Source of the DNA: Pseudomonas fluorescens Q2-87
Lineage (GTDB): Bacteria; Pseudomonadota; Gammaproteobacteria; Pseudomonadales; Pseudomonadaceae
Direction: 5' to 3'
Length of the DNA stretch: 64,000 nucleotides
NCBI RefSeq assembly: GCF_000281895.1
Contig: NZ_CM001558.1
Location: 810,556-874,555, forward strand
In this document: piece by piece, positions 1 to 64,000 of the stretch
How positions within the stretch are numbered: the first letter of the stretch is position 1
How the letters are laid out: the number at the start of each line of letters is the position of its first letter
Made by a program: the position numbers and the translations under genes
The notes under the pieces: generated by a model
Seen by the model: the letters and a program-made list of their open reading frames with translations, nothing else
Database searches by the model: none
What the model was told of the DNA's origin: nothing

Positions 1-171
1 GCAGTCGAACAACAGACGGCCGTGGCCCATGACATCGACCAGAACATCGTCGAGATCAACCGCGCCGGTGAACGCACCGCCGAAGGCGCGCACCAGACCG
101 AAGACGCCAGCCGTGAACTGTCCGCCCAGGTGGTGCAGCTCAAGCAGTTGATCAATGCGTTTCGGGTGTGA
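1..171 (+). CDS. Methyl-accepting chemotaxis protein, C-terminal fragment
   Basis: An open frame enters from the left edge and stops at 169-171. The 56 residues visible (AVEQQTAVAHDIDQNIVEI..., ending QLKQLINAFRV) are the end of a chemoreceptor signalling domain: the EQ(T)AVAxxI(D/N)xNI pattern followed by a Ser/Ala/Gln-rich coiled coil and the final LxxLVxxF-like heptads is typical of Pseudomonas MCPs. The domain couples to CheA/CheW in the cytoplasm. The sensor part lies outside the window, so the ligand cannot be inferred. Confidence 0.85.
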   Translation, partial: AVEQQTAVAHDIDQNIVEINRAGERTAEGAHQTEDASRELSAQVVQLKQLINAFRV

Positions 172-196
172 TTAATCTAGCCCCTGCAAAGCAGAA

Positions 197-289
197 TGTG
201 GGAGCGGGCTTGCTCGCGAAGGCGGAGTGCCAGGCAACCTTCTTGTTGACCGATACAACGCTTTCGCGAGCAAGCCCGCTCCCACAGGT
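197..289. repeat. REP inverted pair (BIME-like)
   Basis: Two facing copies of the Pseudomonas REP palindrome (GTGGGAGCGGGCTTGCTCG and its inverse) lie between the chemoreceptor and tatD stop codons. They can form a long hairpin and may act as the transcript end for both convergent genes. Confidence 0.85.
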
Positions 290-292
290 TTT

Positions 293-1069
293 TCACCAGT
301 TGAACAAATCGCGGGCGTTGGCGGTGCTGGCCTCGGCCAATTGCCCAGGGCTCACTGCCATGATCTGGGCCAGTGCTTCGCAGATCGCCGGCAGGTGCGC
401 CGGACTGTTGCGTTGCCCTGGGAACATCGCCGGTGCCATGTCCGGCGAATCGGTTTCCAACACCACCGCGTCCAATGGCAGTTTTGCCAGCACTCGGTGC
501 ATGCGCAGGGCCTGGGGCCAGGTCGCGGCGCCGCCCAGGCCGAGCTTGAAACCGAGCTTGATGTATTCGCGGGCCTCTTCAAAGCTGCCGGCGAAGGCGT
601 GGATGATGCCCGTGCGTTTCAGGCCAATGCGCTTGAGGGTTGCGATTACGGCCGCATGACTGCGGCGCACGTGGATCAGCGCCGGCAGTTCGAACTCCGC
701 AGCCAGATTTAATTGCGCCTCGAACAGCGCCTGCTGGCGCTCACGGTCGAGGGTTTCGATGTAGTAATCCAGGCCGATTTCCCCCACCGCGCACAGCTGC
801 CGGTGCCCGGCCAGGCGGGCCAGCCATTCGCGCAATTGCACGATGTCTTCGCGGCGATGCTGGTCCAGATACACCGGGTGCAGGCCCAGCGCGGCGTACA
901 GGTCGGGGTCGCTTTGCACCAGCTCCCAGACCCGCTGCCAATTGTCCCGATACACCCCAAGCACCACCATTTCCCGCACGCCCGAGGCGCGGCTTTCAGC
1001 CAGCAGCGCCGGGCGGTCTGCGTCGAAGTCGGGAAAGTCCAGGTGGGTGTGGGTGTCGATCAGCTCCAT
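293..1069 (-). CDS. TatD family metal-dependent hydrolase (DNase)
   Basis: A 258-residue protein, the usual length for the TatD family. It opens with MELIDTHTHLDF, the HxH metal-binding motif of the TatD/amidohydrolase barrel, and continues with GEIGLDYY (metal-bridging Glu), LIHVRRSH, IIHAFAGS and ETDSPDM, the other metal ligands in order. The family has Mg-dependent 3'-5' exonuclease activity on DNA and is cytoplasmic. The start at 1069 is preferred over an upstream in-frame codon because the HxH motif must be near the N-terminus. It lies 7 bases downstream of cra on the same strand and is probably co-transcribed with it. Which of the several Pseudomonas TatD paralogues this is cannot be fixed from sequence alone. 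Confidence 0.9.
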   Translation of the reverse strand: MELIDTHTHLDFPDFDADRPALLAESRASGVREMVVLGVYRDNWQRVWELVQSDPDLYAALGLHPVYLDQHRREDIVQLREWLARLAGHRQLCAVGEIGLDYYIETLDRERQQALFEAQLNLAAEFELPALIHVRRSHAAVIATLKRIGLKRTGIIHAFAGSFEEAREYIKLGFKLGLGGAATWPQALRMHRVLAKLPLDAVVLETDSPDMAPAMFPGQRNSPAHLPAICEALAQIMAVSPGQLAEASTANARDLFNW

Positions 1070-1076
1070 GCTTGAA

Positions 1077-2072
1077 TCAGCCCTGATGAATGCGCTGCTT
1101 GAAGGTCCGCTCGATGGCCTGCACGCCAGGTTGGTAAACATCGTTTTCGATGGCCGCCAATGCCAGTTCCAAGGCCTTATCGGCAATCAGTTGATGTTGC
1201 TGGGACATGGCATTGACCGGCAGCGGCAGGAAATCCAGCAACTGCGTGTCACCAAACGTGCCCAGGCGCAGCGGGCGTGCCTTGAGCGGGAAATCGTGGA
1301 GGGCGTCGAACACCCCTTGCAGCAGAACGTAGGAGGTCGTGATCAGCGCATCGGGCAGGTGCCCCAGGCGCGCAAGCAGTTCATCCATCAACTGGCGGCC
1401 GCATTCGCGACTGAACGACTCACCATGCTCGATCAGCACCTGACCGTCGAACCCGGCCAGCGCCTCGTTAAACCCTGCGGTCCGTTCCTGGCTGATGCTC
1501 AGCTCGGGGCGGGCGCTGATCAGGGCGATTTGCCGAGGGTTCGTCTCAAGCAGGCTGCGCGTCAGTTGCAGGCTGGCTTGGCGGTCGTCGCTGATCACCG
1601 AACAGAAATGCGCAGGTTCCATCACCCGGTCGATGGCGATGATGGGGATGCCTTTGGCTTGCAACTGGCGATAACTGTCGTCCCCGGCCGGCAGGCAACT
1701 GGCGACGATCAACGCATCGCAGCGCCGGGCACGGAACAATTGCAGCAATTGCCGCTCACTGTCGGGTGCATCGTCGGAGCTGGCGATCAGCAACTGATAA
1801 CCCCGCGCCCGCGCCCCTTGCTCCAGCAGCTTGGCGATGCGTGCGTAGCTGGGGTTTTCCAGGTCCGGCAGAATGAAGCCCAGCGTGCGCGTGTGTCGGC
1901 TACGCAAACCGGCGGCCTGGGGATTGGGCGTGAAGCCATGCTCCTCAACCACCGCTCGCACCCGTTCGACGGTGGCGCTGCTGATGCGTTGCTGTTCGGC
2001 CTTGCCGTTGATGACATAGCTGGCGGTGGTCACCGACACACCGGCCAGTTGGGCAATATCACTGAGTTTCAA
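1077..2072 (-). CDS. cra: LacI-family catabolite repressor/activator Cra (FruR)
   Basis: A 331-residue LacI-family regulator. Residues 1-60 hold the helix-turn-helix and hinge (MKLSDIAQLAGVSVTTASYV, then the AAGLRSRHTRTLGFILP hinge). The rest is the periplasmic-binding-like effector domain. The gene is divergent from fruBKA, the standard position of cra in pseudomonads, where it represses the fructose operon and is released by fructose 1-phosphate. A likely operator lies in the shared 287-bp intergenic region (2216-2229). The length and the absence of breaks suggest a functional regulator. Confidence 0.93.
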   Translation of the reverse strand: MKLSDIAQLAGVSVTTASYVINGKAEQQRISSATVERVRAVVEEHGFTPNPQAAGLRSRHTRTLGFILPDLENPSYARIAKLLEQGARARGYQLLIASSDDAPDSERQLLQLFRARRCDALIVASCLPAGDDSYRQLQAKGIPIIAIDRVMEPAHFCSVISDDRQASLQLTRSLLETNPRQIALISARPELSISQERTAGFNEALAGFDGQVLIEHGESFSRECGRQLMDELLARLGHLPDALITTSYVLLQGVFDALHDFPLKARPLRLGTFGDTQLLDFLPLPVNAMSQQHQLIADKALELALAAIENDVYQPGVQAIERTFKQRIHQG

Positions 2073-2215
2073 CCCGGTTTTCCTTGTTTTTTCGAGGCTG
2101 TCCCGCCAATAAGGGCCATCCTACCCGATTCAAGATGATCGTCACTGCCCAGCACCGGCGACAAGTTGCACTTCAAGGATGAGAGATTATCGAGTAACGT
2201 GCCATTCTTTCTAGA

Positions 2216-2229
2216 TTAAACGTTTCAGC
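2216..2229. promoter_or_regulatory. Probable Cra operator upstream of fruB
   Basis: TTAAACGTTTCAGC, read on the other strand as GCTGAAACGTTTAA, matches the FruR/Cra consensus (GCTGAAnCGnTTCA type) closely and has the TGAAACGTTTA dyad core. It lies 131 bases before the fruB start and 144 bases before cra, so it could serve both. A weaker relative, GCTGATTCATTCA, is at 2305-2317. fruB itself has a clear AAGGAG ribosome site at 2348-2353. Confidence 0.65.
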
Positions 2230-2359
2230 AAGCGTATTTTCAAGGTTAGCAGGGTTTTTGGCTTCTCTGCCGCGATAGCGCCAAAAGCTGTCCTGCAACG
2301 CTAAGCTGATTCATTCAAAACAATACCTGGCGCCAATCGGACGCCAAGAAGGAGAAAGC

Positions 2360-5224
2360 ATGCTCGAGCTCACTCTAGAGCAGATATCCATGGCTCAAAC
2401 CGCTGTGGATAAAGACGCTGCGCTGCAATTGCTCGCTGACAGACTGGTGGCCGATGGCTTGGTAGCTGAGGGATATCTCGCCGGCTTGCAGGCCCGCGAA
2501 GCCCAGGGCTCGACCTTTCTTGGCCAAGGTATTGCCATCCCCCACGGCACCCCGCAAACCCGCGACCTGGTGTATTCAACCGGCGTACGCCTGCTGCAAT
2601 TTCCCGAAGGTGTGGATTGGGGCGATGGCCAGATCGTTTACCTGGCCATTGGCATCGCGGCCAAATCCGACGAACACCTGCGCCTGTTGCAATTGCTGAC
2701 CCGCGCCCTCGGCGAGACTGACCTGGGCCAGGCCCTGCGCCGTGCCAGCTCCGCCGAAGCGCTGTTGAAACTGCTGCAAGGCGCGCCGCAGGAACTGGCG
2801 CTGGATGCGCAGATGATTGGCCTTGGCGTGTCGGCTGACGACTTCGAAGAGTTGGTCTGGCGCGGCGCCCGTCTGCTGCGCCAGGCCGATTGCGTGAGTA
2901 ATGGTTTTGCCGGTGTCTTGCAGCAAGTCGAGGCGCTGCCCCTGGGTGATGGCCTGTGGTGGCTGCACAGCGAGCAGACGGTCAAGCGTCCGGGACTGGC
3001 GTTCGTCACACCGGACAAACCCATCCGCTACTTGGGCCAACCCCTGAGCGGCCTGTTCTGCCTTGCCAGCCTTGGCGAGGCTCACCAAAGCTTGCTGGAA
3101 AGGCTCTGCGCGCTGCTGATCGAAGGTCGTGGCCACGAACTGGGCCGCGCCACCAGCAGCCGCAAGGTGTTGGAAGTGCTCGGTGGTGAGTTGCCCGCCG
3201 ACTGGCCCAGCGCCCGCATCGGCCTGGCCAATGCCCATGGCTTGCACGCGCGGCCGGCGAAGATCCTCGCGCAGCTGGCGAAAAGTTTCGATGGCGAGAT
3301 CCGCGTGCGTATCGTCGACGGCCAGGACAGCGCCGTGTCGGTCAAGAGCTTGAGCAAACTGTTGAGCCTGGGCGCCCGGCGCGGCCAGGTGCTGGAATTC
3401 ATTGCCGAACCGAGCATTGCCAACGACGCGCTGCCGGCATTGCTGGCAGCCATCGAAGAAGGCCTTGGCGAAGAAGTCGAACCGCTGCCGCCACCGAGCA
3501 CGCCGCGAGAACCCGCGATAGCCGAAGTGGCTGCCGTGATGCTGGCGCCCGAATCCGGCAGCCTGATCCAGGCCGTCGCTGCGGCGCCGGGCATTGCCAT
3601 CGGCCCGGCCCATATCCAGGTGCTGCAAGCCATCGATTATCCGCTGCGCGGCGAGTCGGCGGCCATCGAGCGCGAGCGCCTGCAAAACGCTTTGAACCAG
3701 GTGCGCCGCGATATCGAAGGGCTGGTCGAGCGCGCCAAGGCCAAGGCCATCCGCGAGATCTTCATCACCCACCAGGAAATGCTCGACGACCCGGAGCTGA
3801 CCGACGAAGTCGACACCCGCTTGAAGCTGGGAGAGAGTGCGCAAGCGGCCTGGATGGGGGTGATCGAAGCCGCCGCGAAAGAACAGGAGGCCTTGCAGGA
3901 CGCACTGCTCGCCGAACGTGCCGCCGACCTGCGAGACGTGGGCCGTCGTGTGCTGGCGCAATTGTGCGGCGTCGAAACCCCGAACGAACCCGATCAACCC
4001 TACATCCTGGTGATGGACGAAGTCGGCCCGTCCGACGTCGCCCGTCTGGACCCGGCCCGTGTCGCGGGTATCCTGACCGCTCGCGGCGGCGCGACTGCCC
4101 ACAGCGCGATCGTTGCCCGAGCCTTGGGCATTCCGGCACTGGTGGGCGCTGGGCCAGCGGTGCTGTTGCTGGCGCCGGGCACGTCCTTGCTGCTGGACGG
4201 CCAGCGCGGTCGCCTGCACGTGGACCCCGACGCGGCTACCCTGCAACGGGCCAGGGAAGAACGCGACACCCGCGAGCAGCGCCTCAAGGTTGCTGCCGAA
4301 CAGCGCCACCAGCCGGCGCTGACCCGCGACGGTCACGCCGTGGAAGTGTTTGCCAACATCGGCGAGAGCGCCGGTGTCGGCAGCGCGGTGGAGCAGGGCG
4401 CCGAAGGCATCGGTCTGTTGCGCACCGAGCTGATTTTCATGGCCCACACCCAGGCACCGGACGAAGCGACCCAGGAAGCCGAATATCGCAAGGTGCTCGA
4501 TGGCCTGGCTGGCCGGCCGCTGGTGGTGCGCACCCTCGATGTCGGCGGTGACAAACCGCTGCCGTACTGGCCGATCGCGAAAGAAGAGAACCCGTTCCTC
4601 GGCGTGCGCGGCATTCGCCTGACCTTGCAGCGTCCGCAGGTCATGGAAGCGCAGTTGCGCGCCTTGTTGCGCTCGGCGGACAACCGTCCGCTGCGGATCA
4701 TGTTCCCCATGGTCGGCAGCGTTGACGAGTGGCGTCAGGCCCGGGACATGACCGAACGCCTGCGCCTGGAGATTCCTGTGGCGGACCTGCAACTGGGGAT
4801 CATGATCGAAGTGCCGTCCGCTGCCTTGCTCGCGCCGGTGCTGGCCAAGGAAGTCGACTTCTTCAGTGTCGGCACCAACGACCTGACGCAATACACCCTG
4901 GCCATCGATCGTGGTCACCCGACCTTGTCGGCCCAGGCCGATGGCTTGCATCCGGCGGTGCTGCAACTGATCGATATCACCGTGCGTGCCGCCCATGCCC
5001 ATGGCAAGTGGGTCGGCGTATGCGGCGAGCTAGCGGCTGATCCACTGGCGGTGCCGGTGCTGGTGGGCCTGGGCGTGGACGAGTTGAGCGTTTCGGCGCG
5101 CAGCATTGCCGAAGTCAAGGCGCGGGTTCGCGAGCTGAGCCTGGCGCAAGTACAGACCCTGGCCCAAGAGGCGTTGGCCGTGGGCAGCGCCGATGATGTG
5201 CGCGCATTAGTGGAGGCGCTGTAA
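2360..5224 (+). CDS. fruB: Fructose PTS multiphosphoryl protein EIIA-HPr-EI
   Basis: A 954-residue fusion that carries the phosphate relay from PEP to the fructose permease. Domain order: EIIA-Fru (about 1-145, active His62 in IAIPHGTP); a degenerate second EIIA-like segment (about 150-280) with no equivalent catalytic His motif; HPr (about 285-370, His296 in HGLHARPA); and Enzyme I (about 405-954, phospho-His581 in GGATAHSAI, then the PEP-binding barrel with GTNDLTQY and the CGELA cysteine). Pseudomonads lack a general PTS for sugars, so this fusion feeds only FruA. It is the first gene of fruBKA. Its stop overlaps the fruK start by one base (TAATG), indicating translational coupling. The Cra site upstream implies induction by fructose. 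Confidence 0.96.
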   Translation: MLELTLEQISMAQTAVDKDAALQLLADRLVADGLVAEGYLAGLQAREAQGSTFLGQGIAIPHGTPQTRDLVYSTGVRLLQFPEGVDWGDGQIVYLAIGIAAKSDEHLRLLQLLTRALGETDLGQALRRASSAEALLKLLQGAPQELALDAQMIGLGVSADDFEELVWRGARLLRQADCVSNGFAGVLQQVEALPLGDGLWWLHSEQTVKRPGLAFVTPDKPIRYLGQPLSGLFCLASLGEAHQSLLERLCALLIEGRGHELGRATSSRKVLEVLGGELPADWPSARIGLANAHGLHARPAKILAQLAKSFDGEIRVRIVDGQDSAVSVKSLSKLLSLGARRGQVLEFIAEPSIANDALPALLAAIEEGLGEEVEPLPPPSTPREPAIAEVAAVMLAPESGSLIQAVAAAPGIAIGPAHIQVLQAIDYPLRGESAAIERERLQNALNQVRRDIEGLVERAKAKAIREIFITHQEMLDDPELTDEVDTRLKLGESAQAAWMGVIEAAAKEQEALQDALLAERAADLRDVGRRVLAQLCGVETPNEPDQPYILVMDEVGPSDVARLDPARVAGILTARGGATAHSAIVARALGIPALVGAGPAVLLLAPGTSLLLDGQRGRLHVDPDAATLQRAREERDTREQRLKVAAEQRHQPALTRDGHAVEVFANIGESAGVGSAVEQGAEGIGLLRTELIFMAHTQAPDEATQEAEYRKVLDGLAGRPLVVRTLDVGGDKPLPYWPIAKEENPFLGVRGIRLTLQRPQVMEAQLRALLRSADNRPLRIMFPMVGSVDEWRQARDMTERLRLEIPVADLQLGIMIEVPSAALLAPVLAKEVDFFSVGTNDLTQYTLAIDRGHPTLSAQADGLHPAVLQLIDITVRAAHAHGKWVGVCGELAADPLAVPVLVGLGVDELSVSARSIAEVKARVRELSLAQVQTLAQEALAVGSADDVRALVEAL

Positions 5225-6165
5225 TGGCGAAGATTCTTACCCTGACCCTCAACCCGGCGCTCGACCTCACGGTTGAACTGGCGCGCCTGGAGCCGGGACA
5301 GGTCAACCGCAGCGATGCCATGCACACCCACGCCGCCGGCAAAGGCGTGAACGTGGCCCAAGTGCTGGCCGACCTCGGTCATACGTTGACGGTCAGTGGT
5401 TTCCTGGGGGAAGACAATGCCCAGGCGTTCGAGACGCTGTTTACCCAGCGTGGTTTTATCGACGCCTTTATCCGTGTGCCCGGGGAAACCCGCAGCAACA
5501 TCAAGCTGGCCGAGCAGGACGGACGTATAACTGACCTCAACGGGCCGGGCCCGGTCGTCGACGAAGCCGCGCAGCACGCGTTGCTGGAGCGACTGGAACA
5601 CATCGCCCCCGGCCACGACGTGGTAGTGGTGGCGGGCAGCTTGCCCCGGGGCGTCAGCCCGCAGTGGTTGCAGGCGTTGATCGTGCGCTTGAAACAGCTC
5701 GGCCTGAACGTGGCCCTCGACACCAGTGGCGAAGCCTTGCGCGTCGCCTTGGCGGCGGGGCCCTGGCTGATCAAGCCGAACACCGAGGAACTGGCCGATG
5801 CGCTGGGTTGCGAGGTGGTGAGTGGGTTGGCCCAGGCGCAAGCGGCGCAGCGCCTGCACGCCCAAGGCATCGAGCATGTGGTGATTTCTCACGGCGCCGA
5901 TGGCGTGAACTGGTTCAGCGTCGGTGCGGCGCTGCATGCCTCGCCGCCCAAGGTCAGCGTCGCCAGCACCGTGGGTGCCGGGGATTCACTGTTGGCGGGC
6001 ATGCTGCATGGCCTGCTCAGCGCCGACACTCCGGAGCAGACCCTGCGCACGGCCACGGCCATCGCCGCCATGGCGGTCACGCAGATCGGCTTTGGCATCC
6101 ACGACACGGCACTGCTGGCGTCGCTTGAACAGGGCGTGCGCGTGCGCCCCCTGACAGAACAATAA
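5224..6165 (+). CDS. fruK: 1-phosphofructokinase
   Basis: A 313-residue PfkB-family kinase that phosphorylates fructose 1-phosphate, the product of FruA uptake, to fructose 1,6-bisphosphate using ATP. Visible motifs are the N-terminal substrate-binding AAGKGVNVAQ and the C-terminal anion hole/catalytic base signature STVGAGDSLLAG with the Asp of GAGDS. It sits between fruB and fruA, overlapping fruB by one base and followed by fruA after 13 bases. Its action depletes fructose 1-phosphate, the Cra effector, so it closes the feedback loop of the operon. Confidence 0.95.
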   Translation: MAKILTLTLNPALDLTVELARLEPGQVNRSDAMHTHAAGKGVNVAQVLADLGHTLTVSGFLGEDNAQAFETLFTQRGFIDAFIRVPGETRSNIKLAEQDGRITDLNGPGPVVDEAAQHALLERLEHIAPGHDVVVVAGSLPRGVSPQWLQALIVRLKQLGLNVALDTSGEALRVALAAGPWLIKPNTEELADALGCEVVSGLAQAQAAQRLHAQGIEHVVISHGADGVNWFSVGAALHASPPKVSVASTVGAGDSLLAGMLHGLLSADTPEQTLRTATAIAAMAVTQIGFGIHDTALLASLEQGVRVRPLTEQ

Positions 6166-6178
6166 GAGGGTTCGCAAA

Positions 6179-7918
6179 ATGAAATTAGCCATTGTGACGG
6201 CCTGCCCGAATGGCATGGTCACCAGTGTGTTGTGCGCCCGCCTGCTGGACGCGGCAGCCCAGCGCCAAGGTTGGAGCACCAGTGTCGAAGTGCATGACCC
6301 GGCCCATCCGGAACGTCAGTTGTCGGCGGCGACCCTCGACGCGGCCGAGTGGATCCTGCTGGTTGCCAGCGGCCCATTGGACTTGTCGCGGTTTGTCGGC
6401 AAGCGTGTGTTTCGCAGCACCCCGGCCCAGGCCCTGCAAGACGTTGATTCATTGCTGCGTCGCGGCGCTGTAGAAGCCACGGTGCTTGCCGAGGCGGATG
6501 TACTGGAGCCGGTGCCTGCGGCGGCTGAGCGCGCGCCGCGCCTGGTTGCCATCACCGCCTGCCCCACGGGCGTTGCCCATACGTTCATGGCGGCCGAGGC
6601 GTTGCAGCAGGCGGCGAAAAAACTGGGCTACCACCTGCAAGTGGAAACCCAGGGCTCGGTAGGGGCTCGGGATCCGTTGAGCCCCGAGGCTATCGCCGAG
6701 GCTGACGTGGTGTTGCTTGCCACCGACATCGAAGTCGCCACCGAGCGCTTCGCCGGCAAGAAAATCTACCGCTGCGGCACGGGCATCGCCTTGAAACAGG
6801 CCGAAGCCACGCTGAACAAGGCGTTGGTCGAAGGCCGGCAGGAAAGCGCATCGAGCGGCGCCAGCGGCCCGGCCAAGGCGGAAAAGACCGGCGTCTACAA
6901 ACACCTGCTGACGGGCGTGTCGTTCATGCTGCCGATGGTGGTGGCCGGTGGTTTGTTGATCGCCTTGTCGTTCGTGTTCGGCATCACCGCGTTCAAGGAG
7001 CCCGGCACGCTGGCGGCGGCGCTGATGCAGATTGGCGGCGACACGGCATTCAAATTGATGGTGCCGCTGCTGGCTGGCTACATCGCTTACTCCATCGCCG
7101 ACCGTCCGGGCCTGGCACCGGGGATGATCGGCGGGATGTTGGCGAGCACCCTCGGCGCCGGGTTTATCGGCGGGATCATCGCCGGTTTCCTGGCCGGTTA
7201 CGTCGCCAAGGCGATCAATCGCTACGCGCGTTTGCCCCAGAGCCTGGAAGCGCTCAAGCCGATCCTGATCATCCCGCTGCTGGCGAGCCTGGTCACTGGC
7301 CTGGTGATGATCTACATCGTCGGCAAGCCGGTGGCGGGCATGCTCGCAGCGCTGACCCACTTCCTCGACAGCATGGGCACCACCAATGCGATCCTGTTGG
7401 GCGTGCTGCTGGGAGCGATGATGTGCGTCGACCTCGGCGGACCGATCAACAAGGCCGCCTATGCGTTTTCGGTGGGGCTGCTGGCCTCGCAGAGTTACGC
7501 ACCGATGGCCGCGACCATGGCCGCCGGGATGGTGCCGCCGATTGGCCTGGGCATCGCCACCTTCATCGCCCGCCGCAAATTCGCCCAGACCGAGCGCGAG
7601 GCCGGTAAGGCGGCGCTGGTGCTGGGCTTGTGCTTCATCTCCGAAGGCGCGATCCCGTTCGCCGCCAAGGACCCGTTGCGGGTGATCCCGGCCAGCATCG
7701 CCGGCGGTGCGTTGACCGGCGCGCTGTCGATGTACTTCGGCTGCAAGCTCATGGCGCCCCACGGCGGGTTGTTCGTGATGCTGATTCCGAATGCGATCAA
7801 CCATGCGCTGTTGTACTTGCTGGCAATCGTCGCGGGCAGCCTGGTAACGGCGGTGGCCTATGCAGTGCTCAAGCGTCCTGAGGTGGTAGAAATGGCGTTG
7901 GAGCCAGCCAAAGCCTGA
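6179..7918 (+). CDS. fruA: Fructose PTS permease EIIBC
   Basis: A 579-residue inner-membrane permease. It has two EIIB-Fru domains: the first (1-110, AIVTACPNGMVTS) is divergent, and the second (about 118-215, ITACPTGVAHTFMAAEAL) has the canonical phospho-Cys in ACPTGVAHT. The EIIC domain (about 230-570) has around ten hydrophobic segments and the family stretch GLAPGMIGGML. It takes up fructose as fructose 1-phosphate with phosphate from FruB. It is the last gene of the operon and is followed by a REP pair. Confidence 0.95.
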   Translation: MKLAIVTACPNGMVTSVLCARLLDAAAQRQGWSTSVEVHDPAHPERQLSAATLDAAEWILLVASGPLDLSRFVGKRVFRSTPAQALQDVDSLLRRGAVEATVLAEADVLEPVPAAAERAPRLVAITACPTGVAHTFMAAEALQQAAKKLGYHLQVETQGSVGARDPLSPEAIAEADVVLLATDIEVATERFAGKKIYRCGTGIALKQAEATLNKALVEGRQESASSGASGPAKAEKTGVYKHLLTGVSFMLPMVVAGGLLIALSFVFGITAFKEPGTLAAALMQIGGDTAFKLMVPLLAGYIAYSIADRPGLAPGMIGGMLASTLGAGFIGGIIAGFLAGYVAKAINRYARLPQSLEALKPILIIPLLASLVTGLVMIYIVGKPVAGMLAALTHFLDSMGTTNAILLGVLLGAMMCVDLGGPINKAAYAFSVGLLASQSYAPMAATMAAGMVPPIGLGIATFIARRKFAQTEREAGKAALVLGLCFISEGAIPFAAKDPLRVIPASIAGGALTGALSMYFGCKLMAPHGGLFVMLIPNAINHALLYLLAIVAGSLVTAVAYAVLKRPEVVEMALEPAKA

Positions 7919-7946
7919 CCACTTTGTTGACGCAATGAAGGTCCCC

Positions 7947-8033
7947 TGTGGGAGCGGGCTTGCTCGAAAGCGGTGCTTCAGTCGATAAAAAATCGCCTGA
8001 CACACTGCTTTCGCGAGCAAGCCCGCTCCCACA
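7947..8033. repeat. REP inverted pair
   Basis: Facing copies of GTGGGAGCGGGCTTGCTCG and its inverse directly after the fruA stop, before phoD. The long dyad may protect or terminate the fruBKA transcript. Confidence 0.85.
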
Positions 8034-8115
8034 TTGGTTTATTGGTGTTCATAAAATTCCTGTCACACCCATTTCACACAGCCATGCTTAAGTTTTTCCA
8101 TTTGGGGGAAACACC

Positions 8116-9657
8116 ATGAGCGAATTCGACCTGGGCCGTCGTCGTGTGATGCAAGCCGTGGGGGCGGGGTTGTTGTTGCCGGGGCTGGCGCCGGCGGTGA
8201 TGGCCTCGGTCAAGGACCGACCGGTGCTCACCGATGGTGTGCAGTCCGGCGACCTGCAGGGCGACCGGGCGATGATCTGGAGCCGCAGCGACCGCCCGGC
8301 GCGGATGGTGGTGGAGTGGGACACCCGTAGCCAATTCAGCAATCCCCGCCGCTTTGTCTCGCCTGTGGCCGACACCCGTAGCGATTTCACCGCCCGGGTC
8401 GAACTCACCGGGTTGCCGCCTGACCAGGCGATTTTCTACCGTGTGCATTTCGAAGACGCCCAAAGCGGCGTTGCCAGCGAACCCTGGCTAGGCCATCTGC
8501 GCAGTGTGCCGCAGTTCAAGCGCAACATCCGTTTCGTCTGGAGTGGCGATACCGTTGGCCAGGGTTTTGGTATCAACCCGGACATCGGCGGCATGCGCAT
8601 CTACGAAGCCATGCGTTTGCGCCTGCCGGACTTCTTCATCCACAGCGGTGACACCATCTATGCCGACGGCCCGGTGCCGGCGCAGCTCACCACCGAGGGC
8701 GGGCGTATCTGGCGCAATCTCACCACCGAAGCCAAGAGCAAGGTGGCCGAAACCCTGGACGAGTATCGCGGCAACTATCGCTACAACCTGATGGATGAAA
8801 ACCTGCGGCGCTTCAACGCCGAAGTGCCGCAGATCTGGCAGTGGGATGACCATGAGGTGGTTAACAACTGGTCGCCGGGCAAGCAACTGGACGAGCGCTA
8901 CCAGACCCGGGATATCCACACCTTGGTGGGGCGTGCGCGGCAGGCCTGGCTGGAATATGCGCCGATGCGTTTGCAGAAGGCCGATGGCGGCGGGCGGATC
9001 TATCGCAAGCTCAGTTACGGGCCGATGCTGGATGTGTTCGTGTTGGACATGCGCAGCTATCGCGAAGCCAACGACGCCAACCTGGGGGCGGCCAAACCCT
9101 TCCTCGGGCGTGAACAGTTGAATTGGCTCAAGCGCGAATTGAAGCAGTCCCGCACCCAGTGGAAAGTCATCGCCGCCGACATGCCCATCGGCCTGGGTGT
9201 GCCCGATGGTGAAGTCAGCCCCGGTGTGCCGCGCTGGGAGGCGGTCGCCAACGGTGATCCCGGCCCGGCCCAGGGCCGTGAAATGGAAATCGCCGAATTG
9301 CTCGGTTACCTGCGCAAACATCAGGTGCGCAATTACGTCTGGCTCACCGCCGATGTGCATTATTGCGCGGCCCATCACTATCACCCAGAACAGGCCGCGT
9401 TCCAGGACTTCGAACCGTTCTGGGAGTTTGTCGCCGGGCCGTTGAACGCTGGCAGCTTCGGCCCCAATGCCTTGGACAAGACCTTCGGTCCCGAAGTGGT
9501 GTTCCAGAAAGCGCCGCCGGCCCAGAACACCTCGCCGTTTGCGGGGTATCAGTTCTTTGGTGAGGTGAATATCGACGGGCCGAGCGGGGAGATGAGCGTG
9601 GTGCTGCGGGATCTGGAAGGCGTGGCGGTGTTCGAGAAGAAGTTACAGCCGGTTTGA
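8116..9657 (+). CDS. phoD: PhoD-family alkaline phosphatase, Tat-exported
   Basis: A 513-residue PhoD-like metallophosphatase. The N-terminus carries a Tat signal (LGRRRVMQAVGAGLLLPG...AVMA), so export folded to the periplasm or cell surface is expected. An N-terminal beta domain (about 35-130: VQSGDLQGDRAMIWSR) precedes the catalytic domain with metal-ligand motifs FVWSGDT, FIHSGDTIYADG, WDDHEVVNNW and TADVHYCAAHHYH. The family releases phosphate from phosphodiesters and monoesters using Fe/Ca. No Pho box was recognised immediately upstream. The gene stands alone between two REP pairs. Confidence 0.88.
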   Translation: MSEFDLGRRRVMQAVGAGLLLPGLAPAVMASVKDRPVLTDGVQSGDLQGDRAMIWSRSDRPARMVVEWDTRSQFSNPRRFVSPVADTRSDFTARVELTGLPPDQAIFYRVHFEDAQSGVASEPWLGHLRSVPQFKRNIRFVWSGDTVGQGFGINPDIGGMRIYEAMRLRLPDFFIHSGDTIYADGPVPAQLTTEGGRIWRNLTTEAKSKVAETLDEYRGNYRYNLMDENLRRFNAEVPQIWQWDDHEVVNNWSPGKQLDERYQTRDIHTLVGRARQAWLEYAPMRLQKADGGGRIYRKLSYGPMLDVFVLDMRSYREANDANLGAAKPFLGREQLNWLKRELKQSRTQWKVIAADMPIGLGVPDGEVSPGVPRWEAVANGDPGPAQGREMEIAELLGYLRKHQVRNYVWLTADVHYCAAHHYHPEQAAFQDFEPFWEFVAGPLNAGSFGPNALDKTFGPEVVFQKAPPAQNTSPFAGYQFFGEVNIDGPSGEMSVVLRDLEGVAVFEKKLQPV

Positions 9658-9679
9658 TCCAAGGAGCACAGAAAATTTT

Positions 9680-9772
9680 CTGTGGGAGCGGGCTTGCCCG
9701 CGAAAGCGGTGTGTCAGTTGATAAATGTATGACTGACAGGACGTCTTCGCGGGCAAGCCCGCTCCCACAGGG
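9680..9772. repeat. REP inverted pair
   Basis: Facing REP copies (GTGGGAGCGGGCTTGCCCG and inverse) between the convergent phoD and PepSY-flavoprotein genes. Confidence 0.85.
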
Positions 9773-9794
9773 TGTTGTGCATTATTTGAGGTGG

Positions 9795-12338
9795 TCAGTA
9801 AACATCCCGCCGATACCGCCCCTGCTCGATCAGCCGCTCCACTTCCTCACGCCCCAGCACGCTGTTGAGTACGTGATCTACCCCTGAGGCCATGCCCTGC
9901 AAGCTGCCGCAGACATAGATCACCGCGCCGTCGGCCACCCACTGCTTGAGTAGCGCTGCCGATTCCAGCAGGCGGTGCTGAACGTAGATTTTTTGTTTCT
10001 GGTCCCGGGAGAAGGCCAGGTCCAGGCGTTCCAGGTCGCCTGAAGTCACCCATTCCTGCAGTTCGTCGCGGCAATGGAAATCGTGTTCACGGTTGCGCTC
10101 GCCAAACAGCAGCCAGTTGCGCTGCATGCCCTCGGTGACGCGCGCCTTGAGCAGGCTGCGCAGGCCGGCCAGGCCAGTGCCGTTGCCCAAAAGGATCATC
10201 GGCACGCCCTGGGGTGGCAGGTGGAAACTGCTGTTGCGGCGCACCCGCAGGGTAATGGCGCTGCCCAGTGGCGCATGTTCGGTGAGCCAGCCGGAACCGG
10301 TGCCCAGGCTGCCGTCGGCATGGCGTTCCTGGCGCACGATCAGCTCCAGCACGCCGTCGGCCGGGATCGAGGCGATGGAATATTCGCGTATCGCCAGCGG
10401 TGCCAGCGCATCCACCAGCGCCTGGGCATGCAGGCCGACCAGATGGGCGCGGTTTTCAGGCAACTGGCGGGTCGCCAGGGCCTGATCGAGACTCTGTGGC
10501 AGGCCATCGATTTGCACGCGAGCGTGGCCGGAGAGACCGAGCCCGTCGAGGAAATGCTCGATGGCCCACAGGTCATTACGCGGCAGGACTTCCACCAGGT
10601 CCCCGGCCAGCCAACTGCTCGGGCCCGGAGCCGTGAGGCCCAACAGGTAGACGCCCGAGCCGCTGCTCTCAGGGTTGAGCAGGGTGCGCTGGCTCAGGGT
10701 CCAGTGCTCGAAGCTGGGCGCCTGCCAGGTGTCCACCGGCGCTTGGCCGGTCAGTTCGGCCAGTTGTTGTTGCCAGTGACGCAAGGCGTAAGGGTCACCG
10801 CTGTCGACTTCTACCGGGGCGAACAAGGTCTTGCCGCCATGTTCCGTCAGCCAGGCATGCAGGCGCCGGGCGAAGCCGCAGAAATGTTCATACTGCCGGT
10901 CGCCCAGGCCCAGCACCGCATACTGCAAACGCTCCAGGCCCACGGCGCGGCCCAGCAGCTTGCGTTCGAAGCCGCGAGCGCTGTCCGGCCCGTCACCGTC
11001 GCCAAACGTACTGACGACGAACAGGGCGCGGGTAGCGTTGCACAGGTCTTGTTCGCTGACGCCAGCCAGTGGCTGGACGTTCACCGACAAGCCAGCGGCC
11101 TGGAGCTGGCCGGCGGTCTGCCAGGCCAGTTGCTCGGCGAAACCGCTCTGGCTGGCGAAGCCGATCAGCCAGGCCGGGGCGTCGCTCGGGTTGTCGGCGA
11201 GTTGCTGGCGTGCCTGTTTCACTTGGCGCTTCTTGCGACGGCGGTCCAAATACAATAACCAGCCGGTGATGAAGAACAGGGGCATGGTCAATGCGGCCAC
11301 CGTGACCAGGATCCGCCCGACCAGGCCGAAGTAGCTGCCGACGTGGAGGGCATACACGCTGGTCAGCAATTGCGCCTTGAGGCTCTTGTCGCTGTAACGG
11401 CTGTGGCGGCTGACGACCCCCGTGGCCGGGTCGAGGTTGATCTGATTCAGCGCTCGGTCGTGGGGTGAGGTTTTCAGCAGGTAAAACACCGTTGCCGGCT
11501 GCCCGGCCACCGGCGGCATGCGCACGTTGTAAGCGGACAGGTCCGGGCCGGCGGCGCTGTAGATGCTGCTCCACATGGCCCGATAATCAGCCACCGGAGC
11601 CGGGCCTTGCGGTGCGGGGCCGCGGTTGCGTACGCGTTCTTCCTTGGGCGAATCGGACAAGAGGCGGGTCGCGCCCTTGTTGTACCACTCATAGGACCAA
11701 GTCAGGCCGGTCAGGGCCGCCAACAGGTAGAACACCATGCACCAGGTCCCGGCCACCGAATGCAGGTCCCAATTGAAACTGCGGCCTTTTTTCGCCCAGT
11801 CGAGCGTCAGCCAGGCGCGCCAGCTTTTCCACTGGCGCGGCCAGCGCAGGTACAACCCGGACAGGCAGAAGAACACCAGGATCAGCGTGCACGCGCCGGT
11901 GATCTGCCGCCCCACTTCATCCAAGGTCAGGACCCGGTGCAGCCTGAGCATCAGGCCGAAGAAATCCTGGCCCACCACCTCGCCCATGAACTGGGCGTTG
12001 TAGGGATTGAAATAGCGCATGGCCCCGCGCTTTTCCCCGGGCGGCGCGCTGAAAATCACCCGCGCGGCATTGCCGCTGTCGGTCTCGACCCAAAGCATGG
12101 CGACGGTTTTACCGGAAGCGGCCTCGATCTGTTCTACCAGCTCGGCGGGCGGCAGGACGCCGGCCGGTTGTTTTTCAACCATCAGCACTTGTGGATTCAA
12201 GGCCCGTAGAATCTCGTCTTGGAACGATACCGCAGCCCCGGTAATGCCCATCAACGCCAGGACCAACCCGGCACTGATGCCGAAGAACCAGTGCAACTGG
12301 AACAGGGTTTTCTTCAACACGTCGCTCGCCTTGTTCAT
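9795..12338 (-). CDS. PepSY transmembrane / flavodoxin-reductase fusion protein
   Basis: An 847-residue inner-membrane oxidoreductase. Residues about 1-390 form a PepSY-TM region: an N-terminal membrane helix ([19 protein letters not shown]), PepSY periplasmic loops and three further helices ending near [22 protein letters not shown] flavodoxin-like FMN domain follows (about 405-545: [32 protein letters not shown]), then a ferredoxin-NADP-reductase-type FAD/NADPH domain (about 550-847: [36 protein letters not shown]). NADPH electrons can thus pass through FAD and FMN to the membrane part. Related proteins are linked to periplasmic ferric-siderophore reduction, but no siderophore gene lies nearby. 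The start at 12338 gives the [18 protein letters not shown]-terminus; upstream in-frame codons would add a charged tail with no role. Confidence 0.85.
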
Positions 12339-12768
12339 TCTTCGCTGTTTATCACGGCGCACATTATGCCGTGTGTTATCGAGAAGCATTCATAAACACA
12401 CACAAAAATCCCGATCAGTTGCGCGAGCGGGGCTTTTGCCCGGTGCCAGTTGGCTAACGGATACCTCCGTGGTGAAGAAGCAAGGCTTGCAGTCCAGACG
12501 CTGGCGCTGTTTTTCGGTCTTTCCCGGTGCGCAAAATTGCCGCTGTCAATGAGAGACGACATGATTATTCGGCGAAACATTTATCGTGGGTCAAACTAAG
12601 TTGCCCGCCAACTTTGTATTATTCGCTAATGTTTGCTTTGTTTTCGGTCTTTGACTTCCTCTAACTTCATCGTCTAGTGTTCGCTCAGCTGTACATTGAC
12701 CGTACTTTCAAATGCCAATGAGCCAACGAGGCTCGCTGTTTGGCAATTAAATAATTAAAGGATTAATT
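12339..12768. other. Non-coding, AT-rich gap upstream of the toxin locus
   Basis: 430 bases without a supportable gene. Base composition drops toward the right (TAAATAATTAAAGGATTAATT just before the xaxA start), unlike the flanking genes, which suits a horizontally acquired toxin locus. The ribosome site AAAGGA at 12757-12762 belongs to xaxA. No confident sigma-70 promoter was found. Confidence 0.6.
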
Positions 12769-13596
12769 ATGAATACTCAAGCCGTCTGGAATGAGGCACT
12801 GGAAGGCGCCTCGACTGAAGATATCATCCGCTTTGCACAACTGGCGCCCAAGACGTTATCCAACGCTTCGACGTCGGCGCAGGAAGGCGAGTCCCGTGGC
12901 ACGGGGTTGTTGCTGACCAAGAAACAGATCATCGACCTGAGAAAATATGAAGCCGCCGCCTTGGCCCTGCCTTATACGCCTGGAGACGTTAGGGATTACC
13001 TCAGTTTCGGTGACGATGCCGGCGGTGGCCCGGGCCTGCGCCATGAAGATTTCCTGAGGACCTTCCGCGCCACCCGCAACCATGCGCAACGCTGGTCGCC
13101 CCTGCGCGAATCGATCATGTTGACCGGTAGCCAACTGAAACTTTTCGCCGCGAACATGACCCTTTACGGCAAGGCGATGGATGAGATCTATATCGAAGTC
13201 CAGCCTACCAGGGAACTTGATCGATATAATATCCAGACATTGGAGCAGTTAAGAAAGTTGGAAATGGAGTTGGGTATAAAATTTCCTGGTATTGAGCTGG
13301 AGCCGGGCATTGTCGAAGAGGTGGGTTATTATCTAGGCCGGATTTTCGAAAGGGTCGAGGATAACTTCCGGCGGGTAAAAACCATCAAGAACAGCCTCGA
13401 TCTTTTTGGTTATGACCTTCGTCAATACATTCTTCCCGATATAAAGCTGCGCCTGAGCCTGATTGGCAATACGGCGCTGCCCATCGAAGTCGAGATGCTC
13501 AAGCGCGAGGTCGAAGAGCGGGCGTTACGCATCGAGGAAAAAACGACGAGTACGCCAAGGCGGTGCAAAAATCCCTCGGCGCTGCGGCCGGATTGA
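12769..13596 (+). pseudogene. xaxA: XaxA/YaxA-like toxin subunit A, N-terminal part, frameshifted
   Basis: Residues 1-258 (to RALRIEEK) look like the first two-thirds of an alpha-xenorhabdolysin subunit A: long amphipathic helices, LRHEDFLRTFRATRNHAQRW, KFPGIELEP and ILPDIKLRLSLI. In XaxAB/YaxAB, subunit A binds the target membrane and assembles with subunit B into large alpha-helical pores. After an A6 run at 13538-13543 this frame continues as the unlikely tail TTSTPRRCKNPSALRPD and stops. A minus-one shift at the run instead gives EEKNDEYAKAVQKSLGAA, which joins smoothly to the downstream frame. So either one A has been lost, or the ribosome slips, or there is a sequencing error. Family assignment is from recognition of the pattern, not a search. 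Confidence 0.75.
13538..13543 (+). other. A6 tract at the xaxA frame break
   Basis: The run is read GAA AAA ACG in the upstream frame. Adding one A restores the toxin frame. The heptamer AAAAAAC is present, but its codon phase (AAA AAC in the downstream frame) is not that of a canonical minus-one slippery site, so simple loss of an A is more likely than programmed frameshifting. Confidence 0.7.
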
Positions 13597-15044
13597 ATCT
13601 GATCGGCCTGGCGCTGGCGATTTACCTGGGGGTGGAAGCCGAGAGCATCCGGGCCGAAAGAAACCGACTGTACAAGGAGCAGGAAGCAGCGATTGAAGCG
13701 CTCCGGAGCAGAAACCAGACCCTCGGTTCCTTGAGTCGCGTCAAGCACGACTTGCAGGGGCTTGAGCTGGTGGCCATCGACGCCGACATCGCGACGCAGA
13801 ACCTGATGCACGTGTGGAACGTCATGCATCTCTACATCACGACCTCCCAGGAAGCGATTGCCGGCATTCATGACGCCCTGACTTTGAGGCGATTCATCCT
13901 GGCCTTCAGACAAGTCGCCCAACCGTGGAAGCAGATCGAACAGGATGCAGACGCCTTGATCGCGGTATTCAAGGACGCGGACCGGGACTACGAGCGTATT
14001 TATGGCATCCAACCTCGCGCTGCGCTCACCCTCGCACCCTACGCATTGCGTAGCGACTATCCCAAGGTCGATCTCCAGGTCATGGCCGACAGTAACCGGC
14101 AGATGCGAGACGGCGCAGTCCAGGCCCGTGCGCTGTCCATTCAATGGAATTACCTGCCGCAGCTGCGGGCGCGGTTCGATGACGTGGTGCTCAGCGTGGG
14201 CAAGAGTTGCGATGTGCTGAGCGAGTCCGCGTTAAGCGCGAGCATGGTCCTCGATAGGCGGATTCGTCAGCTACAGGGATTGGAGAAAGAGCTGGCGAGC
14301 GCGTTCGATGAAAAGAATATCGAGGAAATCAAGGTTGACCGTGCTGAAGTCCTGGCGGGCATAAGCCGATGGACGCAACAGGCCACCCGCCGGCTAAGCG
14401 ATCAGTTGGCGGTCATTCACGATGTGTTCGATCGACGCTTGAGCCTGGGCTTCATTGACGACCTCGATAAGCAGCGTCAAGCCGTCGAGGCCAGCCTCGG
14501 ACAATTGCACGATGAACGGGGCGAACGCCAGAAGGAGCGTGGCCAAGTCACTGAGGCCATCGGGTCGCTCAGCAAGGTCGGCATCGAAGCGATTGGCAAC
14601 GATCTGGTGCTGAACCTGGAGCAGGTGATGAAGCTCGGCGTAGCCCCGCCTGAAGTGCAACTGGTCATGCAAGCCATCGAGCAGCTCAAGAAAACGTTGG
14701 TACAGGTCGGCGAAGGCGTCCGGTTCGTCGATCTGGTGCGCGAGCGAGACAGGCTGGTTGGGAAGATCGAGGCGCTGAATGGCGATATCGATGGGAAAAA
14801 CAACGAGATCATGGCGCTCAAGGGCAAGGCCGAGTTCATCCGGGTCATCCACGGCATCGACGATGAGCGCCGCCGTTATGTGGGCGAATACCAGGGCGTG
14901 GTCTCGGCCTATCGAGCCTTTGCCAGGCAGATGGACGCCAACGGGTACCTCGAAGAGAGCGAGCGCAGCGCCGACTTCATCCAGCAGGCCCGGCAGTTCA
15001 TTGGATTCCTGACGCCACTGTCCCTGCCATTGGCAATCGCTTGA
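13563..15044 (+). CDS. XaxA C-terminal segment fused in frame to XaxB-like subunit B
   Basis: One open frame (493 codons from a GTG) holding two family segments. Residues 1 to about 145 are the XaxA C-terminal third: a hydrophobic stretch (LNLIGLALAIYLGV), then ERNRLYKEQEAAI, LEKE-type coiled coil and KQIEQDADALIAVF...YERIY, where subunit A normally ends. From SDYPKVDLQVMADSNRQ (about 14052 on) the remaining roughly 330 residues match subunit B in length (usually about 350) and helical character. No stop separates the two. The only ATG at the junction (14002, within TATTTATGG) opens another frame, so the present sequence lacks a normal xaxB start unless TTG at 14046 is used. The result is either a genuine A-B fusion or a second indel. 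Coiled coils run throughout. Confidence 0.65.
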   Translation: MQKSLGAAAGLNLIGLALAIYLGVEAESIRAERNRLYKEQEAAIEALRSRNQTLGSLSRVKHDLQGLELVAIDADIATQNLMHVWNVMHLYITTSQEAIAGIHDALTLRRFILAFRQVAQPWKQIEQDADALIAVFKDADRDYERIYGIQPRAALTLAPYALRSDYPKVDLQVMADSNRQMRDGAVQARALSIQWNYLPQLRARFDDVVLSVGKSCDVLSESALSASMVLDRRIRQLQGLEKELASAFDEKNIEEIKVDRAEVLAGISRWTQQATRRLSDQLAVIHDVFDRRLSLGFIDDLDKQRQAVEASLGQLHDERGERQKERGQVTEAIGSLSKVGIEAIGNDLVLNLEQVMKLGVAPPEVQLVMQAIEQLKKTLVQVGEGVRFVDLVRERDRLVGKIEALNGDIDGKNNEIMALKGKAEFIRVIHGIDDERRRYVGEYQGVVSAYRAFARQMDANGYLEESERSADFIQQARQFIGFLTPLSLPLAIA

Positions 15045-15148
15045 GCTTCACCGGGCAAGGATAGCCGGTCGGGCTGTTGACCATGGAGTACGCGACTGTC
15101 GGGCTGTCTTCGTAGTGACCGACAGTCGCCCGTTATGAGGCATCGAAC

Positions 15149-16048
15149 ATGTTCGACTTCTTGCTGGACGAGAAGAATTTTTCTTCGTTGAAAGAGTACA
15201 TCGATTTTTTGAGCGGTCTGCCGGATGCCTTGAAGGAGATCGAGCAGTTCTCGGATGTTTTCCGCCGTTCCGGACACTTACTGCTGGCACCTCCGGATGG
15301 GCAGGCACTGACCCGGACGGCGATAGCCAATAAAAACAACTGGCGGGCCATCGTCGCAGTCGTGCCGTCACTGGGGGCGATGGGCCGCCAGTTGGTCGGG
15401 CAAACCTCCATTTTTGTCCGAGAGTTTGAGCAGGTGGCCCGGGAAACACCGACTCGGCAATCCCTCGGCAACCTTGATCCCTCGCGTTTCACGCCGGTCA
15501 ATTTTGGCCCGATGGGGAGCAATCGCACGTCAGACCTGATGCAATTGCTCGGCAACCTCGTGCTGCGGCTGGAGGAATGTGCGACGGCGGTGGCGCGGCT
15601 CAAGGCCCTGGTCGTGGACGTTTCCCAGACGATCCACAGCATTTTTGTGCGCTTCATCGACACATTGACGCTGAGGCTGTGCAGCTGTCACGGGCCGGAT
15701 TCGAAGATCGAGATTTACTACGCCCTGGGGCGGGTCTGCCTGCCGAATATGCAATTCGATCCAGACGCGTATTACTCGCAGCAGCAACGCAGGGCAAAAG
15801 CCCGCGAGCATCTTGAGATGCTGCGCACGCTTTATGTGAGGGCAACGTCAGCGGGAAACAACATCGCCGACGTGTGCCATCGCATGGGCTATTTCCTGGA
15901 GCAAATGAAGGTCGAGCTCCAAGTCAATGACCGGCAGCAGAGCCTGCGGCGGGCGCAGACTTCGTTCGCTCAGTTGGCTCATCCGCTGCGGGAACTGGAC
16001 GGAATGGCGCGTGCCCTGGTCGCCCTGTCTTACCGATTGGAACCATGA
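15149..16048 (+). CDS. Protein of unknown function downstream of the toxin genes
   Basis: A 299-residue protein I do not recognise. It starts at an ATG 104 bases after the toxin frame, on the same strand, and is probably part of the same transcript. It has no signal peptide. It looks mostly helical, with one weak hydrophobic stretch (AIVAVVPSLGAMGRQL) near residues 66-82, a CSC pair near residue 178, and charged helices at the C-terminus. Length and composition resemble the toxin subunits, but no motif supports homology. A role as third toxin component, immunity protein or accessory factor is possible from position only. Confidence 0.6.
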   Translation: MFDFLLDEKNFSSLKEYIDFLSGLPDALKEIEQFSDVFRRSGHLLLAPPDGQALTRTAIANKNNWRAIVAVVPSLGAMGRQLVGQTSIFVREFEQVARETPTRQSLGNLDPSRFTPVNFGPMGSNRTSDLMQLLGNLVLRLEECATAVARLKALVVDVSQTIHSIFVRFIDTLTLRLCSCHGPDSKIEIYYALGRVCLPNMQFDPDAYYSQQQRRAKAREHLEMLRTLYVRATSAGNNIADVCHRMGYFLEQMKVELQVNDRQQSLRRAQTSFAQLAHPLRELDGMARALVALSYRLEP

Positions 16049-16050
16049 AA

Positions 16051-16079
16051 AAAGCCCGTGACATCGGTCACGGGCTTTC
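16051..16079. terminator. Bidirectional intrinsic terminator
   Basis: Perfect 9-bp stem GCCCGTGAC/GTCACGGGC (16054-16062 with 16067-16075), tetraloop ATCG, with an A run on the left and T run on the right. It separates the convergent toxin-locus gene and speC and can terminate both. Confidence 0.9.
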
Positions 16080-16099
16080 GGGTTTCACACTGTGGCGAA

Positions 16100-17263
16100 T
16101 TACACGTAGTAAGACTTCAGGGGCGGGAAACCGTTGAACTCCACCGCGCTGTAGCTGGTGGTGTAGGCACCGGTCGACAACCAGTACAGACGGTCACCGA
16201 TGGCCAGGTTCAGCGGCAAACCGTACTTGTAGTTTTCGTACATGATATCGGCGCTGTCGCAGGTAGGGCCGGCGATGACCACTTCTTCCATCTCGCCTTT
16301 CTTCTCGGTCCAGATCGGGAATTTGATGGCTTCGTCCATGGTTTCGATCAGGCCGGAGAACTTGCCCACATCCGTGTACACCCAACGCTCGACGGCGGTG
16401 CGGGACTTGCGTGCCACCAGTACCACTTCGCTGACCAGGATGCCGGCGTTGGCGATCAACGAACGGCCCGGCTCCAGGATGATTTCCGGCAAGTCATCGC
16501 CGAAGTCTTCCTTGAGGAAGCGGATGATTTCCTCGGCGTAGGTTTCCAGGCTGTTGGTACGGGTGATGTAGTTGGCCGGAAAGCCGCCACCCATGTTGAT
16601 CAGCTTCAAGACGATGCCGTCTTCTTCCTTCAGGCGCTCGAAGATCACCTTGACCTTAGCAATCGCGGCGTCCCAGACACTGATGTCGCGCTGTTGCGAG
16701 CCGACGTGGAACGAAATGCCGTACGGCACCAGGCCCAGGTCGCGAGCCAGGATCAGCAGGTCCATGGCCATGTCGGTCTGGCAGCCGAACTTGCGCGACA
16801 ACGGCCAGTCAGCCGTGGTCGAGCCTTCGGTGAGGATGCGCACGTAGACTTTCGAGCCCGGCGCGGCCTTGGCGATGTTGCGCAGGTCGGCTTCGGAGTC
16901 GGTGGCGTACAGGCGCACGCCTTTTTCGTAGAAGTAGCGGATGTCCCGGGATTTCTTGATGGTGTTGCCATAGCTGATCTGGTCCGGGCCCACGCCGCGG
17001 CTCATGACCTTGTCCAGCTCATAGATCGAGGCGATGTCGAAGTTCGAGCCTTTGTCCTTGAGCAGGTCGATGATTTCCACCGCCGGGTTGGCCTTGACTG
17101 CGTAGTAGACCTTGGCGAATTCGAAACCGGCGCGCAGGTCGTCGTAGGCCTGGGAGATCATCGCGGTGTCGATCACCACGAACGGGGTTTCCTGCTTGTC
17201 GGCGAACGCTTTCATTTTCTGGAAGGTTTCGCGCGCGAAATAATCTTCGACCTGGATCGACAT
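16100..17263 (-). CDS. speC: Ornithine decarboxylase, type III PLP fold (alanine-racemase-like)
   Basis: A 387-residue enzyme of the group IV decarboxylases, matching the length of Pseudomonas SpeC. It makes putrescine from ornithine in the cytoplasm. Motifs: VYYAVKANPA with the PLP-binding Lys (residue about 49-50), FDIASIYELDKV, ISFHVGSQ with the ring-stacking His, GGGFPA and EPGRSLIANAG for phosphate binding, and GPTCDSADIM with the active-site Cys donated across the dimer. The start at 17263 follows an AGGAG site; an ORF extension upstream (MPVGVPS) lacks one. The 5' leader carries a terminator-like hairpin. Lysine may be an alternative substrate. Confidence 0.9.
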   Translation of the reverse strand: MSIQVEDYFARETFQKMKAFADKQETPFVVIDTAMISQAYDDLRAGFEFAKVYYAVKANPAVEIIDLLKDKGSNFDIASIYELDKVMSRGVGPDQISYGNTIKKSRDIRYFYEKGVRLYATDSEADLRNIAKAAPGSKVYVRILTEGSTTADWPLSRKFGCQTDMAMDLLILARDLGLVPYGISFHVGSQQRDISVWDAAIAKVKVIFERLKEEDGIVLKLINMGGGFPANYITRTNSLETYAEEIIRFLKEDFGDDLPEIILEPGRSLIANAGILVSEVVLVARKSRTAVERWVYTDVGKFSGLIETMDEAIKFPIWTEKKGEMEEVVIAGPTCDSADIMYENYKYGLPLNLAIGDRLYWLSTGAYTTSYSAVEFNGFPPLKSYYV

Positions 17264-17382
17264 ACTTGGGACTCCTACTGGCAAACATCAGGATCAATGG
17301 GTGTGAGGGCAAGCAGCCCCCGTGAACGTCCTCCGTATCCCCACTTTGGTTCGCCTACTTCCCAAGGCATGTCGCCGAAAGC

Positions 17383-17417
17383 AAAAAGGCCACGGGATGC
17401 GTGATTCCCTTGGCCTT
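17383..17417 (-). promoter_or_regulatory. Terminator-like hairpin in the speC leader (possible attenuator)
   Basis: Read on the minus strand: AAGGCCAAGGGA, an 8-base loop, TCCCGTGGCCTT, then TTT. This is a strong stem followed by a T run, placed about 120 bases before the speC start with no gene ending here. It would terminate transcription unless an alternative fold or translation intervenes. Attenuation of polyamine genes is known elsewhere (speF leader in enterobacteria); its use here is inference. Confidence 0.5.
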
Positions 17418-17636
17418 GCTGTCTCGTCGTCAGTACTTGAGCCGGATGGATCGTTTCCAGCATGGACGTTCGGCGCGAACTGTAGGGCGTGAGGGGCCTG
17501 AGATCAACTAAAAATGTCGCGTTTTTGCACACTTCCGTCGTGCGGCCCGCGACAGCTCATGATGTAACCGACCGGTGTGACAGGTTGATGTTCAATTGGA
17601 TCGGTTTTTCAGGCTGCTCAATGTCGCTTTTGCCTT

Positions 17637-17730
17637 TGTGGCGAGGGAGCTTGCTCCCGCTTGAGTGCGAAGCGCTCATCGCTTTTTGGGGTCGATTCGC
17701 GCCCCAGCGGGAGCAAGCTCCCTCGCCACA
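17637..17730. repeat. REP-like inverted pair (GTGGCGAGGGAGCTTGCTCCC type)
   Basis: A second REP flavour, with arms GGCGAGGGAGCTTGCTCCCGC and its inverse enclosing a short spacer, lies just downstream of opuCA. The remaining part of the 507-base gap 17264-17770 is the speC leader; no further gene is supportable. Confidence 0.8.
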
Positions 17731-17770
17731 GGTCCCAGGCTACTTTCCAGAGTGCGGGAGCTATCAGAAG

Positions 17771-18928
17771 TCAGGCAGAGGCTGCCTCGGCCGGCGAGAC
17801 AATACTGGTCTTGCCGCCCCGAGACTTACCGGAGCTCAGGTACTCGGCAATCGATTCCTGGGTCACCTCGCCGAGGAACACCCGCTCGGCGTCCATCACC
17901 GGCAGCCACGAGCGGTTGAATTCGTACATGCGCGACAGCAGGATCCGCAGGTGTTCGTCGTAGGCCGCGGTGGCGTTGAACTCACGCAGGAATTGCGCGC
18001 AGGTGCCGGTCTGGCGGTACAGGTCGCGACGGCGCACGTAACCCAGGGCCTTGTTCTCGGCGCAGGTGACCACCACGTAGCGACGGTCATGTTCGTCCAT
18101 CAGTTCCAGTGCTTCGGCCACCGGCGTTTCGGGGCTGACCGACGGGGCGTTGTCTGCCGCGTCTTCGGCCTTGACCAGCAGCAAGCGCTTGAGCGTGCTG
18201 TCCTGGCCGACGAAGTTGCTGACGAACTCATCCGCCGGATGCGCCAGCAGCGTGTCCGGGTGGTCGCACTGGATCAGCTTGCCGGCGCGGAAGATTGCAA
18301 TCTTGTCTCCCAACTTGATGGCTTCGTCGATGTCATGGCTGACCATGATCACGGTCTTGTTCAGCGCCCGTTGCATCTCGAAGAACTCGTTCTGGATCAT
18401 CTCGCGGTTGATCGGGTCCACCGCACCAAAGGGTTCGTCCATCAACAACAGCGGCGCATCGGCCGCCAACGCACGGATCACGCCGATCCGTTGCTGCTGG
18501 CCGCCCGACAATTCACGGGGGTAGCGATGCAGGTACTGCTTGGGTTCGAGCTTGATCATGCTCATCAGCTCGCGGGCGCGGTCGTGGCATTTCTGCTTGT
18601 CCCAACCCAGCAGGCGCGGCACGACGGTGATGTTCTCCTCGATGGTCATGTTCGGGAACAGGCCGATCTGCTGGATCACGTAGCCAATGTTGCGGCGCAG
18701 GGTCACTTCGTCCAGGCCGGTGGTGTCCTCGCCATTGATCAAGACCTTGCCCGAGGTCGGCGGGATCAGGCGATTGATCATCTTCAGCGTGGTGCTCTTG
18801 CCGCAGCCCGATGGCCCGAGGAACACGCAGATCTCGCCTTCGTTGACGGTCAGGTTCACCGAGTCCACGGCCTTGACGTCCTTGCCGTTGCTCTTGAAGG
18901 TTTTGCTGAGGTTTTGAAGTTCGATCAT
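17771..18928 (-). CDS. opuCA: Osmoprotectant (betaine/choline/carnitine) ABC transporter ATPase
   Basis: A 385-residue ATPase of the glycine betaine/OpuC group. Walker A is GPSGCGKST, the signature is LSGGQQQRIG, and Walker B is LLLMDEPFGAVDP. The C-terminal third (about 250-375) holds two CBS domains (VSPETPVAEALELMDEHDRRYVV and a second copy), which in this family sense ionic strength or nucleotides. The start at 18928 overlaps the upstream permease gene by 4 bases and has the MIELQNLSKTF N-terminus expected. It is the last gene of a four-gene operon; uptake of compatible solutes under osmotic stress is the expected role. Confidence 0.9.
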   Translation of the reverse strand: MIELQNLSKTFKSNGKDVKAVDSVNLTVNEGEICVFLGPSGCGKSTTLKMINRLIPPTSGKVLINGEDTTGLDEVTLRRNIGYVIQQIGLFPNMTIEENITVVPRLLGWDKQKCHDRARELMSMIKLEPKQYLHRYPRELSGGQQQRIGVIRALAADAPLLLMDEPFGAVDPINREMIQNEFFEMQRALNKTVIMVSHDIDEAIKLGDKIAIFRAGKLIQCDHPDTLLAHPADEFVSNFVGQDSTLKRLLLVKAEDAADNAPSVSPETPVAEALELMDEHDRRYVVVTCAENKALGYVRRRDLYRQTGTCAQFLREFNATAAYDEHLRILLSRMYEFNRSWLPVMDAERVFLGEVTQESIAEYLSSGKSRGGKTSIVSPAEAASA

Positions 18929-19578
18929 TTGAGGAGTCCTTTTGGGGTCAGCGAGCGTTGCAGCCATTGCAGGAGCAGGTCGGCGAAGATGGCCAGGAGA
19001 CTGACCAGCACGGCGCCGACGATCAGCATCGACATGTCGCTGCGGCTGATGGAAGCGAGGATGAGCACGCCCAGGCCACCGGCACCGATGGTGGCAGCGA
19101 TGGTCATGACGCCGATGTTCATGACCACGGCGGTGCGCACGCCGGCCAGGATCACCGGCACGGCGATAGGCAGCTCGACCATGCGCAGGCGCTGGCCGAA
19201 GGTCATGCCGATGCCGCGAGCGGCCTCACGGATACCCGGTTCTACGCCGGTCAGGGCCAGGTAGGTGTTGCGCATGATCGGCAGCAGGGAATAAAGGAAC
19301 ACGGCGGTAATCGCCGGCATCGGGCCCAGGCCCTGGCCGAACTTGGAATAGAACGGCAACAACAGGCCGAACAGTGCTATCGACGGAATCGTCAGCAGCA
19401 CCGTGGCGCTGGCCTGCAACGGGCCGGCAAGCGCAGGAAAACGGGTCATGAAGATACCCAGCGGTACGCCGGCCACGATCGCCAGCGTCACGGCGATGCC
19501 CACCAGGGTGATGTGCTGCCAGGTCAGGTGCAGCACCAGCGGCCAGTCCAGATGGGAAAAGGCGTCGAGAAAATCCAT
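18925..19578 (-). CDS. opuCB: Osmoprotectant ABC transporter permease
   Basis: A 217-residue inner-membrane permease of the binding-protein-dependent transport family with about six hydrophobic segments and the EAA-loop region around residues 110-140 (GIREAARGIGMTFGQRLRMV, ELPIAVPVILAG). It pairs with the second permease of the operon to form the channel energised by OpuCA. Its end overlaps opuCA by 4 bases and it follows opuCC by 15 bases. Confidence 0.9.
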   Translation of the reverse strand: MDFLDAFSHLDWPLVLHLTWQHITLVGIAVTLAIVAGVPLGIFMTRFPALAGPLQASATVLLTIPSIALFGLLLPFYSKFGQGLGPMPAITAVFLYSLLPIMRNTYLALTGVEPGIREAARGIGMTFGQRLRMVELPIAVPVILAGVRTAVVMNIGVMTIAATIGAGGLGVLILASISRSDMSMLIVGAVLVSLLAIFADLLLQWLQRSLTPKGLLK

Positions 19579-19593
19579 GGCTTTTCCTCCAGG

Positions 19594-20496
19594 TCATTGG
19601 GTTGAGAGCAGGGAATGCTGGCGCAGGAAATCGGCGGCAACGGCGGAAGGGCTTTGGTGGTCGACGTCCACACGGGCGTTGAGCTGGCGCATGGTTGCGT
19701 CATCGAACAGCTCGGCCAGGGGCTTGAGCTGCGCGGCCAGTTGCGGGTGCGCGTCGAGGAACGCCTGGCGCACCACCGGCGCGGCGGTGTAGTCGGGGAA
19801 GTAATGCTTGTCGTCTTCCAACAGTTTCAACTTGAAAGCGTTCAGCCGGCCGTCAGTGGTGTACACCAGACCGGCGAATACCTGGGCGTTGCGCAGGGCC
19901 GTGTAGACCAGGCCGGCGTCCATTTGCCGGATATTCTTGCGGGTCAGGTTCATGCCGTACTGCTTGACCATGCCCGCCAGGCCGTCGGAGCGGTTGGCGA
20001 ATTCGGTGTCCAGGGCCACCAGGTGATTGTCATCGGCTTCGGCTTGCAGCACCGCGTTCAACTGGCTGATGGAATTGATCTGCGGATATTTCTGCGCGAC
20101 CTTCTCCGGCAGGGCCAGGGCGTAGGTGTTGCTGAATTTCGACGGCGTCAGCCAGGCCAGGCCTTTTTTCGCGTCGAGTTCCTTCACCCGGGCGTAGGAC
20201 TGCGCGCTGTCGAGTTTTTCCGTGACGTGGTTGTAGGCCACCAGCGACACGCCGGTATATTCCCATAGCAGGTCCAGTTGCCCGGTTTCATGGGCGCTAC
20301 GGGCCAGGTTGCTGCCCAGACCGCCCGTGATCTGCGCGTCGTAACCCTTGGTGCGCAAGTATTGGGCGGTGATTTCGGCCAGTAGCGTCTGTTCGGTGAA
20401 GACCCGGGCGCCGAGGCGAATCAAGGGTTTTTCTGCGGCTTGGGCGAACCCAGCGAACAGCAGGACGCAGCCCAGTATCAAACTCAACTTCTTCAT
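19594..20496 (-). CDS. opuCC: Osmoprotectant ABC transporter substrate-binding protein
   Basis: A 300-residue periplasmic protein with a clear Sec signal (MKKLSLILGCVLLFAGFAQA, cleavage after AQA). The mature part has the OpuAC/OpuCC family start RLGARVFTEQTLLAEI, then LLWEYTGVSL, a conserved ligand-box Tyr/Trp region, and the hinge YALALPEKVA. It has no lipobox Cys, so it is soluble rather than a lipoprotein. It binds quaternary ammonium solutes; specificity cannot be read off with certainty. Confidence 0.9.
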   Translation of the reverse strand: MKKLSLILGCVLLFAGFAQAAEKPLIRLGARVFTEQTLLAEITAQYLRTKGYDAQITGGLGSNLARSAHETGQLDLLWEYTGVSLVAYNHVTEKLDSAQSYARVKELDAKKGLAWLTPSKFSNTYALALPEKVAQKYPQINSISQLNAVLQAEADDNHLVALDTEFANRSDGLAGMVKQYGMNLTRKNIRQMDAGLVYTALRNAQVFAGLVYTTDGRLNAFKLKLLEDDKHYFPDYTAAPVVRQAFLDAHPQLAAQLKPLAELFDDATMRQLNARVDVDHQSPSAVAADFLRQHSLLSTQ

Positions 20497-20520
20497 AACG
20501 ATTCCTTTATCCAGCCTGGC

Positions 20521-21237
20521 TTATGACGGTCGCAGACCGCGTTCCAGCCAGAGGCGGCTGGCCAGTGTCACCAGGCCGTCGAGCAGCAATGCCAGCAGCG
20601 CGGTGCAGGCTGCGCCGAGCAACAGTTGCGGCTGGTTGTTCAAGGCGATGCCGGGGAAGATCAGGCTGCCGAGGCTGTTGGCGCCGATGAGGAAGGCCAA
20701 CGGCGCGGTTCCGACGTTGATCGCCAAGGCCACGCGCACGCCACCGACAATGATGGGAACGGCGTTGGGCAGCTCGACTTTCCACAGCACCTGGCGCGGG
20801 GTCATGCCAATGCCGACGGCGGCTTCCTTGAGAGAGCCCTGGACGTTTTTCAAACCTTCGTAGGTGTTGCGCACGATGGGCAACAGCGAGGCGAGGAACA
20901 GGGCGAAGATGGCCGGCCCGCTGCCGATGCCGAGGATGCCCAGGGCGATGGCCAACACGGCCAGAGGCGGCACGGTATTGCCGATGTTGAACACTTGCAT
21001 GAAGCGTTCGGCGCGCCCGACCATGCCGGGGCGGCTGAGGGCGATGCCGGCCGGGATGCCCACGATCAGGGCTGCGAGCATGGAAACGATGACAAGCATC
21101 AGGTGCGCTTGCAGGTAAAACAGCAGGTCGTCGCGGTAACGTTGGATCGTATCGATGCCGATCCAGTGGACCAACAGGGCCAGGAGGGCGACGACGACCG
21201 CACCCCCGATAAGCCCTTTGCCATAGCGGATAGCCAC
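20521..21237 (-). CDS. opuCD: Osmoprotectant ABC transporter permease, first gene of operon
   Basis: A 238-residue permease starting at a GTG (21237) with GGAG about 8 bases upstream; longer in-frame extensions add a basic tail with no signal. About six hydrophobic helices and the cytoplasmic EAA loop (GSLKEAAVGIGMTPRQVLW...ELPNAVPIIVGG) are visible. It is homologous to the other permease of the operon and is the 5' gene, so the promoter should lie in the 332-base gap shared with prfC. Confidence 0.88.
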   Translation of the reverse strand: MAIRYGKGLIGGAVVVALLALLVHWIGIDTIQRYRDDLLFYLQAHLMLVIVSMLAALIVGIPAGIALSRPGMVGRAERFMQVFNIGNTVPPLAVLAIALGILGIGSGPAIFALFLASLLPIVRNTYEGLKNVQGSLKEAAVGIGMTPRQVLWKVELPNAVPIIVGGVRVALAINVGTAPLAFLIGANSLGSLIFPGIALNNQPQLLLGAACTALLALLLDGLVTLASRLWLERGLRPS

Positions 21238-21569
21238 AGGCGGACTCCTTTGTCTTTTTAGTCGGCGCACGCTTTCCCGGGCGGCAAACCATCACGGGTT
21301 GCCGGGAAAACGTTCGCGAGAAGCAGCTCTTTTCAATGCCGCTAAACGGCACGCAGATCGAGCCATGAGCGCAGCCCCGTCAGGCTAACTTGCTGATTTT
21401 CCAGACCCTGACAGGTATTCGCATCAGGGGGGTGGACGCCTCCACGTCGTAAAAGGTTCCCCTATCAGGCAGCATTTGGCCACCCTGGATGTGCTCAACG
21501 GTTCGGTTCCTGGCACAAGTTGGGCTATAATCGCCGCCCTTTTTTGAATCACCTGCCAGGCGATTTCCC
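21238..21569. promoter_or_regulatory. Divergent promoter region between opuC operon and prfC
   Basis: 332 bases with no gene. A TATAAT hexamer at 21527-21532, about 40 bases before prfC, is the best minus-10 box for prfC; no good minus-35 was found at 16-18 bases spacing. No clear promoter for the opuC operon was identified. Confidence 0.5.
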
Positions 21570-23153
21570 ATGACCAAACAGGCCGCCGAAGTCGCGAAAC
21601 GCCGCACTTTCGCCATTATTTCCCACCCCGATGCCGGTAAGACCACCATCACCGAGAAGCTCTTGCTGATGGGCAAGGCGATTGCGGTCGCCGGCACGGT
21701 GAAATCTCGCAAGTCCGACCGCCATGCCACCTCCGACTGGATGGAAATGGAAAAACAACGGGGTATCTCGATTACCACGTCGGTCATGCAGTTCCCGTAT
21801 CGCGATCACATGATCAACCTGCTCGACACCCCGGGCCACGAAGACTTCTCCGAAGACACTTACCGCACCCTGACCGCGGTGGACTCGGCATTGATGGTTC
21901 TCGACGGTGGTAAGGGCGTCGAGCCACGGACCATCGCGCTGATGGACGTCTGCCGTTTGCGGGACACGCCGATTGTCAGCTTCATCAACAAACTCGACCG
22001 CGACATCCGCGACCCGATCGAACTGCTTGACGAGATCGAAGCGGTCCTGAAGATCAAGGCCGCGCCGATCACCTGGCCGATCGGCTGCTACCGCGACTTC
22101 AAGGGCGTGTACCACCTGGCCGACGACTACATCATTGTCTATACCGCCGGTCACGGGCATGAGCGCACCGAAGTCAAGATCATCGAGAAGCTCGATTCCG
22201 ATGAGGCCCGCGCCCATCTGGGTGACGAGTACGACCGCTTTGTCGACCAATTGGAGCTGGTGCAGGGCGCCTGCCATGAGTTCAACCAGCAGGAGTTCCT
22301 CGACGGCCAACTGACTCCGGTGTTCTTCGGTACCGCGTTGGGCAACTTCGGCGTGGACCATGTGCTCGACGCCGTGGTCGATTGGGCCCCGCGCCCGTTG
22401 GCTCGTGTTGCCAACGAACGTACCGTGGAGCCGGTGGAAGAAAAGTTCTCGGGTTTTGTCTTCAAGATCCAGGCGAACATGGACCCCAAGCACCGCGACC
22501 GTATCGCCTTCATGCGCATCTGCTCCGGCAAATACGAAAAAGGCATGAAGATGCGCCACGTGCGCACCGGCAAGGACGTGCGCATCGGCGACGCCCTGAC
22601 CTTCTTCTCCTCGGAACGCGAGCAACTGGAAGAAGCCTTCGCCGGTGACATCATCGGCCTGCACAACCACGGCACTATCCAGATCGGCGACACCTTCACC
22701 GAAGGCGAAGCCCTGGGCTTTACCGGCATCCCGCACTTCGCCCCGGAACTGTTCCGTCGCGTGCGCTTGAAAGATCCGCTCAAATCCAAACAACTGCGCC
22801 AAGGTTTGCAGCAATTGGCCGAAGAGGGCGCCACCCAGGTGTTCTTCCCGACCCGCAGCAACGACATCATCCTCGGTGCCGTCGGTGTGCTGCAGTTCGA
22901 CGTGGTCGCCAGCCGCTTGAAAGAGGAATACAAGGTCGAGTGCTCCTACGAGCCGATCACCGTGTACTCCGCCCGTTGGGTCGATTGCGGCGACAAGAAG
23001 AAACTCGAGGAATTTTCCAACAAGGCCGTGGAAAACCTGGCGATGGACGGTGGCGGTCACCTGACCTACCTGGCCCCGACCCGGGTCAACCTGGCGCTGA
23101 TGGAAGAGCGCTGGCCGGATGTGAAATTCCGCGCGACGCGTGAGCATCACTAA
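21570..23153 (+). CDS. prfC: Peptide chain release factor 3
   Basis: A 527-residue translational GTPase that recycles RF1/RF2 from the ribosome after termination. The G domain shows [12 protein letters not shown] (G1), RGISITTSV (G2), [13 protein letters not shown] (G3) and NKLDRD (G4). The rest is the EF-G-like beta-barrel domains II and the RF3-specific C-terminus. Length and ends match RF3 exactly. It appears monocistronic and is followed by REP sequences. Confidence 0.97.
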
Positions 23154-23171
23154 GCATCGAGCGTGACCCAT

Positions 23172-23333
23172 TGTGGGAGCAAGCTTGCTCGCGAAGCGGT
23201 GGGTCAGCTTGCGTCGATGTTGGATGCCACCGTCATCGCGAGCAGGCTCGCTCCCACACTGGATCTTCAGAGAACAGAAAATTTGTGTTCGGCACAGATT
23301 CTCTGTGGGAGCGAGCCTGCTCGCGATGGCGGC
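23172..23333. repeat. REP cluster (three copies)
   Basis: A facing REP pair (23172-23259) and a third copy (23302-23333) between prfC and the convergent DUF6124 gene. Confidence 0.85.
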
Positions 23334-23358
23334 AAGTCAGCTTGCCTGGGGCACGTTG

Positions 23359-23718
23359 CTAACGCGGATCGGCGATATCCAGCGCCCGATTCGCCAGCAG
23401 CTCACTCACCTCAATCACTTGCAGGATCCCCAGCGCAACATGTCGGCGAGAGCCTTCAAGGTCGAATGCCAAGTCGCTGATCATGGCGTTGGCGGAGGCC
23501 AGGTTTTCGCTGAGGTTGGCGAGCAGGCTTTCGCTATCAATCCCCTCCACGACGGTCAAGAGCTGAGCTGTTCGCGGCTCTTTCTTGGCTTTGGCCTGTT
23601 CCGGCTTCAAATAATAATCGAGCGCCCGCTCAGTGGCTTCGTGGAACTTTTCCGGATCGAGGCTTGAGTAGGAAGAGGTGGGGTCTGATTCTGGTGGATT
23701 GGGTGTAGCTTTGAGCAT
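23359..23718 (-). CDS. DUF6124 family small protein
   Basis: A 119-residue soluble protein found widely in Pseudomonas; function unknown. It begins MLKATPNPPESDPTSSY, with the PNPPExDP pattern and the EATERALDYYL helix characteristic of the family, then a helical body ending ALDIADPR. The ATG at 23718 follows an AGGAG at 23727-23731 (minus strand); a longer in-frame reading has no ribosome site. The gene has an unusually long and structured upstream region, described separately. Confidence 0.8.
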   Translation of the reverse strand: MLKATPNPPESDPTSSYSSLDPEKFHEATERALDYYLKPEQAKAKKEPRTAQLLTVVEGIDSESLLANLSENLASANAMISDLAFDLEGSRRHVALGILQVIEVSELLANRALDIADPR

Positions 23719-23739
23719 GATGACGCTCCTATGAGGAAT

Positions 23740-23975
23740 GGGCGTCGCCAAGACCTGTCGCTAAACAGAGTGGTGGCGACTGCACGCAGGTTAGCGAACC
23801 GGACATAGGCACCCGGCAGACCCGAAGGTCTCCTACATACAGCCGCCATAACGTAATCGCGGTTGGACCCCGCAATGCAGCATGGTTGCTTATGTGCCTA
23901 TGGTTCGAGTCGCTAAACCCGACCGCTGATTTTCAGCGACCCGGTAACCATAGAGTCCAGCCTCAAGGCGCACAA
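23740..23975 (-). ncRNA. Candidate structured 5' leader RNA of the DUF6124 gene
   Basis: Read on the minus strand this leader has AGACC-UUCG-GGUCU (23818-23831), a C(UUCG)G tetraloop hairpin that only makes sense on this strand. The segment 23894-23905 (plus strand GTGCCTATGGTT) can pair with 23804-23812 (CATAGGCAC, 9 bp) or with 23946-23953 (AACCATAG, 8 bp) but not both, because the two pairings share bases. GTCGCTAAAC occurs twice (23757, 23909), both able to pair with TTAGCGA at 23791-23797. CGCTGA/TCAGCG forms a further hairpin. Such alternative pairing is switch-like. No Rfam family is assigned. Confidence 0.5.
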
Positions 23976-24110
23976 GCCGGCGGATTCTGGCTGAGTTGTA
24001 GGTAAAGGTGCAAGACGATGTAGCCTCAGGACTAGTGCTCCGTGTTACTGGGTATATGTCTGTAAGGCTTTAAGAAGGGCGGGTGTTAGCGCCAATATCA
24101 TGCGGACCCA

Positions 24111-24371
24111 ATCTGTGTGTGCGAGCTTGCTCGCGAAAGCGGCGGGTCAGCTTGCCTGGATGGTGGATGTGCCGCCGTCATCGCGAGCAAGCCCGCTCCC
24201 ACACTGGTCTTGTGTCAGTGCTCAATCTCCCGGTTATCCATAGCCCCTGTGGATTTTCGTTGGGCAAGAAACTTGTGTTCGGCACAGATCCCTCTGTGGG
24301 AGCAAAGCTTGCTCGCGATAGCGGGGGTGTTGAATGTACTGGCGCCATCGCGGGCAAGCCTTGCTCCCATA
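24111..24371. repeat. Two REP pairs
   Basis: Facing REP copies at about 24114-24205 and 24293-24371, the second with slightly divergent arms (GTGGGAGCAAAGCTTGCTCG). The rest of 23976-24544 shows no supportable gene. Confidence 0.8.
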
Positions 24372-24544
24372 TGGGTTCCTGGCGTTAGCAGGTTTGGAGA
24401 TAACACTTATTCGAAACCAATCTGTCGGGCGGTGGCATTTATGGTGGTTCTGGAGCGTCCTATCTGGTGAACCGGCCTGTTCATAACTAGATTTTCTTGA
24501 GTGCCGTCGGGCCGCGGCTTTATCCGAAAAAGAAGGAATAGGCT

Positions 24545-24811
24545 ATGAACAAGCTGCTACGCATGATGTTTTTGCTGAAGGTGTTGGTGATGCTGTCCCT
24601 GGGCTCCACCGCCGCGTGGGCGGAGTGTGATGAGCATGAGCAGCACGCGTCGAGTGGGCAAGTGACGCAGGGCGGGTTGATGCTTGCCGCGACCACCACA
24701 GAGGAGTCAGGCGATCAGGATAATGATGACTCGACCATAGACGAGCCGGACACCGACGACGGTGGTGATGGTGGTGAGGGCGACGCTGACGAAGGCGATA
24801 GCCAGACGTAG
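24545..24811 (+). CDS. Small secreted acidic protein, unknown function
   Basis: An 88-residue protein with an AAGGA ribosome site before the ATG. Residues 1-26 are a Sec signal (MNKLLRMMFLLKVLVMLSL...AAWA). The mature 60 residues are very acidic and low in complexity: a His-containing start (ECDEHEQHASS), a short hydrophobic spot (GGLMLAATTT), then Asp/Gly/Glu repeats (PDTDDGGDGGEGDADEGD). The tail suggests cation or metal binding, but this is inference. A strong terminator follows 17 bases after the stop, and a broken relative lies further downstream. Confidence 0.65.
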   Translation: MNKLLRMMFLLKVLVMLSLGSTAAWAECDEHEQHASSGQVTQGGLMLAATTTEESGDQDNDDSTIDEPDTDDGGDGGEGDADEGDSQT

Positions 24812-24828
24812 ACTGCTGACCTAAAAGA

Positions 24829-24878
24829 AAACCCCTCCAGCCCAAACTGATACTCAGTCGGGGCTGGAGGGGTTTTTT
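24829..24878. terminator. Intrinsic terminator, left copy of a duplicated sequence
   Basis: 12-bp stem ACCCCTCCAGCC/GGCTGGAGGGGT (24831-24842, 24862-24873), with a second small hairpin ACTGA/TCAGT in the loop, then six T. An almost identical copy, with two differences in about 53 bases, is at 42188-42237. Confidence 0.9.
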
Positions 24879-24912
24879 ATGCAGGGCGCATTATCCAAGG
24901 CAAGGACTTACC

Positions 24913-24946
24913 CCTGTGGCGAGTGAGCTTGCTCCCGCTGGACTGC
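24913..24946. repeat. Single REP-like half
   Basis: TGTGGCGAGTGAGCTTGCTC followed by CCGCTGG is one arm of the second REP flavour. It abuts the 3' remnant of the acidic-protein paralogue and may mark the breakpoint that removed its 5' part. Confidence 0.6.
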
Positions 24947-24952
24947 GCAGCT

Positions 24953-25021
24953 GATGAATCGGATACCGACGATGGCGATGGCGATGGCGATGGCGATGGC
25001 GATGGCGACAGGCAGTCGTAA
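24953..25021 (+). pseudogene. 3' remnant of a second acidic-protein gene with (GATGGC)6
   Basis: The frame from 24953 reads DESDTDDGDGDG... ending DGDRQS and a TAA at 25019-25021. It parallels the C-terminus of the acidic protein at 24545-24811 (DEPDTDDGGDGG...DEGDSQT, stop). No signal peptide or start codon remains upstream, where a REP arm lies instead. The hexamer GATGGC is repeated six times (24971-25006), so the Asp-Gly tail is a microsatellite prone to length change. Confidence 0.6.
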
Positions 25022-25457
25022 ATCACCGGCAAATAACGCCTTCTGCCTTGACGGATTGCACCCGAAACTGCGGAGATTTAGCAGCGGGCCGAAGACATTT
25101 GTAGGTTTTCTCTGTAACACTTTTCTCCGTCACTCGTAGCTCCATTCTTCTTTTCCATGACCAAACGCTTTGCTCTCGACGTTGAAGTCACAAGCGATTA
25201 GTTTTAAGCCGTCGGCAAACATCGACAAAGGAAAAACCGCGAGCCAGAGGCTGTTTTGTCAGGGCTGATTTCATTAAGCCATTGTCGTGGCAGAGCGTTG
25301 ATCCCGTGCTGGTCTACGCAATGATCAATTAGGAGTCGATATTTAAAAATTAAATTTGCAATGATGTTTCTTGACGGTATGGATTATTGCGTGATATTTC
25401 TCGACGTCGAAACGATATGCGCAATGGATAGCTCATTTTTTCAAGGTCTCAGTCGCG
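25022..25457. promoter_or_regulatory. AT-rich upstream region of the NRPS cluster with a candidate promoter
   Basis: 436 bases without a gene, clearly richer in A/T than the surroundings (for example ATATTTAAAAATTAAATTTGC near 25340). The best promoter is TTGACG at 25371-25376 and GATATT at 25393-25398 (16-base spacer), about 60 bases before the first transporter gene. No regulator gene is present in the cluster. Confidence 0.45.
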
Positions 25458-26483
25458 ATGGATAGCATCAGTGTAAGAAATTTGTCCAAGACTTATCGAA
25501 TAAAAGAGCGCTCAGAAAGGGCGTTCGGTTGGTTGAAAGAGCTTGTATCTCCCAAGACTTCTGAAAAGACTGCGGTTGACGATATTTCCTTCACCGTCAA
25601 GCAGGGTGAGGTCGTGGGCTTTCTCGGTCCGAATGGCGCAGGTAAAACCACTACATTGAAAATGCTGTCGGGGTTACTCTACCCGACTGCCGGACAAATA
25701 TCGGTTCTGGGTCATAAGCCTCAACTGCGGAGTAAGGAATTTCTCAAGTCCATCTCGCTGATCATGGGGCAACGTCAACAGTTGATCTGGGACTTGCCGG
25801 CCATGGAAACCTTTCGGTTGAATCAGAAGATATTTGAAATTTCTGATGCACAGTTCAAAAAGACTTATGGTTATTTGGATGAGTTGCTTCAGGTGTCGAA
25901 GTTGGCCAAGGCGCCAGTGCGTACCTTATCGCTTGGCGAGAAAATGAAGTGTGAGCTGGTTGCGTCATTACTTCATGATCCCAAGGTTCTTTTTCTCGAT
26001 GAGCCTACCATCGGGCTTGATGTCGGCGTGCAGAAGATAGTTCGTTCGTTTGTTCGGGACTATAGTCGCGAGCGCAATGTAAGCGTACTGCTAACGTCGC
26101 ATTATATGCAGGATATTGAAGCCCTGTGTGAGCGAGTCGTTGTGGTTTCCGATGGCAAGATATCCTTTGATGACACCCTGGAGTCATTGCGTAAACGCAT
26201 GTCGGATCACCGCATCATCACGGTGGAGCTATCCGAAAATATCGTGGCTTCAGCGCTGGGCAGATATGGTCTGGTGCGTTCCACGGACGGCTTTGTGCAT
26301 GAAATGCTGGTCCCGGCTGCCGAGGTCGTGGCCGTTTGTTCGCGGGTTCTGGCCGAGCAGCCGGTCATCGACATTTCCATTGGTGATCCGCCGATCGAAG
26401 AGGCGCTGTTGAAGCTGTTCGTGGCCTCTCAGCCCGATACCCGGAAAAAGGTCCCGGGTGCTTCCGGGGAGCTTGTCGCATGA
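25458..26483 (+). CDS. ABC-2 type exporter ATPase of the NRPS cluster
   Basis: A 341-residue ATPase of the COG4586 (daunorubicin-resistance-like) group. Walker A is GPNGAGKTTTLK, the signature is the variant LSLGEKMKCEL, and Walker B is VLFLDEPTIGLD. An extended C-terminal domain follows (about 240-341). It overlaps the next gene by 4 bases. With the two permeases it should form an exporter, most simply for the peptide made by the adjacent NRPS. Its codon use is more A/T rich than the chromosomal genes nearby, in keeping with transfer. The ribosome site is weak. Confidence 0.85.
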   Translation: MDSISVRNLSKTYRIKERSERAFGWLKELVSPKTSEKTAVDDISFTVKQGEVVGFLGPNGAGKTTTLKMLSGLLYPTAGQISVLGHKPQLRSKEFLKSISLIMGQRQQLIWDLPAMETFRLNQKIFEISDAQFKKTYGYLDELLQVSKLAKAPVRTLSLGEKMKCELVASLLHDPKVLFLDEPTIGLDVGVQKIVRSFVRDYSRERNVSVLLTSHYMQDIEALCERVVVVSDGKISFDDTLESLRKRMSDHRIITVELSENIVASALGRYGLVRSTDGFVHEMLVPAAEVVAVCSRVLAEQPVIDISIGDPPIEEALLKLFVASQPDTRKKVPGASGELVA

Positions 26484-27271
26484 GCCGGTTTGCAGTGAAA
26501 GTCGCAGGGGTGGCACGCACGGCCATTCGTCGCAAAATTGCACATCGCGCAGAGTTGTTCGTATTGGTGCTCGCGTCTTTGGTGCCGTTGTTCATGATGG
26601 CCATCTGGATGGGTATTGCAAAAGATGCCGCACTGGAAGGTTTTACACCAGTAAGGTTTGCGGCTTACTTTGCGCTAGTGTTTCTAGTTGGCGAAATAGT
26701 CTCTAGTACGGCTGCTGAGGAAGTGGAGAGCGACATCCATTCGGGTGATATAGGCAGTCTCCTTTTAAGGCCATTCAACATTGCGCTGTATTATTTCTTG
26801 AGCGAGCTGGCTTCGGCGATGGTCAGGGTTATTCCAGTGTTTTTTCTGGTGGCCGGCGTATTCCTGTTTTCTGAGGCGGGCCAATATTTACACCTGAGCT
26901 ATCTTCTCCCCGCACTGCTCGGGGTAATGCTTGGGTTTGCCATAAATTACTTGCTGTATTTCATTGGTGGGCTTGCGGCTTTCTGGTCCGATCAGGCAAG
27001 TACCTTTGATCTGGTCTTGACTTACATGCTTACTCTGTTTGGTGGTGTTCTCGCACCCTTGACACTTTATCCCGCATGGATGCAGTCGATACTTGAGTGG
27101 TCACCGTTCCCTTATATTATTAGTTTTCCAATACGAATCATTATGGGGGAGCTGACCGTCGAACAACTGATCAACGGATTGCTGTTTCAGATAGTGCTGG
27201 TCGTTGCGCTCTCGTTGTTGGCTCATTTTGTCTGGGCCAAAGGTGTTAAGCGTTATTCGGTGTTTGGGTAA
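26480..27271 (+). CDS. ABC-2 family permease (COG4587-like), exporter subunit 1
   Basis: A 263-residue inner-membrane protein with six hydrophobic segments (for example LFVLVLASLVPLFMMAIWMG and LLPALLGVMLGFAINYLLYF). It belongs to the ABC-2 family transporter proteins (PF06182 type) that pair with COG4586 ATPases. The conserved DIHSGDIGSLLLRPFN loop between helices 2 and 3 is typical. It overlaps the ATPase by 4 bases and the second permease by one base, so the three are translationally coupled. Confidence 0.82.
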   Translation: MSRFAVKVAGVARTAIRRKIAHRAELFVLVLASLVPLFMMAIWMGIAKDAALEGFTPVRFAAYFALVFLVGEIVSSTAAEEVESDIHSGDIGSLLLRPFNIALYYFLSELASAMVRVIPVFFLVAGVFLFSEAGQYLHLSYLLPALLGVMLGFAINYLLYFIGGLAAFWSDQASTFDLVLTYMLTLFGGVLAPLTLYPAWMQSILEWSPFPYIISFPIRIIMGELTVEQLINGLLFQIVLVVALSLLAHFVWAKGVKRYSVFG

Positions 27272-28053
27272 TGAAGACATTAGGCGCAGTCAAGGCGCTT
27301 CTAACTGCACGGTTGCAGGCGAATATGAAGGATCGTGTTCCGGTCTTTGTCAGCCTGTTGAACACTGCTTTGCTGGGATTGTCCGTTTATGTCGTGATCG
27401 AGATTTTCTTTGGAAATGTCGAGACAATTGGTGGCTGGAACAAGCAGCAGTCGATTGTGCTGTATGGGGCATTCATTTTTATTCGCTCCTTTGTACAAAT
27501 GGTGGTGTTGCCTAACTGCGAGGCTGCCTCGAAGTTGATTATCAACAAGTCCATTGATACTTACTTATCCAAGCCGGTTGACCTTAAAACTATCCTGGCT
27601 TTTGGGCAGCTCCGCCTGTGGCATATCTTCGGCGCCCTGCTGGGGCTGGGATTGATGCTGGGCGGTAGCCATGCGCAGGGACAATTGACGTTGCAGACGC
27701 TGGTCGCTTTCTTCGTATTCCTGATACTGGCATGTGCGCTGGTTTATTCGGTCTGGTTCAGTATCGCGAGCCTGGCGTTTTGGACCAAGAAGACCAGCAA
27801 CATTTCCCACCTGCTATTCATGTTTTTGACTACCGGTCGGTTTCCGTCCGGCGCGTACCCGGAGTGGATCCAGGTCGTGATCATGACCGTAGTACCTGTC
27901 TTTTTCATCATGGAAGTGCCCGCACAATCAGCGATGGGGTTGACGACGGGGCGGTCATTGGCGGGCGCTGTTCTGGCCACCCTGGCCTTCTTGTTGTTGT
28001 CGAGATTGCTTTGGCATTGGGGGGTCAAGAAATACCTTCGAGAAGGTGCCTGA
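27271..28053 (+). CDS. ABC-2 family permease (COG3694-like), exporter subunit 2
   Basis: A 260-residue inner-membrane protein with six hydrophobic segments and the family loop NKSIDTYLSKPVDLKTILAF after helix 2, parallel to LLRPFN in its partner. It belongs to the same ABC-2 permease family and completes a three-gene exporter. The NRPS gene starts 41 bases later on the same strand. Confidence 0.82.
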   Translation: MKTLGAVKALLTARLQANMKDRVPVFVSLLNTALLGLSVYVVIEIFFGNVETIGGWNKQQSIVLYGAFIFIRSFVQMVVLPNCEAASKLIINKSIDTYLSKPVDLKTILAFGQLRLWHIFGALLGLGLMLGGSHAQGQLTLQTLVAFFVFLILACALVYSVWFSIASLAFWTKKTSNISHLLFMFLTTGRFPSGAYPEWIQVVIMTVVPVFFIMEVPAQSAMGLTTGRSLAGAVLATLAFLLLSRLLWHWGVKKYLREGA

Positions 28054-28094
28054 CACAAGAAGCATCGAAATTTAGACCATAAACATGGAATGCT

Positions 28095-31000
28095 ATGGAC
28101 AATTTTCTGGATGTATTCGCCGAGCAGGTTCGGCGGGCGCCTGGCGCCATTGCAGCTTCGGATGGCTGCAACAGTCTGAGCTATCGCGATCTTGACGAAA
28201 TATCCGACGGCTTCGCCCGCATGCTGAGCGTCGCATCTGTCAGGCCGGGCGATATTGTCGCTATCGGTCTGGAAAGGGGACTCGGATTTCTCATTTCGAT
28301 GATTGGCCTGTTCAAGGTAGGGGCCGCTTATCTCCCTCTGGATCGTACTCTGCCGCTGGATCGGCGGGCCTATATGCTGGAGCAATGCAGTTGCCAATGG
28401 CTGATAGCGGAAGACGACGCCCAGTTACTGATCGACGATGTTGGGCTTCTGACAATGCCGGTCCGGCTCGAAGGCCTTAAGGACGGGTCGCCGTTCGAGC
28501 GCTGCATACTGGCGGACGACAGTCTCGCTTATGTGATTTTCACCTCTGGCTCGACAGGGATGCCCAAGGGGGCGATGGTCCATCATGGTGGAATGCTTAA
28601 TCATCTGCTGGCCAAAGTCGAAGATCTGGGCATGCACAAGGCACCCAACGTGGCGCAAACAGCGCCACAGAGTTTCGACATTTCCGTCTGGCAATTCCTG
28701 GCGCCACTCATCTGCGGCGGGCGTACGGCAATCCTGACCCGTTCGGAGTTTCTTGATCTGGATCGTCTGGGGGCACGGATCGAGCTCGACGAAATCGATA
28801 TCCTGCAAGTGGTGCCGAGTCATCTGTTGGCCATTCTGGATGCGATTTGCGTGGATGCCCAAAACGCACGCTTCGACCGTTTGAGCTGCCTCGTCGCCAC
28901 GGGTGAGGTGCTGCCCGTTTCACTTGCCCAACGTTGGTTGGCGACCAAGCCTCACGTCCCTTTGGTCAATGCCTACGGGCCAACTGAATGCAGTGACGAC
29001 ATCACTCACCAGGTTATTACCCGGATGCCTGCGGCTGACCAGGCGATCCCGATCGGGCGGGCGGTACGCGGTGTTCGGCTGGTCGTACGCGATGCTGACC
29101 GGGTAGCTTTGCCCGTAGGTGAAGTCGGCGAACTCTACGTCGAAGGGATTGCGGTGGGGCTCGGCTATATCGGTCGCCCCGACCTGACTGCCAAGGCGTT
29201 TGTCATTGTCGATGGCCGCCGAGCCTACAAGACTGGCGACCTCGTCAGTTGTGATGCCGAGGGTGTCTTTCACTATCACGGTCGGGCCGATGATCAGGTC
29301 AAGGTGCGAGGTCACCGGATCGAGCTGAGTGAGGTCGAATTCGGCATCCTGCGACTGGCTTACATCAAACAGGCGGCAGTGGTACTCAACACTTCGCGCA
29401 CTCGTGCCTTCCTGACGGCTTTCATCGTCGAGCAGGAGGGCACCGCAACCGATCTTGATAGGTTGCGTCTCGACCTGCACGACGTCTTGCCGGAACACAT
29501 GATTCCATCCGAGTTCCGGGTTCAGTCGTCTCTTCCCCAAACGTCCAATGGCAAGATCGACAAGAAAAAACTCACGGCCATCGCTAATGAAACAACGGCG
29601 CCTGACACCGTACAGAGCGTTGCGACAACTGCAAGTGTCGGCGCAGAGGCGCTGCTTGAGACTTGGCGTGAATTGCTGCGTAACCCGGCGTTGCGACCCG
29701 CCGACGATTTTTTCAAGCAGGGGGCTGATTCAATTCTCGCCTTGCAGTTCATTGCACGGGCAAAGGTCCACGGATATGCCTTCACTCTCGGGGACATCTT
29801 CCGGCATCCAACCACGCTCGGGCTGCTCAAAGTGGCCAGAACCCAAAACGCGGTGGTCGGCACCGCAGCTAGGGCGGGCGTTACACATTTGAATCCGCAA
29901 CAAGCGAAGGGCGATTCATCATCCTTCAAGCAGATTTCGCCGGCGCAGAAGGGCATCTACGTTCAGTCGCTACGAACCCGTCATCGCACGACTTACGTGC
30001 TGCAGTATTCGTTCCGCATGGTGCTGCCTGATGGCGGTGCCGTGCTGGAAGACGGGTGGCGCAAGGCTCATCAACACCATGAGTTACTGCGCAGCGCGTT
30101 CGTTCTCGCGCCGACGGGCCAACCGGTGCGTGTCGTTGTCGAAGACGCTCCACTACGATGGTCTCGGACCAGTCTTTTGCACCTTGACGACGAGCACCAG
30201 CGCAAGCATGTGGAAGACTTCCTCGTTCAGGAAAAACAGACCGGTTTCGAGCTGGATCAGCCGGCGCTCTATCGAGTGCATCTGTTCCATTTTGGGGGCC
30301 AGGATTATCAATTTATCCTCAGTGTCCACCATCTCGTGCTCGATGGTGCATCGATCTTTGCGCTGATGAGCGAAGTCTTCTCGGGAGCGCCGGTGGCGCA
30401 GGATGCATTTTCAACCTATATCGCCGGCCAGGAAAAATTCCACTTGCAATGGGAGGATCAGCAACTCTGGTCGGACCTCCTGGAGCCCTTCCATGTGCCG
30501 GTCTGCGTAGCAGACAAGCTTGCTGAGCCGTCCTTGAAACCGGTCGAACATCGAATCTTCAAAAGACGACTGCCCGCGGCACTTGAGCAGGGCATCGCGA
30601 GGCTGTGTGGTCGTGCCGGGGTCACGATTGCCGCTGTTGCGGCAACGGCCTGGGGGATGGCACTCAATGCAATAAATGGCGGGCAGCACCAATTATTTGG
30701 AATGATTGTCTCGGGGCGTGCCGACACCGGGGTTGGGCTGGATGATATCGGGATGTACGCCAATACCTTGCCGATTCCCTTGGCACTGGCGGCGACGCAG
30801 AGCCCCGAGGTCAGCCTCCAGGCGGTCAGTAGGCGCATCGCCGAGCTGCTTCGCTTCGAATCGATATACATGAACGAGGCGTTGGCCAGCACGCGTTCGC
30901 GTTTTGCCAACGGCGCTTTTGATACGGTGCTGAACGTCGAGACGTTGGCGGATTGGGCTGTGCTTGAGGCCCCCGGCGTCACGGTCGAACTCACGCAGGT

Positions 31001-34000
31001 GACTGACCTCACCGAGTTTGCCTTTGCCGTTGAAGTCCTTAGCAGCGCAGATGCCATCACTGTGGATTTCATTCGCGATCCTGAATATGTCTCCGAGGAG
31101 CGAGCAGAGGCGCTGTGCGAACATTTCCTGAGTGCACTGACCTATATCTGTGAAGCACATCGCCCGCTGCAAGAGTGGCTGGGCTGGCAAGGTGTGCCCA
31201 TGGTCGGTGACGAAACTTCGGCTCCGAAAGATCAACACCCGACGTCTTCGCAGCACACGTCCTTCGACACGATGGTGCTGGCTGCGGCGCGTGCAATCAT
31301 CGGCGATGACACGATTGCCCTGCAGCAGAATTTCTTCTCTTCGGGCGGAGACTCGATCGGTGCGTTGCAACTCATCGCTCGTTTGAGAAGTGATGGGATG
31401 ACAATTGATCTTGACAGTATCTTTGCCAGTCGATCACTGTCCGAAATCGCCCAGGCAGTGCGGCCACTGCACTGTACCGCCCGCGGAGAAATTCATCCGC
31501 CGACCGGTGCAACAGCACTGGTGCCTGTACAGCGCTGGTTCGCCGAACAGCAGCTAGTCAATCCTGACCATTGGTGTCTCGGCACGGCGGTCGAGATTCA
31601 CCGTCCCGTCGCGGCCGATACCCTTGTCGCGATCACTTACAAGATACTGGAGCGCTATCCGATATTGAGTGCGCAGTTCAAGATCGGCGATGGATACGAC
31701 CAGACTATTCCGGCCAATCCCGTCGATGTGCAGTCGAGTTGCAGGACAGCGCAACTGGCTGCATCGATCGATCAATCGCTGGAGCATATCCGGGCGGTGC
31801 TGGACGAGTCTCTGTCCGGTCTCGACCTCGAGCAGGGCGATTTGTTTCGTGCGGTGCTGTTTCGCACCCCGGATCCCGACACCAATCTATTGGTGCTGGT
31901 GGCGCATCACCTTGTGATCGATGCGGTGTCCCTGCGAATCCTCGTCGAGGATTATCTGCGCCTCTATGCCGGCAGCACGGTTCCTGCGCAGGTCACCCCG
32001 TTTCGCGCTTGGGCGCAGCAGCTTGCGAGTCACGGCCAAGCATTCAAGAACGATGTCCTGTCGCAGACCGCCTACTGGTCGCGGGTCATCGAGGCAATTC
32101 CCGCTGCGATACCTTTTGACCTGAACCGGCGACCATCGGGTCGCACCGCAATGTTGTCCCGGGGGTTGAGTTGCGCGGCGACCAACGCCTTGATCCGGGA
32201 GGTACCTGCGGCTTACAACACCCATATCAATGACATTCTGATCTCCGCGCTGGTCCGGGCGTTTTCCGGCTGGCGGGCGAGACCGGACATTGCGATCAAC
32301 CTCGAAGGACATGGCCGTGAAAGCGTCCTGGAAGGTGTCGACGTGTGCCGCACGGTAGGCTGGTTCACCTCTGTGTTCCCGGTATGCCTGAATGATCCCC
32401 AAGAGGGGCTTGGAAGTTTGATTCAGGCGACCAAACGTACACTCGCGGATATCCCGCAACGAGGTGTAGGGTATGGTCTGCTGCGTTACCTGTTCAATGA
32501 GTCCCGGGTGATTCCTGCTGCCGAGCCCATGGTGCAATTCAACTATCTCGGGCAATGGGACAACGTGTCATTTGATGACCCGGATGTGTCGATGCCGTCT
32601 GCCCAGGTCCTGAGTCTCCTCGATCAGGTGTCGGTGGACCCGCGCAACGGACGCCAACATGCACTGGAGATCGAGGCAAGGATTGCCCAGGGTCGATTTG
32701 AAATCGACTGGTATTACGACGACGGGATCCTGTCCCCGCAGGAGGCCGGGGATCTTGCGACGCGCTACGTCGATGCATTGGCCCAGATCATCGAGCATTG
32801 CACGGCGGGCGCCGTGGTGCGGGTGCCCGGCGACTATCCGGATGTCGATCTGACGGACGATGAGTTGCAGTCGCTGATTGCAGGCGTCGGCGCCGTACCG
32901 GCGGATATCTATCCGTTGTCACCGACACAGGAGGGAATCCTGTTCCAGCACCTGATGAGCGATGACGACACCTATACACTGCAGTACGTCATGGACATTA
33001 ATGGTGACGTTGACATCAGTGTGCTGGATGCGGCGTGGCAGGTGCTGGCCGAGCGTCATCCGATCCTGCGCACGGGGTTCTTCTGGGATGCGGTGGCGGG
33101 ACCGGTGCAATATGTGCTGCAGAAGGCAACTTGCAGTTGGCCGATCATCGCGGGTAATGGTGATCCGGCGCAATATGAACGCCTGATGAAGGATGATCGT
33201 TCACGGATCTTTGATCTTGCGACGCCTGCTTTGACTCGCTTCACGTTGCTGTCCGATGGTTTGCAGGCGCACAAATTGATCTGGACCTACCATCACATCC
33301 TTCTGGACGGCTGGTGTGTGGCCAAGGTCATCAAAGAGCTGTTTGCCATCTACGACCAGATGATCCGAGGTGTGCAGCCCGAGGCGGTCTTCGGTCCCGT
33401 CTATCGTGACTATATCGAGTGGCTGGCCAGTCAGCAGGCGCGGGAAAATCGTCCGTTCTGGCGACATTATCTGGCGGACGCCAGGCCCAGTCTGTTTACC
33501 AGTCCGGTTGCCTATCAGCCCTCCTCGCGTGCAGATCACAACGTCTACCGGTTTACCCTCGGACGTGACCTTTCGGGTTGCATCGAGCGATTCTGCGCCG
33601 GGCTGGGTGTGACCGTTGCGGTTCTCTTCCAGCGTATCTGGGCACAGATCCTGGCCGATAACACCCAGAGCTTCACACCCATCTTCGGCTGGGCTATTTC
33701 GGGACGGCCTGTCGACCTTGAGGGCTCCCAAGACATCATCGGGCTGATGACTTCCATCGTCCCGTGCAAGGTCGATGCACAGGCGCCGTTCTCCGTCGAG
33801 GCCCTTCGGCAGTTGCAGCGCAGCAGTGCAGCCCTGCAGGACGAAGGGCATGTCTCGATGAGTCATTTCCGGAGTGCTGCCGGACTTGGTCTGGAGGCGT
33901 TGTTCAATACCGTTCTCGTGGTCGAAAACTTCGAGCTTCAGGACAACTTGCCGGTCGGTGATCGCTACCGCCTCAGTAATCTGCAGTGGATCGAGAAGTC

Positions 34001-34205
34001 GGAGTTTCCTTTGGTTCTCGGTCTGGTTCCGGCAGATGATTTTCTGATCGAACTCAATTTCAACCCCGAAAAGTTCTGCGTTGCGCAAATGGTCGATCTT
34101 CAACAAAGGATTGTTTTCCATTCGCGTCAAATATCTTCTCTTGGAAATGGATACCTTGAGCATGATGCAAATTTACAGTGCGAATCAGTATCACAAGCTG
34201 GCTAA
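28095..34205 (+). CDS. Nonribosomal peptide synthetase, A-T-C-T-E-C
   Basis: A 2036-residue cytoplasmic synthetase. Domains: A1 (1-510; FTSGSTGMPKG, FDIS near 193, GKIDKKKL), T1 (about 520-590; FFKQGADSI, an Ala in the usual GGDS), C1 (about 610-1040; HHLVLDG near 745), T2 (about 1065-1130; GGDSI), E (about 1140-1580; HHLVIDAVS, EGHGRE, RTVGWFTSVFP, PQRGVGYG) and C2 (about 1603-2020; HHILLDG near 1733). There is no A domain between C1 and T2 and no C before A1, so A1 starts the chain and T2 must be charged in trans or by A1. E followed by C2 implies a D residue passed to the next carrier, most simply the separate A-T protein. The A1 pocket reads D-I-W-Q-V-T-A-D-D by PheA numbering; the acidic pair suits a diamino acid. 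No thioesterase is present. Confidence 0.9.
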   Translation: MDNFLDVFAEQVRRAPGAIAASDGCNSLSYRDLDEISDGFARMLSVASVRPGDIVAIGLERGLGFLISMIGLFKVGAAYLPLDRTLPLDRRAYMLEQCSCQWLIAEDDAQLLIDDVGLLTMPVRLEGLKDGSPFERCILADDSLAYVIFTSGSTGMPKGAMVHHGGMLNHLLAKVEDLGMHKAPNVAQTAPQSFDISVWQFLAPLICGGRTAILTRSEFLDLDRLGARIELDEIDILQVVPSHLLAILDAICVDAQNARFDRLSCLVATGEVLPVSLAQRWLATKPHVPLVNAYGPTECSDDITHQVITRMPAADQAIPIGRAVRGVRLVVRDADRVALPVGEVGELYVEGIAVGLGYIGRPDLTAKAFVIVDGRRAYKTGDLVSCDAEGVFHYHGRADDQVKVRGHRIELSEVEFGILRLAYIKQAAVVLNTSRTRAFLTAFIVEQEGTATDLDRLRLDLHDVLPEHMIPSEFRVQSSLPQTSNGKIDKKKLTAIANETTAPDTVQSVATTASVGAEALLETWRELLRNPALRPADDFFKQGADSILALQFIARAKVHGYAFTLGDIFRHPTTLGLLKVARTQNAVVGTAARAGVTHLNPQQAKGDSSSFKQISPAQKGIYVQSLRTRHRTTYVLQYSFRMVLPDGGAVLEDGWRKAHQHHELLRSAFVLAPTGQPVRVVVEDAPLRWSRTSLLHLDDEHQRKHVEDFLVQEKQTGFELDQPALYRVHLFHFGGQDYQFILSVHHLVLDGASIFALMSEVFSGAPVAQDAFSTYIAGQEKFHLQWEDQQLWSDLLEPFHVPVCVADKLAEPSLKPVEHRIFKRRLPAALEQGIARLCGRAGVTIAAVAATAWGMALNAINGGQHQLFGMIVSGRADTGVGLDDIGMYANTLPIPLALAATQSPEVSLQAVSRRIAELLRFESIYMNEALASTRSRFANGAFDTVLNVETLADWAVLEAPGVTVELTQVTDLTEFAFAVEVLSSADAITVDFIRDPEYVSEERAEALCEHFLSALTYICEAHRPLQEWLGWQGVPMVGDETSAPKDQHPTSSQHTSFDTMVLAAARAIIGDDTIALQQNFFSSGGDSIGALQLIARLRSDGMTIDLDSIFASRSLSEIAQAVRPLHCTARGEIHPPTGATALVPVQRWFAEQQLVNPDHWCLGTAVEIHRPVAADTLVAITYKILERYPILSAQFKIGDGYDQTIPANPVDVQSSCRTAQLAASIDQSLEHIRAVLDESLSGLDLEQGDLFRAVLFRTPDPDTNLLVLVAHHLVIDAVSLRILVEDYLRLYAGSTVPAQVTPFRAWAQQLASHGQAFKNDVLSQTAYWSRVIEAIPAAIPFDLNRRPSGRTAMLSRGLSCAATNALIREVPAAYNTHINDILISALVRAFSGWRARPDIAINLEGHGRESVLEGVDVCRTVGWFTSVFPVCLNDPQEGLGSLIQATKRTLADIPQRGVGYGLLRYLFNESRVIPAAEPMVQFNYLGQWDNVSFDDPDVSMPSAQVLSLLDQVSVDPRNGRQHALEIEARIAQGRFEIDWYYDDGILSPQEAGDLATRYVDALAQIIEHCTAGAVVRVPGDYPDVDLTDDELQSLIAGVGAVPADIYPLSPTQEGILFQHLMSDDDTYTLQYVMDINGDVDISVLDAAWQVLAERHPILRTGFFWDAVAGPVQYVLQKATCSWPIIAGNGDPAQYERLMKDDRSRIFDLATPALTRFTLLSDGLQAHKLIWTYHHILLDGWCVAKVIKELFAIYDQMIRGVQPEAVFGPVYRDYIEWLASQQARENRPFWRHYLADARPSLFTSPVAYQPSSRADHNVYRFTLGRDLSGCIERFCAGLGVTVAVLFQRIWAQILADNTQSFTPIFGWAISGRPVDLEGSQDIIGLMTSIVPCKVDAQAPFSVEALRQLQRSSAALQDEGHVSMSHFRSAAGLGLEALFNTVLVVENFELQDNLPVGDRYRLSNLQWIEKSEFPLVLGLVPADDFLIELNFNPEKFCVAQMVDLQQRIVFHSRQISSLGNGYLEHDANLQCESVSQAG

Positions 34206-35115
34206 CTTCATTGGCGACGTGCCGGTCTACCTGAAGATAGAAGGGTTGAATCCGGCCGGGTCGATAAAACTCAAGACTGCAATATCGCTGATCGAAGAAA
34301 GTGAGCGTCTGGGCCTACTTTCACCCGGACGAAAAGTAATCGAGTCCAGCTCGGGAAACCTCGGTGTTGCGTTATCGATGATTTGTGCGCAGCGCGGTTA
34401 TCCGTTTACCTGCATAACCGATCCCAACGTCAATCAGGTCAGTGTCAACCTGATGAAGGCTTACGGCGCCGAAGTCATTGTCTGTGACACCCGCGACCGA
34501 AATGGCGGTTTTCTCGGGGCGCGCATTGCCTTGATTCAGGAAATGATCCGTCAGGACCCGAGGTATTTCTGGACCAACCAGTACGCCAACCCGGCCAACC
34601 CACTGGCGCACTACAACTGGACTGCGCCGGAAATCCTGCAGCAGCACCCCAACTGCAAATGGTTGTTTGTCGGTGCCGGTACCACCGGGACGCTTATAGG
34701 CTGCGCGCGATATCTGCGTGAAAAAGCGCCAGAGGTAAAACTGATTGCCGTCGATACCGTGGGTTCGATCAACTTTCAGGAGGTGCCCAAGAAGAGGCTC
34801 ATTCCCGGTTTGGGAACGAGTCGGCGCCCGGAAATTCTCGAGCGGGATCTAGTCGAGCATATCGAGTTCGTTGATGAGGTCGAGACGATCCGCATGTGTC
34901 GCAGTGTTGCGTTGGGCTACGGCCTGCTGCTTGGGGGGTCCACGGGGACCGTACTGGTTGCGGTCAAGCGCCTGAGGAAACAGATTCCGGCGGGCGACGA
35001 AGTGGTCGTGATCAGCCCCGATATGGGTGAGCGGTATCTCGAAACGATCTATTCGGATAAGTGGTGTGACGCCAACTTTGGTAGCCAGATGTATCAACAC
35101 GCGATGGTGGGTTGA
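34147..35115 (+). CDS. sbnA: SbnA/VioB-like PLP enzyme for 2,3-diaminopropionate synthesis
   Basis: A cysteine-synthase-fold PLP enzyme of about 322 residues. LNPAGSIKLKTA carries the Schiff-base Lys, SSSGNLGVALS is the substrate loop, and VGAGTTGTLIG binds the cofactor phosphate. The absence of the CysK GNTPL pattern and the GSIK context fit SbnA, which joins O-phosphoserine and glutamate to N-(1-amino-1-carboxy-2-ethyl)-glutamate, the precursor of L-2,3-diaminopropionate. Its partner SbnB is four genes down. The start is uncertain: ATG at 34147 (overlapping the NRPS by 59 bases), 34162 or 34165 are all possible. Confidence 0.8.
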   Translation: MDTLSMMQIYSANQYHKLANFIGDVPVYLKIEGLNPAGSIKLKTAISLIEESERLGLLSPGRKVIESSSGNLGVALSMICAQRGYPFTCITDPNVNQVSVNLMKAYGAEVIVCDTRDRNGGFLGARIALIQEMIRQDPRYFWTNQYANPANPLAHYNWTAPEILQQHPNCKWLFVGAGTTGTLIGCARYLREKAPEVKLIAVDTVGSINFQEVPKKRLIPGLGTSRRPEILERDLVEHIEFVDEVETIRMCRSVALGYGLLLGGSTGTVLVAVKRLRKQIPAGDEVVVISPDMGERYLETIYSDKWCDANFGSQMYQHAMVG

Positions 35116-35164
35116 ATCTCGGCGGTGCGTTGGTTGATGTTTCTCAGAGCAGAAGGAACCTAGC

Positions 35165-36931
35165 TTGTCACAACTTCAATTCCCCCCGAGCGACGTTGCG
35201 CAAACACAGATATTTCTCGATCAGTGGGCCCGCGTTAGTCACGATTTCAAAGGAGAACCCGCCATAGAAGATGGCGGTGTTCTGTATACCTATGGCGAAG
35301 TGGACACCGACAGTCAGCGAATCGCGACCTACCTGGCACGCAACGCGATTGGTGCAGGCGCGATAGTGGTCATTGGTTGTCCGCGCGGCAAGGATCTGCT
35401 GGTGGCCTTGCTAGGTGTCATGAAGAGTGGCGCAGCCTTAATCCTCATGGACCTGGACGCCGCCCCAGCCCGCTTGTCCGTACAGCTGGACGCTGCCAAT
35501 GCGAAGCTGGTTCTGGTCCCTGATGGGTACATCGTTGGCAACAATCCTGCCCTGGTCGCTGAAAAGGTCGTGACCCTCGGCCAGGCTCGGGATACGGCGC
35601 AGTCCCTGCACTTCGAACAACCGCGGATAGCACCACAAGACCTGGCGTACATCATTTTCACTTCGGGCTCTACAGGGCAACCGAAAGGGGTGATGGTTTC
35701 GCACCGGGGCATCCCTAACCTTGCCCATCATGCGGTGACGTATGGCATTACGCAGGGCAGTCGGGTGCTGATGTTTTCCCCGGTCTGTTTCGACGCGATC
35801 ATTGCCGAAATCACCATGACCCTGTTTGCAGGTGGCTGTCTGGTTGCCGTGGCTGACCACGAGCTGCGAGATTTCGATAATCTGCAAAACCTGCTGTGCA
35901 ATCGTCGCATCGATGTCGCCACGTTGCCTCCGTCACTGGTGTCGTTGCTGCCGTCCGAGTTACCGATCAGCCTGAGTACATTGATCGTGGCCGGCGAGAG
36001 GTGCAACAAGGAAGTCATTGTCAACTGGGCGAGCAAGACCCGTTTGATCAATGCCTATGGGCCTTCTGAGGCGACGGTCGCTACAACGGTGAAGTTGTGC
36101 TCTCTCGACACCTCTCCAGCGGATATTGGCCAAGCGATCTCCAACGTCACGGTGCGCCTCCTTGACGAAGCGCTGGAGGACGTTCCGGATGGCGAACTCG
36201 GCGAGATCTACATCAGCGGAGTGAGTGTTGCCTTGGGCTATCTGGGCAATCCGGACCTGAGCAATGCACGGTTTATCCGTGGCTTGGCCGGCGACGACAG
36301 CTTGAGCTTTCGAACCGGGGATTTCGCCAGGCGCGATGTGAACGCAGGCATCCTGTTCGAGGGACGCAAGGACGATCTGGTCAAGATCAACGGAAACCGT
36401 GTCGAGCTGGCCGAGATCGAGGCCTGTGCCATGGCTTCGCGGCTGATTAGAAGCTGCCACGCTTGTTGCGTCGATGCCGGCACTTCGGGCGTGAGGATCT
36501 CGCTTTTTGTGACGCCGTCTGACAAAGCTGACGATGGGCGGCTGGAGCCTGAGCTGAGGGCCCGGATCAGCGCCGAGTTGCCCGCTTATTTCATGCCTGC
36601 GCGGATCGTCGTTCTGGATGAACTGCCGCGCAATCCGGCGGGTAAAGTCGATCGGGCAGCGTTGATCGCGCAGTTGAGCGACCTGGTGGAGGAGAGCGGG
36701 GCCCCGGAGGCAATGACCCCTCAGGAAGAAACCCTGGCGCTGATCTGGGCACAGATCCTAGGGCGTCCGATTGAAAACCGTGAGGCGAATTTCTTTGCGT
36801 TGGGTGGTAACTCCCTCTTGGCGATGCGTCTCGTCGCGCTGATGAAACGCAGTGGTATTCAAATCAATCTCAAGCGCGTGTTTGGCGCTCCGACACTGGC
36901 AAAAATGGCCTGTCTGATGGAGGGTAAATAA
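35165..36931 (+). CDS. Free-standing NRPS adenylation-carrier (A-T) protein
   Basis: A 588-residue didomain protein starting at TTG (35165) after AAGGA. The A domain (1-505) shows IIFTSGSTGQPKGVM, FDAI, NAYGPSEATVA, FRTGDFARR and NPAGKVDRAAL. The carrier (about 515-585) has FFALGGNSLLA with the phosphopantetheine Ser. By PheA numbering the pocket reads D-A-A-T-I-A-A-V-A, hydrophobic and closest to aromatic-type codes; this is a tentative reading. It has no C domain of its own, so it depends on C2 of the large NRPS or on the next gene, which starts within its stop codon (TAATG). Confidence 0.88.
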   Translation: MSQLQFPPSDVAQTQIFLDQWARVSHDFKGEPAIEDGGVLYTYGEVDTDSQRIATYLARNAIGAGAIVVIGCPRGKDLLVALLGVMKSGAALILMDLDAAPARLSVQLDAANAKLVLVPDGYIVGNNPALVAEKVVTLGQARDTAQSLHFEQPRIAPQDLAYIIFTSGSTGQPKGVMVSHRGIPNLAHHAVTYGITQGSRVLMFSPVCFDAIIAEITMTLFAGGCLVAVADHELRDFDNLQNLLCNRRIDVATLPPSLVSLLPSELPISLSTLIVAGERCNKEVIVNWASKTRLINAYGPSEATVATTVKLCSLDTSPADIGQAISNVTVRLLDEALEDVPDGELGEIYISGVSVALGYLGNPDLSNARFIRGLAGDDSLSFRTGDFARRDVNAGILFEGRKDDLVKINGNRVELAEIEACAMASRLIRSCHACCVDAGTSGVRISLFVTPSDKADDGRLEPELRARISAELPAYFMPARIVVLDELPRNPAGKVDRAALIAQLSDLVEESGAPEAMTPQEETLALIWAQILGRPIENREANFFALGGNSLLAMRLVALMKRSGIQINLKRVFGAPTLAKMACLMEGK

Positions 36932-38217
36932 TGGCGGGCAAAGGACTGAACCCATACCAACGCTATTATTGGAGCGCGTCCAGCGCCTACGACCTCGCGG
37001 AAACGGCCTGCGTGAGCATTGGTTTTGTACTGGACGGGCCATTGAACATCGCGCAGTTCAGCCGAGCGGTGGACGCGGTGGTCAATCGTCACGAACAACT
37101 GCGGTCCCACTTCTACGAAACGGAAGAAGGCCCTCGACGATTTCCCGCAACCGAGGTAACTGACGTACTGAGCGTCGATGGTGAACCGTTCGAGTTGTCC
37201 AGACTGGAAGACTGTATCGAGAACTTGTGCCGACGGTCGCTCGATCTGAAGGTGGATATACCGTTCAGGGCCTATCTGAAAAAGCTCGGGCAGGATCGTT
37301 ACCTGTTTGCACTGATCATTCACCACATCGTTGTCGATTCATGGTCGCTGGAGGTCATCCTCGACGATCTGGCGACCGCCTACAACGGGTTGATATCCGC
37401 CGCGCCGGAACCGTTGCTGGAGCCGCTCACTTTCGATCATGAAACGCTGGCAGCGCCGTTGGAGCAGGATGAGCATCAGCGTCAGGCGCTGTTCTGGCGA
37501 CACTATCTCAAGGACGCGAAGATCCCGCTGATTCCGGGTTTGCTCATCGGCGAGAGCGCGCAAGCCAAGTCGACCTTCGATGTAATGACCCCCGGTGTGG
37601 AGATTCATGGGGCCATCAACCGACTTTGTAATACGTTGGATGTAACGCCTTTTGTGGTTTACACCGCGGCGGCGTCTATTGCTCTCGCACATTTTTGCGC
37701 GACGGACGATTTTTTGATCCAGACCAATGTGACGCCGCGTTGGACGGAAGGCACGCAGACTGTCGTCGCCTACCTGTCAGCGCGCATTCCATTGCGAATA
37801 CGCGTTGACTCGAAATTGTCGTTGCAGGCTCACATCCTCAAAGTCGCCGACTCACTCTACGAAACCTTCGACAGCGTCGGTCTTTCTATCGGTGAAATCA
37901 TGGCCGAATCCGAAATCAGACAGAGCCTGCCTGTTCACATCGGTGCAGAAAGCCCGTTTGAAAGCTGGGATCTTGAAGGTGTCGCTGTCTCCCAGGTCCA
38001 GCTACCCGACTATCAGCCGTGGCCGCTATTTTTGTGGGTACCTGTCACGACTGATCATTGCTTTATCAAGCTGCAGTACCAGGCTGACAGAATCTCGCCT
38101 GAAAACATGCTGAAACTAAAACATCTGCTGAACGAAACGTTAGATCAATTCAGTCTCCTGGAGGCCGAAGGAAGCGCTCGTGACACAGCGGTTTTACAAC
38201 ACGATGCCATTCAATGA
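36931..38217 (+). CDS. Free-standing NRPS condensation domain
   Basis: A 428-residue protein that is a single C domain: N-terminal NPYQRYYWSAS in place of the usual SxAQ, LRSHFYETEEGP, the catalytic HHIVVDSWS (His about 131-132), and C-terminal strands. The second His and Asp of HHxxxD are present; the usual Gly is Ser. It has no carrier or A domain. With no thioesterase in the cluster it may make the last amide bond or release the chain onto a free amine. It overlaps its upstream neighbour by one base and sbnB by 4 bases (ATGA). Confidence 0.85.
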   Translation: MAGKGLNPYQRYYWSASSAYDLAETACVSIGFVLDGPLNIAQFSRAVDAVVNRHEQLRSHFYETEEGPRRFPATEVTDVLSVDGEPFELSRLEDCIENLCRRSLDLKVDIPFRAYLKKLGQDRYLFALIIHHIVVDSWSLEVILDDLATAYNGLISAAPEPLLEPLTFDHETLAAPLEQDEHQRQALFWRHYLKDAKIPLIPGLLIGESAQAKSTFDVMTPGVEIHGAINRLCNTLDVTPFVVYTAAASIALAHFCATDDFLIQTNVTPRWTEGTQTVVAYLSARIPLRIRVDSKLSLQAHILKVADSLYETFDSVGLSIGEIMAESEIRQSLPVHIGAESPFESWDLEGVAVSQVQLPDYQPWPLFLWVPVTTDHCFIKLQYQADRISPENMLKLKHLLNETLDQFSLLEAEGSARDTAVLQHDAIQ

Positions 38218-39275
38218 GACCTTCCATGAAAGACTCCCGACACCTGTCGTCCCACGCGTTGACCGTCGTTTCTGGCGCGCAGATCGCCAGTCTGATGCCT
38301 TCGTTGCGCGAGGACATTCTGCGTCTGGTCGAAGAAACCTACTTGCAGCACGATGCCGGCCTGACCAACAACCCCGACAGTTATTTCCTGAGATTCGAAG
38401 AACGTCAATCGGATCGGATCATTGCTTTGCCAGCTGCCATTGCCAACGACACGCCCATTTCGGGCATCAAGTGGATTGCCAGTTATCCGAAGAACATCGA
38501 GCAAAATCTACAGCGTGCCTCGGCCGTCCTGTTGCTCAACGATTACGAAACGGGTTACCCGGTGGCATGCCTTGAAGCCTCGCAAATCAGCGCGGCCAGG
38601 ACCGCGGCGTCTGCAGTGCTCGCTGCAAGGGCGCTGGTGGCGGATCCGAAGGAGGCGGTGAATGTTACATTCGTCGGCGCCGGGGTGATTTCCCGCGCAA
38701 TCTTTGATTTTTTCATGGCTGATGGCTGGAGGTTCGGTCAGGTAAATGTCTGTGATCTGGACGCGGGGTCGGCCGCTGAGCTTCGTCATCACATAGAGGC
38801 CGGGACAGGCCAGGAAGCGCGTTTCGTCGAGAGCTGGAAGTCAGCTATCAGTGCTGCCGATATCATTGTTTTCGCCACCAACGCAGGCACGCCTTATGTA
38901 TCGGGAGACGATGTCTTTGCGCCCGGACAGATCATTCTGAATGTCTCGCTGCGCGATATCAGCCCGGACATCATCTGGCATGCGTTCAACGTATTCGACG
39001 ATGTGGAACATTGCATGAAAGCCAATACTTCTCCCCATCTGGCGGAGCAGAAGTACGGTGATCGCTCATTTGTGCACGGCACGCTCGCGCAAGTCCTAAA
39101 GACCCCGAGCTTGATCAACCGTTCGCGTCCGCTGATTTTCTCGCCATTTGGGTTGGGTGTCCTGGATCTTGTGGTGGGCCAACTGTTCGTCGACAAATGT
39201 ATGGAGGCTGGGGCCTATACCAACATCGCGGACTTCATTCCGGACACGCGACGTTGGGACACGTCCCACGGCTGA
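38214..39275 (+). CDS. sbnB: SbnB-like 2,3-diaminopropionate biosynthesis dehydrogenase
   Basis: A 353-residue member of the ornithine cyclodeaminase/mu-crystallin family. The Rossmann fold shows VTFVGAGVISRAIFDFF, and substrate-side motifs are SGIKWIASYPKN and ASQISAARTAASA. SbnB oxidises and hydrolyses the SbnA product with NAD to L-2,3-diaminopropionate plus 2-oxoglutarate. Together with SbnA it is a strong marker that the peptide contains Dap. The start at 38214 overlaps the previous stop; ATG at 38226 is the alternative. Confidence 0.87.
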   Translation: MRPSMKDSRHLSSHALTVVSGAQIASLMPSLREDILRLVEETYLQHDAGLTNNPDSYFLRFEERQSDRIIALPAAIANDTPISGIKWIASYPKNIEQNLQRASAVLLLNDYETGYPVACLEASQISAARTAASAVLAARALVADPKEAVNVTFVGAGVISRAIFDFFMADGWRFGQVNVCDLDAGSAAELRHHIEAGTGQEARFVESWKSAISAADIIVFATNAGTPYVSGDDVFAPGQIILNVSLRDISPDIIWHAFNVFDDVEHCMKANTSPHLAEQKYGDRSFVHGTLAQVLKTPSLINRSRPLIFSPFGLGVLDLVVGQLFVDKCMEAGAYTNIADFIPDTRRWDTSHG

Positions 39276-39335
39276 AGCCATCAAGCAGTAGAAACGCGAG
39301 TATGTACTCGTTCCATTCCAGGGAGGAATGACCCG

Positions 39336-41576
39336 ATGCCCATTAAAAAATGCATGATCATTGGCTTCAATGATTTCTCGTTTGACGACTACTGTCAGAT
39401 GCTCGATCAACTTGCACCTGAAGCGGCAGCGAAACGGGATCTGCGCTTGGCGTTTGTCAATTATGAGGGCTCGCGGTTTCATGCATTGGGCGTGCTGAAC
39501 AAGACGCGTGAATTGCAGGGGCTAGCTGACCTGGACCTGAACAATGCCGACTTTCTATGGCCGGTTGTGATGGTGTTGGGGACCTATCTCGACAAGCACC
39601 GCATTGCTTTTGACTACGTCAACCTTTTTCAGAAAGAGAAGGACGTTCTGGCGCAAAAACTGACATCCGGGACGATCAACGCGGTGGTCATCACCACGAC
39701 CCTCTATGTGATGCCCCATCCGGTGCAGGAGATTGTGGACTTCGTGCGCTCCTTTGCCCCTGAGGTGCAGATCATCATCGGCGGGCCCTATATCAGCGGT
39801 CTGTTCAAGGCTCATGATCGCGAGCTGCTCGGCGACTACTTGAGTGTTCTTGGCGGTGATATCTATATCAACAGCAATGAAGGGGAGGACACACTTCGCC
39901 AGGTACTGGAGGCGCTCAACCAGAACCGTTCAGTCATCGGCTTGAGCCGCACGGCGGTACGGGACGGTGATACGTGGGTGTTCGGTACGGATGAGCCAGA
40001 ATACAACGAGCTGAAGGAAAATTTCGTCAATTACAAGTTGTTCGAACCGCGCGGCATCGGACGTTTTTTGTCCACGCGTACAGCCAAGTCGTGCCCATAC
40101 TCCTGTGCATTCTGCGGTTTTCCCCAGCGGGCCGGTAAGTACCGCTACTTGTCCACCCGCGATGTAGAACGCGAACTGGACGCGGTGAAGGCGATCGGCA
40201 CCGTGGATACGCTGACGTTCCTGGATGACACATTCAATGTGCCCAAGCAGCGCTTCCGGGAAATCATGCAGATGATGATCGACAACCAGTACAACTTTAA
40301 GTGGAACTCCTTCTATCGCTCTGATCAGGGCGACCCGGAAACCATCGAACTGATGGCGCGCGCAGGGTGCGAAGGCGTTTTTCTGGGGATCGAGTCTGCC
40401 TCCGACAAGATGCTTGCATTGATGCGCAAGACGTCACGTCGCAAGAACTATGAACAGGCCATTAGTGCATTCCGCTCGGTGGGCATTGCGACGCACGCCT
40501 CGTTCATCATTGGCTTTCCAGGGGAAACCATCGACACGGTGCAAGAGAGCCTGGACTTCATCGAAACCTTTCGGCCGGACACCTTCCGAGCGCAGGTGTG
40601 GTATTGCGACCCGCTGACACCCATCTGGAATGATCGGGAGAAGTACGGCATCACCGGGTCGGGCTTCGACTGGGCGCACGACACGATGGACAGCGAACTG
40701 GCTGCATCCATTACCGAGCGGTTTTTTCTTACCGCACAAAACTCCACGTGGTTGCCACAGTTCGGCTTTGAGCAATGGAGTCTGTTTTATCTGCATCGCC
40801 AGGGAATGGAGCAGAGTAATATCCTCGGGTATCTGGACGGCTTCAATGCGGCAGTCAAGCATCAGTTGTTGCATGGCGATGAGGTTGAGTTACCTGCCTC
40901 AATCGTCGACCGCTTCAGGTTCAGTGCCCATTTGCCGGCGCAAAGTCCTGCCGTGCCGCAGCCCAGGTTATCAACGGAATCGGCGACGCACTTCAAGGCT
41001 GCTGAAGCACGCTTGCGGGCCGTGGCCGCGTGGCTGGATCCGCAGAATATCGGGGCAATGCCGCTGCACACGGGGGAGCAGACGCAAGCAGCGCTGAGCT
41101 GGCCCGAGGGTATCGTCAATGGCAGCGATCCGGACGTCGGCTGGATCGTGGCCTTTTTGAAGCACGCTTCGAGCATTCTTCAGGGCAGTCGATTTGTTTG
41201 GCAACACGTCGTCAAGGAAGGCTCCCGACAGATTGTGATCGATGATGTCGACCGTTGCAGCGAGGCTGCGCTGTATGACCGCGTCGCGACATCACTTGCC
41301 CAGACCCCACTACTCGGCAGTCACGACAACTATCTGCTGTCGCGCAATTCACGGTTGGGTGCTTGCGGCATCGTTTTATGTCAGCCGGTCCTTCGCGTGT
41401 TCGCCGATGATGTTGTCGCTCATTCGTCTGACAGCGGGCTTTACATGCACCTGCTGCTGCCCAGTAGCGGGCAGGGACGGGTGCTGAGCAATTTTGTCCG
41501 ATGGGCTCCCGAGCTTCACACTGCGGATGCGCGGAGTTCGCTTGCCGAGCAGGCCGTGTTTGTCAGAGTGCAATAA
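39336..41576 (+). CDS. PhpK-family B12-binding radical SAM methyltransferase
   Basis: A 746-residue protein with an AGGAGG site. The start (KKCMIIGFNDFSFDDY..., KRDLRLAFVNYEGSRFHAL) is the pattern of the PhpK family, named for the P-methylase of phosphinothricin synthesis. A cobalamin-binding Rossmann region (about 60-200; VVITTTLYVMPHP, IIIGGPYISG) precedes the radical SAM barrel with the cluster motif C253-PYS-C257-AF-C260. After about residue 500 comes an extension of some 240 residues with no motif I recognise. It should methylate an unactivated carbon (or phosphorus) with methylcobalamin and SAM. No C-P bond gene (pepM) is nearby, so C-methylation of the peptide or a precursor is more likely. 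Confidence 0.8.
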   Translation: MPIKKCMIIGFNDFSFDDYCQMLDQLAPEAAAKRDLRLAFVNYEGSRFHALGVLNKTRELQGLADLDLNNADFLWPVVMVLGTYLDKHRIAFDYVNLFQKEKDVLAQKLTSGTINAVVITTTLYVMPHPVQEIVDFVRSFAPEVQIIIGGPYISGLFKAHDRELLGDYLSVLGGDIYINSNEGEDTLRQVLEALNQNRSVIGLSRTAVRDGDTWVFGTDEPEYNELKENFVNYKLFEPRGIGRFLSTRTAKSCPYSCAFCGFPQRAGKYRYLSTRDVERELDAVKAIGTVDTLTFLDDTFNVPKQRFREIMQMMIDNQYNFKWNSFYRSDQGDPETIELMARAGCEGVFLGIESASDKMLALMRKTSRRKNYEQAISAFRSVGIATHASFIIGFPGETIDTVQESLDFIETFRPDTFRAQVWYCDPLTPIWNDREKYGITGSGFDWAHDTMDSELAASITERFFLTAQNSTWLPQFGFEQWSLFYLHRQGMEQSNILGYLDGFNAAVKHQLLHGDEVELPASIVDRFRFSAHLPAQSPAVPQPRLSTESATHFKAAEARLRAVAAWLDPQNIGAMPLHTGEQTQAALSWPEGIVNGSDPDVGWIVAFLKHASSILQGSRFVWQHVVKEGSRQIVIDDVDRCSEAALYDRVATSLAQTPLLGSHDNYLLSRNSRLGACGIVLCQPVLRVFADDVVAHSSDSGLYMHLLLPSSGQGRVLSNFVRWAPELHTADARSSLAEQAVFVRVQ

Positions 41577-41580
41577 GTGC

Positions 41581-41620
41581 GATCAGGGGAGGAGAACGCC
41601 AAAAGCCCCCCTCCCTGATC
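41581..41620. other. Hairpin between the rSAM and DUF2087 stop codons
   Basis: GATCAGGG at 41581-41588 pairs with CCCTGATC at 41613-41620. No T run follows on either strand, so it is a weak terminator candidate between convergent genes. Confidence 0.4.
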
Positions 41621-41632
41621 CTTGACACACGC

Positions 41633-42073
41633 TTAGCGGGGGGAACCTTGCAACGCAGCTCTCTTGCGTTCTTCACGGGCGCGGGCAGCCGCTAGAAGCT
41701 GTTCGGCTATGCGCATTTCCAGACGCTCTTCACCGAGCCGGATGAACAACGGATGGCCGACAATGGTCGCGTCGAGTTCATAACCGCGTCCTTCGGGTTC
41801 TCGCATCCAGTAGTTGCCATCAATCAGCGTACGCCGCAGCTCCACCACATCGCTTCGCAGCATGGGAGCATATTGTGTTTTCCATTGATCCAGCCGCGCG
41901 GTGGCGTCACGTTCGCTATAGCGTTCGCCGGGCTTGAGCGCGCAGCTGATGTACAAAAGTATTACCGCCAGTTCCTGGCGATTCAGCCGGCCCAGGGTCA
42001 AGCCGTTCTTGTTGCTCAAGCGCGTCAGTGTCTCGACGAAGTGCTCAAAGTCTGTTGGAAGTTCCTTGTTCAA
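41633..42073 (-). CDS. DUF2087-type small protein
   Basis: About 146 residues from a TTG start (42073) with AAAGGAG eight bases upstream; an ATG at 42097 would add eight residues but lacks a ribosome site. The central region YSERDATARLDQW...MLRSDVVELRRTLIDGNYWMREPEGRGYEL resembles DUF2087, a C-terminal domain of some transcriptional regulators (LRRxLVDxGxLxR pattern). No helix-turn-helix is evident here. It faces the NRPS cluster on the opposite strand and lies inside the two duplicated terminators. A regulatory role is possible but unproven. Confidence 0.65.
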   Translation of the reverse strand: MNKELPTDFEHFVETLTRLSNKNGLTLGRLNRQELAVILLYISCALKPGERYSERDATARLDQWKTQYAPMLRSDVVELRRTLIDGNYWMREPEGRGYELDATIVGHPLFIRLGEERLEMRIAEQLLAAARAREERKRAALQGSPR

Positions 42074-42187
42074 TGTCCTGCTCCTTTGGATATTCATGGT
42101 TCTCGCAGTTTAGCGGTGAAGCGCGGCACGAGTGAGCCGGTATGGCGGTTGTCATGCAGTGTTGTATGGGCGTTCTTTTAAAAAAGA

Positions 42188-42237
42188 AAACCCCGCCAGC
42201 CCAAACTGATACTCAGTCGAGGCTGGAGGGGTTTTTC
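42188..42237. terminator. Intrinsic terminator, right copy of the duplicated sequence
   Basis: Stem ACCCCGCCAGCC/GGCTGGAGGGGT with one internal mismatch, the same loop as the copy at 24829-24878, and T runs on both strands (TTTTT right, CTTTT reading left). It serves the dpp operon, whose last gene ends at 42287 on the minus strand. Confidence 0.88.
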
Positions 42238-42286
42238 ATGCCGGATACATGACCCAAGGCGAAGGTTCTCTACCTGCCTTATGCCT

Positions 42287-43267
42287 TTACGCCGCGCCGT
42301 CGAGGAACCGCTCGGCGTAGTGGCACGCCACCAGGCGGTTATCGAGCGGGCGCAGGGCCGGTTCTTCGGTCTTGCAGCGCTCGGTCGCGTACGGGCAGCG
42401 CTTGTGGAAGGCGCAGCCGGACGGTGGGTTGAGCGGGTTGGGCAGTTCGCCGACGATCTTGATCTTCGGCTTGTTCGGGTCCGGGTGGATGGTCGGGGTC
42501 GCCGACAGCAGCGCCTGGGTGTACGGGTGCAGCGGGCGGCTGTAGATGGACTCGTTGGGGCCCATTTCCACCGGGCGACCGAGGTACATGACCATCACGT
42601 CGTCAGCGACGTGTTGCACCACCGCCAGGTTGTGGGAAATGAACACGTAGGCGGTGTTGAACTCCTGCTGCAAATCCATGAACAGGTTCAGCACCTGGGC
42701 CTGAATCGACACGTCCAGCGCCGATGTCGGTTCGTCCGCCACCAGCACCTTGGGTTGCAGCATCATGGCCCGAGCCAGGGCGATGCGCTGGCGCTGGCCG
42801 CCGGAGAACATGTGCGGGTAGCGCTGGTAGTGCTCGGGGCGCAACCCCACCTGCTTCATCATTGCCTGGACTTTCTCGCGCCGCTCGGTGGCCGACAGGC
42901 TGGTGTTGATCAGCAACGGCTCGCCCAGTTGATCACCGATTTTCTGCCGTGGATTGAGGGACGCGTAAGGGCTCTGGAAGACCATCTGCACGTCTTTGCG
43001 CAATTGCTTGCGTTCGGCCTTGTTGGCGCCGGCGACTTCCTGGCCGGCGATTTTCAAGGAGCCGGAGGACGGCTCTTCAATCAGCGTCAGAGCTCGGGCC
43101 AGGGTGGATTTGCCACAACCGGATTCACCGACCACGGCCAGGGTCTTGCCAGCTTCGAGTTCGAACGACACACCATTGAGGGCGCGCACGGTCGCGTGAC
43201 CCTTGAACATGCCACGGGACACTTCGTAATGACGGGTCAGGTCACGGGCGGTAAGTACGACGGCCAT
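42287..43267 (-). CDS. dppF: Dipeptide ABC transporter ATPase DppF
   Basis: A 326-residue ATPase of the oligopeptide/dipeptide family. Walker A is GESGCGKSTLAR, the signature is FSGGQRQRIALAR and Walker B is VLVADEPTSALDV. The C-terminal oligo_HPY region (FHKRCPYATERC) carries cysteines. It is the final gene of dppBCDF and starts in a TGATG overlap with dppD. It hydrolyses ATP on the cytoplasmic face to drive dipeptide import. Confidence 0.94.
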   Translation of the reverse strand: MAVVLTARDLTRHYEVSRGMFKGHATVRALNGVSFELEAGKTLAVVGESGCGKSTLARALTLIEEPSSGSLKIAGQEVAGANKAERKQLRKDVQMVFQSPYASLNPRQKIGDQLGEPLLINTSLSATERREKVQAMMKQVGLRPEHYQRYPHMFSGGQRQRIALARAMMLQPKVLVADEPTSALDVSIQAQVLNLFMDLQQEFNTAYVFISHNLAVVQHVADDVMVMYLGRPVEMGPNESIYSRPLHPYTQALLSATPTIHPDPNKPKIKIVGELPNPLNPPSGCAFHKRCPYATERCKTEEPALRPLDNRLVACHYAERFLDGAA

Positions 43268-44235
43268 CACGCCACCTCCTGGTTCAACGGGTAGAAGCAG
43301 CGGGCGAGGCTGTTGGATTTTGGATCGAGGGCAGGACGCTCCTGGCGGCAGTTATCGCGCACGTACGGGCAACGCGGCGACAGCAGGCAGCCCTGTGGAC
43401 GGTCATAGCGACCGGGCACGATGCCCGGCAATGTCGCCAGGCGCTCGGCGCCCATGCTGTGTTCCGGAATCGCCGCCAGCAACGCTTCGCTGTACGGGTG
43501 GGCCGGAATGTCGAACAGCTCGGGCACCTGGCCCACTTCGACCGCTTGACCGGCATACATCACGCACACGCGCTGGGCGGTTTCAGCCACCACGGCCAGG
43601 TCATGGGTGATCAGCACGAGGCCCATGTCCTGCTCTTTTTGCAGGGCCAACAGCAGGTCCATGATCTGCGCCTGGATGGTCACGTCCAGGGCGGTGGTCG
43701 GTTCGTCGGCGATCAGCAGCTTCGGCTCGCCGGCAATCGCCATGGCAATCGCCACACGCTGGCTCATGCCGCCGGACAGTTGATGCGGGTAAGCGTCCAT
43801 GCGACTGGAAGCGCCGGGGATCTCGACTTTTTCCAGCAATTCGATGGCGCGCTTGCGGGCGGCCTTGCCGGACAACTTCAAATGCAGGCGCAGCACTTCT
43901 TCGATCTGAAAACCCACGGTGTAGCTGGGGTTGAGCGCGGTCATCGGGTCCTGGAACACCATCGCCAGGTCCTTGCCGACGATCTGCCGACGCTGGCGAT
44001 TGCTCAGCTTGAGCATGTTCTTGCCGTCGAAGTTCAGCGCGTCGGCGGTGACGATGCCGGGGTGCTCGATCAGCCCCATCAGCGCCATCATGGTCACGGA
44101 TTTACCCGAGCCCGATTCGCCGACAATGGCCAGGACTTCGCCTTTTTCCACGGTCAGGTCGAGGCCGTCGACCACCGGCACAGCGGTGGCGTCGCCGAAG
44201 CGGACGTTGAGATTCTTGATTTCTAGCAGTGACAT
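43267..44235 (-). CDS. dppD: Dipeptide ABC transporter ATPase DppD
   Basis: A 322-residue ATPase paralogous to DppF. Walker A is [12 protein letters not shown], the signature is [14 protein letters not shown] and Walker B is [13 protein letters not shown], with the C-terminal [12 protein letters not shown] cysteine motif of the family. The start at 44235 ([11 protein letters not shown]) is chosen over an upstream extension because GGAGA lies just before it. It starts 10 bases after dppC. Confidence 0.94.
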
Positions 44236-44245
44236 GGGAATCTCC

Positions 44246-45157
44246 TCAGGCGGCATTCTTGAGTTTCGGGTCCAGCGCATCGCGCAGCCCGTCGCCCATC
44301 AGGTTGATTGCCAGCACGCTGAGCAAAATGGTCAGGCCAGGCAGGCTCACTACCCACCAGGCGCGTTCGATGTAGTCGCGGGCCGAGGCCAGCATGGTGC
44401 CCCACTCCGGGGTGGGCGGCTGCACGCCGAGGCCGAGGAAGCCCAGGGCTGCGGCGTCGAGGATTGCCGAGGAAAAGCTCAGGGTCGCCTGGACGATCAG
44501 CGGCGCCATGCAGTTGGGCAGCACGGTGATGAACATCAGGCGCGGCAGGCCGGCACCGGCCAGGCGCGCGGCGGTCACGTAGTCGCGGTTCAGCTCGCCC
44601 ATCACGGCGGCGCGGGTCAGGCGCACGTAGGACGGCAGCGAGACGATGGCGATAGCGATCACGGTGTTGATCAGGCCAGGGCCGAGGATGGCGACAATCG
44701 CCACGGCCAGCAGCAGCGAAGGCAGGGCGAGCATGATGTCCATCAGGCGCATGATGGTCGGCCCGAGGATGCGCGGGAAGAACCCGGCGAACAGCCCCAG
44801 CAGGATGCCCGGGATCAGCGACATCACCACCGACGACAAGCCGATCAGCAGCGACAGGCGCGAGCCTTGGATCAGGCGCGACAGCAGATCGCGGCCCAGT
44901 TCGTCGGTGCCCAGCAAAAATTGCATCTGCCCGCCTTCGAGCCAGGCCGGCGGCGTCAGCAGGAAGTCGCGGTATTGCTCGCTCGGGTCATGGGGTGCGA
45001 CCCACGGCGCGAAGAGCGCGCAGAACACCACCAACATCATGAACAACAGCCCGGCCACGGCGCCCTTGTTGCGGGAAAACGCCTGCCAGAATTCTTTGTA
45101 CGGGGACGGGTACAGCAGGCTTTGATCGACTGCTACCGCGGTAGTTGGAGTACTCAT
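44246..45157 (-). CDS. dppC: Dipeptide ABC transporter permease DppC
   Basis: A 303-residue inner-membrane permease with an N-terminal cytoplasmic segment ([19 protein letters not shown]), the OppC-type N-domain helix and five further helices. The EAA loop lies around [18 protein letters not shown]. It forms the translocation pore with DppB. The start at 45157 is ten bases after the dppB stop. Confidence 0.93.
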
Positions 45158-45167
45158 GGTCTTGATC

Positions 45168-46178
45168 TCAGCGCTGATGACGGATGCGTGGGTTGGCAAA
45201 GCCGTAGAGGATGTCCACGACGAAGTTGACCAGAATCACCAGGCAGGCGATTAACAGGATGCCGTTCTGCACCACGGGATAATCCCGGGCGCCGATGGCT
45301 TCGATCAGCCACTTGCCGATGCCTGGCCAGGAGAAGATCGTTTCGGTCAGGACCGCACCGGCCAGCAAGGTGCCGACTTGCAGGCCGACCACGGTCAGCA
45401 CCGGGATCAGCGCGTTGCGCAGGCCATGCACGAACACCACGCGCGACGGCGACAGGCCCTTGGCCTTGGCGGTGCGGATATAGTCCTCGCGCAGCACTTC
45501 GAGCATCGAGGAGCGGGTCATGCGGGCGATCACCGCCAGCGGAATGGTGCCCAGTACGATGGCCGGCAGGATCAGGTGATGCAGGGCATCGAGGAACGCG
45601 CCCGGTTCATCGGCCAGCAGCGTGTCGATCAGCATGAAGCCGGTTTTCGGCTCGATGTCGTAGAGCAGGTCGATCCGCCCCGATACCGGGGTCCAGCCCA
45701 GGGACACCGAGAAGAACATGATCAGGATCAGGCCCCACCAGAAGATCGGCATCGAATACCCCGCCAGGGAGATGCCCATCACCCCATGGTCGAACAGGGA
45801 CCCTCGCTTGAGTGCCGCGATCACCCCGGCCAGCAGTCCCAGGATACCGGCGAACAACAGGGCGGCCATGGACAGTTCCAGGGTCGCGGGAAACAGGGAG
45901 CTGAACTCGCTCCATACACTTTCACGGGTACGCAGCGATTCGCCGAGATCACCGTGGGCCAGTTTGCCGATGTAGTCCAAGTACTGGGCATACAGCGGTT
46001 TATTGAGGCCAAGGCGTTCCATTGCCTGAGCATGCATTTCGGGATCGACCCGACGTTCGCCCATCATCACTTCCACGGGGTCGCCGGGAATCATGCGAAT
46101 CAACGCGAAGGTCAGCAGGGTGATGCCGAAGAACGTAGGGATCAACAATCCCAATCGGCGGGCAATAAAACTAAACAT
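45168..46178 (-). CDS. dppB: Dipeptide ABC transporter permease DppB
   Basis: A 336-residue inner-membrane permease. The N-terminus MFSFIARRLGLLIPTFFGITLLTFALIR is the first helix typical of DppB/OppB. The large periplasmic loop and EAA motif (REDYIRTAKAKGLSPSRVVF) follow. A hairpin (GCCCGG/CCGGGC around 46208-46236) lies in the gap after the binding-protein gene and may reduce read-through so that the binding protein is made in excess. Confidence 0.93.
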   Translation of the reverse strand: MFSFIARRLGLLIPTFFGITLLTFALIRMIPGDPVEVMMGERRVDPEMHAQAMERLGLNKPLYAQYLDYIGKLAHGDLGESLRTRESVWSEFSSLFPATLELSMAALLFAGILGLLAGVIAALKRGSLFDHGVMGISLAGYSMPIFWWGLILIMFFSVSLGWTPVSGRIDLLYDIEPKTGFMLIDTLLADEPGAFLDALHHLILPAIVLGTIPLAVIARMTRSSMLEVLREDYIRTAKAKGLSPSRVVFVHGLRNALIPVLTVVGLQVGTLLAGAVLTETIFSWPGIGKWLIEAIGARDYPVVQNGILLIACLVILVNFVVDILYGFANPRIRHQR

Positions 46179-46254
46179 CTTCAGGTGTACCTCATCAGCC
46201 GGTTAGGCGTGCCCGGCCACTCTTGGCGTCAAGAGCGACCGGGCGTTTTCTTAT

Positions 46255-47850
46255 CTACTTCACCTGGGTAGTGGCGAAGTTGTTGGTGGTGAGCGGGCTA
46301 ATCACGTAGCCCTCTACGTTGTTGCGCATTGCCGTGAACATGCGGGTGTGGGCCATGCTGATCCACGGTTGGTCCTGGTTGAAAATGACCTGGGCTTGCT
46401 CATAGAGCTTGGTGCGCTCCTCGGGGTTCACTGTGGCGCGAGCCTGGTCGATCAGCGCCTGGAACTTCTCGTTGCACCAGCGCGCGTAGTTTTCGCCGTT
46501 CTTGGCCGCTTCGCAACTGAGCATAGGCGTCAGGAAGTTATCCGGGTCGCCGTTATCGCCCGCCCATCCGGCAGACACCATATCGTGCTCGCCGTTTTTC
46601 GCGCGCTTGAGCATTTCGCCCCATTCCATCACGCGTATATCGACCTTGATCCCGACTTTCGCCAGGTCCGATTGCATCATTTGTGCGCCGAGCATCGGGT
46701 TGGGGTTGGTCGGGCCGCCGCCGTTGCGGGTGAACAGGGTGAACACGGTGCCTTCCGGTACGCCGGCTTCCTTGAGCAACTGGCGGGCTTTATCCAGATC
46801 GCGAGTCGGGTTCTTCAGTTCGTGATTGAAGCCCAGCAGGGTCGGTGGGTACGGGTTGACCGCCACGGTGGCGTTGCCTTTGCCGAACAGGGCGTTGACG
46901 TAGGCTTCCTTGTCGAAGGCCAGGTCGATGGCTTTGCGCACCCGCACGTCGCTCATGTATTTGTGGCTGGTGTTCAGGGCGGTGTAGGAAACGGTCATCG
47001 CATCCAGCTCGGCGACCTTCAGGTTCGGGTCTTTCTTGATGCTGGGGATGTCATCCGGTTTCGGATACAGCGCAATTTGGCACTCGTTGGTCTTGAGTTT
47101 TTGCATGCGCACGTTGTTGTCGGTGGCGATGGCCAATACCAAGGCATCGGCTGGCGGCTTGCCACGGAAGTAATCCGGGTTGGCCTTGAAGCGCACCTGG
47201 GCGTCCTTGTTGTAGCGCTGGAAGACGAACGGGCCGGTGCCGACTGGCTTGCTGTTGAGGTCGCCGGCCTTGCCTGCCTTGAGCAACTGGTCGGCGTATT
47301 CGGCCGGGTAGATTGAAGAGAAGGCCATGGCGATGTCGGCCAGGAACGGCGCTTCGCGGCGGGTCAGGGTGAACTTGACCGTGTACTCGTCGACCTTCTC
47401 GACATTCTTCAGCAGCTCCTTGAAACCCATGCTTTCAAAGTACGGGAAGCCCACGCTCGACAGTTTGTGCCACGGGTGGTTCGGGTCCAGTTGGCGCTGG
47501 AAACTCCAGACCACGTCGTCGGCGTTCATGTCGCGGGTCGGCTTGAAGTATTCAGTTGTGTGGAACTTGACGCCTTTGCGCAGGTGGAAGGTGTACGTCA
47601 GGCCATCGTCACTGATTTCCCAGGTATCTGCCAGCGAGGGAATCACTTCGGTAGTGCCGGGCTTGAAGCCCACCAGACGATTGAAGATGGTTTCGGACAC
47701 CGCGTCGCCTGTGACTGCAGTCGTGTACTGGACCATGTCGAAGCCTTCCGGGCTGGCTTCTGTACAAACCACCAGGGGTTTGGCGGTGGCGCCAACGGCG
47801 ACACTCAGCAGCGCAGCGGCGATGGCGGCGCGTAGGGGGATCATGTTCAT
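46255..47850 (-). CDS. Dipeptide-binding periplasmic protein (DppA family), copy nearest dppB
   Basis: A 531-residue family 5 solute-binding protein. A Sec signal (MNMIPLRAAIAAALLSVAVG) ends at ATAK. Family landmarks: CTEASPEGFDMVQYTT, YTFHLRKGVKFHTT, KPVGTGPFVFQRY, GWAGDNGDPDNFLTP with the ligand-contact Asp, and the two-Cys pair. It hands dipeptides to DppBC. It is the most divergent of the four copies in this window. Start at ATG 47850 with AGAGG upstream; a TTG six bases earlier is less likely. Confidence 0.92.
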   Translation of the reverse strand: MNMIPLRAAIAAALLSVAVGATAKPLVVCTEASPEGFDMVQYTTAVTGDAVSETIFNRLVGFKPGTTEVIPSLADTWEISDDGLTYTFHLRKGVKFHTTEYFKPTRDMNADDVVWSFQRQLDPNHPWHKLSSVGFPYFESMGFKELLKNVEKVDEYTVKFTLTRREAPFLADIAMAFSSIYPAEYADQLLKAGKAGDLNSKPVGTGPFVFQRYNKDAQVRFKANPDYFRGKPPADALVLAIATDNNVRMQKLKTNECQIALYPKPDDIPSIKKDPNLKVAELDAMTVSYTALNTSHKYMSDVRVRKAIDLAFDKEAYVNALFGKGNATVAVNPYPPTLLGFNHELKNPTRDLDKARQLLKEAGVPEGTVFTLFTRNGGGPTNPNPMLGAQMMQSDLAKVGIKVDIRVMEWGEMLKRAKNGEHDMVSAGWAGDNGDPDNFLTPMLSCEAAKNGENYARWCNEKFQALIDQARATVNPEERTKLYEQAQVIFNQDQPWISMAHTRMFTAMRNNVEGYVISPLTTNNFATTQVK

Positions 47851-47877
47851 CGTCAATCCTCTGCAATCGGTTAAATG

Positions 47878-47918
47878 GCAAAAACCGAACGGCCAACCTT
47901 GTGAGTCGACCGTTCGGT
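47878..47918 (-). terminator. Intrinsic terminator downstream of opdP
   Basis: 9-bp stem ACCGAACGG (47884-47892) / CCGTTCGGT (47910-47918). Reading on the minus strand it is followed by TTTTT, which fits partial termination between opdP and the dppA-like gene. Confidence 0.75.
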
Positions 47919-47925
47919 GGAAGGT

Positions 47926-49341
47926 TTAGAGAATGTTGAACGGGATGGTGGTGACCAGGCGGAACTCGTTGAGGCTGCCGTCGGCCTGGTTTTCGCTCGC
48001 GCGGTGTGCGGTGTAGGTCGCACGGATCGCGGTGGCTTTCAGTGGGCCGCTCTGTACCGCATAAGATGCGCCAATGCCGTATTCGTAATGGTGCTCACCG
48101 TCCATGGCCTTCACATCGCTGTAGCCGGTGCTGTTGTAGTGAGTACCGTCGATGCCCCAGCCGCGAGCTTGGTAGATGTTGAACTTCAGGCCTGGCACGC
48201 CGTATTCGGCCATGTTCAGGCCGTAGGCGATCTGGAAGGATTTCTCGTTCGGGCCGTTGAAGTCCGACAGCAGGGAGTTGGCCAGGTAGATGCCGTTGGT
48301 TTCGTGCAGGTAGTCGAAGTACTCGTTACCGTTCACTTCCTGGTACGAGAACGTCAGGCTGTGGGCCTGGTGGGTCAGGCCGAACGACAGGGAGTAGGTG
48401 TCGTTGTCGATCTCGCCCAGCTTGCTTTTGCCCGAGTCCACGGTCTTGTAGTAGTTCAGGCCGGTGGTCAGGCTCAGCACCGAGCTGTCGCCCAATTCGT
48501 GGGTGGCGCCGAAGTAGTACTGGTTCCAGAGGTCTTCAGCCTGGGTTGCCCAGAGGCTGGTCTTCAGGCTGGCCAGAGGCTGGTAGGTGATACCCGCAGT
48601 GTTGACGTGATCGGTTTCAACGCTGCTGTCGCCGTATTCGGAGCGGAACTTGCGCAGGCTTTCTTCGGTACGTGGCGAGTTGCGGTCGAACGTGGCGATG
48701 TCCAGGCCAAGGTTCTCGAACTCTTCGCTGTGCAGGCTCACACCCTGGAAGCTGGAGGGCAGGGCACGGTTGCCGATGACGTCGACCATCGGGCTGCTGT
48801 AGTTCTGGCGGCCGGCGGTCAGGGTGGTGTTCGAAACGCGGGCCTTGACGTTCGCCAGGCCCAGTTTGCTCCACTGGCCAACGGCGTCGCCGCCTTCGCG
48901 GGTCAGGGTGCGGTTGTTACCGGCGCCAGGACGGGTGGTCGGTGCGCCGCCGTTGTTGGATGCCAGGTCCTTGCGGTCCTGGTCCAGGGCGATGGCGTTG
49001 TAGGCGGCCAGTTCGGTGCTGAAACCGACGGTGCCTTCAGTGAAGCCCGAGTTGTACTTGATGATGGTGCCTTGCAGCCAGTTGATCCGGCGGTCGGTCT
49101 CGCGTGCTTCGCCGTTCTTGCGGTAGGTGAGTTTCGCACCACGCTTGAATTGTTCGTTGGCGTACCAGTTGCGAGTGGTGCCACTGATGGACTGGCCTTC
49201 GATAAAGCCCTTGGCTTCGCTTTGCTCACTGCTGGTCTTGAGGGTCACGGGGGTGACCGCCTGGCTCTGGGATTCTGCGTACGCCGTCGCGGTGACGCTG
49301 CTGATGGCCAGGGCCAATAACGCGGTGCTGCTCAGTTTCAT
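47926..49341 (-). CDS. opdP: OprD-family outer membrane porin, likely di/tripeptide porin OpdP
   Basis: A 471-residue outer-membrane porin with a Sec signal (MKLSSTALLALAISSVTATAYA). Family features: FIEGQSISGTTRNWYANEQF, RRINWLQGTIIKYNSGFTEGTVGF, GRQNYSSPMVDVIGNRALPSSFQG, and a C-terminal strand ending in hydrophobic PFNIL. OprD porins are 18-strand monomers with substrate-specific channels. Its location among dpp genes and next to roxSR parallels opdP of P. aeruginosa, giving outer-membrane uptake of the same peptides. Confidence 0.88.
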   Translation of the reverse strand: MKLSSTALLALAISSVTATAYAESQSQAVTPVTLKTSSEQSEAKGFIEGQSISGTTRNWYANEQFKRGAKLTYRKNGEARETDRRINWLQGTIIKYNSGFTEGTVGFSTELAAYNAIALDQDRKDLASNNGGAPTTRPGAGNNRTLTREGGDAVGQWSKLGLANVKARVSNTTLTAGRQNYSSPMVDVIGNRALPSSFQGVSLHSEEFENLGLDIATFDRNSPRTEESLRKFRSEYGDSSVETDHVNTAGITYQPLASLKTSLWATQAEDLWNQYYFGATHELGDSSVLSLTTGLNYYKTVDSGKSKLGEIDNDTYSLSFGLTHQAHSLTFSYQEVNGNEYFDYLHETNGIYLANSLLSDFNGPNEKSFQIAYGLNMAEYGVPGLKFNIYQARGWGIDGTHYNSTGYSDVKAMDGEHHYEYGIGASYAVQSGPLKATAIRATYTAHRASENQADGSLNEFRLVTTIPFNIL

Positions 49342-49511
49342 GGGTAACGCTCCTTTTCTTTCTTTTAGTGCCGGTCTTTTTTGGTGATACGGCTATTGGT
49401 TTTTACAACTCATTTACAGATCGCAAACGTTTGCATAAAGCCTGATCGGCGAATTACGGCAAGACGTCTGCGTCAGGGCTCCAAGGGAGCCCTCGCTGCG
49501 CGGCTAAGCGG

Positions 49512-51113
49512 TTATGGGTTCAGGCTGACGCCCGAGAATACGTTGCGACCGAAGGGGCTGACTTTGAACCCCTCGACTTTGGCACTCAGCGGCTGGTTGA
49601 CCGTCGAGTGGGCAACAGGGGTAATCGGCACTTGCTGCTTGAGCAACTGCTGCGCCTGTTTGTAGAGCACGGTGCGCTGGTCGCGGTCGGTGACGACCTT
49701 GGCCTGCTTGATCAGCTTGTCGTAATCCTGGTCGCACCACATGGAGTAGTTGTTGCCACCAATGGCGTCGCAGCTGTACAGCGTGCCCAGCCAGTTGTCC
49801 GGGTCACCGTTGTCGCCGGTCCAGCCGATCAGGCTGACGTCGTGCTCGCCATTCTTGGTGCGCTTGATGTACTCGCCCCATTCGTAGCTGACGATCTGCA
49901 CCTTCAGGCCGATCTTCGCCCAGTCGGCCTGGAGCATCTCGGCCATCAGCTTGGCGTTGGGGTTGTAGGGGCGTTGCACGGGCATGGCCCAGAGGGTGAT
50001 TTCGGTGCCTTCCTTGACTCCGGCGGCCTTGAGCAACTCCTTGGCCTTTTCCGGGTTGTAGGCGGTGTCCTTGATCGTGTCGTCGTAGGACCATTGGGTC
50101 GGCGGCATGGCGTTGACCGCCAGTTGCCCGGCGCCCTGGTACACGGCGTTGAGGATGCCTTGCTTGTTCACCGCCATGTCCAGCGCCCGGCGCACTTCGA
50201 CCTGGTCGAACGGTTTGTGACGGGTGTTATAGGCGATGTAGCCGAGGTTGAATCCAGGCTTCTCGATCAGTTGCAGCTTGGGGTCGTTCTTCAAGGCCGG
50301 CACGTCGGCCGGACGCGGATGCAGGGTGACCTGGCATTCGTTGGCCTTGAGCTTCTGTACCCGTACCGAGGCGTCGGTGTTGATGGAGAAGATCAGGTTC
50401 TTCAACTTGACCCGTTCCGGCGCCCAGTACTGCTGGTTGGCGACGTAGCGGATGTTGGAGTCTTTCTGGTAGCTCTTGAATTCGAACGGCCCGGTGCCGA
50501 TCGGCTTCTGATTGATGTCGCTCGGCTTGCCGCTCTTGAGCAATTGGTCGGCGTATTCGGCGGACAGGATCGCGGCAAAACTCATGGCGATGTTCTGGAT
50601 GAACGCCGCGTCCACGCTGTTGAGGGTCATGACCACGGTCAACGGCCCGGTCGCTTCCACTTTGGCGATGTTCTTGTTCAGGCTCATGCCGTTGAAGTAC
50701 GGGAACTCGGTGGGGTATGCCTTGCGGAACGGATGTTGCGGATCGAGCATGCGATTGAAGGTGAACAGCACGTCGTCGGCGTTGAAGTCCCGGGTCGGGG
50801 TGAAGTAGTCGGTGGTATGAAACTTCACGCCTTCGCGCAGGTGAAAGGTGTACTTCAGGCCGTCTTCGGAAATGTCCCAACTCGTCGCCAGGCCCGGGAC
50901 GACATTGGTTGCGCCTTTTTCGAACTCGGCCAGGCGGTTGTACAGCGGTTCAGCGGCATCGTTATCGGTGGCCGTGGTGTATTGGGCCGTGTCGAAACCG
51001 GCCGGGCTGCCTTCGGAGCAGAACACCAGGCTGCCATCGGCGGCGTGGGCTGCGGATGTAGCGGCCAGCAGGCCGGTGCCCAGCAATGCGGATAAAACCA
51101 AGGTATGGCGCAT
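49512..51113 (-). CDS. Dipeptide-binding periplasmic protein (DppA family), copy 2
   Basis: A 533-residue family 5 binding protein. Sec signal MRHTLVLSALLGTGLLAATSAAHA. Mature start DGSLVFCSEGSPAGFDTAQYTT; REGVKFHTTDYFTPTRDFNADDV; IGTGPFEFKSY; GWTGDNGDPDNWLG with the alpha-amino-contacting Asp; two Cys in LYSCDAI and WCDQDY. It lies 170 bases upstream of opdP. It closely resembles the next two copies, pointing to tandem duplication followed by specialisation for different peptides. Confidence 0.92.
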   Translation of the reverse strand: MRHTLVLSALLGTGLLAATSAAHAADGSLVFCSEGSPAGFDTAQYTTATDNDAAEPLYNRLAEFEKGATNVVPGLATSWDISEDGLKYTFHLREGVKFHTTDYFTPTRDFNADDVLFTFNRMLDPQHPFRKAYPTEFPYFNGMSLNKNIAKVEATGPLTVVMTLNSVDAAFIQNIAMSFAAILSAEYADQLLKSGKPSDINQKPIGTGPFEFKSYQKDSNIRYVANQQYWAPERVKLKNLIFSINTDASVRVQKLKANECQVTLHPRPADVPALKNDPKLQLIEKPGFNLGYIAYNTRHKPFDQVEVRRALDMAVNKQGILNAVYQGAGQLAVNAMPPTQWSYDDTIKDTAYNPEKAKELLKAAGVKEGTEITLWAMPVQRPYNPNAKLMAEMLQADWAKIGLKVQIVSYEWGEYIKRTKNGEHDVSLIGWTGDNGDPDNWLGTLYSCDAIGGNNYSMWCDQDYDKLIKQAKVVTDRDQRTVLYKQAQQLLKQQVPITPVAHSTVNQPLSAKVEGFKVSPFGRNVFSGVSLNP

Positions 51114-51493
51114 GACGCTCCCTCTCTCGTTCGGGGTGTTTTAACAGTGAACCGGTGTCCTTCCGGGGACCCGGAGCACTGAGCTCATTCCATTGCGTCG
51201 CGATGCCGCAGGATCAGCAAGCCGTCCAGGCCTCGACGGTAGGAGTCGTGGGCCAGGCGGTAAATGCGTAATGCCTGAAAGACTTGTGGGAAAAGGCGAT
51301 ACGTCCTAAACCAACTGCCGTGGTACGCAGTGCTTTTGGATGTAGGCGATTTCCTAAGTCTTGGCGTAAAGCAACGGTATGCCGTGGGAGCGAGCCCTGC
51401 TCGCGATGGCGTTGTGGGTAACTCCGCCATCGCGCTCATAGAAGGGGCTGCTACGCAGCCCAGCGGGAGCAAGCTCCCTCGCCACGGGTCGCC
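51114..51493. repeat. Intergenic gap with mixed REP pair
   Basis: 380 bases between two binding-protein genes. The right part (51383-51487) has one REP of each flavour, GTGGGAGCGAGCCCTGCTCG and, inverted, GCGGGAGCAAGCTCCCTCGCC. The left part has no supportable gene. Confidence 0.7.
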
Positions 51494-53119
51494 TTATTTG
51501 CTGACGCTGACGCCGTAGAAGGAGTTCAAGCCAAAGGGGCTGATCTTGAAGTCCTGCACGTTGGCGCGCATGGGTTGATACACCGTCGAGTGAGCGATAG
51601 GTGTCATTGGCACGGCATCCTTGAGGACGTGTTGTGCCTGTTTGTACAGTTCGGTGCGCTTGCCTTGGTCGGTGGTGCGCTTGGCTTCCTTGACGAGGCC
51701 GTCGAACTTCTTGTCGCACCATTTGGAGAAGTTGTTGCCACTCAGGGAGTCGCAACCGAACAGCACGTTGAGCCAGTTGTCCGGGTCACCGTTGTCACCG
51801 CTCCAGCCAATGATCATGGCCTGGTTCTCGCCGCCCTTGGAACGCTTGATGTACTCGCCCCATTCGTAGCTGACGATGTTGACGTTCAGGCCGATTTTCT
51901 TCCAGTCGGACTGCAGCATCTCAGCCATCAACTTGGCGTTCGGGTTGTACGGACGCTGCACCGGCATCGCCCACAGGGTGATGTTGGTGCCTTCTTTCAC
52001 GCCGGCTTCCTTGAGCAGCTCCTTGGCTTTCTCAGGGTCGTACTTGGCGTCCTTGATGGTGGTGTCATAGGACCATTGGGTCGGTGGCATGGCGTTGACC
52101 GCCAACTGGCCGGCGCCCTGGTAGACCGAATCGATGATCTGCGGCTTGTTGACCGCCATGTCCAGCGCCTGGCGCACTTTGAGGTTGGCGAGCACGTTCG
52201 GCTCGTTGCTGCCCTTGATCTTGTCCATCACGTTGTAGGCGATGTAGCCGAGGTTGAAGCCAGCCTGGTCAGGCATCTTCAGGGCCTTGTCTTCCTTCAG
52301 CGCCTTGAGGTCGGCCGGGCGAGGGAAGAGGGTGATCTGGCACTCGTTCTTCTTCAGCTTCTGCATGCGCACCGACGGATCGGTGGTGATGGCGAAGATC
52401 AGGTTGTCGATCTTCACGTCTTCAGGCTTCCAGTAGTCCTTGTTTCCGGAATAGCGGATGTTGGAGTCTTTCTGGTAGCTCTTGAACACGAACGGACCGG
52501 TGCCTACCGGTTTCTGGTTGATGTCGGCGGCCTTGCCTTCCTTGAGCAACTGGGCGGCGTACTCGGCGGACTGGATCGAGGCGAAGCTCATGGCCATGTT
52601 CTGGATGAACGCGGCGTCGACATCCTTGAGGGTGAACTTGACGGTGTGGTCGTCGACTTTATCGATCTTGGTGATGTTGGTGTCCATCCCCATGTCGGTG
52701 AAGTACGGGAATTCGGTCGGGTACGCTTTACGGAACGGGTCATCCTTGCTGATCATGCGATTGAAGGTGAACAGCACATCGTCGGCGTTGAATTCGCGGG
52801 TCGGCTTGAAATACGGGGTGGTGTGGAACTTGACGCCTTCGCGCAGATGGAAGGTGTAGGTCAGGCCGTCGTCGGAAATATCCCACTTGGTCGCCAGGCC
52901 AGGAATCACGGCGGTGCCGCCGCGCTCGAACTGGGTCAGACGGTTGAACATGGTCTCTGCAGAGGCGTCGAAGTCGGTTCCGGTGGTGTACTGACCAGGG
53001 TCAAAACCGGCTGGGCTCCCTTCGGAGCAGAACACCAGGTTAGTCGCGGCTTGGGCGAAAGGTGCGCTGGCTAATAAGCTCGCGCCGACTAAAAACGGAA
53101 TGACCGCTTGTTTAAGCAT
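51494..53119 (-). CDS. Dipeptide-binding periplasmic protein (DppA family), copy 3
   Basis: A 541-residue family 5 binding protein. Sec signal MLKQAVIPFLVGASLLASAPFAQA; the start at 53119 is preferred because an upstream extension would bury the signal. Mature landmarks: TNLVFCSEGSPAGFDPGQYTT, REGVKFHTTPYFKPTREFNADD, VGTGPFVFKSY, GWSGDNGDPDNWLN. It has an insertion near residue 300 (DKIKGSNEPNVLANLK) that neighbouring copies lack, near the ligand pocket entrance, which may change specificity. Confidence 0.92.
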   Translation of the reverse strand: MLKQAVIPFLVGASLLASAPFAQAATNLVFCSEGSPAGFDPGQYTTGTDFDASAETMFNRLTQFERGGTAVIPGLATKWDISDDGLTYTFHLREGVKFHTTPYFKPTREFNADDVLFTFNRMISKDDPFRKAYPTEFPYFTDMGMDTNITKIDKVDDHTVKFTLKDVDAAFIQNMAMSFASIQSAEYAAQLLKEGKAADINQKPVGTGPFVFKSYQKDSNIRYSGNKDYWKPEDVKIDNLIFAITTDPSVRMQKLKKNECQITLFPRPADLKALKEDKALKMPDQAGFNLGYIAYNVMDKIKGSNEPNVLANLKVRQALDMAVNKPQIIDSVYQGAGQLAVNAMPPTQWSYDTTIKDAKYDPEKAKELLKEAGVKEGTNITLWAMPVQRPYNPNAKLMAEMLQSDWKKIGLNVNIVSYEWGEYIKRSKGGENQAMIIGWSGDNGDPDNWLNVLFGCDSLSGNNFSKWCDKKFDGLVKEAKRTTDQGKRTELYKQAQHVLKDAVPMTPIAHSTVYQPMRANVQDFKISPFGLNSFYGVSVSK

Positions 53120-53374
53120 GTTGGCCTCATGATTTGTTGTCATTTTTGGATTTGAGGGCGACCTCGTGAGTCGTCCTGCGGATACTTATGCAGGCCCCAT
53201 ACCCAATGCAAGATCCAGAGCGGTCACAAGTCCGAAACAGTGGCACGAACGTACCTTAATGTCGCATCTGTGTAACTTCTGACGCATTTGATCGTTTGCG
53301 CGTGTTTTTTCGGGGCAATTTGCGCGCTTTCACGGTGCGTCGCCGAGGCGCGGCGCACCGTGATGGAGCGGGTG

Positions 53375-54976
53375 TTACTTCTTCAAACCCACGCCATAGA
53401 AGGGTGTAAGGCCAAATGGGCTGAGTTTGAAATCGGTCACTTGCCTGTTTATCGGCTGGAACACCGTGGAGTTGGCGATGGGCGTGATCGGCACTTGCTG
53501 CTTGAGGATTTTCTGCGCTTTTTGGTACAGGTCGATCCGCTGCTGGCGGTCGTTCGAGACCTTGGCTTGCTGGATCAGGCGGTCATAAGCCGGGTCGCAC
53601 CACTTGGCGTAATTGCTGCCCTTGACCGCCGCGCAGCTATACAACACGCCCAGCCAGTTGTCGGGGTCGCCGTTATCGCCGGTCCAGCCGTAAATCATTG
53701 CGTCATGCTCGCCATTTTTGGCGCGCTTGATGTATTCGCCCCATTCATAGCTGACGATGTTGGCCTTGATGCCAATTTTGGCCCAATCCTGCTGGATCAT
53801 CTGTGCAGACATTCGCGCATTGGGATTGGACGCGCGCTGCACCGTCATCGCCCATAAATTGATGGTGGTACCGGGCGCAACCCCGGCCTCCGTGAGTAGC
53901 GCCTTGGCCTTGGTCACGTCATGGGGTGCGTCCTGGATGGACGGGTCGAATGACCACTGCGCCGGCGGCAAGGCGTTTTGTGCCAGTTGCCCGGCGCTCT
54001 GGTACACGGCCTTGATGATTGCCGGCTTGTCGATGGCCACGTCCAGCGCCTGGCGCACCTTGAGCTGATCCAGCGGCGGGTGCGTCACGTTGTAGGCGAG
54101 GAAGCCCAGGTTGAAGCCGGGCTGCTTGAGCACCTGCAGGTTCGGGTCCTGCTCGATCAATTCGATGTCGGCCGGGCGCGGATAGCCGCTGACCTGGCAT
54201 TCACCGCGCTTGAGCTTTTGCAGGCGCACGGCGGCGTCCGGGGTGATGGAGAAAATCAGGTTGTCCAGCTTCACGTCCTCGGGTTTCCAGTACGCGGTGT
54301 TGCCGGCGTAGCGGATTTGCGAGTCCTTCTGGTAGCGCTTGAACACGAACGGCCCGGTGCCGATGGGTTTCTGGTTAAGGTCGCCGGCCTTGCCTTCCTT
54401 CAGCAACTGCGCCGCGTATTCGGCGGACTGCACGGAGGCAAAACTCATCGCCAGGTTCTGCACGAAGGCGGCGTCGACGTTGTTCAAGTTGAAACGCACG
54501 GTGTGCTCGTCGACTTTTTCGACGCTCTTGGTCGTGGTGTTCAGGCCCATGTCGGTGAAGTACGGCGACTCGGTGGGGTAGGCCTGGCGGAACGGGTGTT
54601 GCGGGTCGAGCAGGCGCTGGAAAGTGAACAGCACGTCGTCGGCGTTGAAGTCGCGGGTTGGGGTGAAGTAGTCGGTGGTGTGGAATTTCACGCCGTCGCG
54701 CAGGTGAAAGGTGTAGACCAGGCCGTCTGGGGACACGTCCCAGCTCGTGGCCAATCCCGGTTCGACTTCGGTGCCGCCACGTTTGAATTGGGTGAGGCGG
54801 TTGAAGACGGTTTCGGCCGAGGCGTCGAAGTCGGTGCCGCTGGTGTATTGGCTGGGGTCGAACCCGGCGGGGCTGGCTTCGGAGCAGTAGACCAAGGTGG
54901 TGGCGGCTTGGGCCGTTGGGACGCTGCTGATCAGGGCGATGGCAAGTAGAAGAGGTTTGAAGGTGATCCGGTCCAT
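53375..54976 (-). CDS. Dipeptide-binding periplasmic protein (DppA family), copy 4
   Basis: A 533-residue family 5 binding protein. The start at 54976 gives a normal Sec signal (MDRITFKPLLLAIALISSVPTAQA); a much longer open frame upstream has no signal and is discarded. Landmarks: TTLVYCSEASPAGFDPSQYTS, RDGVKFHTTDYFTPTRDF, IGTGPFVFKRY, GWTGDNGDPDNWLG. It is the 5'-most binding protein of the cluster. No regulator such as the PsdR repressor of P. aeruginosa is encoded between these genes. Confidence 0.92.
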   Translation of the reverse strand: MDRITFKPLLLAIALISSVPTAQAATTLVYCSEASPAGFDPSQYTSGTDFDASAETVFNRLTQFKRGGTEVEPGLATSWDVSPDGLVYTFHLRDGVKFHTTDYFTPTRDFNADDVLFTFQRLLDPQHPFRQAYPTESPYFTDMGLNTTTKSVEKVDEHTVRFNLNNVDAAFVQNLAMSFASVQSAEYAAQLLKEGKAGDLNQKPIGTGPFVFKRYQKDSQIRYAGNTAYWKPEDVKLDNLIFSITPDAAVRLQKLKRGECQVSGYPRPADIELIEQDPNLQVLKQPGFNLGFLAYNVTHPPLDQLKVRQALDVAIDKPAIIKAVYQSAGQLAQNALPPAQWSFDPSIQDAPHDVTKAKALLTEAGVAPGTTINLWAMTVQRASNPNARMSAQMIQQDWAKIGIKANIVSYEWGEYIKRAKNGEHDAMIYGWTGDNGDPDNWLGVLYSCAAVKGSNYAKWCDPAYDRLIQQAKVSNDRQQRIDLYQKAQKILKQQVPITPIANSTVFQPINRQVTDFKLSPFGLTPFYGVGLKK

Positions 54977-55107
54977 GAAATCCCTTGAGGGTGGTGAGGT
55001 TTTCAGGAGAGTAGCGTTGTGGGTGGGGGTGTTGGAAATATCGAAAAGTGAGGGGGACCGTTGGGTTTGGGCATAGGCCGCTTTACGAGGCTGTGCTTCG
55101 ATCCAAT

Positions 55108-56620
55108 TGTGCGGGCTTGTTCGCGAAAGCGGCCTGACCTCCAACCTGATTTCCGCAGCTTTACCCCGATCCAACTGTGGGAGCGGGCTTGCCCGCTAAG
55201 GCGGTCTTATTGCCGACCTATTTCTTCCGGTCGTACACCGATCCATTGTGGGAGCGAGCCTGCTCGCGATGGCGGTCTGGTAGCCTGATTATGTTCTGTG
55301 GGCGGTATGTATATCCATTGCTGCGGTAACGGCGACTTAGGGGTTCGCCCTTACGGCGACTCACTTTTTTTTCAGACGCCAAAAAAAGTAAGCAAAAAAG
55401 GCTTGCCCCACCACTTGGTGCCTCGCCTGGGCTCGGCATGCCCTCACTCCGGCATTGCTTCGTGGGCCCACTCCACAATGCCTGCGTTCGGCCAGCGTGG
55501 TTAACGGGGCCCCAAAATCAAAAGCATTGGCGAGGCGGCCTTATAGCCGGCCTGTCTCCTGTGTCGTACTCCGATCCAACTGTGGGAGCGGGCTTGCCCG
55601 CGAAGGCGGTCTTATTGCCGACCTATTTCTCCCGGTCGTACACCGATCCATTGTGGGAGCGAGCCTGCTCGCGATGGCGGTCTGGTAGCCTGCTTATGTT
55701 CTGTGGGCGGTATGTATATCCATTGCTGCGGTAACGGCGACTTAGGGTTTCGCCCTTACGGCGACTCACTTTTTTTCAGACGCCAAAAAAAGTAAGCAAA
55801 AAAGGCTTGCCCCACCACTTGGTGCCTCGCCTGGGCTCGGCATGCCTTCACTCCGGCATTGCTCCGTGGGCCCGCCGCGAAGGGTCATCCATGACCCAAC
55901 GCGGCTATCCCGGCATCCATGCCGGGATGCCCACTCCACAATGCCTGCGTTCGGCCAGCGTGGTTAACGGGGCCCCAAAATCAAAAGCATTGGCGAGGCG
56001 GCCTTATAGCCGGCCTGTCTCCTGTGTCGTACTCCGATCCAACTGTGGGAGCGGGCTTGCCCGCGAAGGCGGCCTTATAGCCGACCTATTTCTTCGGGTC
56101 GTACACCGATCCATTGTGGGAGCGAGCCTGCTCGCGATGGCGGTCTGGTAGCCTGATTATGTTCTGTGGGCGGTGTGTATATCCATTGCTGCGGTAACGG
56201 CGACTTAGGGTTTCGCCCTTACGGCGACTCACTTTTTTTCAGACGCCAAAAAAAGTAAGCAAAAAAGGCTTGCCCCACCACTTGGTGCCTCGCTAGGGCT
56301 CGGCATGCCCTCACTCCGGCATTGCTCCGTGGGCCCGCTGCGAAGGGCCATCCATGGCCCAGCGCAGCTATCCCGGCATCCATGCCGGGATGCCCACTTC
56401 ACAATACCTGCGTTCGGCCAGCGTGGTTAACGGGGCCCCAAAATCAAAAGCATTGGCGAGGCGGCCTTATAGCCGGCCTGTCTCCTGTGTCGTACTCCGA
56501 GCCAACTGTGGGAGCGGGCTTGCCCGCGAAGGCGGTCTTATTGCCGACCTATTTCTCCCGGTCGTACACCGATCCATTGTGGGAGTGAGCCTGCTCGCGA
56601 AGGCGGCCTGATAGCCGGCC
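55108..56620. repeat. Array of long non-coding repeats containing REPs
   Basis: Three near-identical units in direct orientation, with GGCGGTATGTATATCCATTG recurring at 55301, 55706 and (one change) 56169, so periods of 405 and 463 bases; a fourth partial unit begins near 56508. Each unit has two REPs, the inverted pair of CGCCCTTACGGCGACTCACT type, GACGCCAAAAAAAGTAAGC, and GGCTTGCCCCACCACTTGG. Units 2 and 3 carry an extra 58-base piece with the dyad ATCCCGGCATCCATGCCGGGAT that unit 1 lacks. Short open frames inside shift between copies, so it is not coding. It fills most of the 1.9-kb gap 54977-56887. Confidence 0.85.
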
Positions 56621-56689
56621 TGGTTCTTTTGGATGTACCCGATTCACCGGTTGAAGCAATACGCCTCCGTCTCGTCGAACACCTAACCC

Positions 56690-56822
56690 CCGTGGCGAGG
56701 GAGCTTGCTCCCGCTGGGGCGCGAAGCGGCCCCAACAGCAGCGACTGCATTTATCTGACACACCGAGGCGCCAGGGTTTGGGTCTGCTGCGCAGCCCAGC
56801 GGGAGCAAGCTCCCTCGCCACA
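56690..56822. repeat. REP-like inverted pair (second flavour)
   Basis: GTGGCGAGGGAGCTTGCTCC and its inverse, just after the repeat array and before the SIMPL gene end. Confidence 0.8.
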
Positions 56823-56887
56823 AGGGGCTTTGTCGCTTCAAGTCAGTGTTCAGCCAGCCAAAAAACTGGCTGATCCACTGCCCATCA

Positions 56888-57607
56888 TCACTGCATCAAA
56901 ACCTCAATCGCCCCATCCGCCGTCATGCTCACCTTGCTGGTACCCGCTTCCACGTCCGGCGTCACGGATTCAGCGTCCATGGAGCCGCCTTTCATCATCA
57001 TTGTCGGTGCGCGCATGAAAGGTTGTGGATAACCATTGGTGTTGAGGTTCAGGCTGACGATCTTGTAACCCTTGCCGCCCAAAGCCTCGGTGGCCAGTTG
57101 GGCGCGGGCCTTGAAGGCGTTGACGGCGTCTTTGAGCAGGGCGTCTTCGCTGGTTTGACGGGTGGCGGTGGAGATGGCGAAGTCCATGCCGCCCATTTTC
57201 ATGTCGGTGAGCAATTCGCCGGTGAGTTTGGACAGGGCGGCGAAGTCGGCGCTTTCCAGTCGCAGTTCGGCGCGTTCACGCCAGCCGGTGATTTTCTGGC
57301 CCTTGTTGTCGTAGATCGGATAGCTGTTGCGGCTGCCCTGGCGCAGGGTGATGTCCTTCACTTCCTTGGCCTGGCCGATGGCTTTGTTCAGCGTGGTGCT
57401 GACGGTGGCGGCGAGTTTGGCCGGGTCGGTGTTTTGCTCCTCAGTGTAGAGGGTGACGATCATCAGGTCGCGGGCCACTTCCTGGCTGGCATCGGCGCGC
57501 AGGGAAATCTGGTTGTAATGAAGATCATCGGCGGCCAGGGCCGGCAGGCTGGCGACGGTGCCGAGGCTGAAAGCGAGCAGGGCGGCGTGACGACTGAACA
57601 TGTGCAT
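56888..57607 (-). CDS. SIMPL (DUF541) domain periplasmic protein
   Basis: A 239-residue protein with a Sec signal (MHMFSRHAALLAFSLGTVASLPALA). The mature part is one SIMPL/DUF541 domain: YNQISLRADASQEVARDLM near the start, VKDITLRQGSRNSYPIYDNKGQKI, and GKGYKIVSLNLNTNG, the usual order of conserved strands. Family members are periplasmic or cell-surface and poorly understood, with links to oxidative stress and signalling. It lies between the peptide-uptake cluster and divergent roxS, as in P. aeruginosa (PA4495 position). ATG at 57601 is an alternative start. Confidence 0.85.
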   Translation of the reverse strand: MHMFSRHAALLAFSLGTVASLPALAADDLHYNQISLRADASQEVARDLMIVTLYTEEQNTDPAKLAATVSTTLNKAIGQAKEVKDITLRQGSRNSYPIYDNKGQKITGWRERAELRLESADFAALSKLTGELLTDMKMGGMDFAISTATRQTSEDALLKDAVNAFKARAQLATEALGGKGYKIVSLNLNTNGYPQPFMRAPTMMMKGGSMDAESVTPDVEAGTSKVSMTADGAIEVLMQ

Positions 57608-57833
57608 GAAAGCTCCTTGGGATGGTGCGCAGGGGTTTTGTCCGAGCCTGCGTAAACGGTAAGACTCTAGCTTTTATGGTCCGGTTCGCACAGTTACAAC
57701 TTCTATACAGATAATGAGGCACGGGGCCGTGTGTCATTTCGAGGCTGTGGCGCTTTGCCGCATATCCGCCTCTGCAACCCGCGGCTTGGTTATACTCCGT
57801 GCGATCCGCCTGGAGCGCTCATCAGGAGAGCTC

Positions 57834-59093
57834 ATGCTCGCCCCTTTGCAAATGACTTCTGCCTCTCGCCAGAACCTTTGGCGCCTGACGTTTATCCGCA
57901 TTCTGGTCCTGGGGGCCCAGGCTGGGTCCGTGGGGCTCGCCTATTGGTTCGATCTGCTGCCGCTGCCCTGGCTGCAACTGGCGATCACCCTGGCTTTTTC
58001 CTCGGTACTATGCGCGCTGACCGCCATTCGCCTGCGCACCTCATGGCCGGTAACCGAGCTCGAATATGCCGTGCAACTGGCCTGCGACCTGTTTATCCAC
58101 AGCGCGCTGCTGTATTTCTCCGGCGGCTCGACCAACCCTTTCGTGTCCTATTACCTGGTGCCGCTGACCATCGCTGCAGTGACCTTGCCGTGGCGGTTCT
58201 CGCTGATCCTTTCCGGCATCGCCCTGGCGCTGTACACGCTGTTGCTGGCGCGGTTCTACCCGCTGGAAACGTTCCCCATCGCCCGGGAAAACCTGCAGAT
58301 CTACGGCATGTGGCTGAGCTTCGCCCTGGCGGCGGCGGTCATCACGTTTTTTGCCGCGCGCATGGCCGAGGAGTTGCGCCGCCAGGAGGAACTGCGGGCC
58401 ATCCGCCGTGAAGAGGGCCTGCGGGACGAGCAGTTGCTGGCCGTGGCAACCCAGGCCGCCGGCGCCGCCCATGAATTGGGCACGCCGCTGGCGACCATGA
58501 GTGTGTTGCTCAAGGAGATGCGCCAGGATCACCATGACCCGGCGCTGCAAGAGGACCTCAGTGTGTTGCAGGATCAGGTCCAACTCTGCAAGGAAACCCT
58601 CCAATACCTGGTGCGTGCCGCCGAGGCCAATCGCCGACTGGCCATCGACATGCAAGACGTTACCGATTGGCTCGACGAGGCCCTTAACCGCTGGCACCTG
58701 ATGCGCCCGGAAGCCAGTTATCGCTTCCAGCGCCTGGGCCAGGGTCCGGTGCCGCGCATGGCGCCGCCGCCGGACTTGACCCAGGCGCTGCTGAACCTGC
58801 TCAACAACGCCGCCGACGCCTGCCCCGAAGGCCTGGAAGTGGCGCTGGACTGGAACGCCTACGAGCTGACCATTTGCATTCGCGACCACGGCGCGGGTGT
58901 GCCGCTGGCGATTGCCGAGCAGATCGGCAAGCCGTTCTATACCACTAAGGGCAAAGGCTTCGGCCTGGGCCTGTTCTTGAGCAAAGCCAGCGTGACACGC
59001 GCCGGCGGCTCGGTGAAACTCTACCCCCATGAGGAAGGCGGCACGCTCACCGAGCTGCGCCTGCCCCATGCCGACCGAGGAGACGAAACATGA
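57834..59093 (+). CDS. roxS: Redox-responsive sensor histidine kinase RoxS (RegB/PrrB/ActS family)
   Basis: A 419-residue membrane kinase. The first 190 residues hold about six hydrophobic helices with the GGSTNPFVSYYLVP motif, the quinone-site signature of RegB-type sensors. The phosphoacceptor is His213 in AAGAAHELGTPLATM. The ATPase shows LLNLLNNAADACPEG (N box), IRDHGAGVP (G1) and GKGFGLGLFLSKA (G2). CAGGAGA lies before ATG 57834; a longer frame upstream has no ribosome site. It overlaps roxR by 4 bases. RoxSR controls respiratory oxidases and redox balance. Confidence 0.93.
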   Translation: MLAPLQMTSASRQNLWRLTFIRILVLGAQAGSVGLAYWFDLLPLPWLQLAITLAFSSVLCALTAIRLRTSWPVTELEYAVQLACDLFIHSALLYFSGGSTNPFVSYYLVPLTIAAVTLPWRFSLILSGIALALYTLLLARFYPLETFPIARENLQIYGMWLSFALAAAVITFFAARMAEELRRQEELRAIRREEGLRDEQLLAVATQAAGAAHELGTPLATMSVLLKEMRQDHHDPALQEDLSVLQDQVQLCKETLQYLVRAAEANRRLAIDMQDVTDWLDEALNRWHLMRPEASYRFQRLGQGPVPRMAPPPDLTQALLNLLNNAADACPEGLEVALDWNAYELTICIRDHGAGVPLAIAEQIGKPFYTTKGKGFGLGLFLSKASVTRAGGSVKLYPHEEGGTLTELRLPHADRGDET

Positions 59094-59650
59094 GTGACGA
59101 GATCCAAGTCGACGGCGAAGAGCTGCCGCACCTGTTGCTGGTAGATGACGACGCCACATTCACTCGCGTCATGGCCCGGGCCATGTCCCGTCGTGGCTTT
59201 CGGGTGAGTACCGCAGGTTCCGCCGAAGAGGGCCTGACCATCGCACAGGCCGACCTGCCGGACTACGCTGCCCTGGACCTGAAAATGGACGGTGACTCGG
59301 GCCTGGTGCTGCTGCCCAAGTTGCTGGAACTGGACCCGGAAATGCGCGTGGTGATCCTCACCGGCTATTCGAGCATCGCCACCGCCGTCGAAGCCATCAA
59401 GCGCGGCGCCTGCAACTACTTGTGCAAACCGGCGGACGCCGATGATGTACTGGCGGCGCTGTTATCCGAGCACGCCGACCTCGACACCCTGGTGCCGGAA
59501 AACCCCATGTCGGTGGATCGCCTGCAGTGGGAGCACATCCAGCGGGTACTGACGGAGCACGAAGGCAATATCTCCGCCACAGCCCGCGCCTTGGGCATGC
59601 ACCGCCGCACCTTGCAGCGCAAATTGCAGAAACGTCCCGTGCGTCGCTGA
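59090..59650 (+). CDS. roxR: Response regulator RoxR (RegA/PrrA family)
   Basis: A 186-residue cytoplasmic regulator. The receiver domain (about 12-125) has DDDATFTRV, phospho-Asp63 in ALDLKMDG, LTGYSSIATAV and the CKPADADDV Lys. After a short Pro-containing linker, a Fis-type helix-turn-helix closes the protein (EHIQRVLTEHEGNISATARALGMHRRTLQRKL), as in PrrA/RegA. It overlaps roxS by 4 bases and is its cognate partner. Confidence 0.94.
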   Translation: MSDEIQVDGEELPHLLLVDDDATFTRVMARAMSRRGFRVSTAGSAEEGLTIAQADLPDYAALDLKMDGDSGLVLLPKLLELDPEMRVVILTGYSSIATAVEAIKRGACNYLCKPADADDVLAALLSEHADLDTLVPENPMSVDRLQWEHIQRVLTEHEGNISATARALGMHRRTLQRKLQKRPVRR

Positions 59651-59742
59651 ACCTGCGCTGAACAAATGTTGTCCACCCTCGCGATAAATCGGGCCGTTGC
59701 ACTATGATCGGCCCGAGTTCCTTTCTCTATTGAGCCTTAACC

Positions 59743-61470
59743 ATGAATCAGAACGCTGAATATTCCGCGGTCAATGACGCAGTGCGCGGGCAGTTTTTCC
59801 GCCGTGTCTGGCAAATGACCACGCCATACTGGCGCAGTGAGGAGAAGGGCAAGGCCTGGACGCTGTTGATCGCCGTCATCGCGCTGTCGCTGTTCAGCGT
59901 GGCGATTTCGGTGTGGATCAACAGTTGGTACAAGGATTTCTACAACGCCCTGCAAGAGAAAAACAGCGCGGCGTTCTGGCAGTTGATCCTGTATTTCTGT
60001 GGCATCGCGGCGGTGGCGATCCTGGGTGCAGTGTACCGCTTGTACCTTACGCAGATGCTCACCATCCGCTGGCGGGCCTGGCTCACCGAGCAGCATTTCG
60101 CCCGTTGGCTCAATGACAAGAATTACTACCGCCTGGAGCAGGGCGGCTATACCGACAACCCGGACCAGCGCATTTCCGAAGACCTCAACAGCTTCACCAC
60201 CAATACCTTGAGCCTGGGGTTGGGGCTGCTGCGTACCGTGGTCAGCCTGGTGTCGTTCTCGATCATCTTGTGGGGGGTGTCGGGCAGCATCGAAGTGTTT
60301 GGCTACACCATCCCCGGCTACATGTTCTGGTGCGCGCTGGTGTATGCGGCGGTGGGCAGTTGGCTGACGCATCTGATCGGCCGGCGCCTGATCGGCCTGA
60401 ACAACAACCAGCAACGTTTCGAAGCCGACCTGCGTTTTTCCATGGTGCGGGTGCGTGAAAACGCCGAGAGCATTGCGCTGTACAACGGCGAGCCCAACGA
60501 GAACCGTCGCCTGAGCGGGCGTTTCGGCCTGGTCTGGCATAACTTCTGGGACATCATGCGAGTGTCCAAGCGCCTGACCTTCTTCACCTCCGGCTACGGC
60601 CAAATCGCGATCATCTTCCCATTCATCGTCGCCGCGCCGCGCTACTTCGCCGGCAAGATCCAACTGGGCGAGCTCATGCAGATCAACTCGGCGTTCGGCA
60701 ATGTGCAGGAGAACTTCAGCTGGTTCATCAGCGCCTACTCCGACTTGGCCGCGTGGCGCGCCACCTGTGACCGTCTGCTGAGTTTCCGTCAGGCCATGAG
60801 TGACAACGAAGCGCGGGTGCCGGCCATCGACGTGCAAAACCAGGGCAGTGAATTGAAGGTCCACAACCTGGGGCTGGGCTTGAGCGATGGCCGCCATCTG
60901 CTTGGCAACGCCGACATGATCGTCGAGGCCGGCGAGCGAGTGATGCTCAGCGGCCGTTCCGGCAGTGGTAAATCCACTTTGCTGCGAGCGATGGGGCACC
61001 TGTGGCCCACCGGGCATGGCAGCATTGTGTTGCCAGCGGCGCGTTACCTGTTCCTCCCACAAAAGCCTTATCTACCGATTGGCAGCCTGCGGGAGGTGCT
61101 GAGTTATCCACAGCCCGGCGACATCTATCCCAACGAACGTTATGAGCAAGTGCTGGAAACTTGCCGCTTGCCGCACCTGATCGCGCGGCTGGACGAAAGC
61201 AACCACTGGCAACGCATGCTCTCGCCGGGCGAGCAACAACGCCTGGCCTTTGCCCGCGCCTTGCTTTATGCACCGCTCTGGTTGTACATGGACGAAGCCA
61301 CGTCGGCGATGGACGAAGAAGATGAGGCGACGTTGTACCAGGCGCTGATCGAGCAGTTGCCCGGCCTGAGCATTGTCAGTGTCGGCCATCGAAGCAGTTT
61401 GAAACGTTTCCATCCACGACATGTACGTATCGAAAATGGCCAACTGGTGGAGCACACCGTGGTTGCTTGA
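59743..61470 (+). CDS. SbmA/BacA-like ABC transporter, permease-ATPase fusion
   Basis: A 575-residue half-transporter. Residues 1-330 are an SbmA/BacA-type membrane domain (ABC_membrane_2) with about six helices and the conserved NPDQRISEDLNSF motif. The ATPase (about 365-575) has SGRSGSGKSTLLRAM, LSPGEQQRLAFAR and WLYMDEATSAMDEE. Relatives (YddA, SbmA with an ATPase, Rv1819c) move peptides, cobalamin or lipids across the inner membrane. Substrate and direction here are unknown. It stands alone after roxR. Confidence 0.88.
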   Translation: MNQNAEYSAVNDAVRGQFFRRVWQMTTPYWRSEEKGKAWTLLIAVIALSLFSVAISVWINSWYKDFYNALQEKNSAAFWQLILYFCGIAAVAILGAVYRLYLTQMLTIRWRAWLTEQHFARWLNDKNYYRLEQGGYTDNPDQRISEDLNSFTTNTLSLGLGLLRTVVSLVSFSIILWGVSGSIEVFGYTIPGYMFWCALVYAAVGSWLTHLIGRRLIGLNNNQQRFEADLRFSMVRVRENAESIALYNGEPNENRRLSGRFGLVWHNFWDIMRVSKRLTFFTSGYGQIAIIFPFIVAAPRYFAGKIQLGELMQINSAFGNVQENFSWFISAYSDLAAWRATCDRLLSFRQAMSDNEARVPAIDVQNQGSELKVHNLGLGLSDGRHLLGNADMIVEAGERVMLSGRSGSGKSTLLRAMGHLWPTGHGSIVLPAARYLFLPQKPYLPIGSLREVLSYPQPGDIYPNERYEQVLETCRLPHLIARLDESNHWQRMLSPGEQQRLAFARALLYAPLWLYMDEATSAMDEEDEATLYQALIEQLPGLSIVSVGHRSSLKRFHPRHVRIENGQLVEHTVVA

Positions 61471-61481
61471 ACACCGTAAAA

Positions 61482-61645
61482 CCTGTGGGAGCGGGCTTGC
61501 TCGCGAAAGCGGTAGGTCCGTTGAGATTGTGTGACTGACCCACCGCCATCGCGAGCAAGCTCGCTCCCACAAGGGTTTGGGATGAATCTGAGGCTGGTGT
61601 GCACAACCGATTCAATGGGAGAGCGAGCTTGCTCGCGATGATGAC
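61482..61645. repeat. REP cluster (pair plus single)
   Basis: A facing pair (61482-61575) and a third copy (61617-61645) after the ABC transporter stop. Confidence 0.85.
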
Positions 61646-61756
61646 AACCCGGTCTATCTGCCAATCACAGATAATGGGGCCGCCGCGCCCCCGGTGATCG
61701 TACAACCACGTTGCGCTATGATGGTGCCATTCAGCCGCTTGCCGAGACACAGACAC

Positions 61757-62503
61757 ATGGAAAACCCGATCGACGTACCACGCCTTCCCCGCAAGCGCCG
61801 CAGCCTGGCGCAGGAGCTGGTGACGGTGCTGACCGAGCAGATTCGCGACGGCTTGCTCAAGCGCGGCGATAAATTGCCCACCGAGTCGGCGATCATGGAA
61901 GCCCATGGCGTCAGCCGCACCGTGGTGCGCGAGGCGATTTCTCGTTTGCAGGCGGCCGGCCAGGTGGAAACCCGCCATGGCATCGGCACCTTCGTGCTGG
62001 ATACACCCAGCCCGAGCGGTTTTCGTATCGACCCGGCCACAGTGGTCACCTTGCGTGACGTTCTGGCGATCCTGGAGTTGCGCATCAGCCTGGAAGTGGA
62101 GTCTGCCGGGCTGGCAGCGCAGCGTCGCAGCGACGAGCAACTGGCCACCATGCGCGCCGCCCTCGACGCCTTGAGCGAAAGCGCCGCCCACGCCAGCGAT
62201 GCGGTGGCCTCGGACTTCGCCTTCCACCTGGAAATCGCCCTGTCCACCGGCAACCGCTATTTCACCGACATCATGACTCACCTGGGTACCAGCATCATTC
62301 CGCGTACCCGGGTGAACTCCGCGCGCCTGGCCCACGATGACCAGCAGCGCTACATGAACCGCCTGAGCCGCGAGCACGAGGAGATCTACGACGCCATCGC
62401 CCGCCAGGACTCCGAGGCGGCCCGTGCGGCTATGCGTTTGCACCTGACCAACAGCCGCGAACGGCTGCGCCAGGCTCATGAAGAAGCGCAAGCGCAGGGC
62501 TAA
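61757..62503 (+). CDS. FadR-subfamily GntR transcriptional regulator
   Basis: A 248-residue regulator. The winged helix (about 10-80) has LAQELVTVLTEQIRDGLLKRGDKLPTE in overlapping parts, GVSRTVVREAISRLQAAGQV and the wing TRHGIGTFV. The C-terminal FCD domain (about 95-235) supplies metal- and ligand-binding His in DFAFHLEIA, REHEEIYDAI and LHLTNSRERL. It is divergent in sequence from FadR proper; position next to kdgD suggests control of glucarate/galactarate catabolism. TACAAC-type half sites occur before it (61701) and before kdgD. Confidence 0.85.
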   Translation: MENPIDVPRLPRKRRSLAQELVTVLTEQIRDGLLKRGDKLPTESAIMEAHGVSRTVVREAISRLQAAGQVETRHGIGTFVLDTPSPSGFRIDPATVVTLRDVLAILELRISLEVESAGLAAQRRSDEQLATMRAALDALSESAAHASDAVASDFAFHLEIALSTGNRYFTDIMTHLGTSIIPRTRVNSARLAHDDQQRYMNRLSREHEEIYDAIARQDSEAARAAMRLHLTNSRERLRQAHEEAQAQG

Positions 62504-62518
62504 GATGCTTCGCTGCCC

Positions 62519-62625
62519 TCTGTGGCGAGGGAGCTTGCTCCCGCTGGGCTGCGAAGCGGCCCCCTTTTTATGAGTGAGTGTTTCGCACTCAAGCGGGAGC
62601 AAGCTCCCTCGCCACAGGGGAGGGG
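62519..62625. repeat. REP-like inverted pair (second flavour)
   Basis: GTGGCGAGGGAGCTTGCTCC and its inverse, between the regulator and the convergent small gene. Confidence 0.8.
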
Positions 62626-62675
62626 TGTCCGGTTTTCTATCGGTGTGCCTGTCTGACCAATAGTAGGCGCCAGTC

Positions 62676-63035
62676 CTACGCGCTGATCCGCAACATTTGC
62701 GGCTCGGATATATCGTTGTCCCGGCCGCTCTCATAACTAACCTTGTAACGAAGCTCGACCAATTGGCCGGCGTAAGCTGTCAAGTCGGCATTGGTTAACG
62801 TCACTGTCACCCCCTTGCGTGGCGTACCTTCCTCGCCTTCGGTCAGAGATGTAAACGCGCCTACCGAAGTTGGAGGCGTCGAGCCGACGCCCACAGTCAG
62901 TTGGGCGTTCGAGTACGGGTGGAAAGCTGCATCCGGAATTTTCACGGTTAACGTCTTTGTCTTTGACAGGCTGAGCGTGACTTCCCCGCTGGCTGGAAAA
63001 TCCTTGAGCGTCGGTTTCGCAAACGTCTTCGCCAT
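62676..63035 (-). CDS. Small protein of unknown function, beta-rich
   Basis: A 119-residue protein without signal peptide: MAKTFAKPTLKDFPASGE, then alternating hydrophobic/polar strands (VTLSLSKTKTLTVKIPD, LTVGVG, VTVTLTNADLTAY, VELRYKVSYESG) ending EPQMLRISA. The pattern suggests an Ig-like or similar beta sandwich. The AAGGAG site lies just upstream of the ATG. The MAKxFxKPTL start and the closing SEPQxLRI strand recall repeats of larger Pseudomonas proteins of unknown function, from memory only. It is monocistronic, facing the regulator. Confidence 0.65.
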   Translation of the reverse strand: MAKTFAKPTLKDFPASGEVTLSLSKTKTLTVKIPDAAFHPYSNAQLTVGVGSTPPTSVGAFTSLTEGEEGTPRKGVTVTLTNADLTAYAGQLVELRYKVSYESGRDNDISEPQMLRISA

Positions 63036-63308
63036 GATGTCACTCCTTGTGAGGCGGCCCTGCTCGTTGCGGACGGGCGACTCACTTAAAGGTTGAAAAA
63101 AGGACTACAGCCGGGCATGGCACGGCCATGTCTGGGTTATGCCCCGTTGCCCTGACGACGCCTACTGGCAGAGTTGACAGTGGCGATGAGCGGTGCTGGT
63201 GCTCGGTCGGCAAGTTTCATCACTCTTCCAATTTCTCTCAGAGCCCCGATTTATAAGGCTTCGCAACAAATACCCCAGCCCCGGCACGCGACAAAAGACG
63301 AAATGCAG

Positions 63309-63336
63309 TTGACGTTCATATTTTAAGTTGTACGAT
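63309..63336 (+). promoter_or_regulatory. Candidate kdgD promoter
   Basis: TTGACG (63309-63314), 16-base spacer, TACGAT (63331-63336), about 70 bases before kdgD. The minus-10 box is inside the dyad described next. Confidence 0.5.
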
Positions 63337-63346
63337 GACCTACAAC
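63327..63346. promoter_or_regulatory. Dyad operator overlapping the kdgD promoter
   Basis: GTTGTA (63327-63332) and TACAAC (63341-63346) form a perfect 6-bp inverted repeat with an 8-base centre, covering the minus-10 box. The arms carry the GT...AC pattern of GntR-family operators, so the nearby FadR-type regulator is the natural candidate; binding is inferred. Confidence 0.5.
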
Positions 63347-63405
63347 TTCTCGTGAAGCTGAACCATTTCTTACAACACAACATTTGCGTCCAGGGTGTTC
63401 GAATA

Positions 63406-64000
63406 ATGAATCCACAAGAACTGAAGTCCATCCTCTCGTCTGGCCTGCTGTCGTTCCCGGTCACCGATTTCACTGCCCAAGGCGATTTCAATCGCGACAG
63501 CTATATCAAGCGCCTCGAGTGGCTGGCCCCGTATGGCGCCTCTGCATTGTTCGCAGCGGGCGGCACCGGTGAATTCTTCTCCCTGGCTGCCAGCGAGTAC
63601 TCGCAAGTCATCAAGACCGCTGTCGATACCTGCGCTACCAGCGTGCCAATCCTTGCCGGTGTCGGCGGTGCCACCCGCCAGGCCATCGAATATGCTCAAG
63701 AAGCCGAGCGCCTGGGTGCCAAGGGCCTGTTGCTGCTGCCGCACTACCTGACCGAAGCCAGCCAGGACGGGGTTGCCGCCCACGTTGAAGCCGTGTGCAA
63801 ATCGGTGAAGATCGGCGTCGTGGTCTACAACCGCAACGTTTGCCGCCTGAACGCCACCCTGCTGGAACAACTGGCCGAGCGCTGCCCGAACCTGATCGGT
63901 TACAAAGATGGCCTGGGCGATATCGAACTGATGGTGTCGATCCGTCGTCGCCTCGGCGACCGTTTCAGCTACCTGGGCGGCCTGCCGACCGCTGAAGTCT
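63406..64000 (+). CDS. kdgD: 5-dehydro-4-deoxyglucarate dehydratase, N-terminal part
   Basis: The frame from ATG 63406 stays open to the window edge (198 residues; the full enzyme is about 303). It is a DapA-superfamily TIM barrel: [44 protein letters not shown], the Tyr of VVVYNRN and the Schiff-base Lys of [14 protein letters not shown]. KdgD dehydrates and decarboxylates 5-keto-4-deoxyglucarate to 2-oxoglutarate semialdehyde in the glucarate/galactarate pathway. The PVTDFxxxGxFN and NRNxxRL patterns separate it from dapA. It is likely the first gene of a glucarate operon continuing to the right. Confidence 0.9.

Follow-up and report, generated by a model that had tools for sequence, protein, structure and literature searches.

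The window analysed here is a stretch of 64,000 nt from Pseudomonas fluorescens Q2-87. From position 25458 to 41576 its plus strand carries nine ORFs, all of them open, with one copy of a 79-nt repeat flanking the cluster on either side:

24823..24901, no strand: left copy of the 79-nt repeat, with a terminator-like hairpin, 89% identical to the right copy
25458..26483, plus: ABC transporter ATPase of a DrrA-like ABC-2 exporter (PF00005)
26480..27271, plus: ABC-2 permease 1 (PF06182, 71 bits, cut-off 22)
27271..28053, plus: ABC-2 permease 2 (PF06182, 139 bits, cut-off 22)
28095..34205, plus: NRPS1, 2036 aa, A1-T1-C1-T2-E-C2, A1 code DIWQVTADDK (Pfam, with three PF00668 matches; code reading; quick tree for the placement of E and C2)
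34147..35115, plus: SbnA-like PLP enzyme, predicted first step of Dap synthesis (TIGR03945; longest ORF from TTG 34081)
35165..36931, plus: A2-T3, A2 code DAATIAAVAK (Pfam; code kept in P. veronii and P. lini)
36931..38217, plus: stand-alone condensation domain C3, motif HHIVVDS (PF00668, 116 bits)
38214..39275, plus: SbnB-like NAD dehydrogenase, predicted second step of Dap synthesis (TIGR03944)
39336..41576, plus: B12 radical SAM protein, PhpK family (TIGR04479)
42182..42260, no strand: right copy of the 79-nt repeat, beside a dipeptide-transporter-like gene at 42287

Neighbouring ORFs overlap at five of the eight junctions: by 4 nt (26480–26483), 1 nt (27271), 1 nt (36931) and 4 nt (38214–38217), and, if the ATG at 34147 is the start of SbnA, by 59 nt between NRPS1 and SbnA (34147–34205); the remaining three junctions are gaps of 41, 49 and 60 nt. 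The next gene after the cluster, on the minus strand, encodes a DUF2087 protein (41633–42097). The first-pass annotation had drawn the locus as nine same-strand genes with overlaps of 1 to 59 bases, encoding a three-part ABC-2 exporter, NRPS proteins of composition A-T-C-T-E-C, A-T and C, SbnA and SbnB; this layout was recovered with every frame open, and Pfam and NCBIfam matches bear out the identities, those of the export genes through PF00005 and the two PF06182 permeases, both of which are ABC2_membrane_6 proteins in Pfam. The best NCBIfam match of the ATPase is drrA (200 bits, under the cut-off of 312), and this protein is 90% identical to the P. veronii copy and 86% identical to that of P. 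lini. Siderophore receptor, thioesterase, MbtH and regulator families, which had been reported as missing, have no Pfam match in any of the nine cluster proteins; thioesterase (PF00975) matches over the cut-off are present elsewhere in the Q2-87 genome.

Conservation and rarity of the cluster

The search for the same gene order in other genomes that had been proposed with the first-pass annotation found it in P. veronii and P. lini, at the same site. All nine genes have dN/dS values of 0.04–0.17 against both relatives, indicative of purifying selection, and since the whole set is conserved in this way the cluster is not a chance assembly. The cluster is nevertheless infrequent, as Q2-87 is its sole carrier in a sample of 398 genomes of the genus. 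This rarity is what one would expect of a decaying remnant, a reading that the open frames, the retention of core motifs and above all the selection test, which contradicts it, render extremely improbable. Within the same 398 genomes there is no variant cluster that contains C3 and lacks the radical SAM gene, as C3 and an over-cut-off radical SAM protein both occur in Q2-87 only. Protein searches, whose hits include short contigs, returned 18 homologs of C3, 15 of them at 68–99% identity (the named organisms among these 15 are all Pseudomonas), as against 10 homologs of the radical SAM protein at 61% identity or more, one with a coverage of only 71%. A literature search yielded no description of a cluster with such a gene set, in keeping with the earlier statement that it could not be matched to a named product.

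NRPS domains and the probable supply of Dap

Canonical core motifs are present in the three T domains, C1, E and C2, while in C3 HHIVVDS replaces HHxxxDG; these motifs were read from the translations, and a regular-expression scan picked up only part of them. With A, T and C domains bearing their core motifs, the proteins qualify as NRPSs. All C domains of the cluster are near full length, A2-T3 carries no half-C domain, and T2 is not paired with an A domain. In a quick C-domain tree the E domain clusters with PF00668 domains taken as E, one of which belongs to a PvdL-like protein of the same genome, and C2 clusters with the C domains downstream of those E domains; C1 also falls within this post-E clade, though no E domain precedes it, and C3 forms a long branch. 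The single E domain, as placed by this tree, makes it very probable that the product contains one D residue, as had been proposed earlier.

The A1 code, DIWQVTADDK, is identical at 8 of 10 positions to DIWELTADDK, the code of the third A domain in a 4337-residue NRPS of Q2-87 to which we assign, by assumption, the name PvdL and a Dab module. The A2 code, DAATIAAVAK, is unlike that of the second A domain of the same protein (DAEGIGAVMK), presumably the Tyr module of pyoverdine; we take A2 and the related DAST-type codes described below to be aryl-type, and in the literature searched these codes appear in no paper. The final K of the codes is assumed rather than read, except that in A1 and A2 the sequence itself shows the motif.

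Both equivalog models of the Dap-making pair score above their cut-offs within this one cluster: SbnA with 390 bits against 350 (TIGR03945) and SbnB with 395 bits against 327 (TIGR03944). The best PDB match of SbnA is the S. aureus SbnA structure 5d87, and the alignment takes in the GSxK lysine, which we take to be the PLP lysine; the best match of SbnB is 4m54, deposited as a putative ornithine cyclodeaminase. As judged from these models, and in line with the earlier annotation, SbnA and SbnB very likely supply Dap (L-2,3-diaminopropionate), and the likeness of the A1 code to that of the third PvdL-like A domain makes Dap a likely substrate of A1.

Dap and SbnA/SbnB are known from staphyloferrin B, and homologs of the Dap-making pair are represented by VioB/VioK and by those of zwittermicin and dapdiamide, according to PMC3179956. 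Since this pair serves a siderophore there, the product could be a metal chelator (a siderophore or metallophore), but receptor, hydroxamate and catechol families are absent from the nine genes, and we consider this improbable. The presence in the genome of a separate NRPS that we take to be PvdL-like also argues against it.

The B12 radical SAM protein and its relatives

The radical SAM protein matches TIGR04479 with 765 bits (cut-off 600) between residues 4 and 507, corresponding to model positions 1–504; these residues form the catalytic part, and residues 508–746 a divergent tail. The cysteines of the CxxxCxxC motif (C253, C257, C260) are invariant across 79 aligned sequences. The B12-binding family PF02310 has no match in the cluster protein, and has sub-cut-off matches in two relatives (P0008 and P0009). 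When residues 2–538 of an AF2 model (pLDDT 86) were compared with known structures, the best folds were TsrM (covering model residues 3–536), MgmA and CysS; the best 50 Foldseek matches listed are radical-SAM-type chains or complexes. A different chemistry, such as cross-linking, ring formation or rearrangement, is rather unlikely, because the score is well over the cut-off of a subfamily annotated as methyltransferases and the three top folds are all methyltransferases.

The tail aligns with the half-condensation tails of relatives of about 800 aa, and the similarity in a profile comparison is modest (E = 1.9e-4, probability 47%). The tail profile matches neither the half-C domains nor the full C domains directly, and PF00668 has no match in the tail or in P0008 and P0009; a model of the tail by itself has a pLDDT of 36.5. 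In the cluster protein the tail may be regarded as a candidate condensation-type domain at most.

The NCBI name of TIGR04479 refers to PhpK, which is reported to mediate P-methylation (PMC7277169). A phosphinate or phosphonate peptide made with a true P-methyltransferase like PhpK would be expected from this name, and PEP mutase is indeed over the cut-off in 3 of the 25 scanned genomes holding a relative (two Burkholderia and one Lachnospiraceae), with a Polyangia genome just below (305 bits against 320); several of these 25 genomes are MAGs, whose sequence may have gaps. With Q2-87 itself and two further genomes holding a relative, none of which has the enzyme over the cut-off, the count is 3 of 28. 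No PEP mutase over the cut-off exists in the whole Q2-87 genome (best score 122 bits against 320) or in P. veronii or P. lini, the enzyme is under the cut-off in 24 of the 27 other genomes holding a relative, and no phosphonate gene family was found by Pfam and NCBIfam among the nine cluster genes. A phosphinate product was accordingly discarded as the main reading, on the lack of PEP mutase over the cut-off in Q2-87, and we regard it as very improbable. Of the PhpK-family assignment made in the first pass, the family membership thus stands, while the function suggested by the label probably does not: with no PEP mutase over the cut-off, and with relatives found beside NRPS-type domains, the label should not be taken to denote phosphinate chemistry.

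These relatives were surveyed in 23 distant loci, a count that leaves out L069 (a weak match, 23% identity) and L066 (a duplicate of L052 in strain and match); the TIGR04479 cut-off was applied to the cluster protein and a few relatives, and the relatives in L062, L063, L067 and L068 have an identity of 38–41%. A- or C-domain matches adjoin the radical SAM gene in 22 of the 23 loci. In seven (L046, L047, L054, L058, L059, L064 and L065) the next NRPS gene opens with a condensation domain reduced to its C-terminal half, a start that Pfam confirmed in all six loci tested and that is absent in the Pseudomonas cluster; in L064 the called NRPS frame overlaps the radical SAM frame. Two of these loci, L054 and L058, contain two radical SAM genes and two half-C modules each. 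In six of the seven (the exception being L047) a full C domain closes the NRPS protein before it, so that C and A-T lie on different genes in these six loci, as do C2 and A2-T3 of the cluster. In the cluster, however, A2-T3 is encoded upstream of the radical SAM gene and not downstream of it. The proximity of NRPS-type domains, with the half-C arrangement in seven loci, points to C-methylation on an assembly line. We consider it highly probable that the cluster protein carries out C- rather than P-methylation, and a carbon substrate handled in concert with the peptide assembly line is the more likely mode of action.

The A-domain codes of these loci bear on the residue that would be methylated. 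Among the 55 A domains read, which are those kept by the ORF filter (the filter passed over others, such as an upstream one in L057, and some in L048 gave no readable code), five have codes of the form DAST[IV]A[AG]VCK, and in all five cases no other A domain lies between this one and the radical SAM gene upstream of it; the A2 code shares 7–8 of its 10 positions with them. The downstream A domain could be assigned in 15 loci, with a DAST-type code in five and a diamino-type code in one (L060); the downstream genes are less sure in L045, L057, L060 and L061, in which the radical SAM frame was displaced by the filter. An alternative is that the methyl group goes to the beta carbon of Dap on T1 or T2, which would yield 2,3-diaminobutyrate and leave the A2 residue unmodified. 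The presence of SbnA and SbnB in the cluster, the SbnB gene immediately preceding that of the radical SAM protein, speaks for it, as do the diamino-type code of L060 and a Terriglobia locus (L049) that joins SbnA and SbnB matches to a PhpK-family gene; yet L049 is the only one of the 23 loci with such matches, and the commonest first-downstream code type (5 of 15) is the one we take to be aryl-like. On balance we hold methylation of Dap to be unlikely, though less so than the other alternatives. For methylation of the A2 residue, the reading that we prefer, we put the chances at about even.

Extending this to the family, we tentatively propose, with somewhat less than even confidence, that proteins named 'PhpK family P-methyltransferase' are mostly B12 radical SAM C-methyltransferases of a cross-phylum class integrated into NRPS lines, arranged as a terminal or stand-alone full C domain, the radical SAM protein (often with a half-C tail) and a half-C-A-T module, in which a carrier-bound and often Tyr-type residue would be methylated on line. 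The half-C domain may act as a docking platform, one radical SAM protein per half-C, and the Pseudomonas proteins may represent a divergent branch that has the enzyme tail and in which the half-C on A-T was lost or never present.

Proposed pathway and comparison with known systems

The specificities, methylation site, release and export that we infer for the cluster would fit together as follows. SbnA and SbnB would make Dap; the diamino acid activated by A1, most likely Dap, would be loaded on T1 and perhaps T2; E would epimerise the residue bound to T2; and C2 would couple it to the residue held by the separate A2-T3, probably an aromatic amino acid, which the B12 radical SAM enzyme would have C-methylated beforehand, most likely while tethered to T3. 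C3 would then bring about release or form a further bond, and the product would leave through the ABC-2 exporter. The product is probably a short, unusual exported peptide; that the cluster is a functional orphan NRPS pathway working as in this whole model, with Dap, C-methylation of the A2 residue and export, we judge to be somewhat short of an even chance.

An orphan Dap peptide pathway that is both rare and conserved would lend itself directly to product discovery, for which named strains exist, P. veronii DSM 11331 among them. A curated P-methyltransferase name moreover sits on NRPS-linked proteins, mostly in genomes where PEP mutase remains under the cut-off, and the pairing with half-C domains suggests a testable docking of the radical SAM enzyme onto the assembly line, which would correct automated product prediction.

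The PvdL-like NRPS, with its related E domain and its similar third A-domain code, is a single frame in which three A domains were read, whereas the cluster divides its domains between NRPS1 and separate A-T and C proteins. With staphyloferrin B and similar pathways the cluster shares the SbnA/SbnB enzyme pair, which in Q2-87 is encoded next to NRPS genes and those of the B12 radical SAM protein and the ABC-2 exporter. PhpK and BcpD of the phosphinothricin tripeptide pathways belong to the same NCBIfam subfamily, TIGR04479, the family model being the basis of the comparison; the cluster protein differs from them in its additional tail of 240 residues, its NRPS and Dap setting and a genome without a PEP mutase over the cut-off. 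CysS of cystobactamid, an NRPS pathway enzyme whose substrate is carrier-bound (PMC8992657), is 13–14% identical to the cluster protein, and its substrate, an aminobenzoate, is different. DscE, a B12 radical SAM C-methyltransferase, likewise comes from an NRPS cluster, that of discodermin, and its activity was demonstrated in vitro (PMC12858407); there its substrate was the free peptide, methylated at Val, and its likeness to the cluster enzyme is one of description.

Gene content and genomic site

The source genome is a single contig of 6.37 Mb that contains the window as a part, and the cluster's closest named relatives come from Pseudomonas. The first-pass annotation had described nine genes on one strand; all nine were found on the + strand at 25458-41576, with overlaps at five of the eight junctions, and Pfam/NCBIfam matches identify them as follows.

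Genes of the cluster (within 25458-41576)
+ strand, ABC ATPase
+ strand, two ABC2_membrane_6 permeases
+ strand, NRPS (NRPS1) of 2036 residues with A, three PF00668 and two T domains
+ strand, SbnA-family enzyme
+ strand, A-T protein (A2-T3)
+ strand, C protein (C3)
+ strand, SbnB-family enzyme
39336-41576, + strand, B12 radical SAM protein, score above the TIGR04479 (PhpK family) cut-off

The order A-T-C-T-E-C of NRPS1 follows from the match positions, the motif HHLVIDA in the middle PF00668 domain and the place of that domain in a quick tree of C domains, in which C1 is post-E-like. A search for the same gene order elsewhere, as suggested earlier, yielded the nine genes in identical order in P. 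veronii DSM 11331 and P. lini CC269 (83-95% identity per protein). Against both species, dN/dS is 0.04-0.17 and dS 0.33-0.90 for all nine genes; the single stop counted in P. lini NRPS1 is taken to be the terminal stop, which, to judge from the ORF end, comes two codons earlier there. The P. veronii and P. lini clusters occupy the same site as the one in the window, between ORFs that we interpret as prfC on one side and a dipeptide-transporter operon on the other, and the corresponding interval is ~0.8 kb in a relative that has no cluster (G010, locus L088). Among 398 sampled genomes of the genus, source included, the radical SAM protein (above cut-off) and C3 were each found in the source genome only. 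For one C3 homolog with 87% identity (P0124), Pseudomonas congelans is given as the source organism.

The cluster lies between two direct copies of a 79-nt repeat that includes a terminator-like hairpin (24823-24901 and 42182-42260; 89% identity, 17.36 kb apart), a possible trace of insertion. Upstream lies a C4 antisense RNA (RF01695, 23769-23853, minus strand; 75.7 bits vs a gathering score of 45), and a DUF2087 gene adjoins the cluster (41633-42097, minus strand). Genome G002 has related DNA at the DUF2087 site (L091); neither the radical SAM protein above cut-off nor C3 was found in it.

The radical SAM family and its half-condensation domains

A locus scan with two peptide patterns from the alignment, by which the family is sampled rather than enumerated, gave 27 loci from named genomes; with L069 (a weak match) and L066 (which duplicates L052) dropped, two Pseudomonas and 23 distant loci were kept. 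Within the sampled family, the Pseudomonas proteins group in a supported clade of their own on a long stem (0.87), and the wider placement of this clade has weak support. PhpK is reported to mediate P-methylation (part of PMC7277169). PEP mutase, a marker of phosphonate/phosphinate pathways, was not found above cut-off in the source genome; it exceeded the cut-off in only three of 28 genomes with the radical SAM protein or a relative (one more was just below), and the PhpK name should therefore not be transferred without evidence. Two actinobacterial PhpK-family loci, L118 and L119, have NRPS A domains, and PEP mutase is above cut-off in neither genome.

Matches to A or C domains (tblastn) were present in 22 of the 23 distant loci, in some cases as weak or single matches (L045, L061). 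The exception, L049 (Terriglobia), contains SbnA/SbnB as well as a PP-binding-thioesterase fragment; the surroundings of its PhpK-family gene also include an amino acid kinase, acyl-CoA dehydrogenases and a carbamoyltransferase. When an HMM trained on 12 full C domains was applied to the 25 loci, a start with a C-lobe only (half-C) was found in the NRPS gene that follows the radical SAM gene in L046, L047, L054, L058, L059, L064 and L065 (27-49 bits), and Pfam agrees in all six tested (all but L059); in L046 a nuclease-domain ORF intervenes, so that the next NRPS gene is not the next gene. In L054 and L058, which have tandem PhpK-family genes, the upstream NRPS gives a half-C start as well, at weak scores of 24 and 14 bits; each of these loci thus has two half-C-A modules for its two PhpK-family genes, with two weak matches among the four half-C domains. 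L062 gave a partial, unflagged HMM match and no PF00668 by Pfam; the Pfam PF00668 match of L067 is below cut-off. A full C domain ends the NRPS protein preceding the radical SAM protein in L046, L054, L058, L059, L064 and L065, and a stand-alone C precedes it in L067 and L068. A PF00668 half-C tail is present in each of the six ~800-residue radical SAM relatives tested, with P0077 just below cut-off; none was found on the two Pseudomonas-type proteins tested (P0008, P0009).

Predicted substrates of the adenylation domains

The SbnA- and SbnB-like proteins were correctly recognized at first reading: both exceed NCBIfam equivalog cut-offs, and among solved structures the best matches are S. aureus SbnA (5d87) for the former and 4m54 for the latter. 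An experimental link from such a pair to L-2,3-diaminopropionate (Dap) is described for S. aureus (part of PMC3179956). A1 has the code DIWQVTADDK, and the third A domain of a PvdL-like protein of the same genome reads DIWELTADDK. We take this large NRPS to be PvdL and its third module to accept Dab; as both of these are assumptions, the predicted diamino acid substrate of A1 is an internal calibration, not proof.

The A2 code, DAATIAAVAK, is unchanged in P. veronii and P. lini and matches DAST[IV]A[AG]VCK at 7-8 of ten positions. We assume the latter, DAST-type code to be a tyrosine code; against reading A2 as tyrosine-specific, the PvdL-like protein has DAEGIGAVMK in its second A domain, presumably a Tyr module. 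Neither code string was found in the open-licence literature searched. Among the A domains kept by the ORF filter, one lies downstream on the same strand in 15 of the 25 loci; the DAST-type code occurs in five such first-downstream domains and in none of the other A domains of 55. The form D[GA]xxTAE[VI]VK, which to us resembles another Tyr code, is found in L062, L063, L067 and L068, and the remaining six are those of L054, L056, L057, L058, L059 and L060, the last diamino-type.

Proposed methylation and known systems

We infer that the radical SAM protein acts with carrier-bound substrates. The separation of C2 from A2-T3 is similar to the split between C and half-C-A-T in the relatives, and on this account methylation on T3 is our first choice: the T3-bound residue would be methylated by the radical SAM protein before its use by C2, a proposal to which the analogy lends roughly even odds. 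Dap, for which the cluster has the SbnA/SbnB pair, might instead be the methylated residue; this second choice we consider rather unlikely. Neither a Dap NRPS cluster with a B12 radical SAM enzyme nor a half-C link of the TIGR04479 family was found reported in the open-licence literature searched. That B12 radical SAM enzymes can methylate carbon in NRPS pathways is already known, from DscE (part of PMC12858407) and from CysS (part of PMC8992657).
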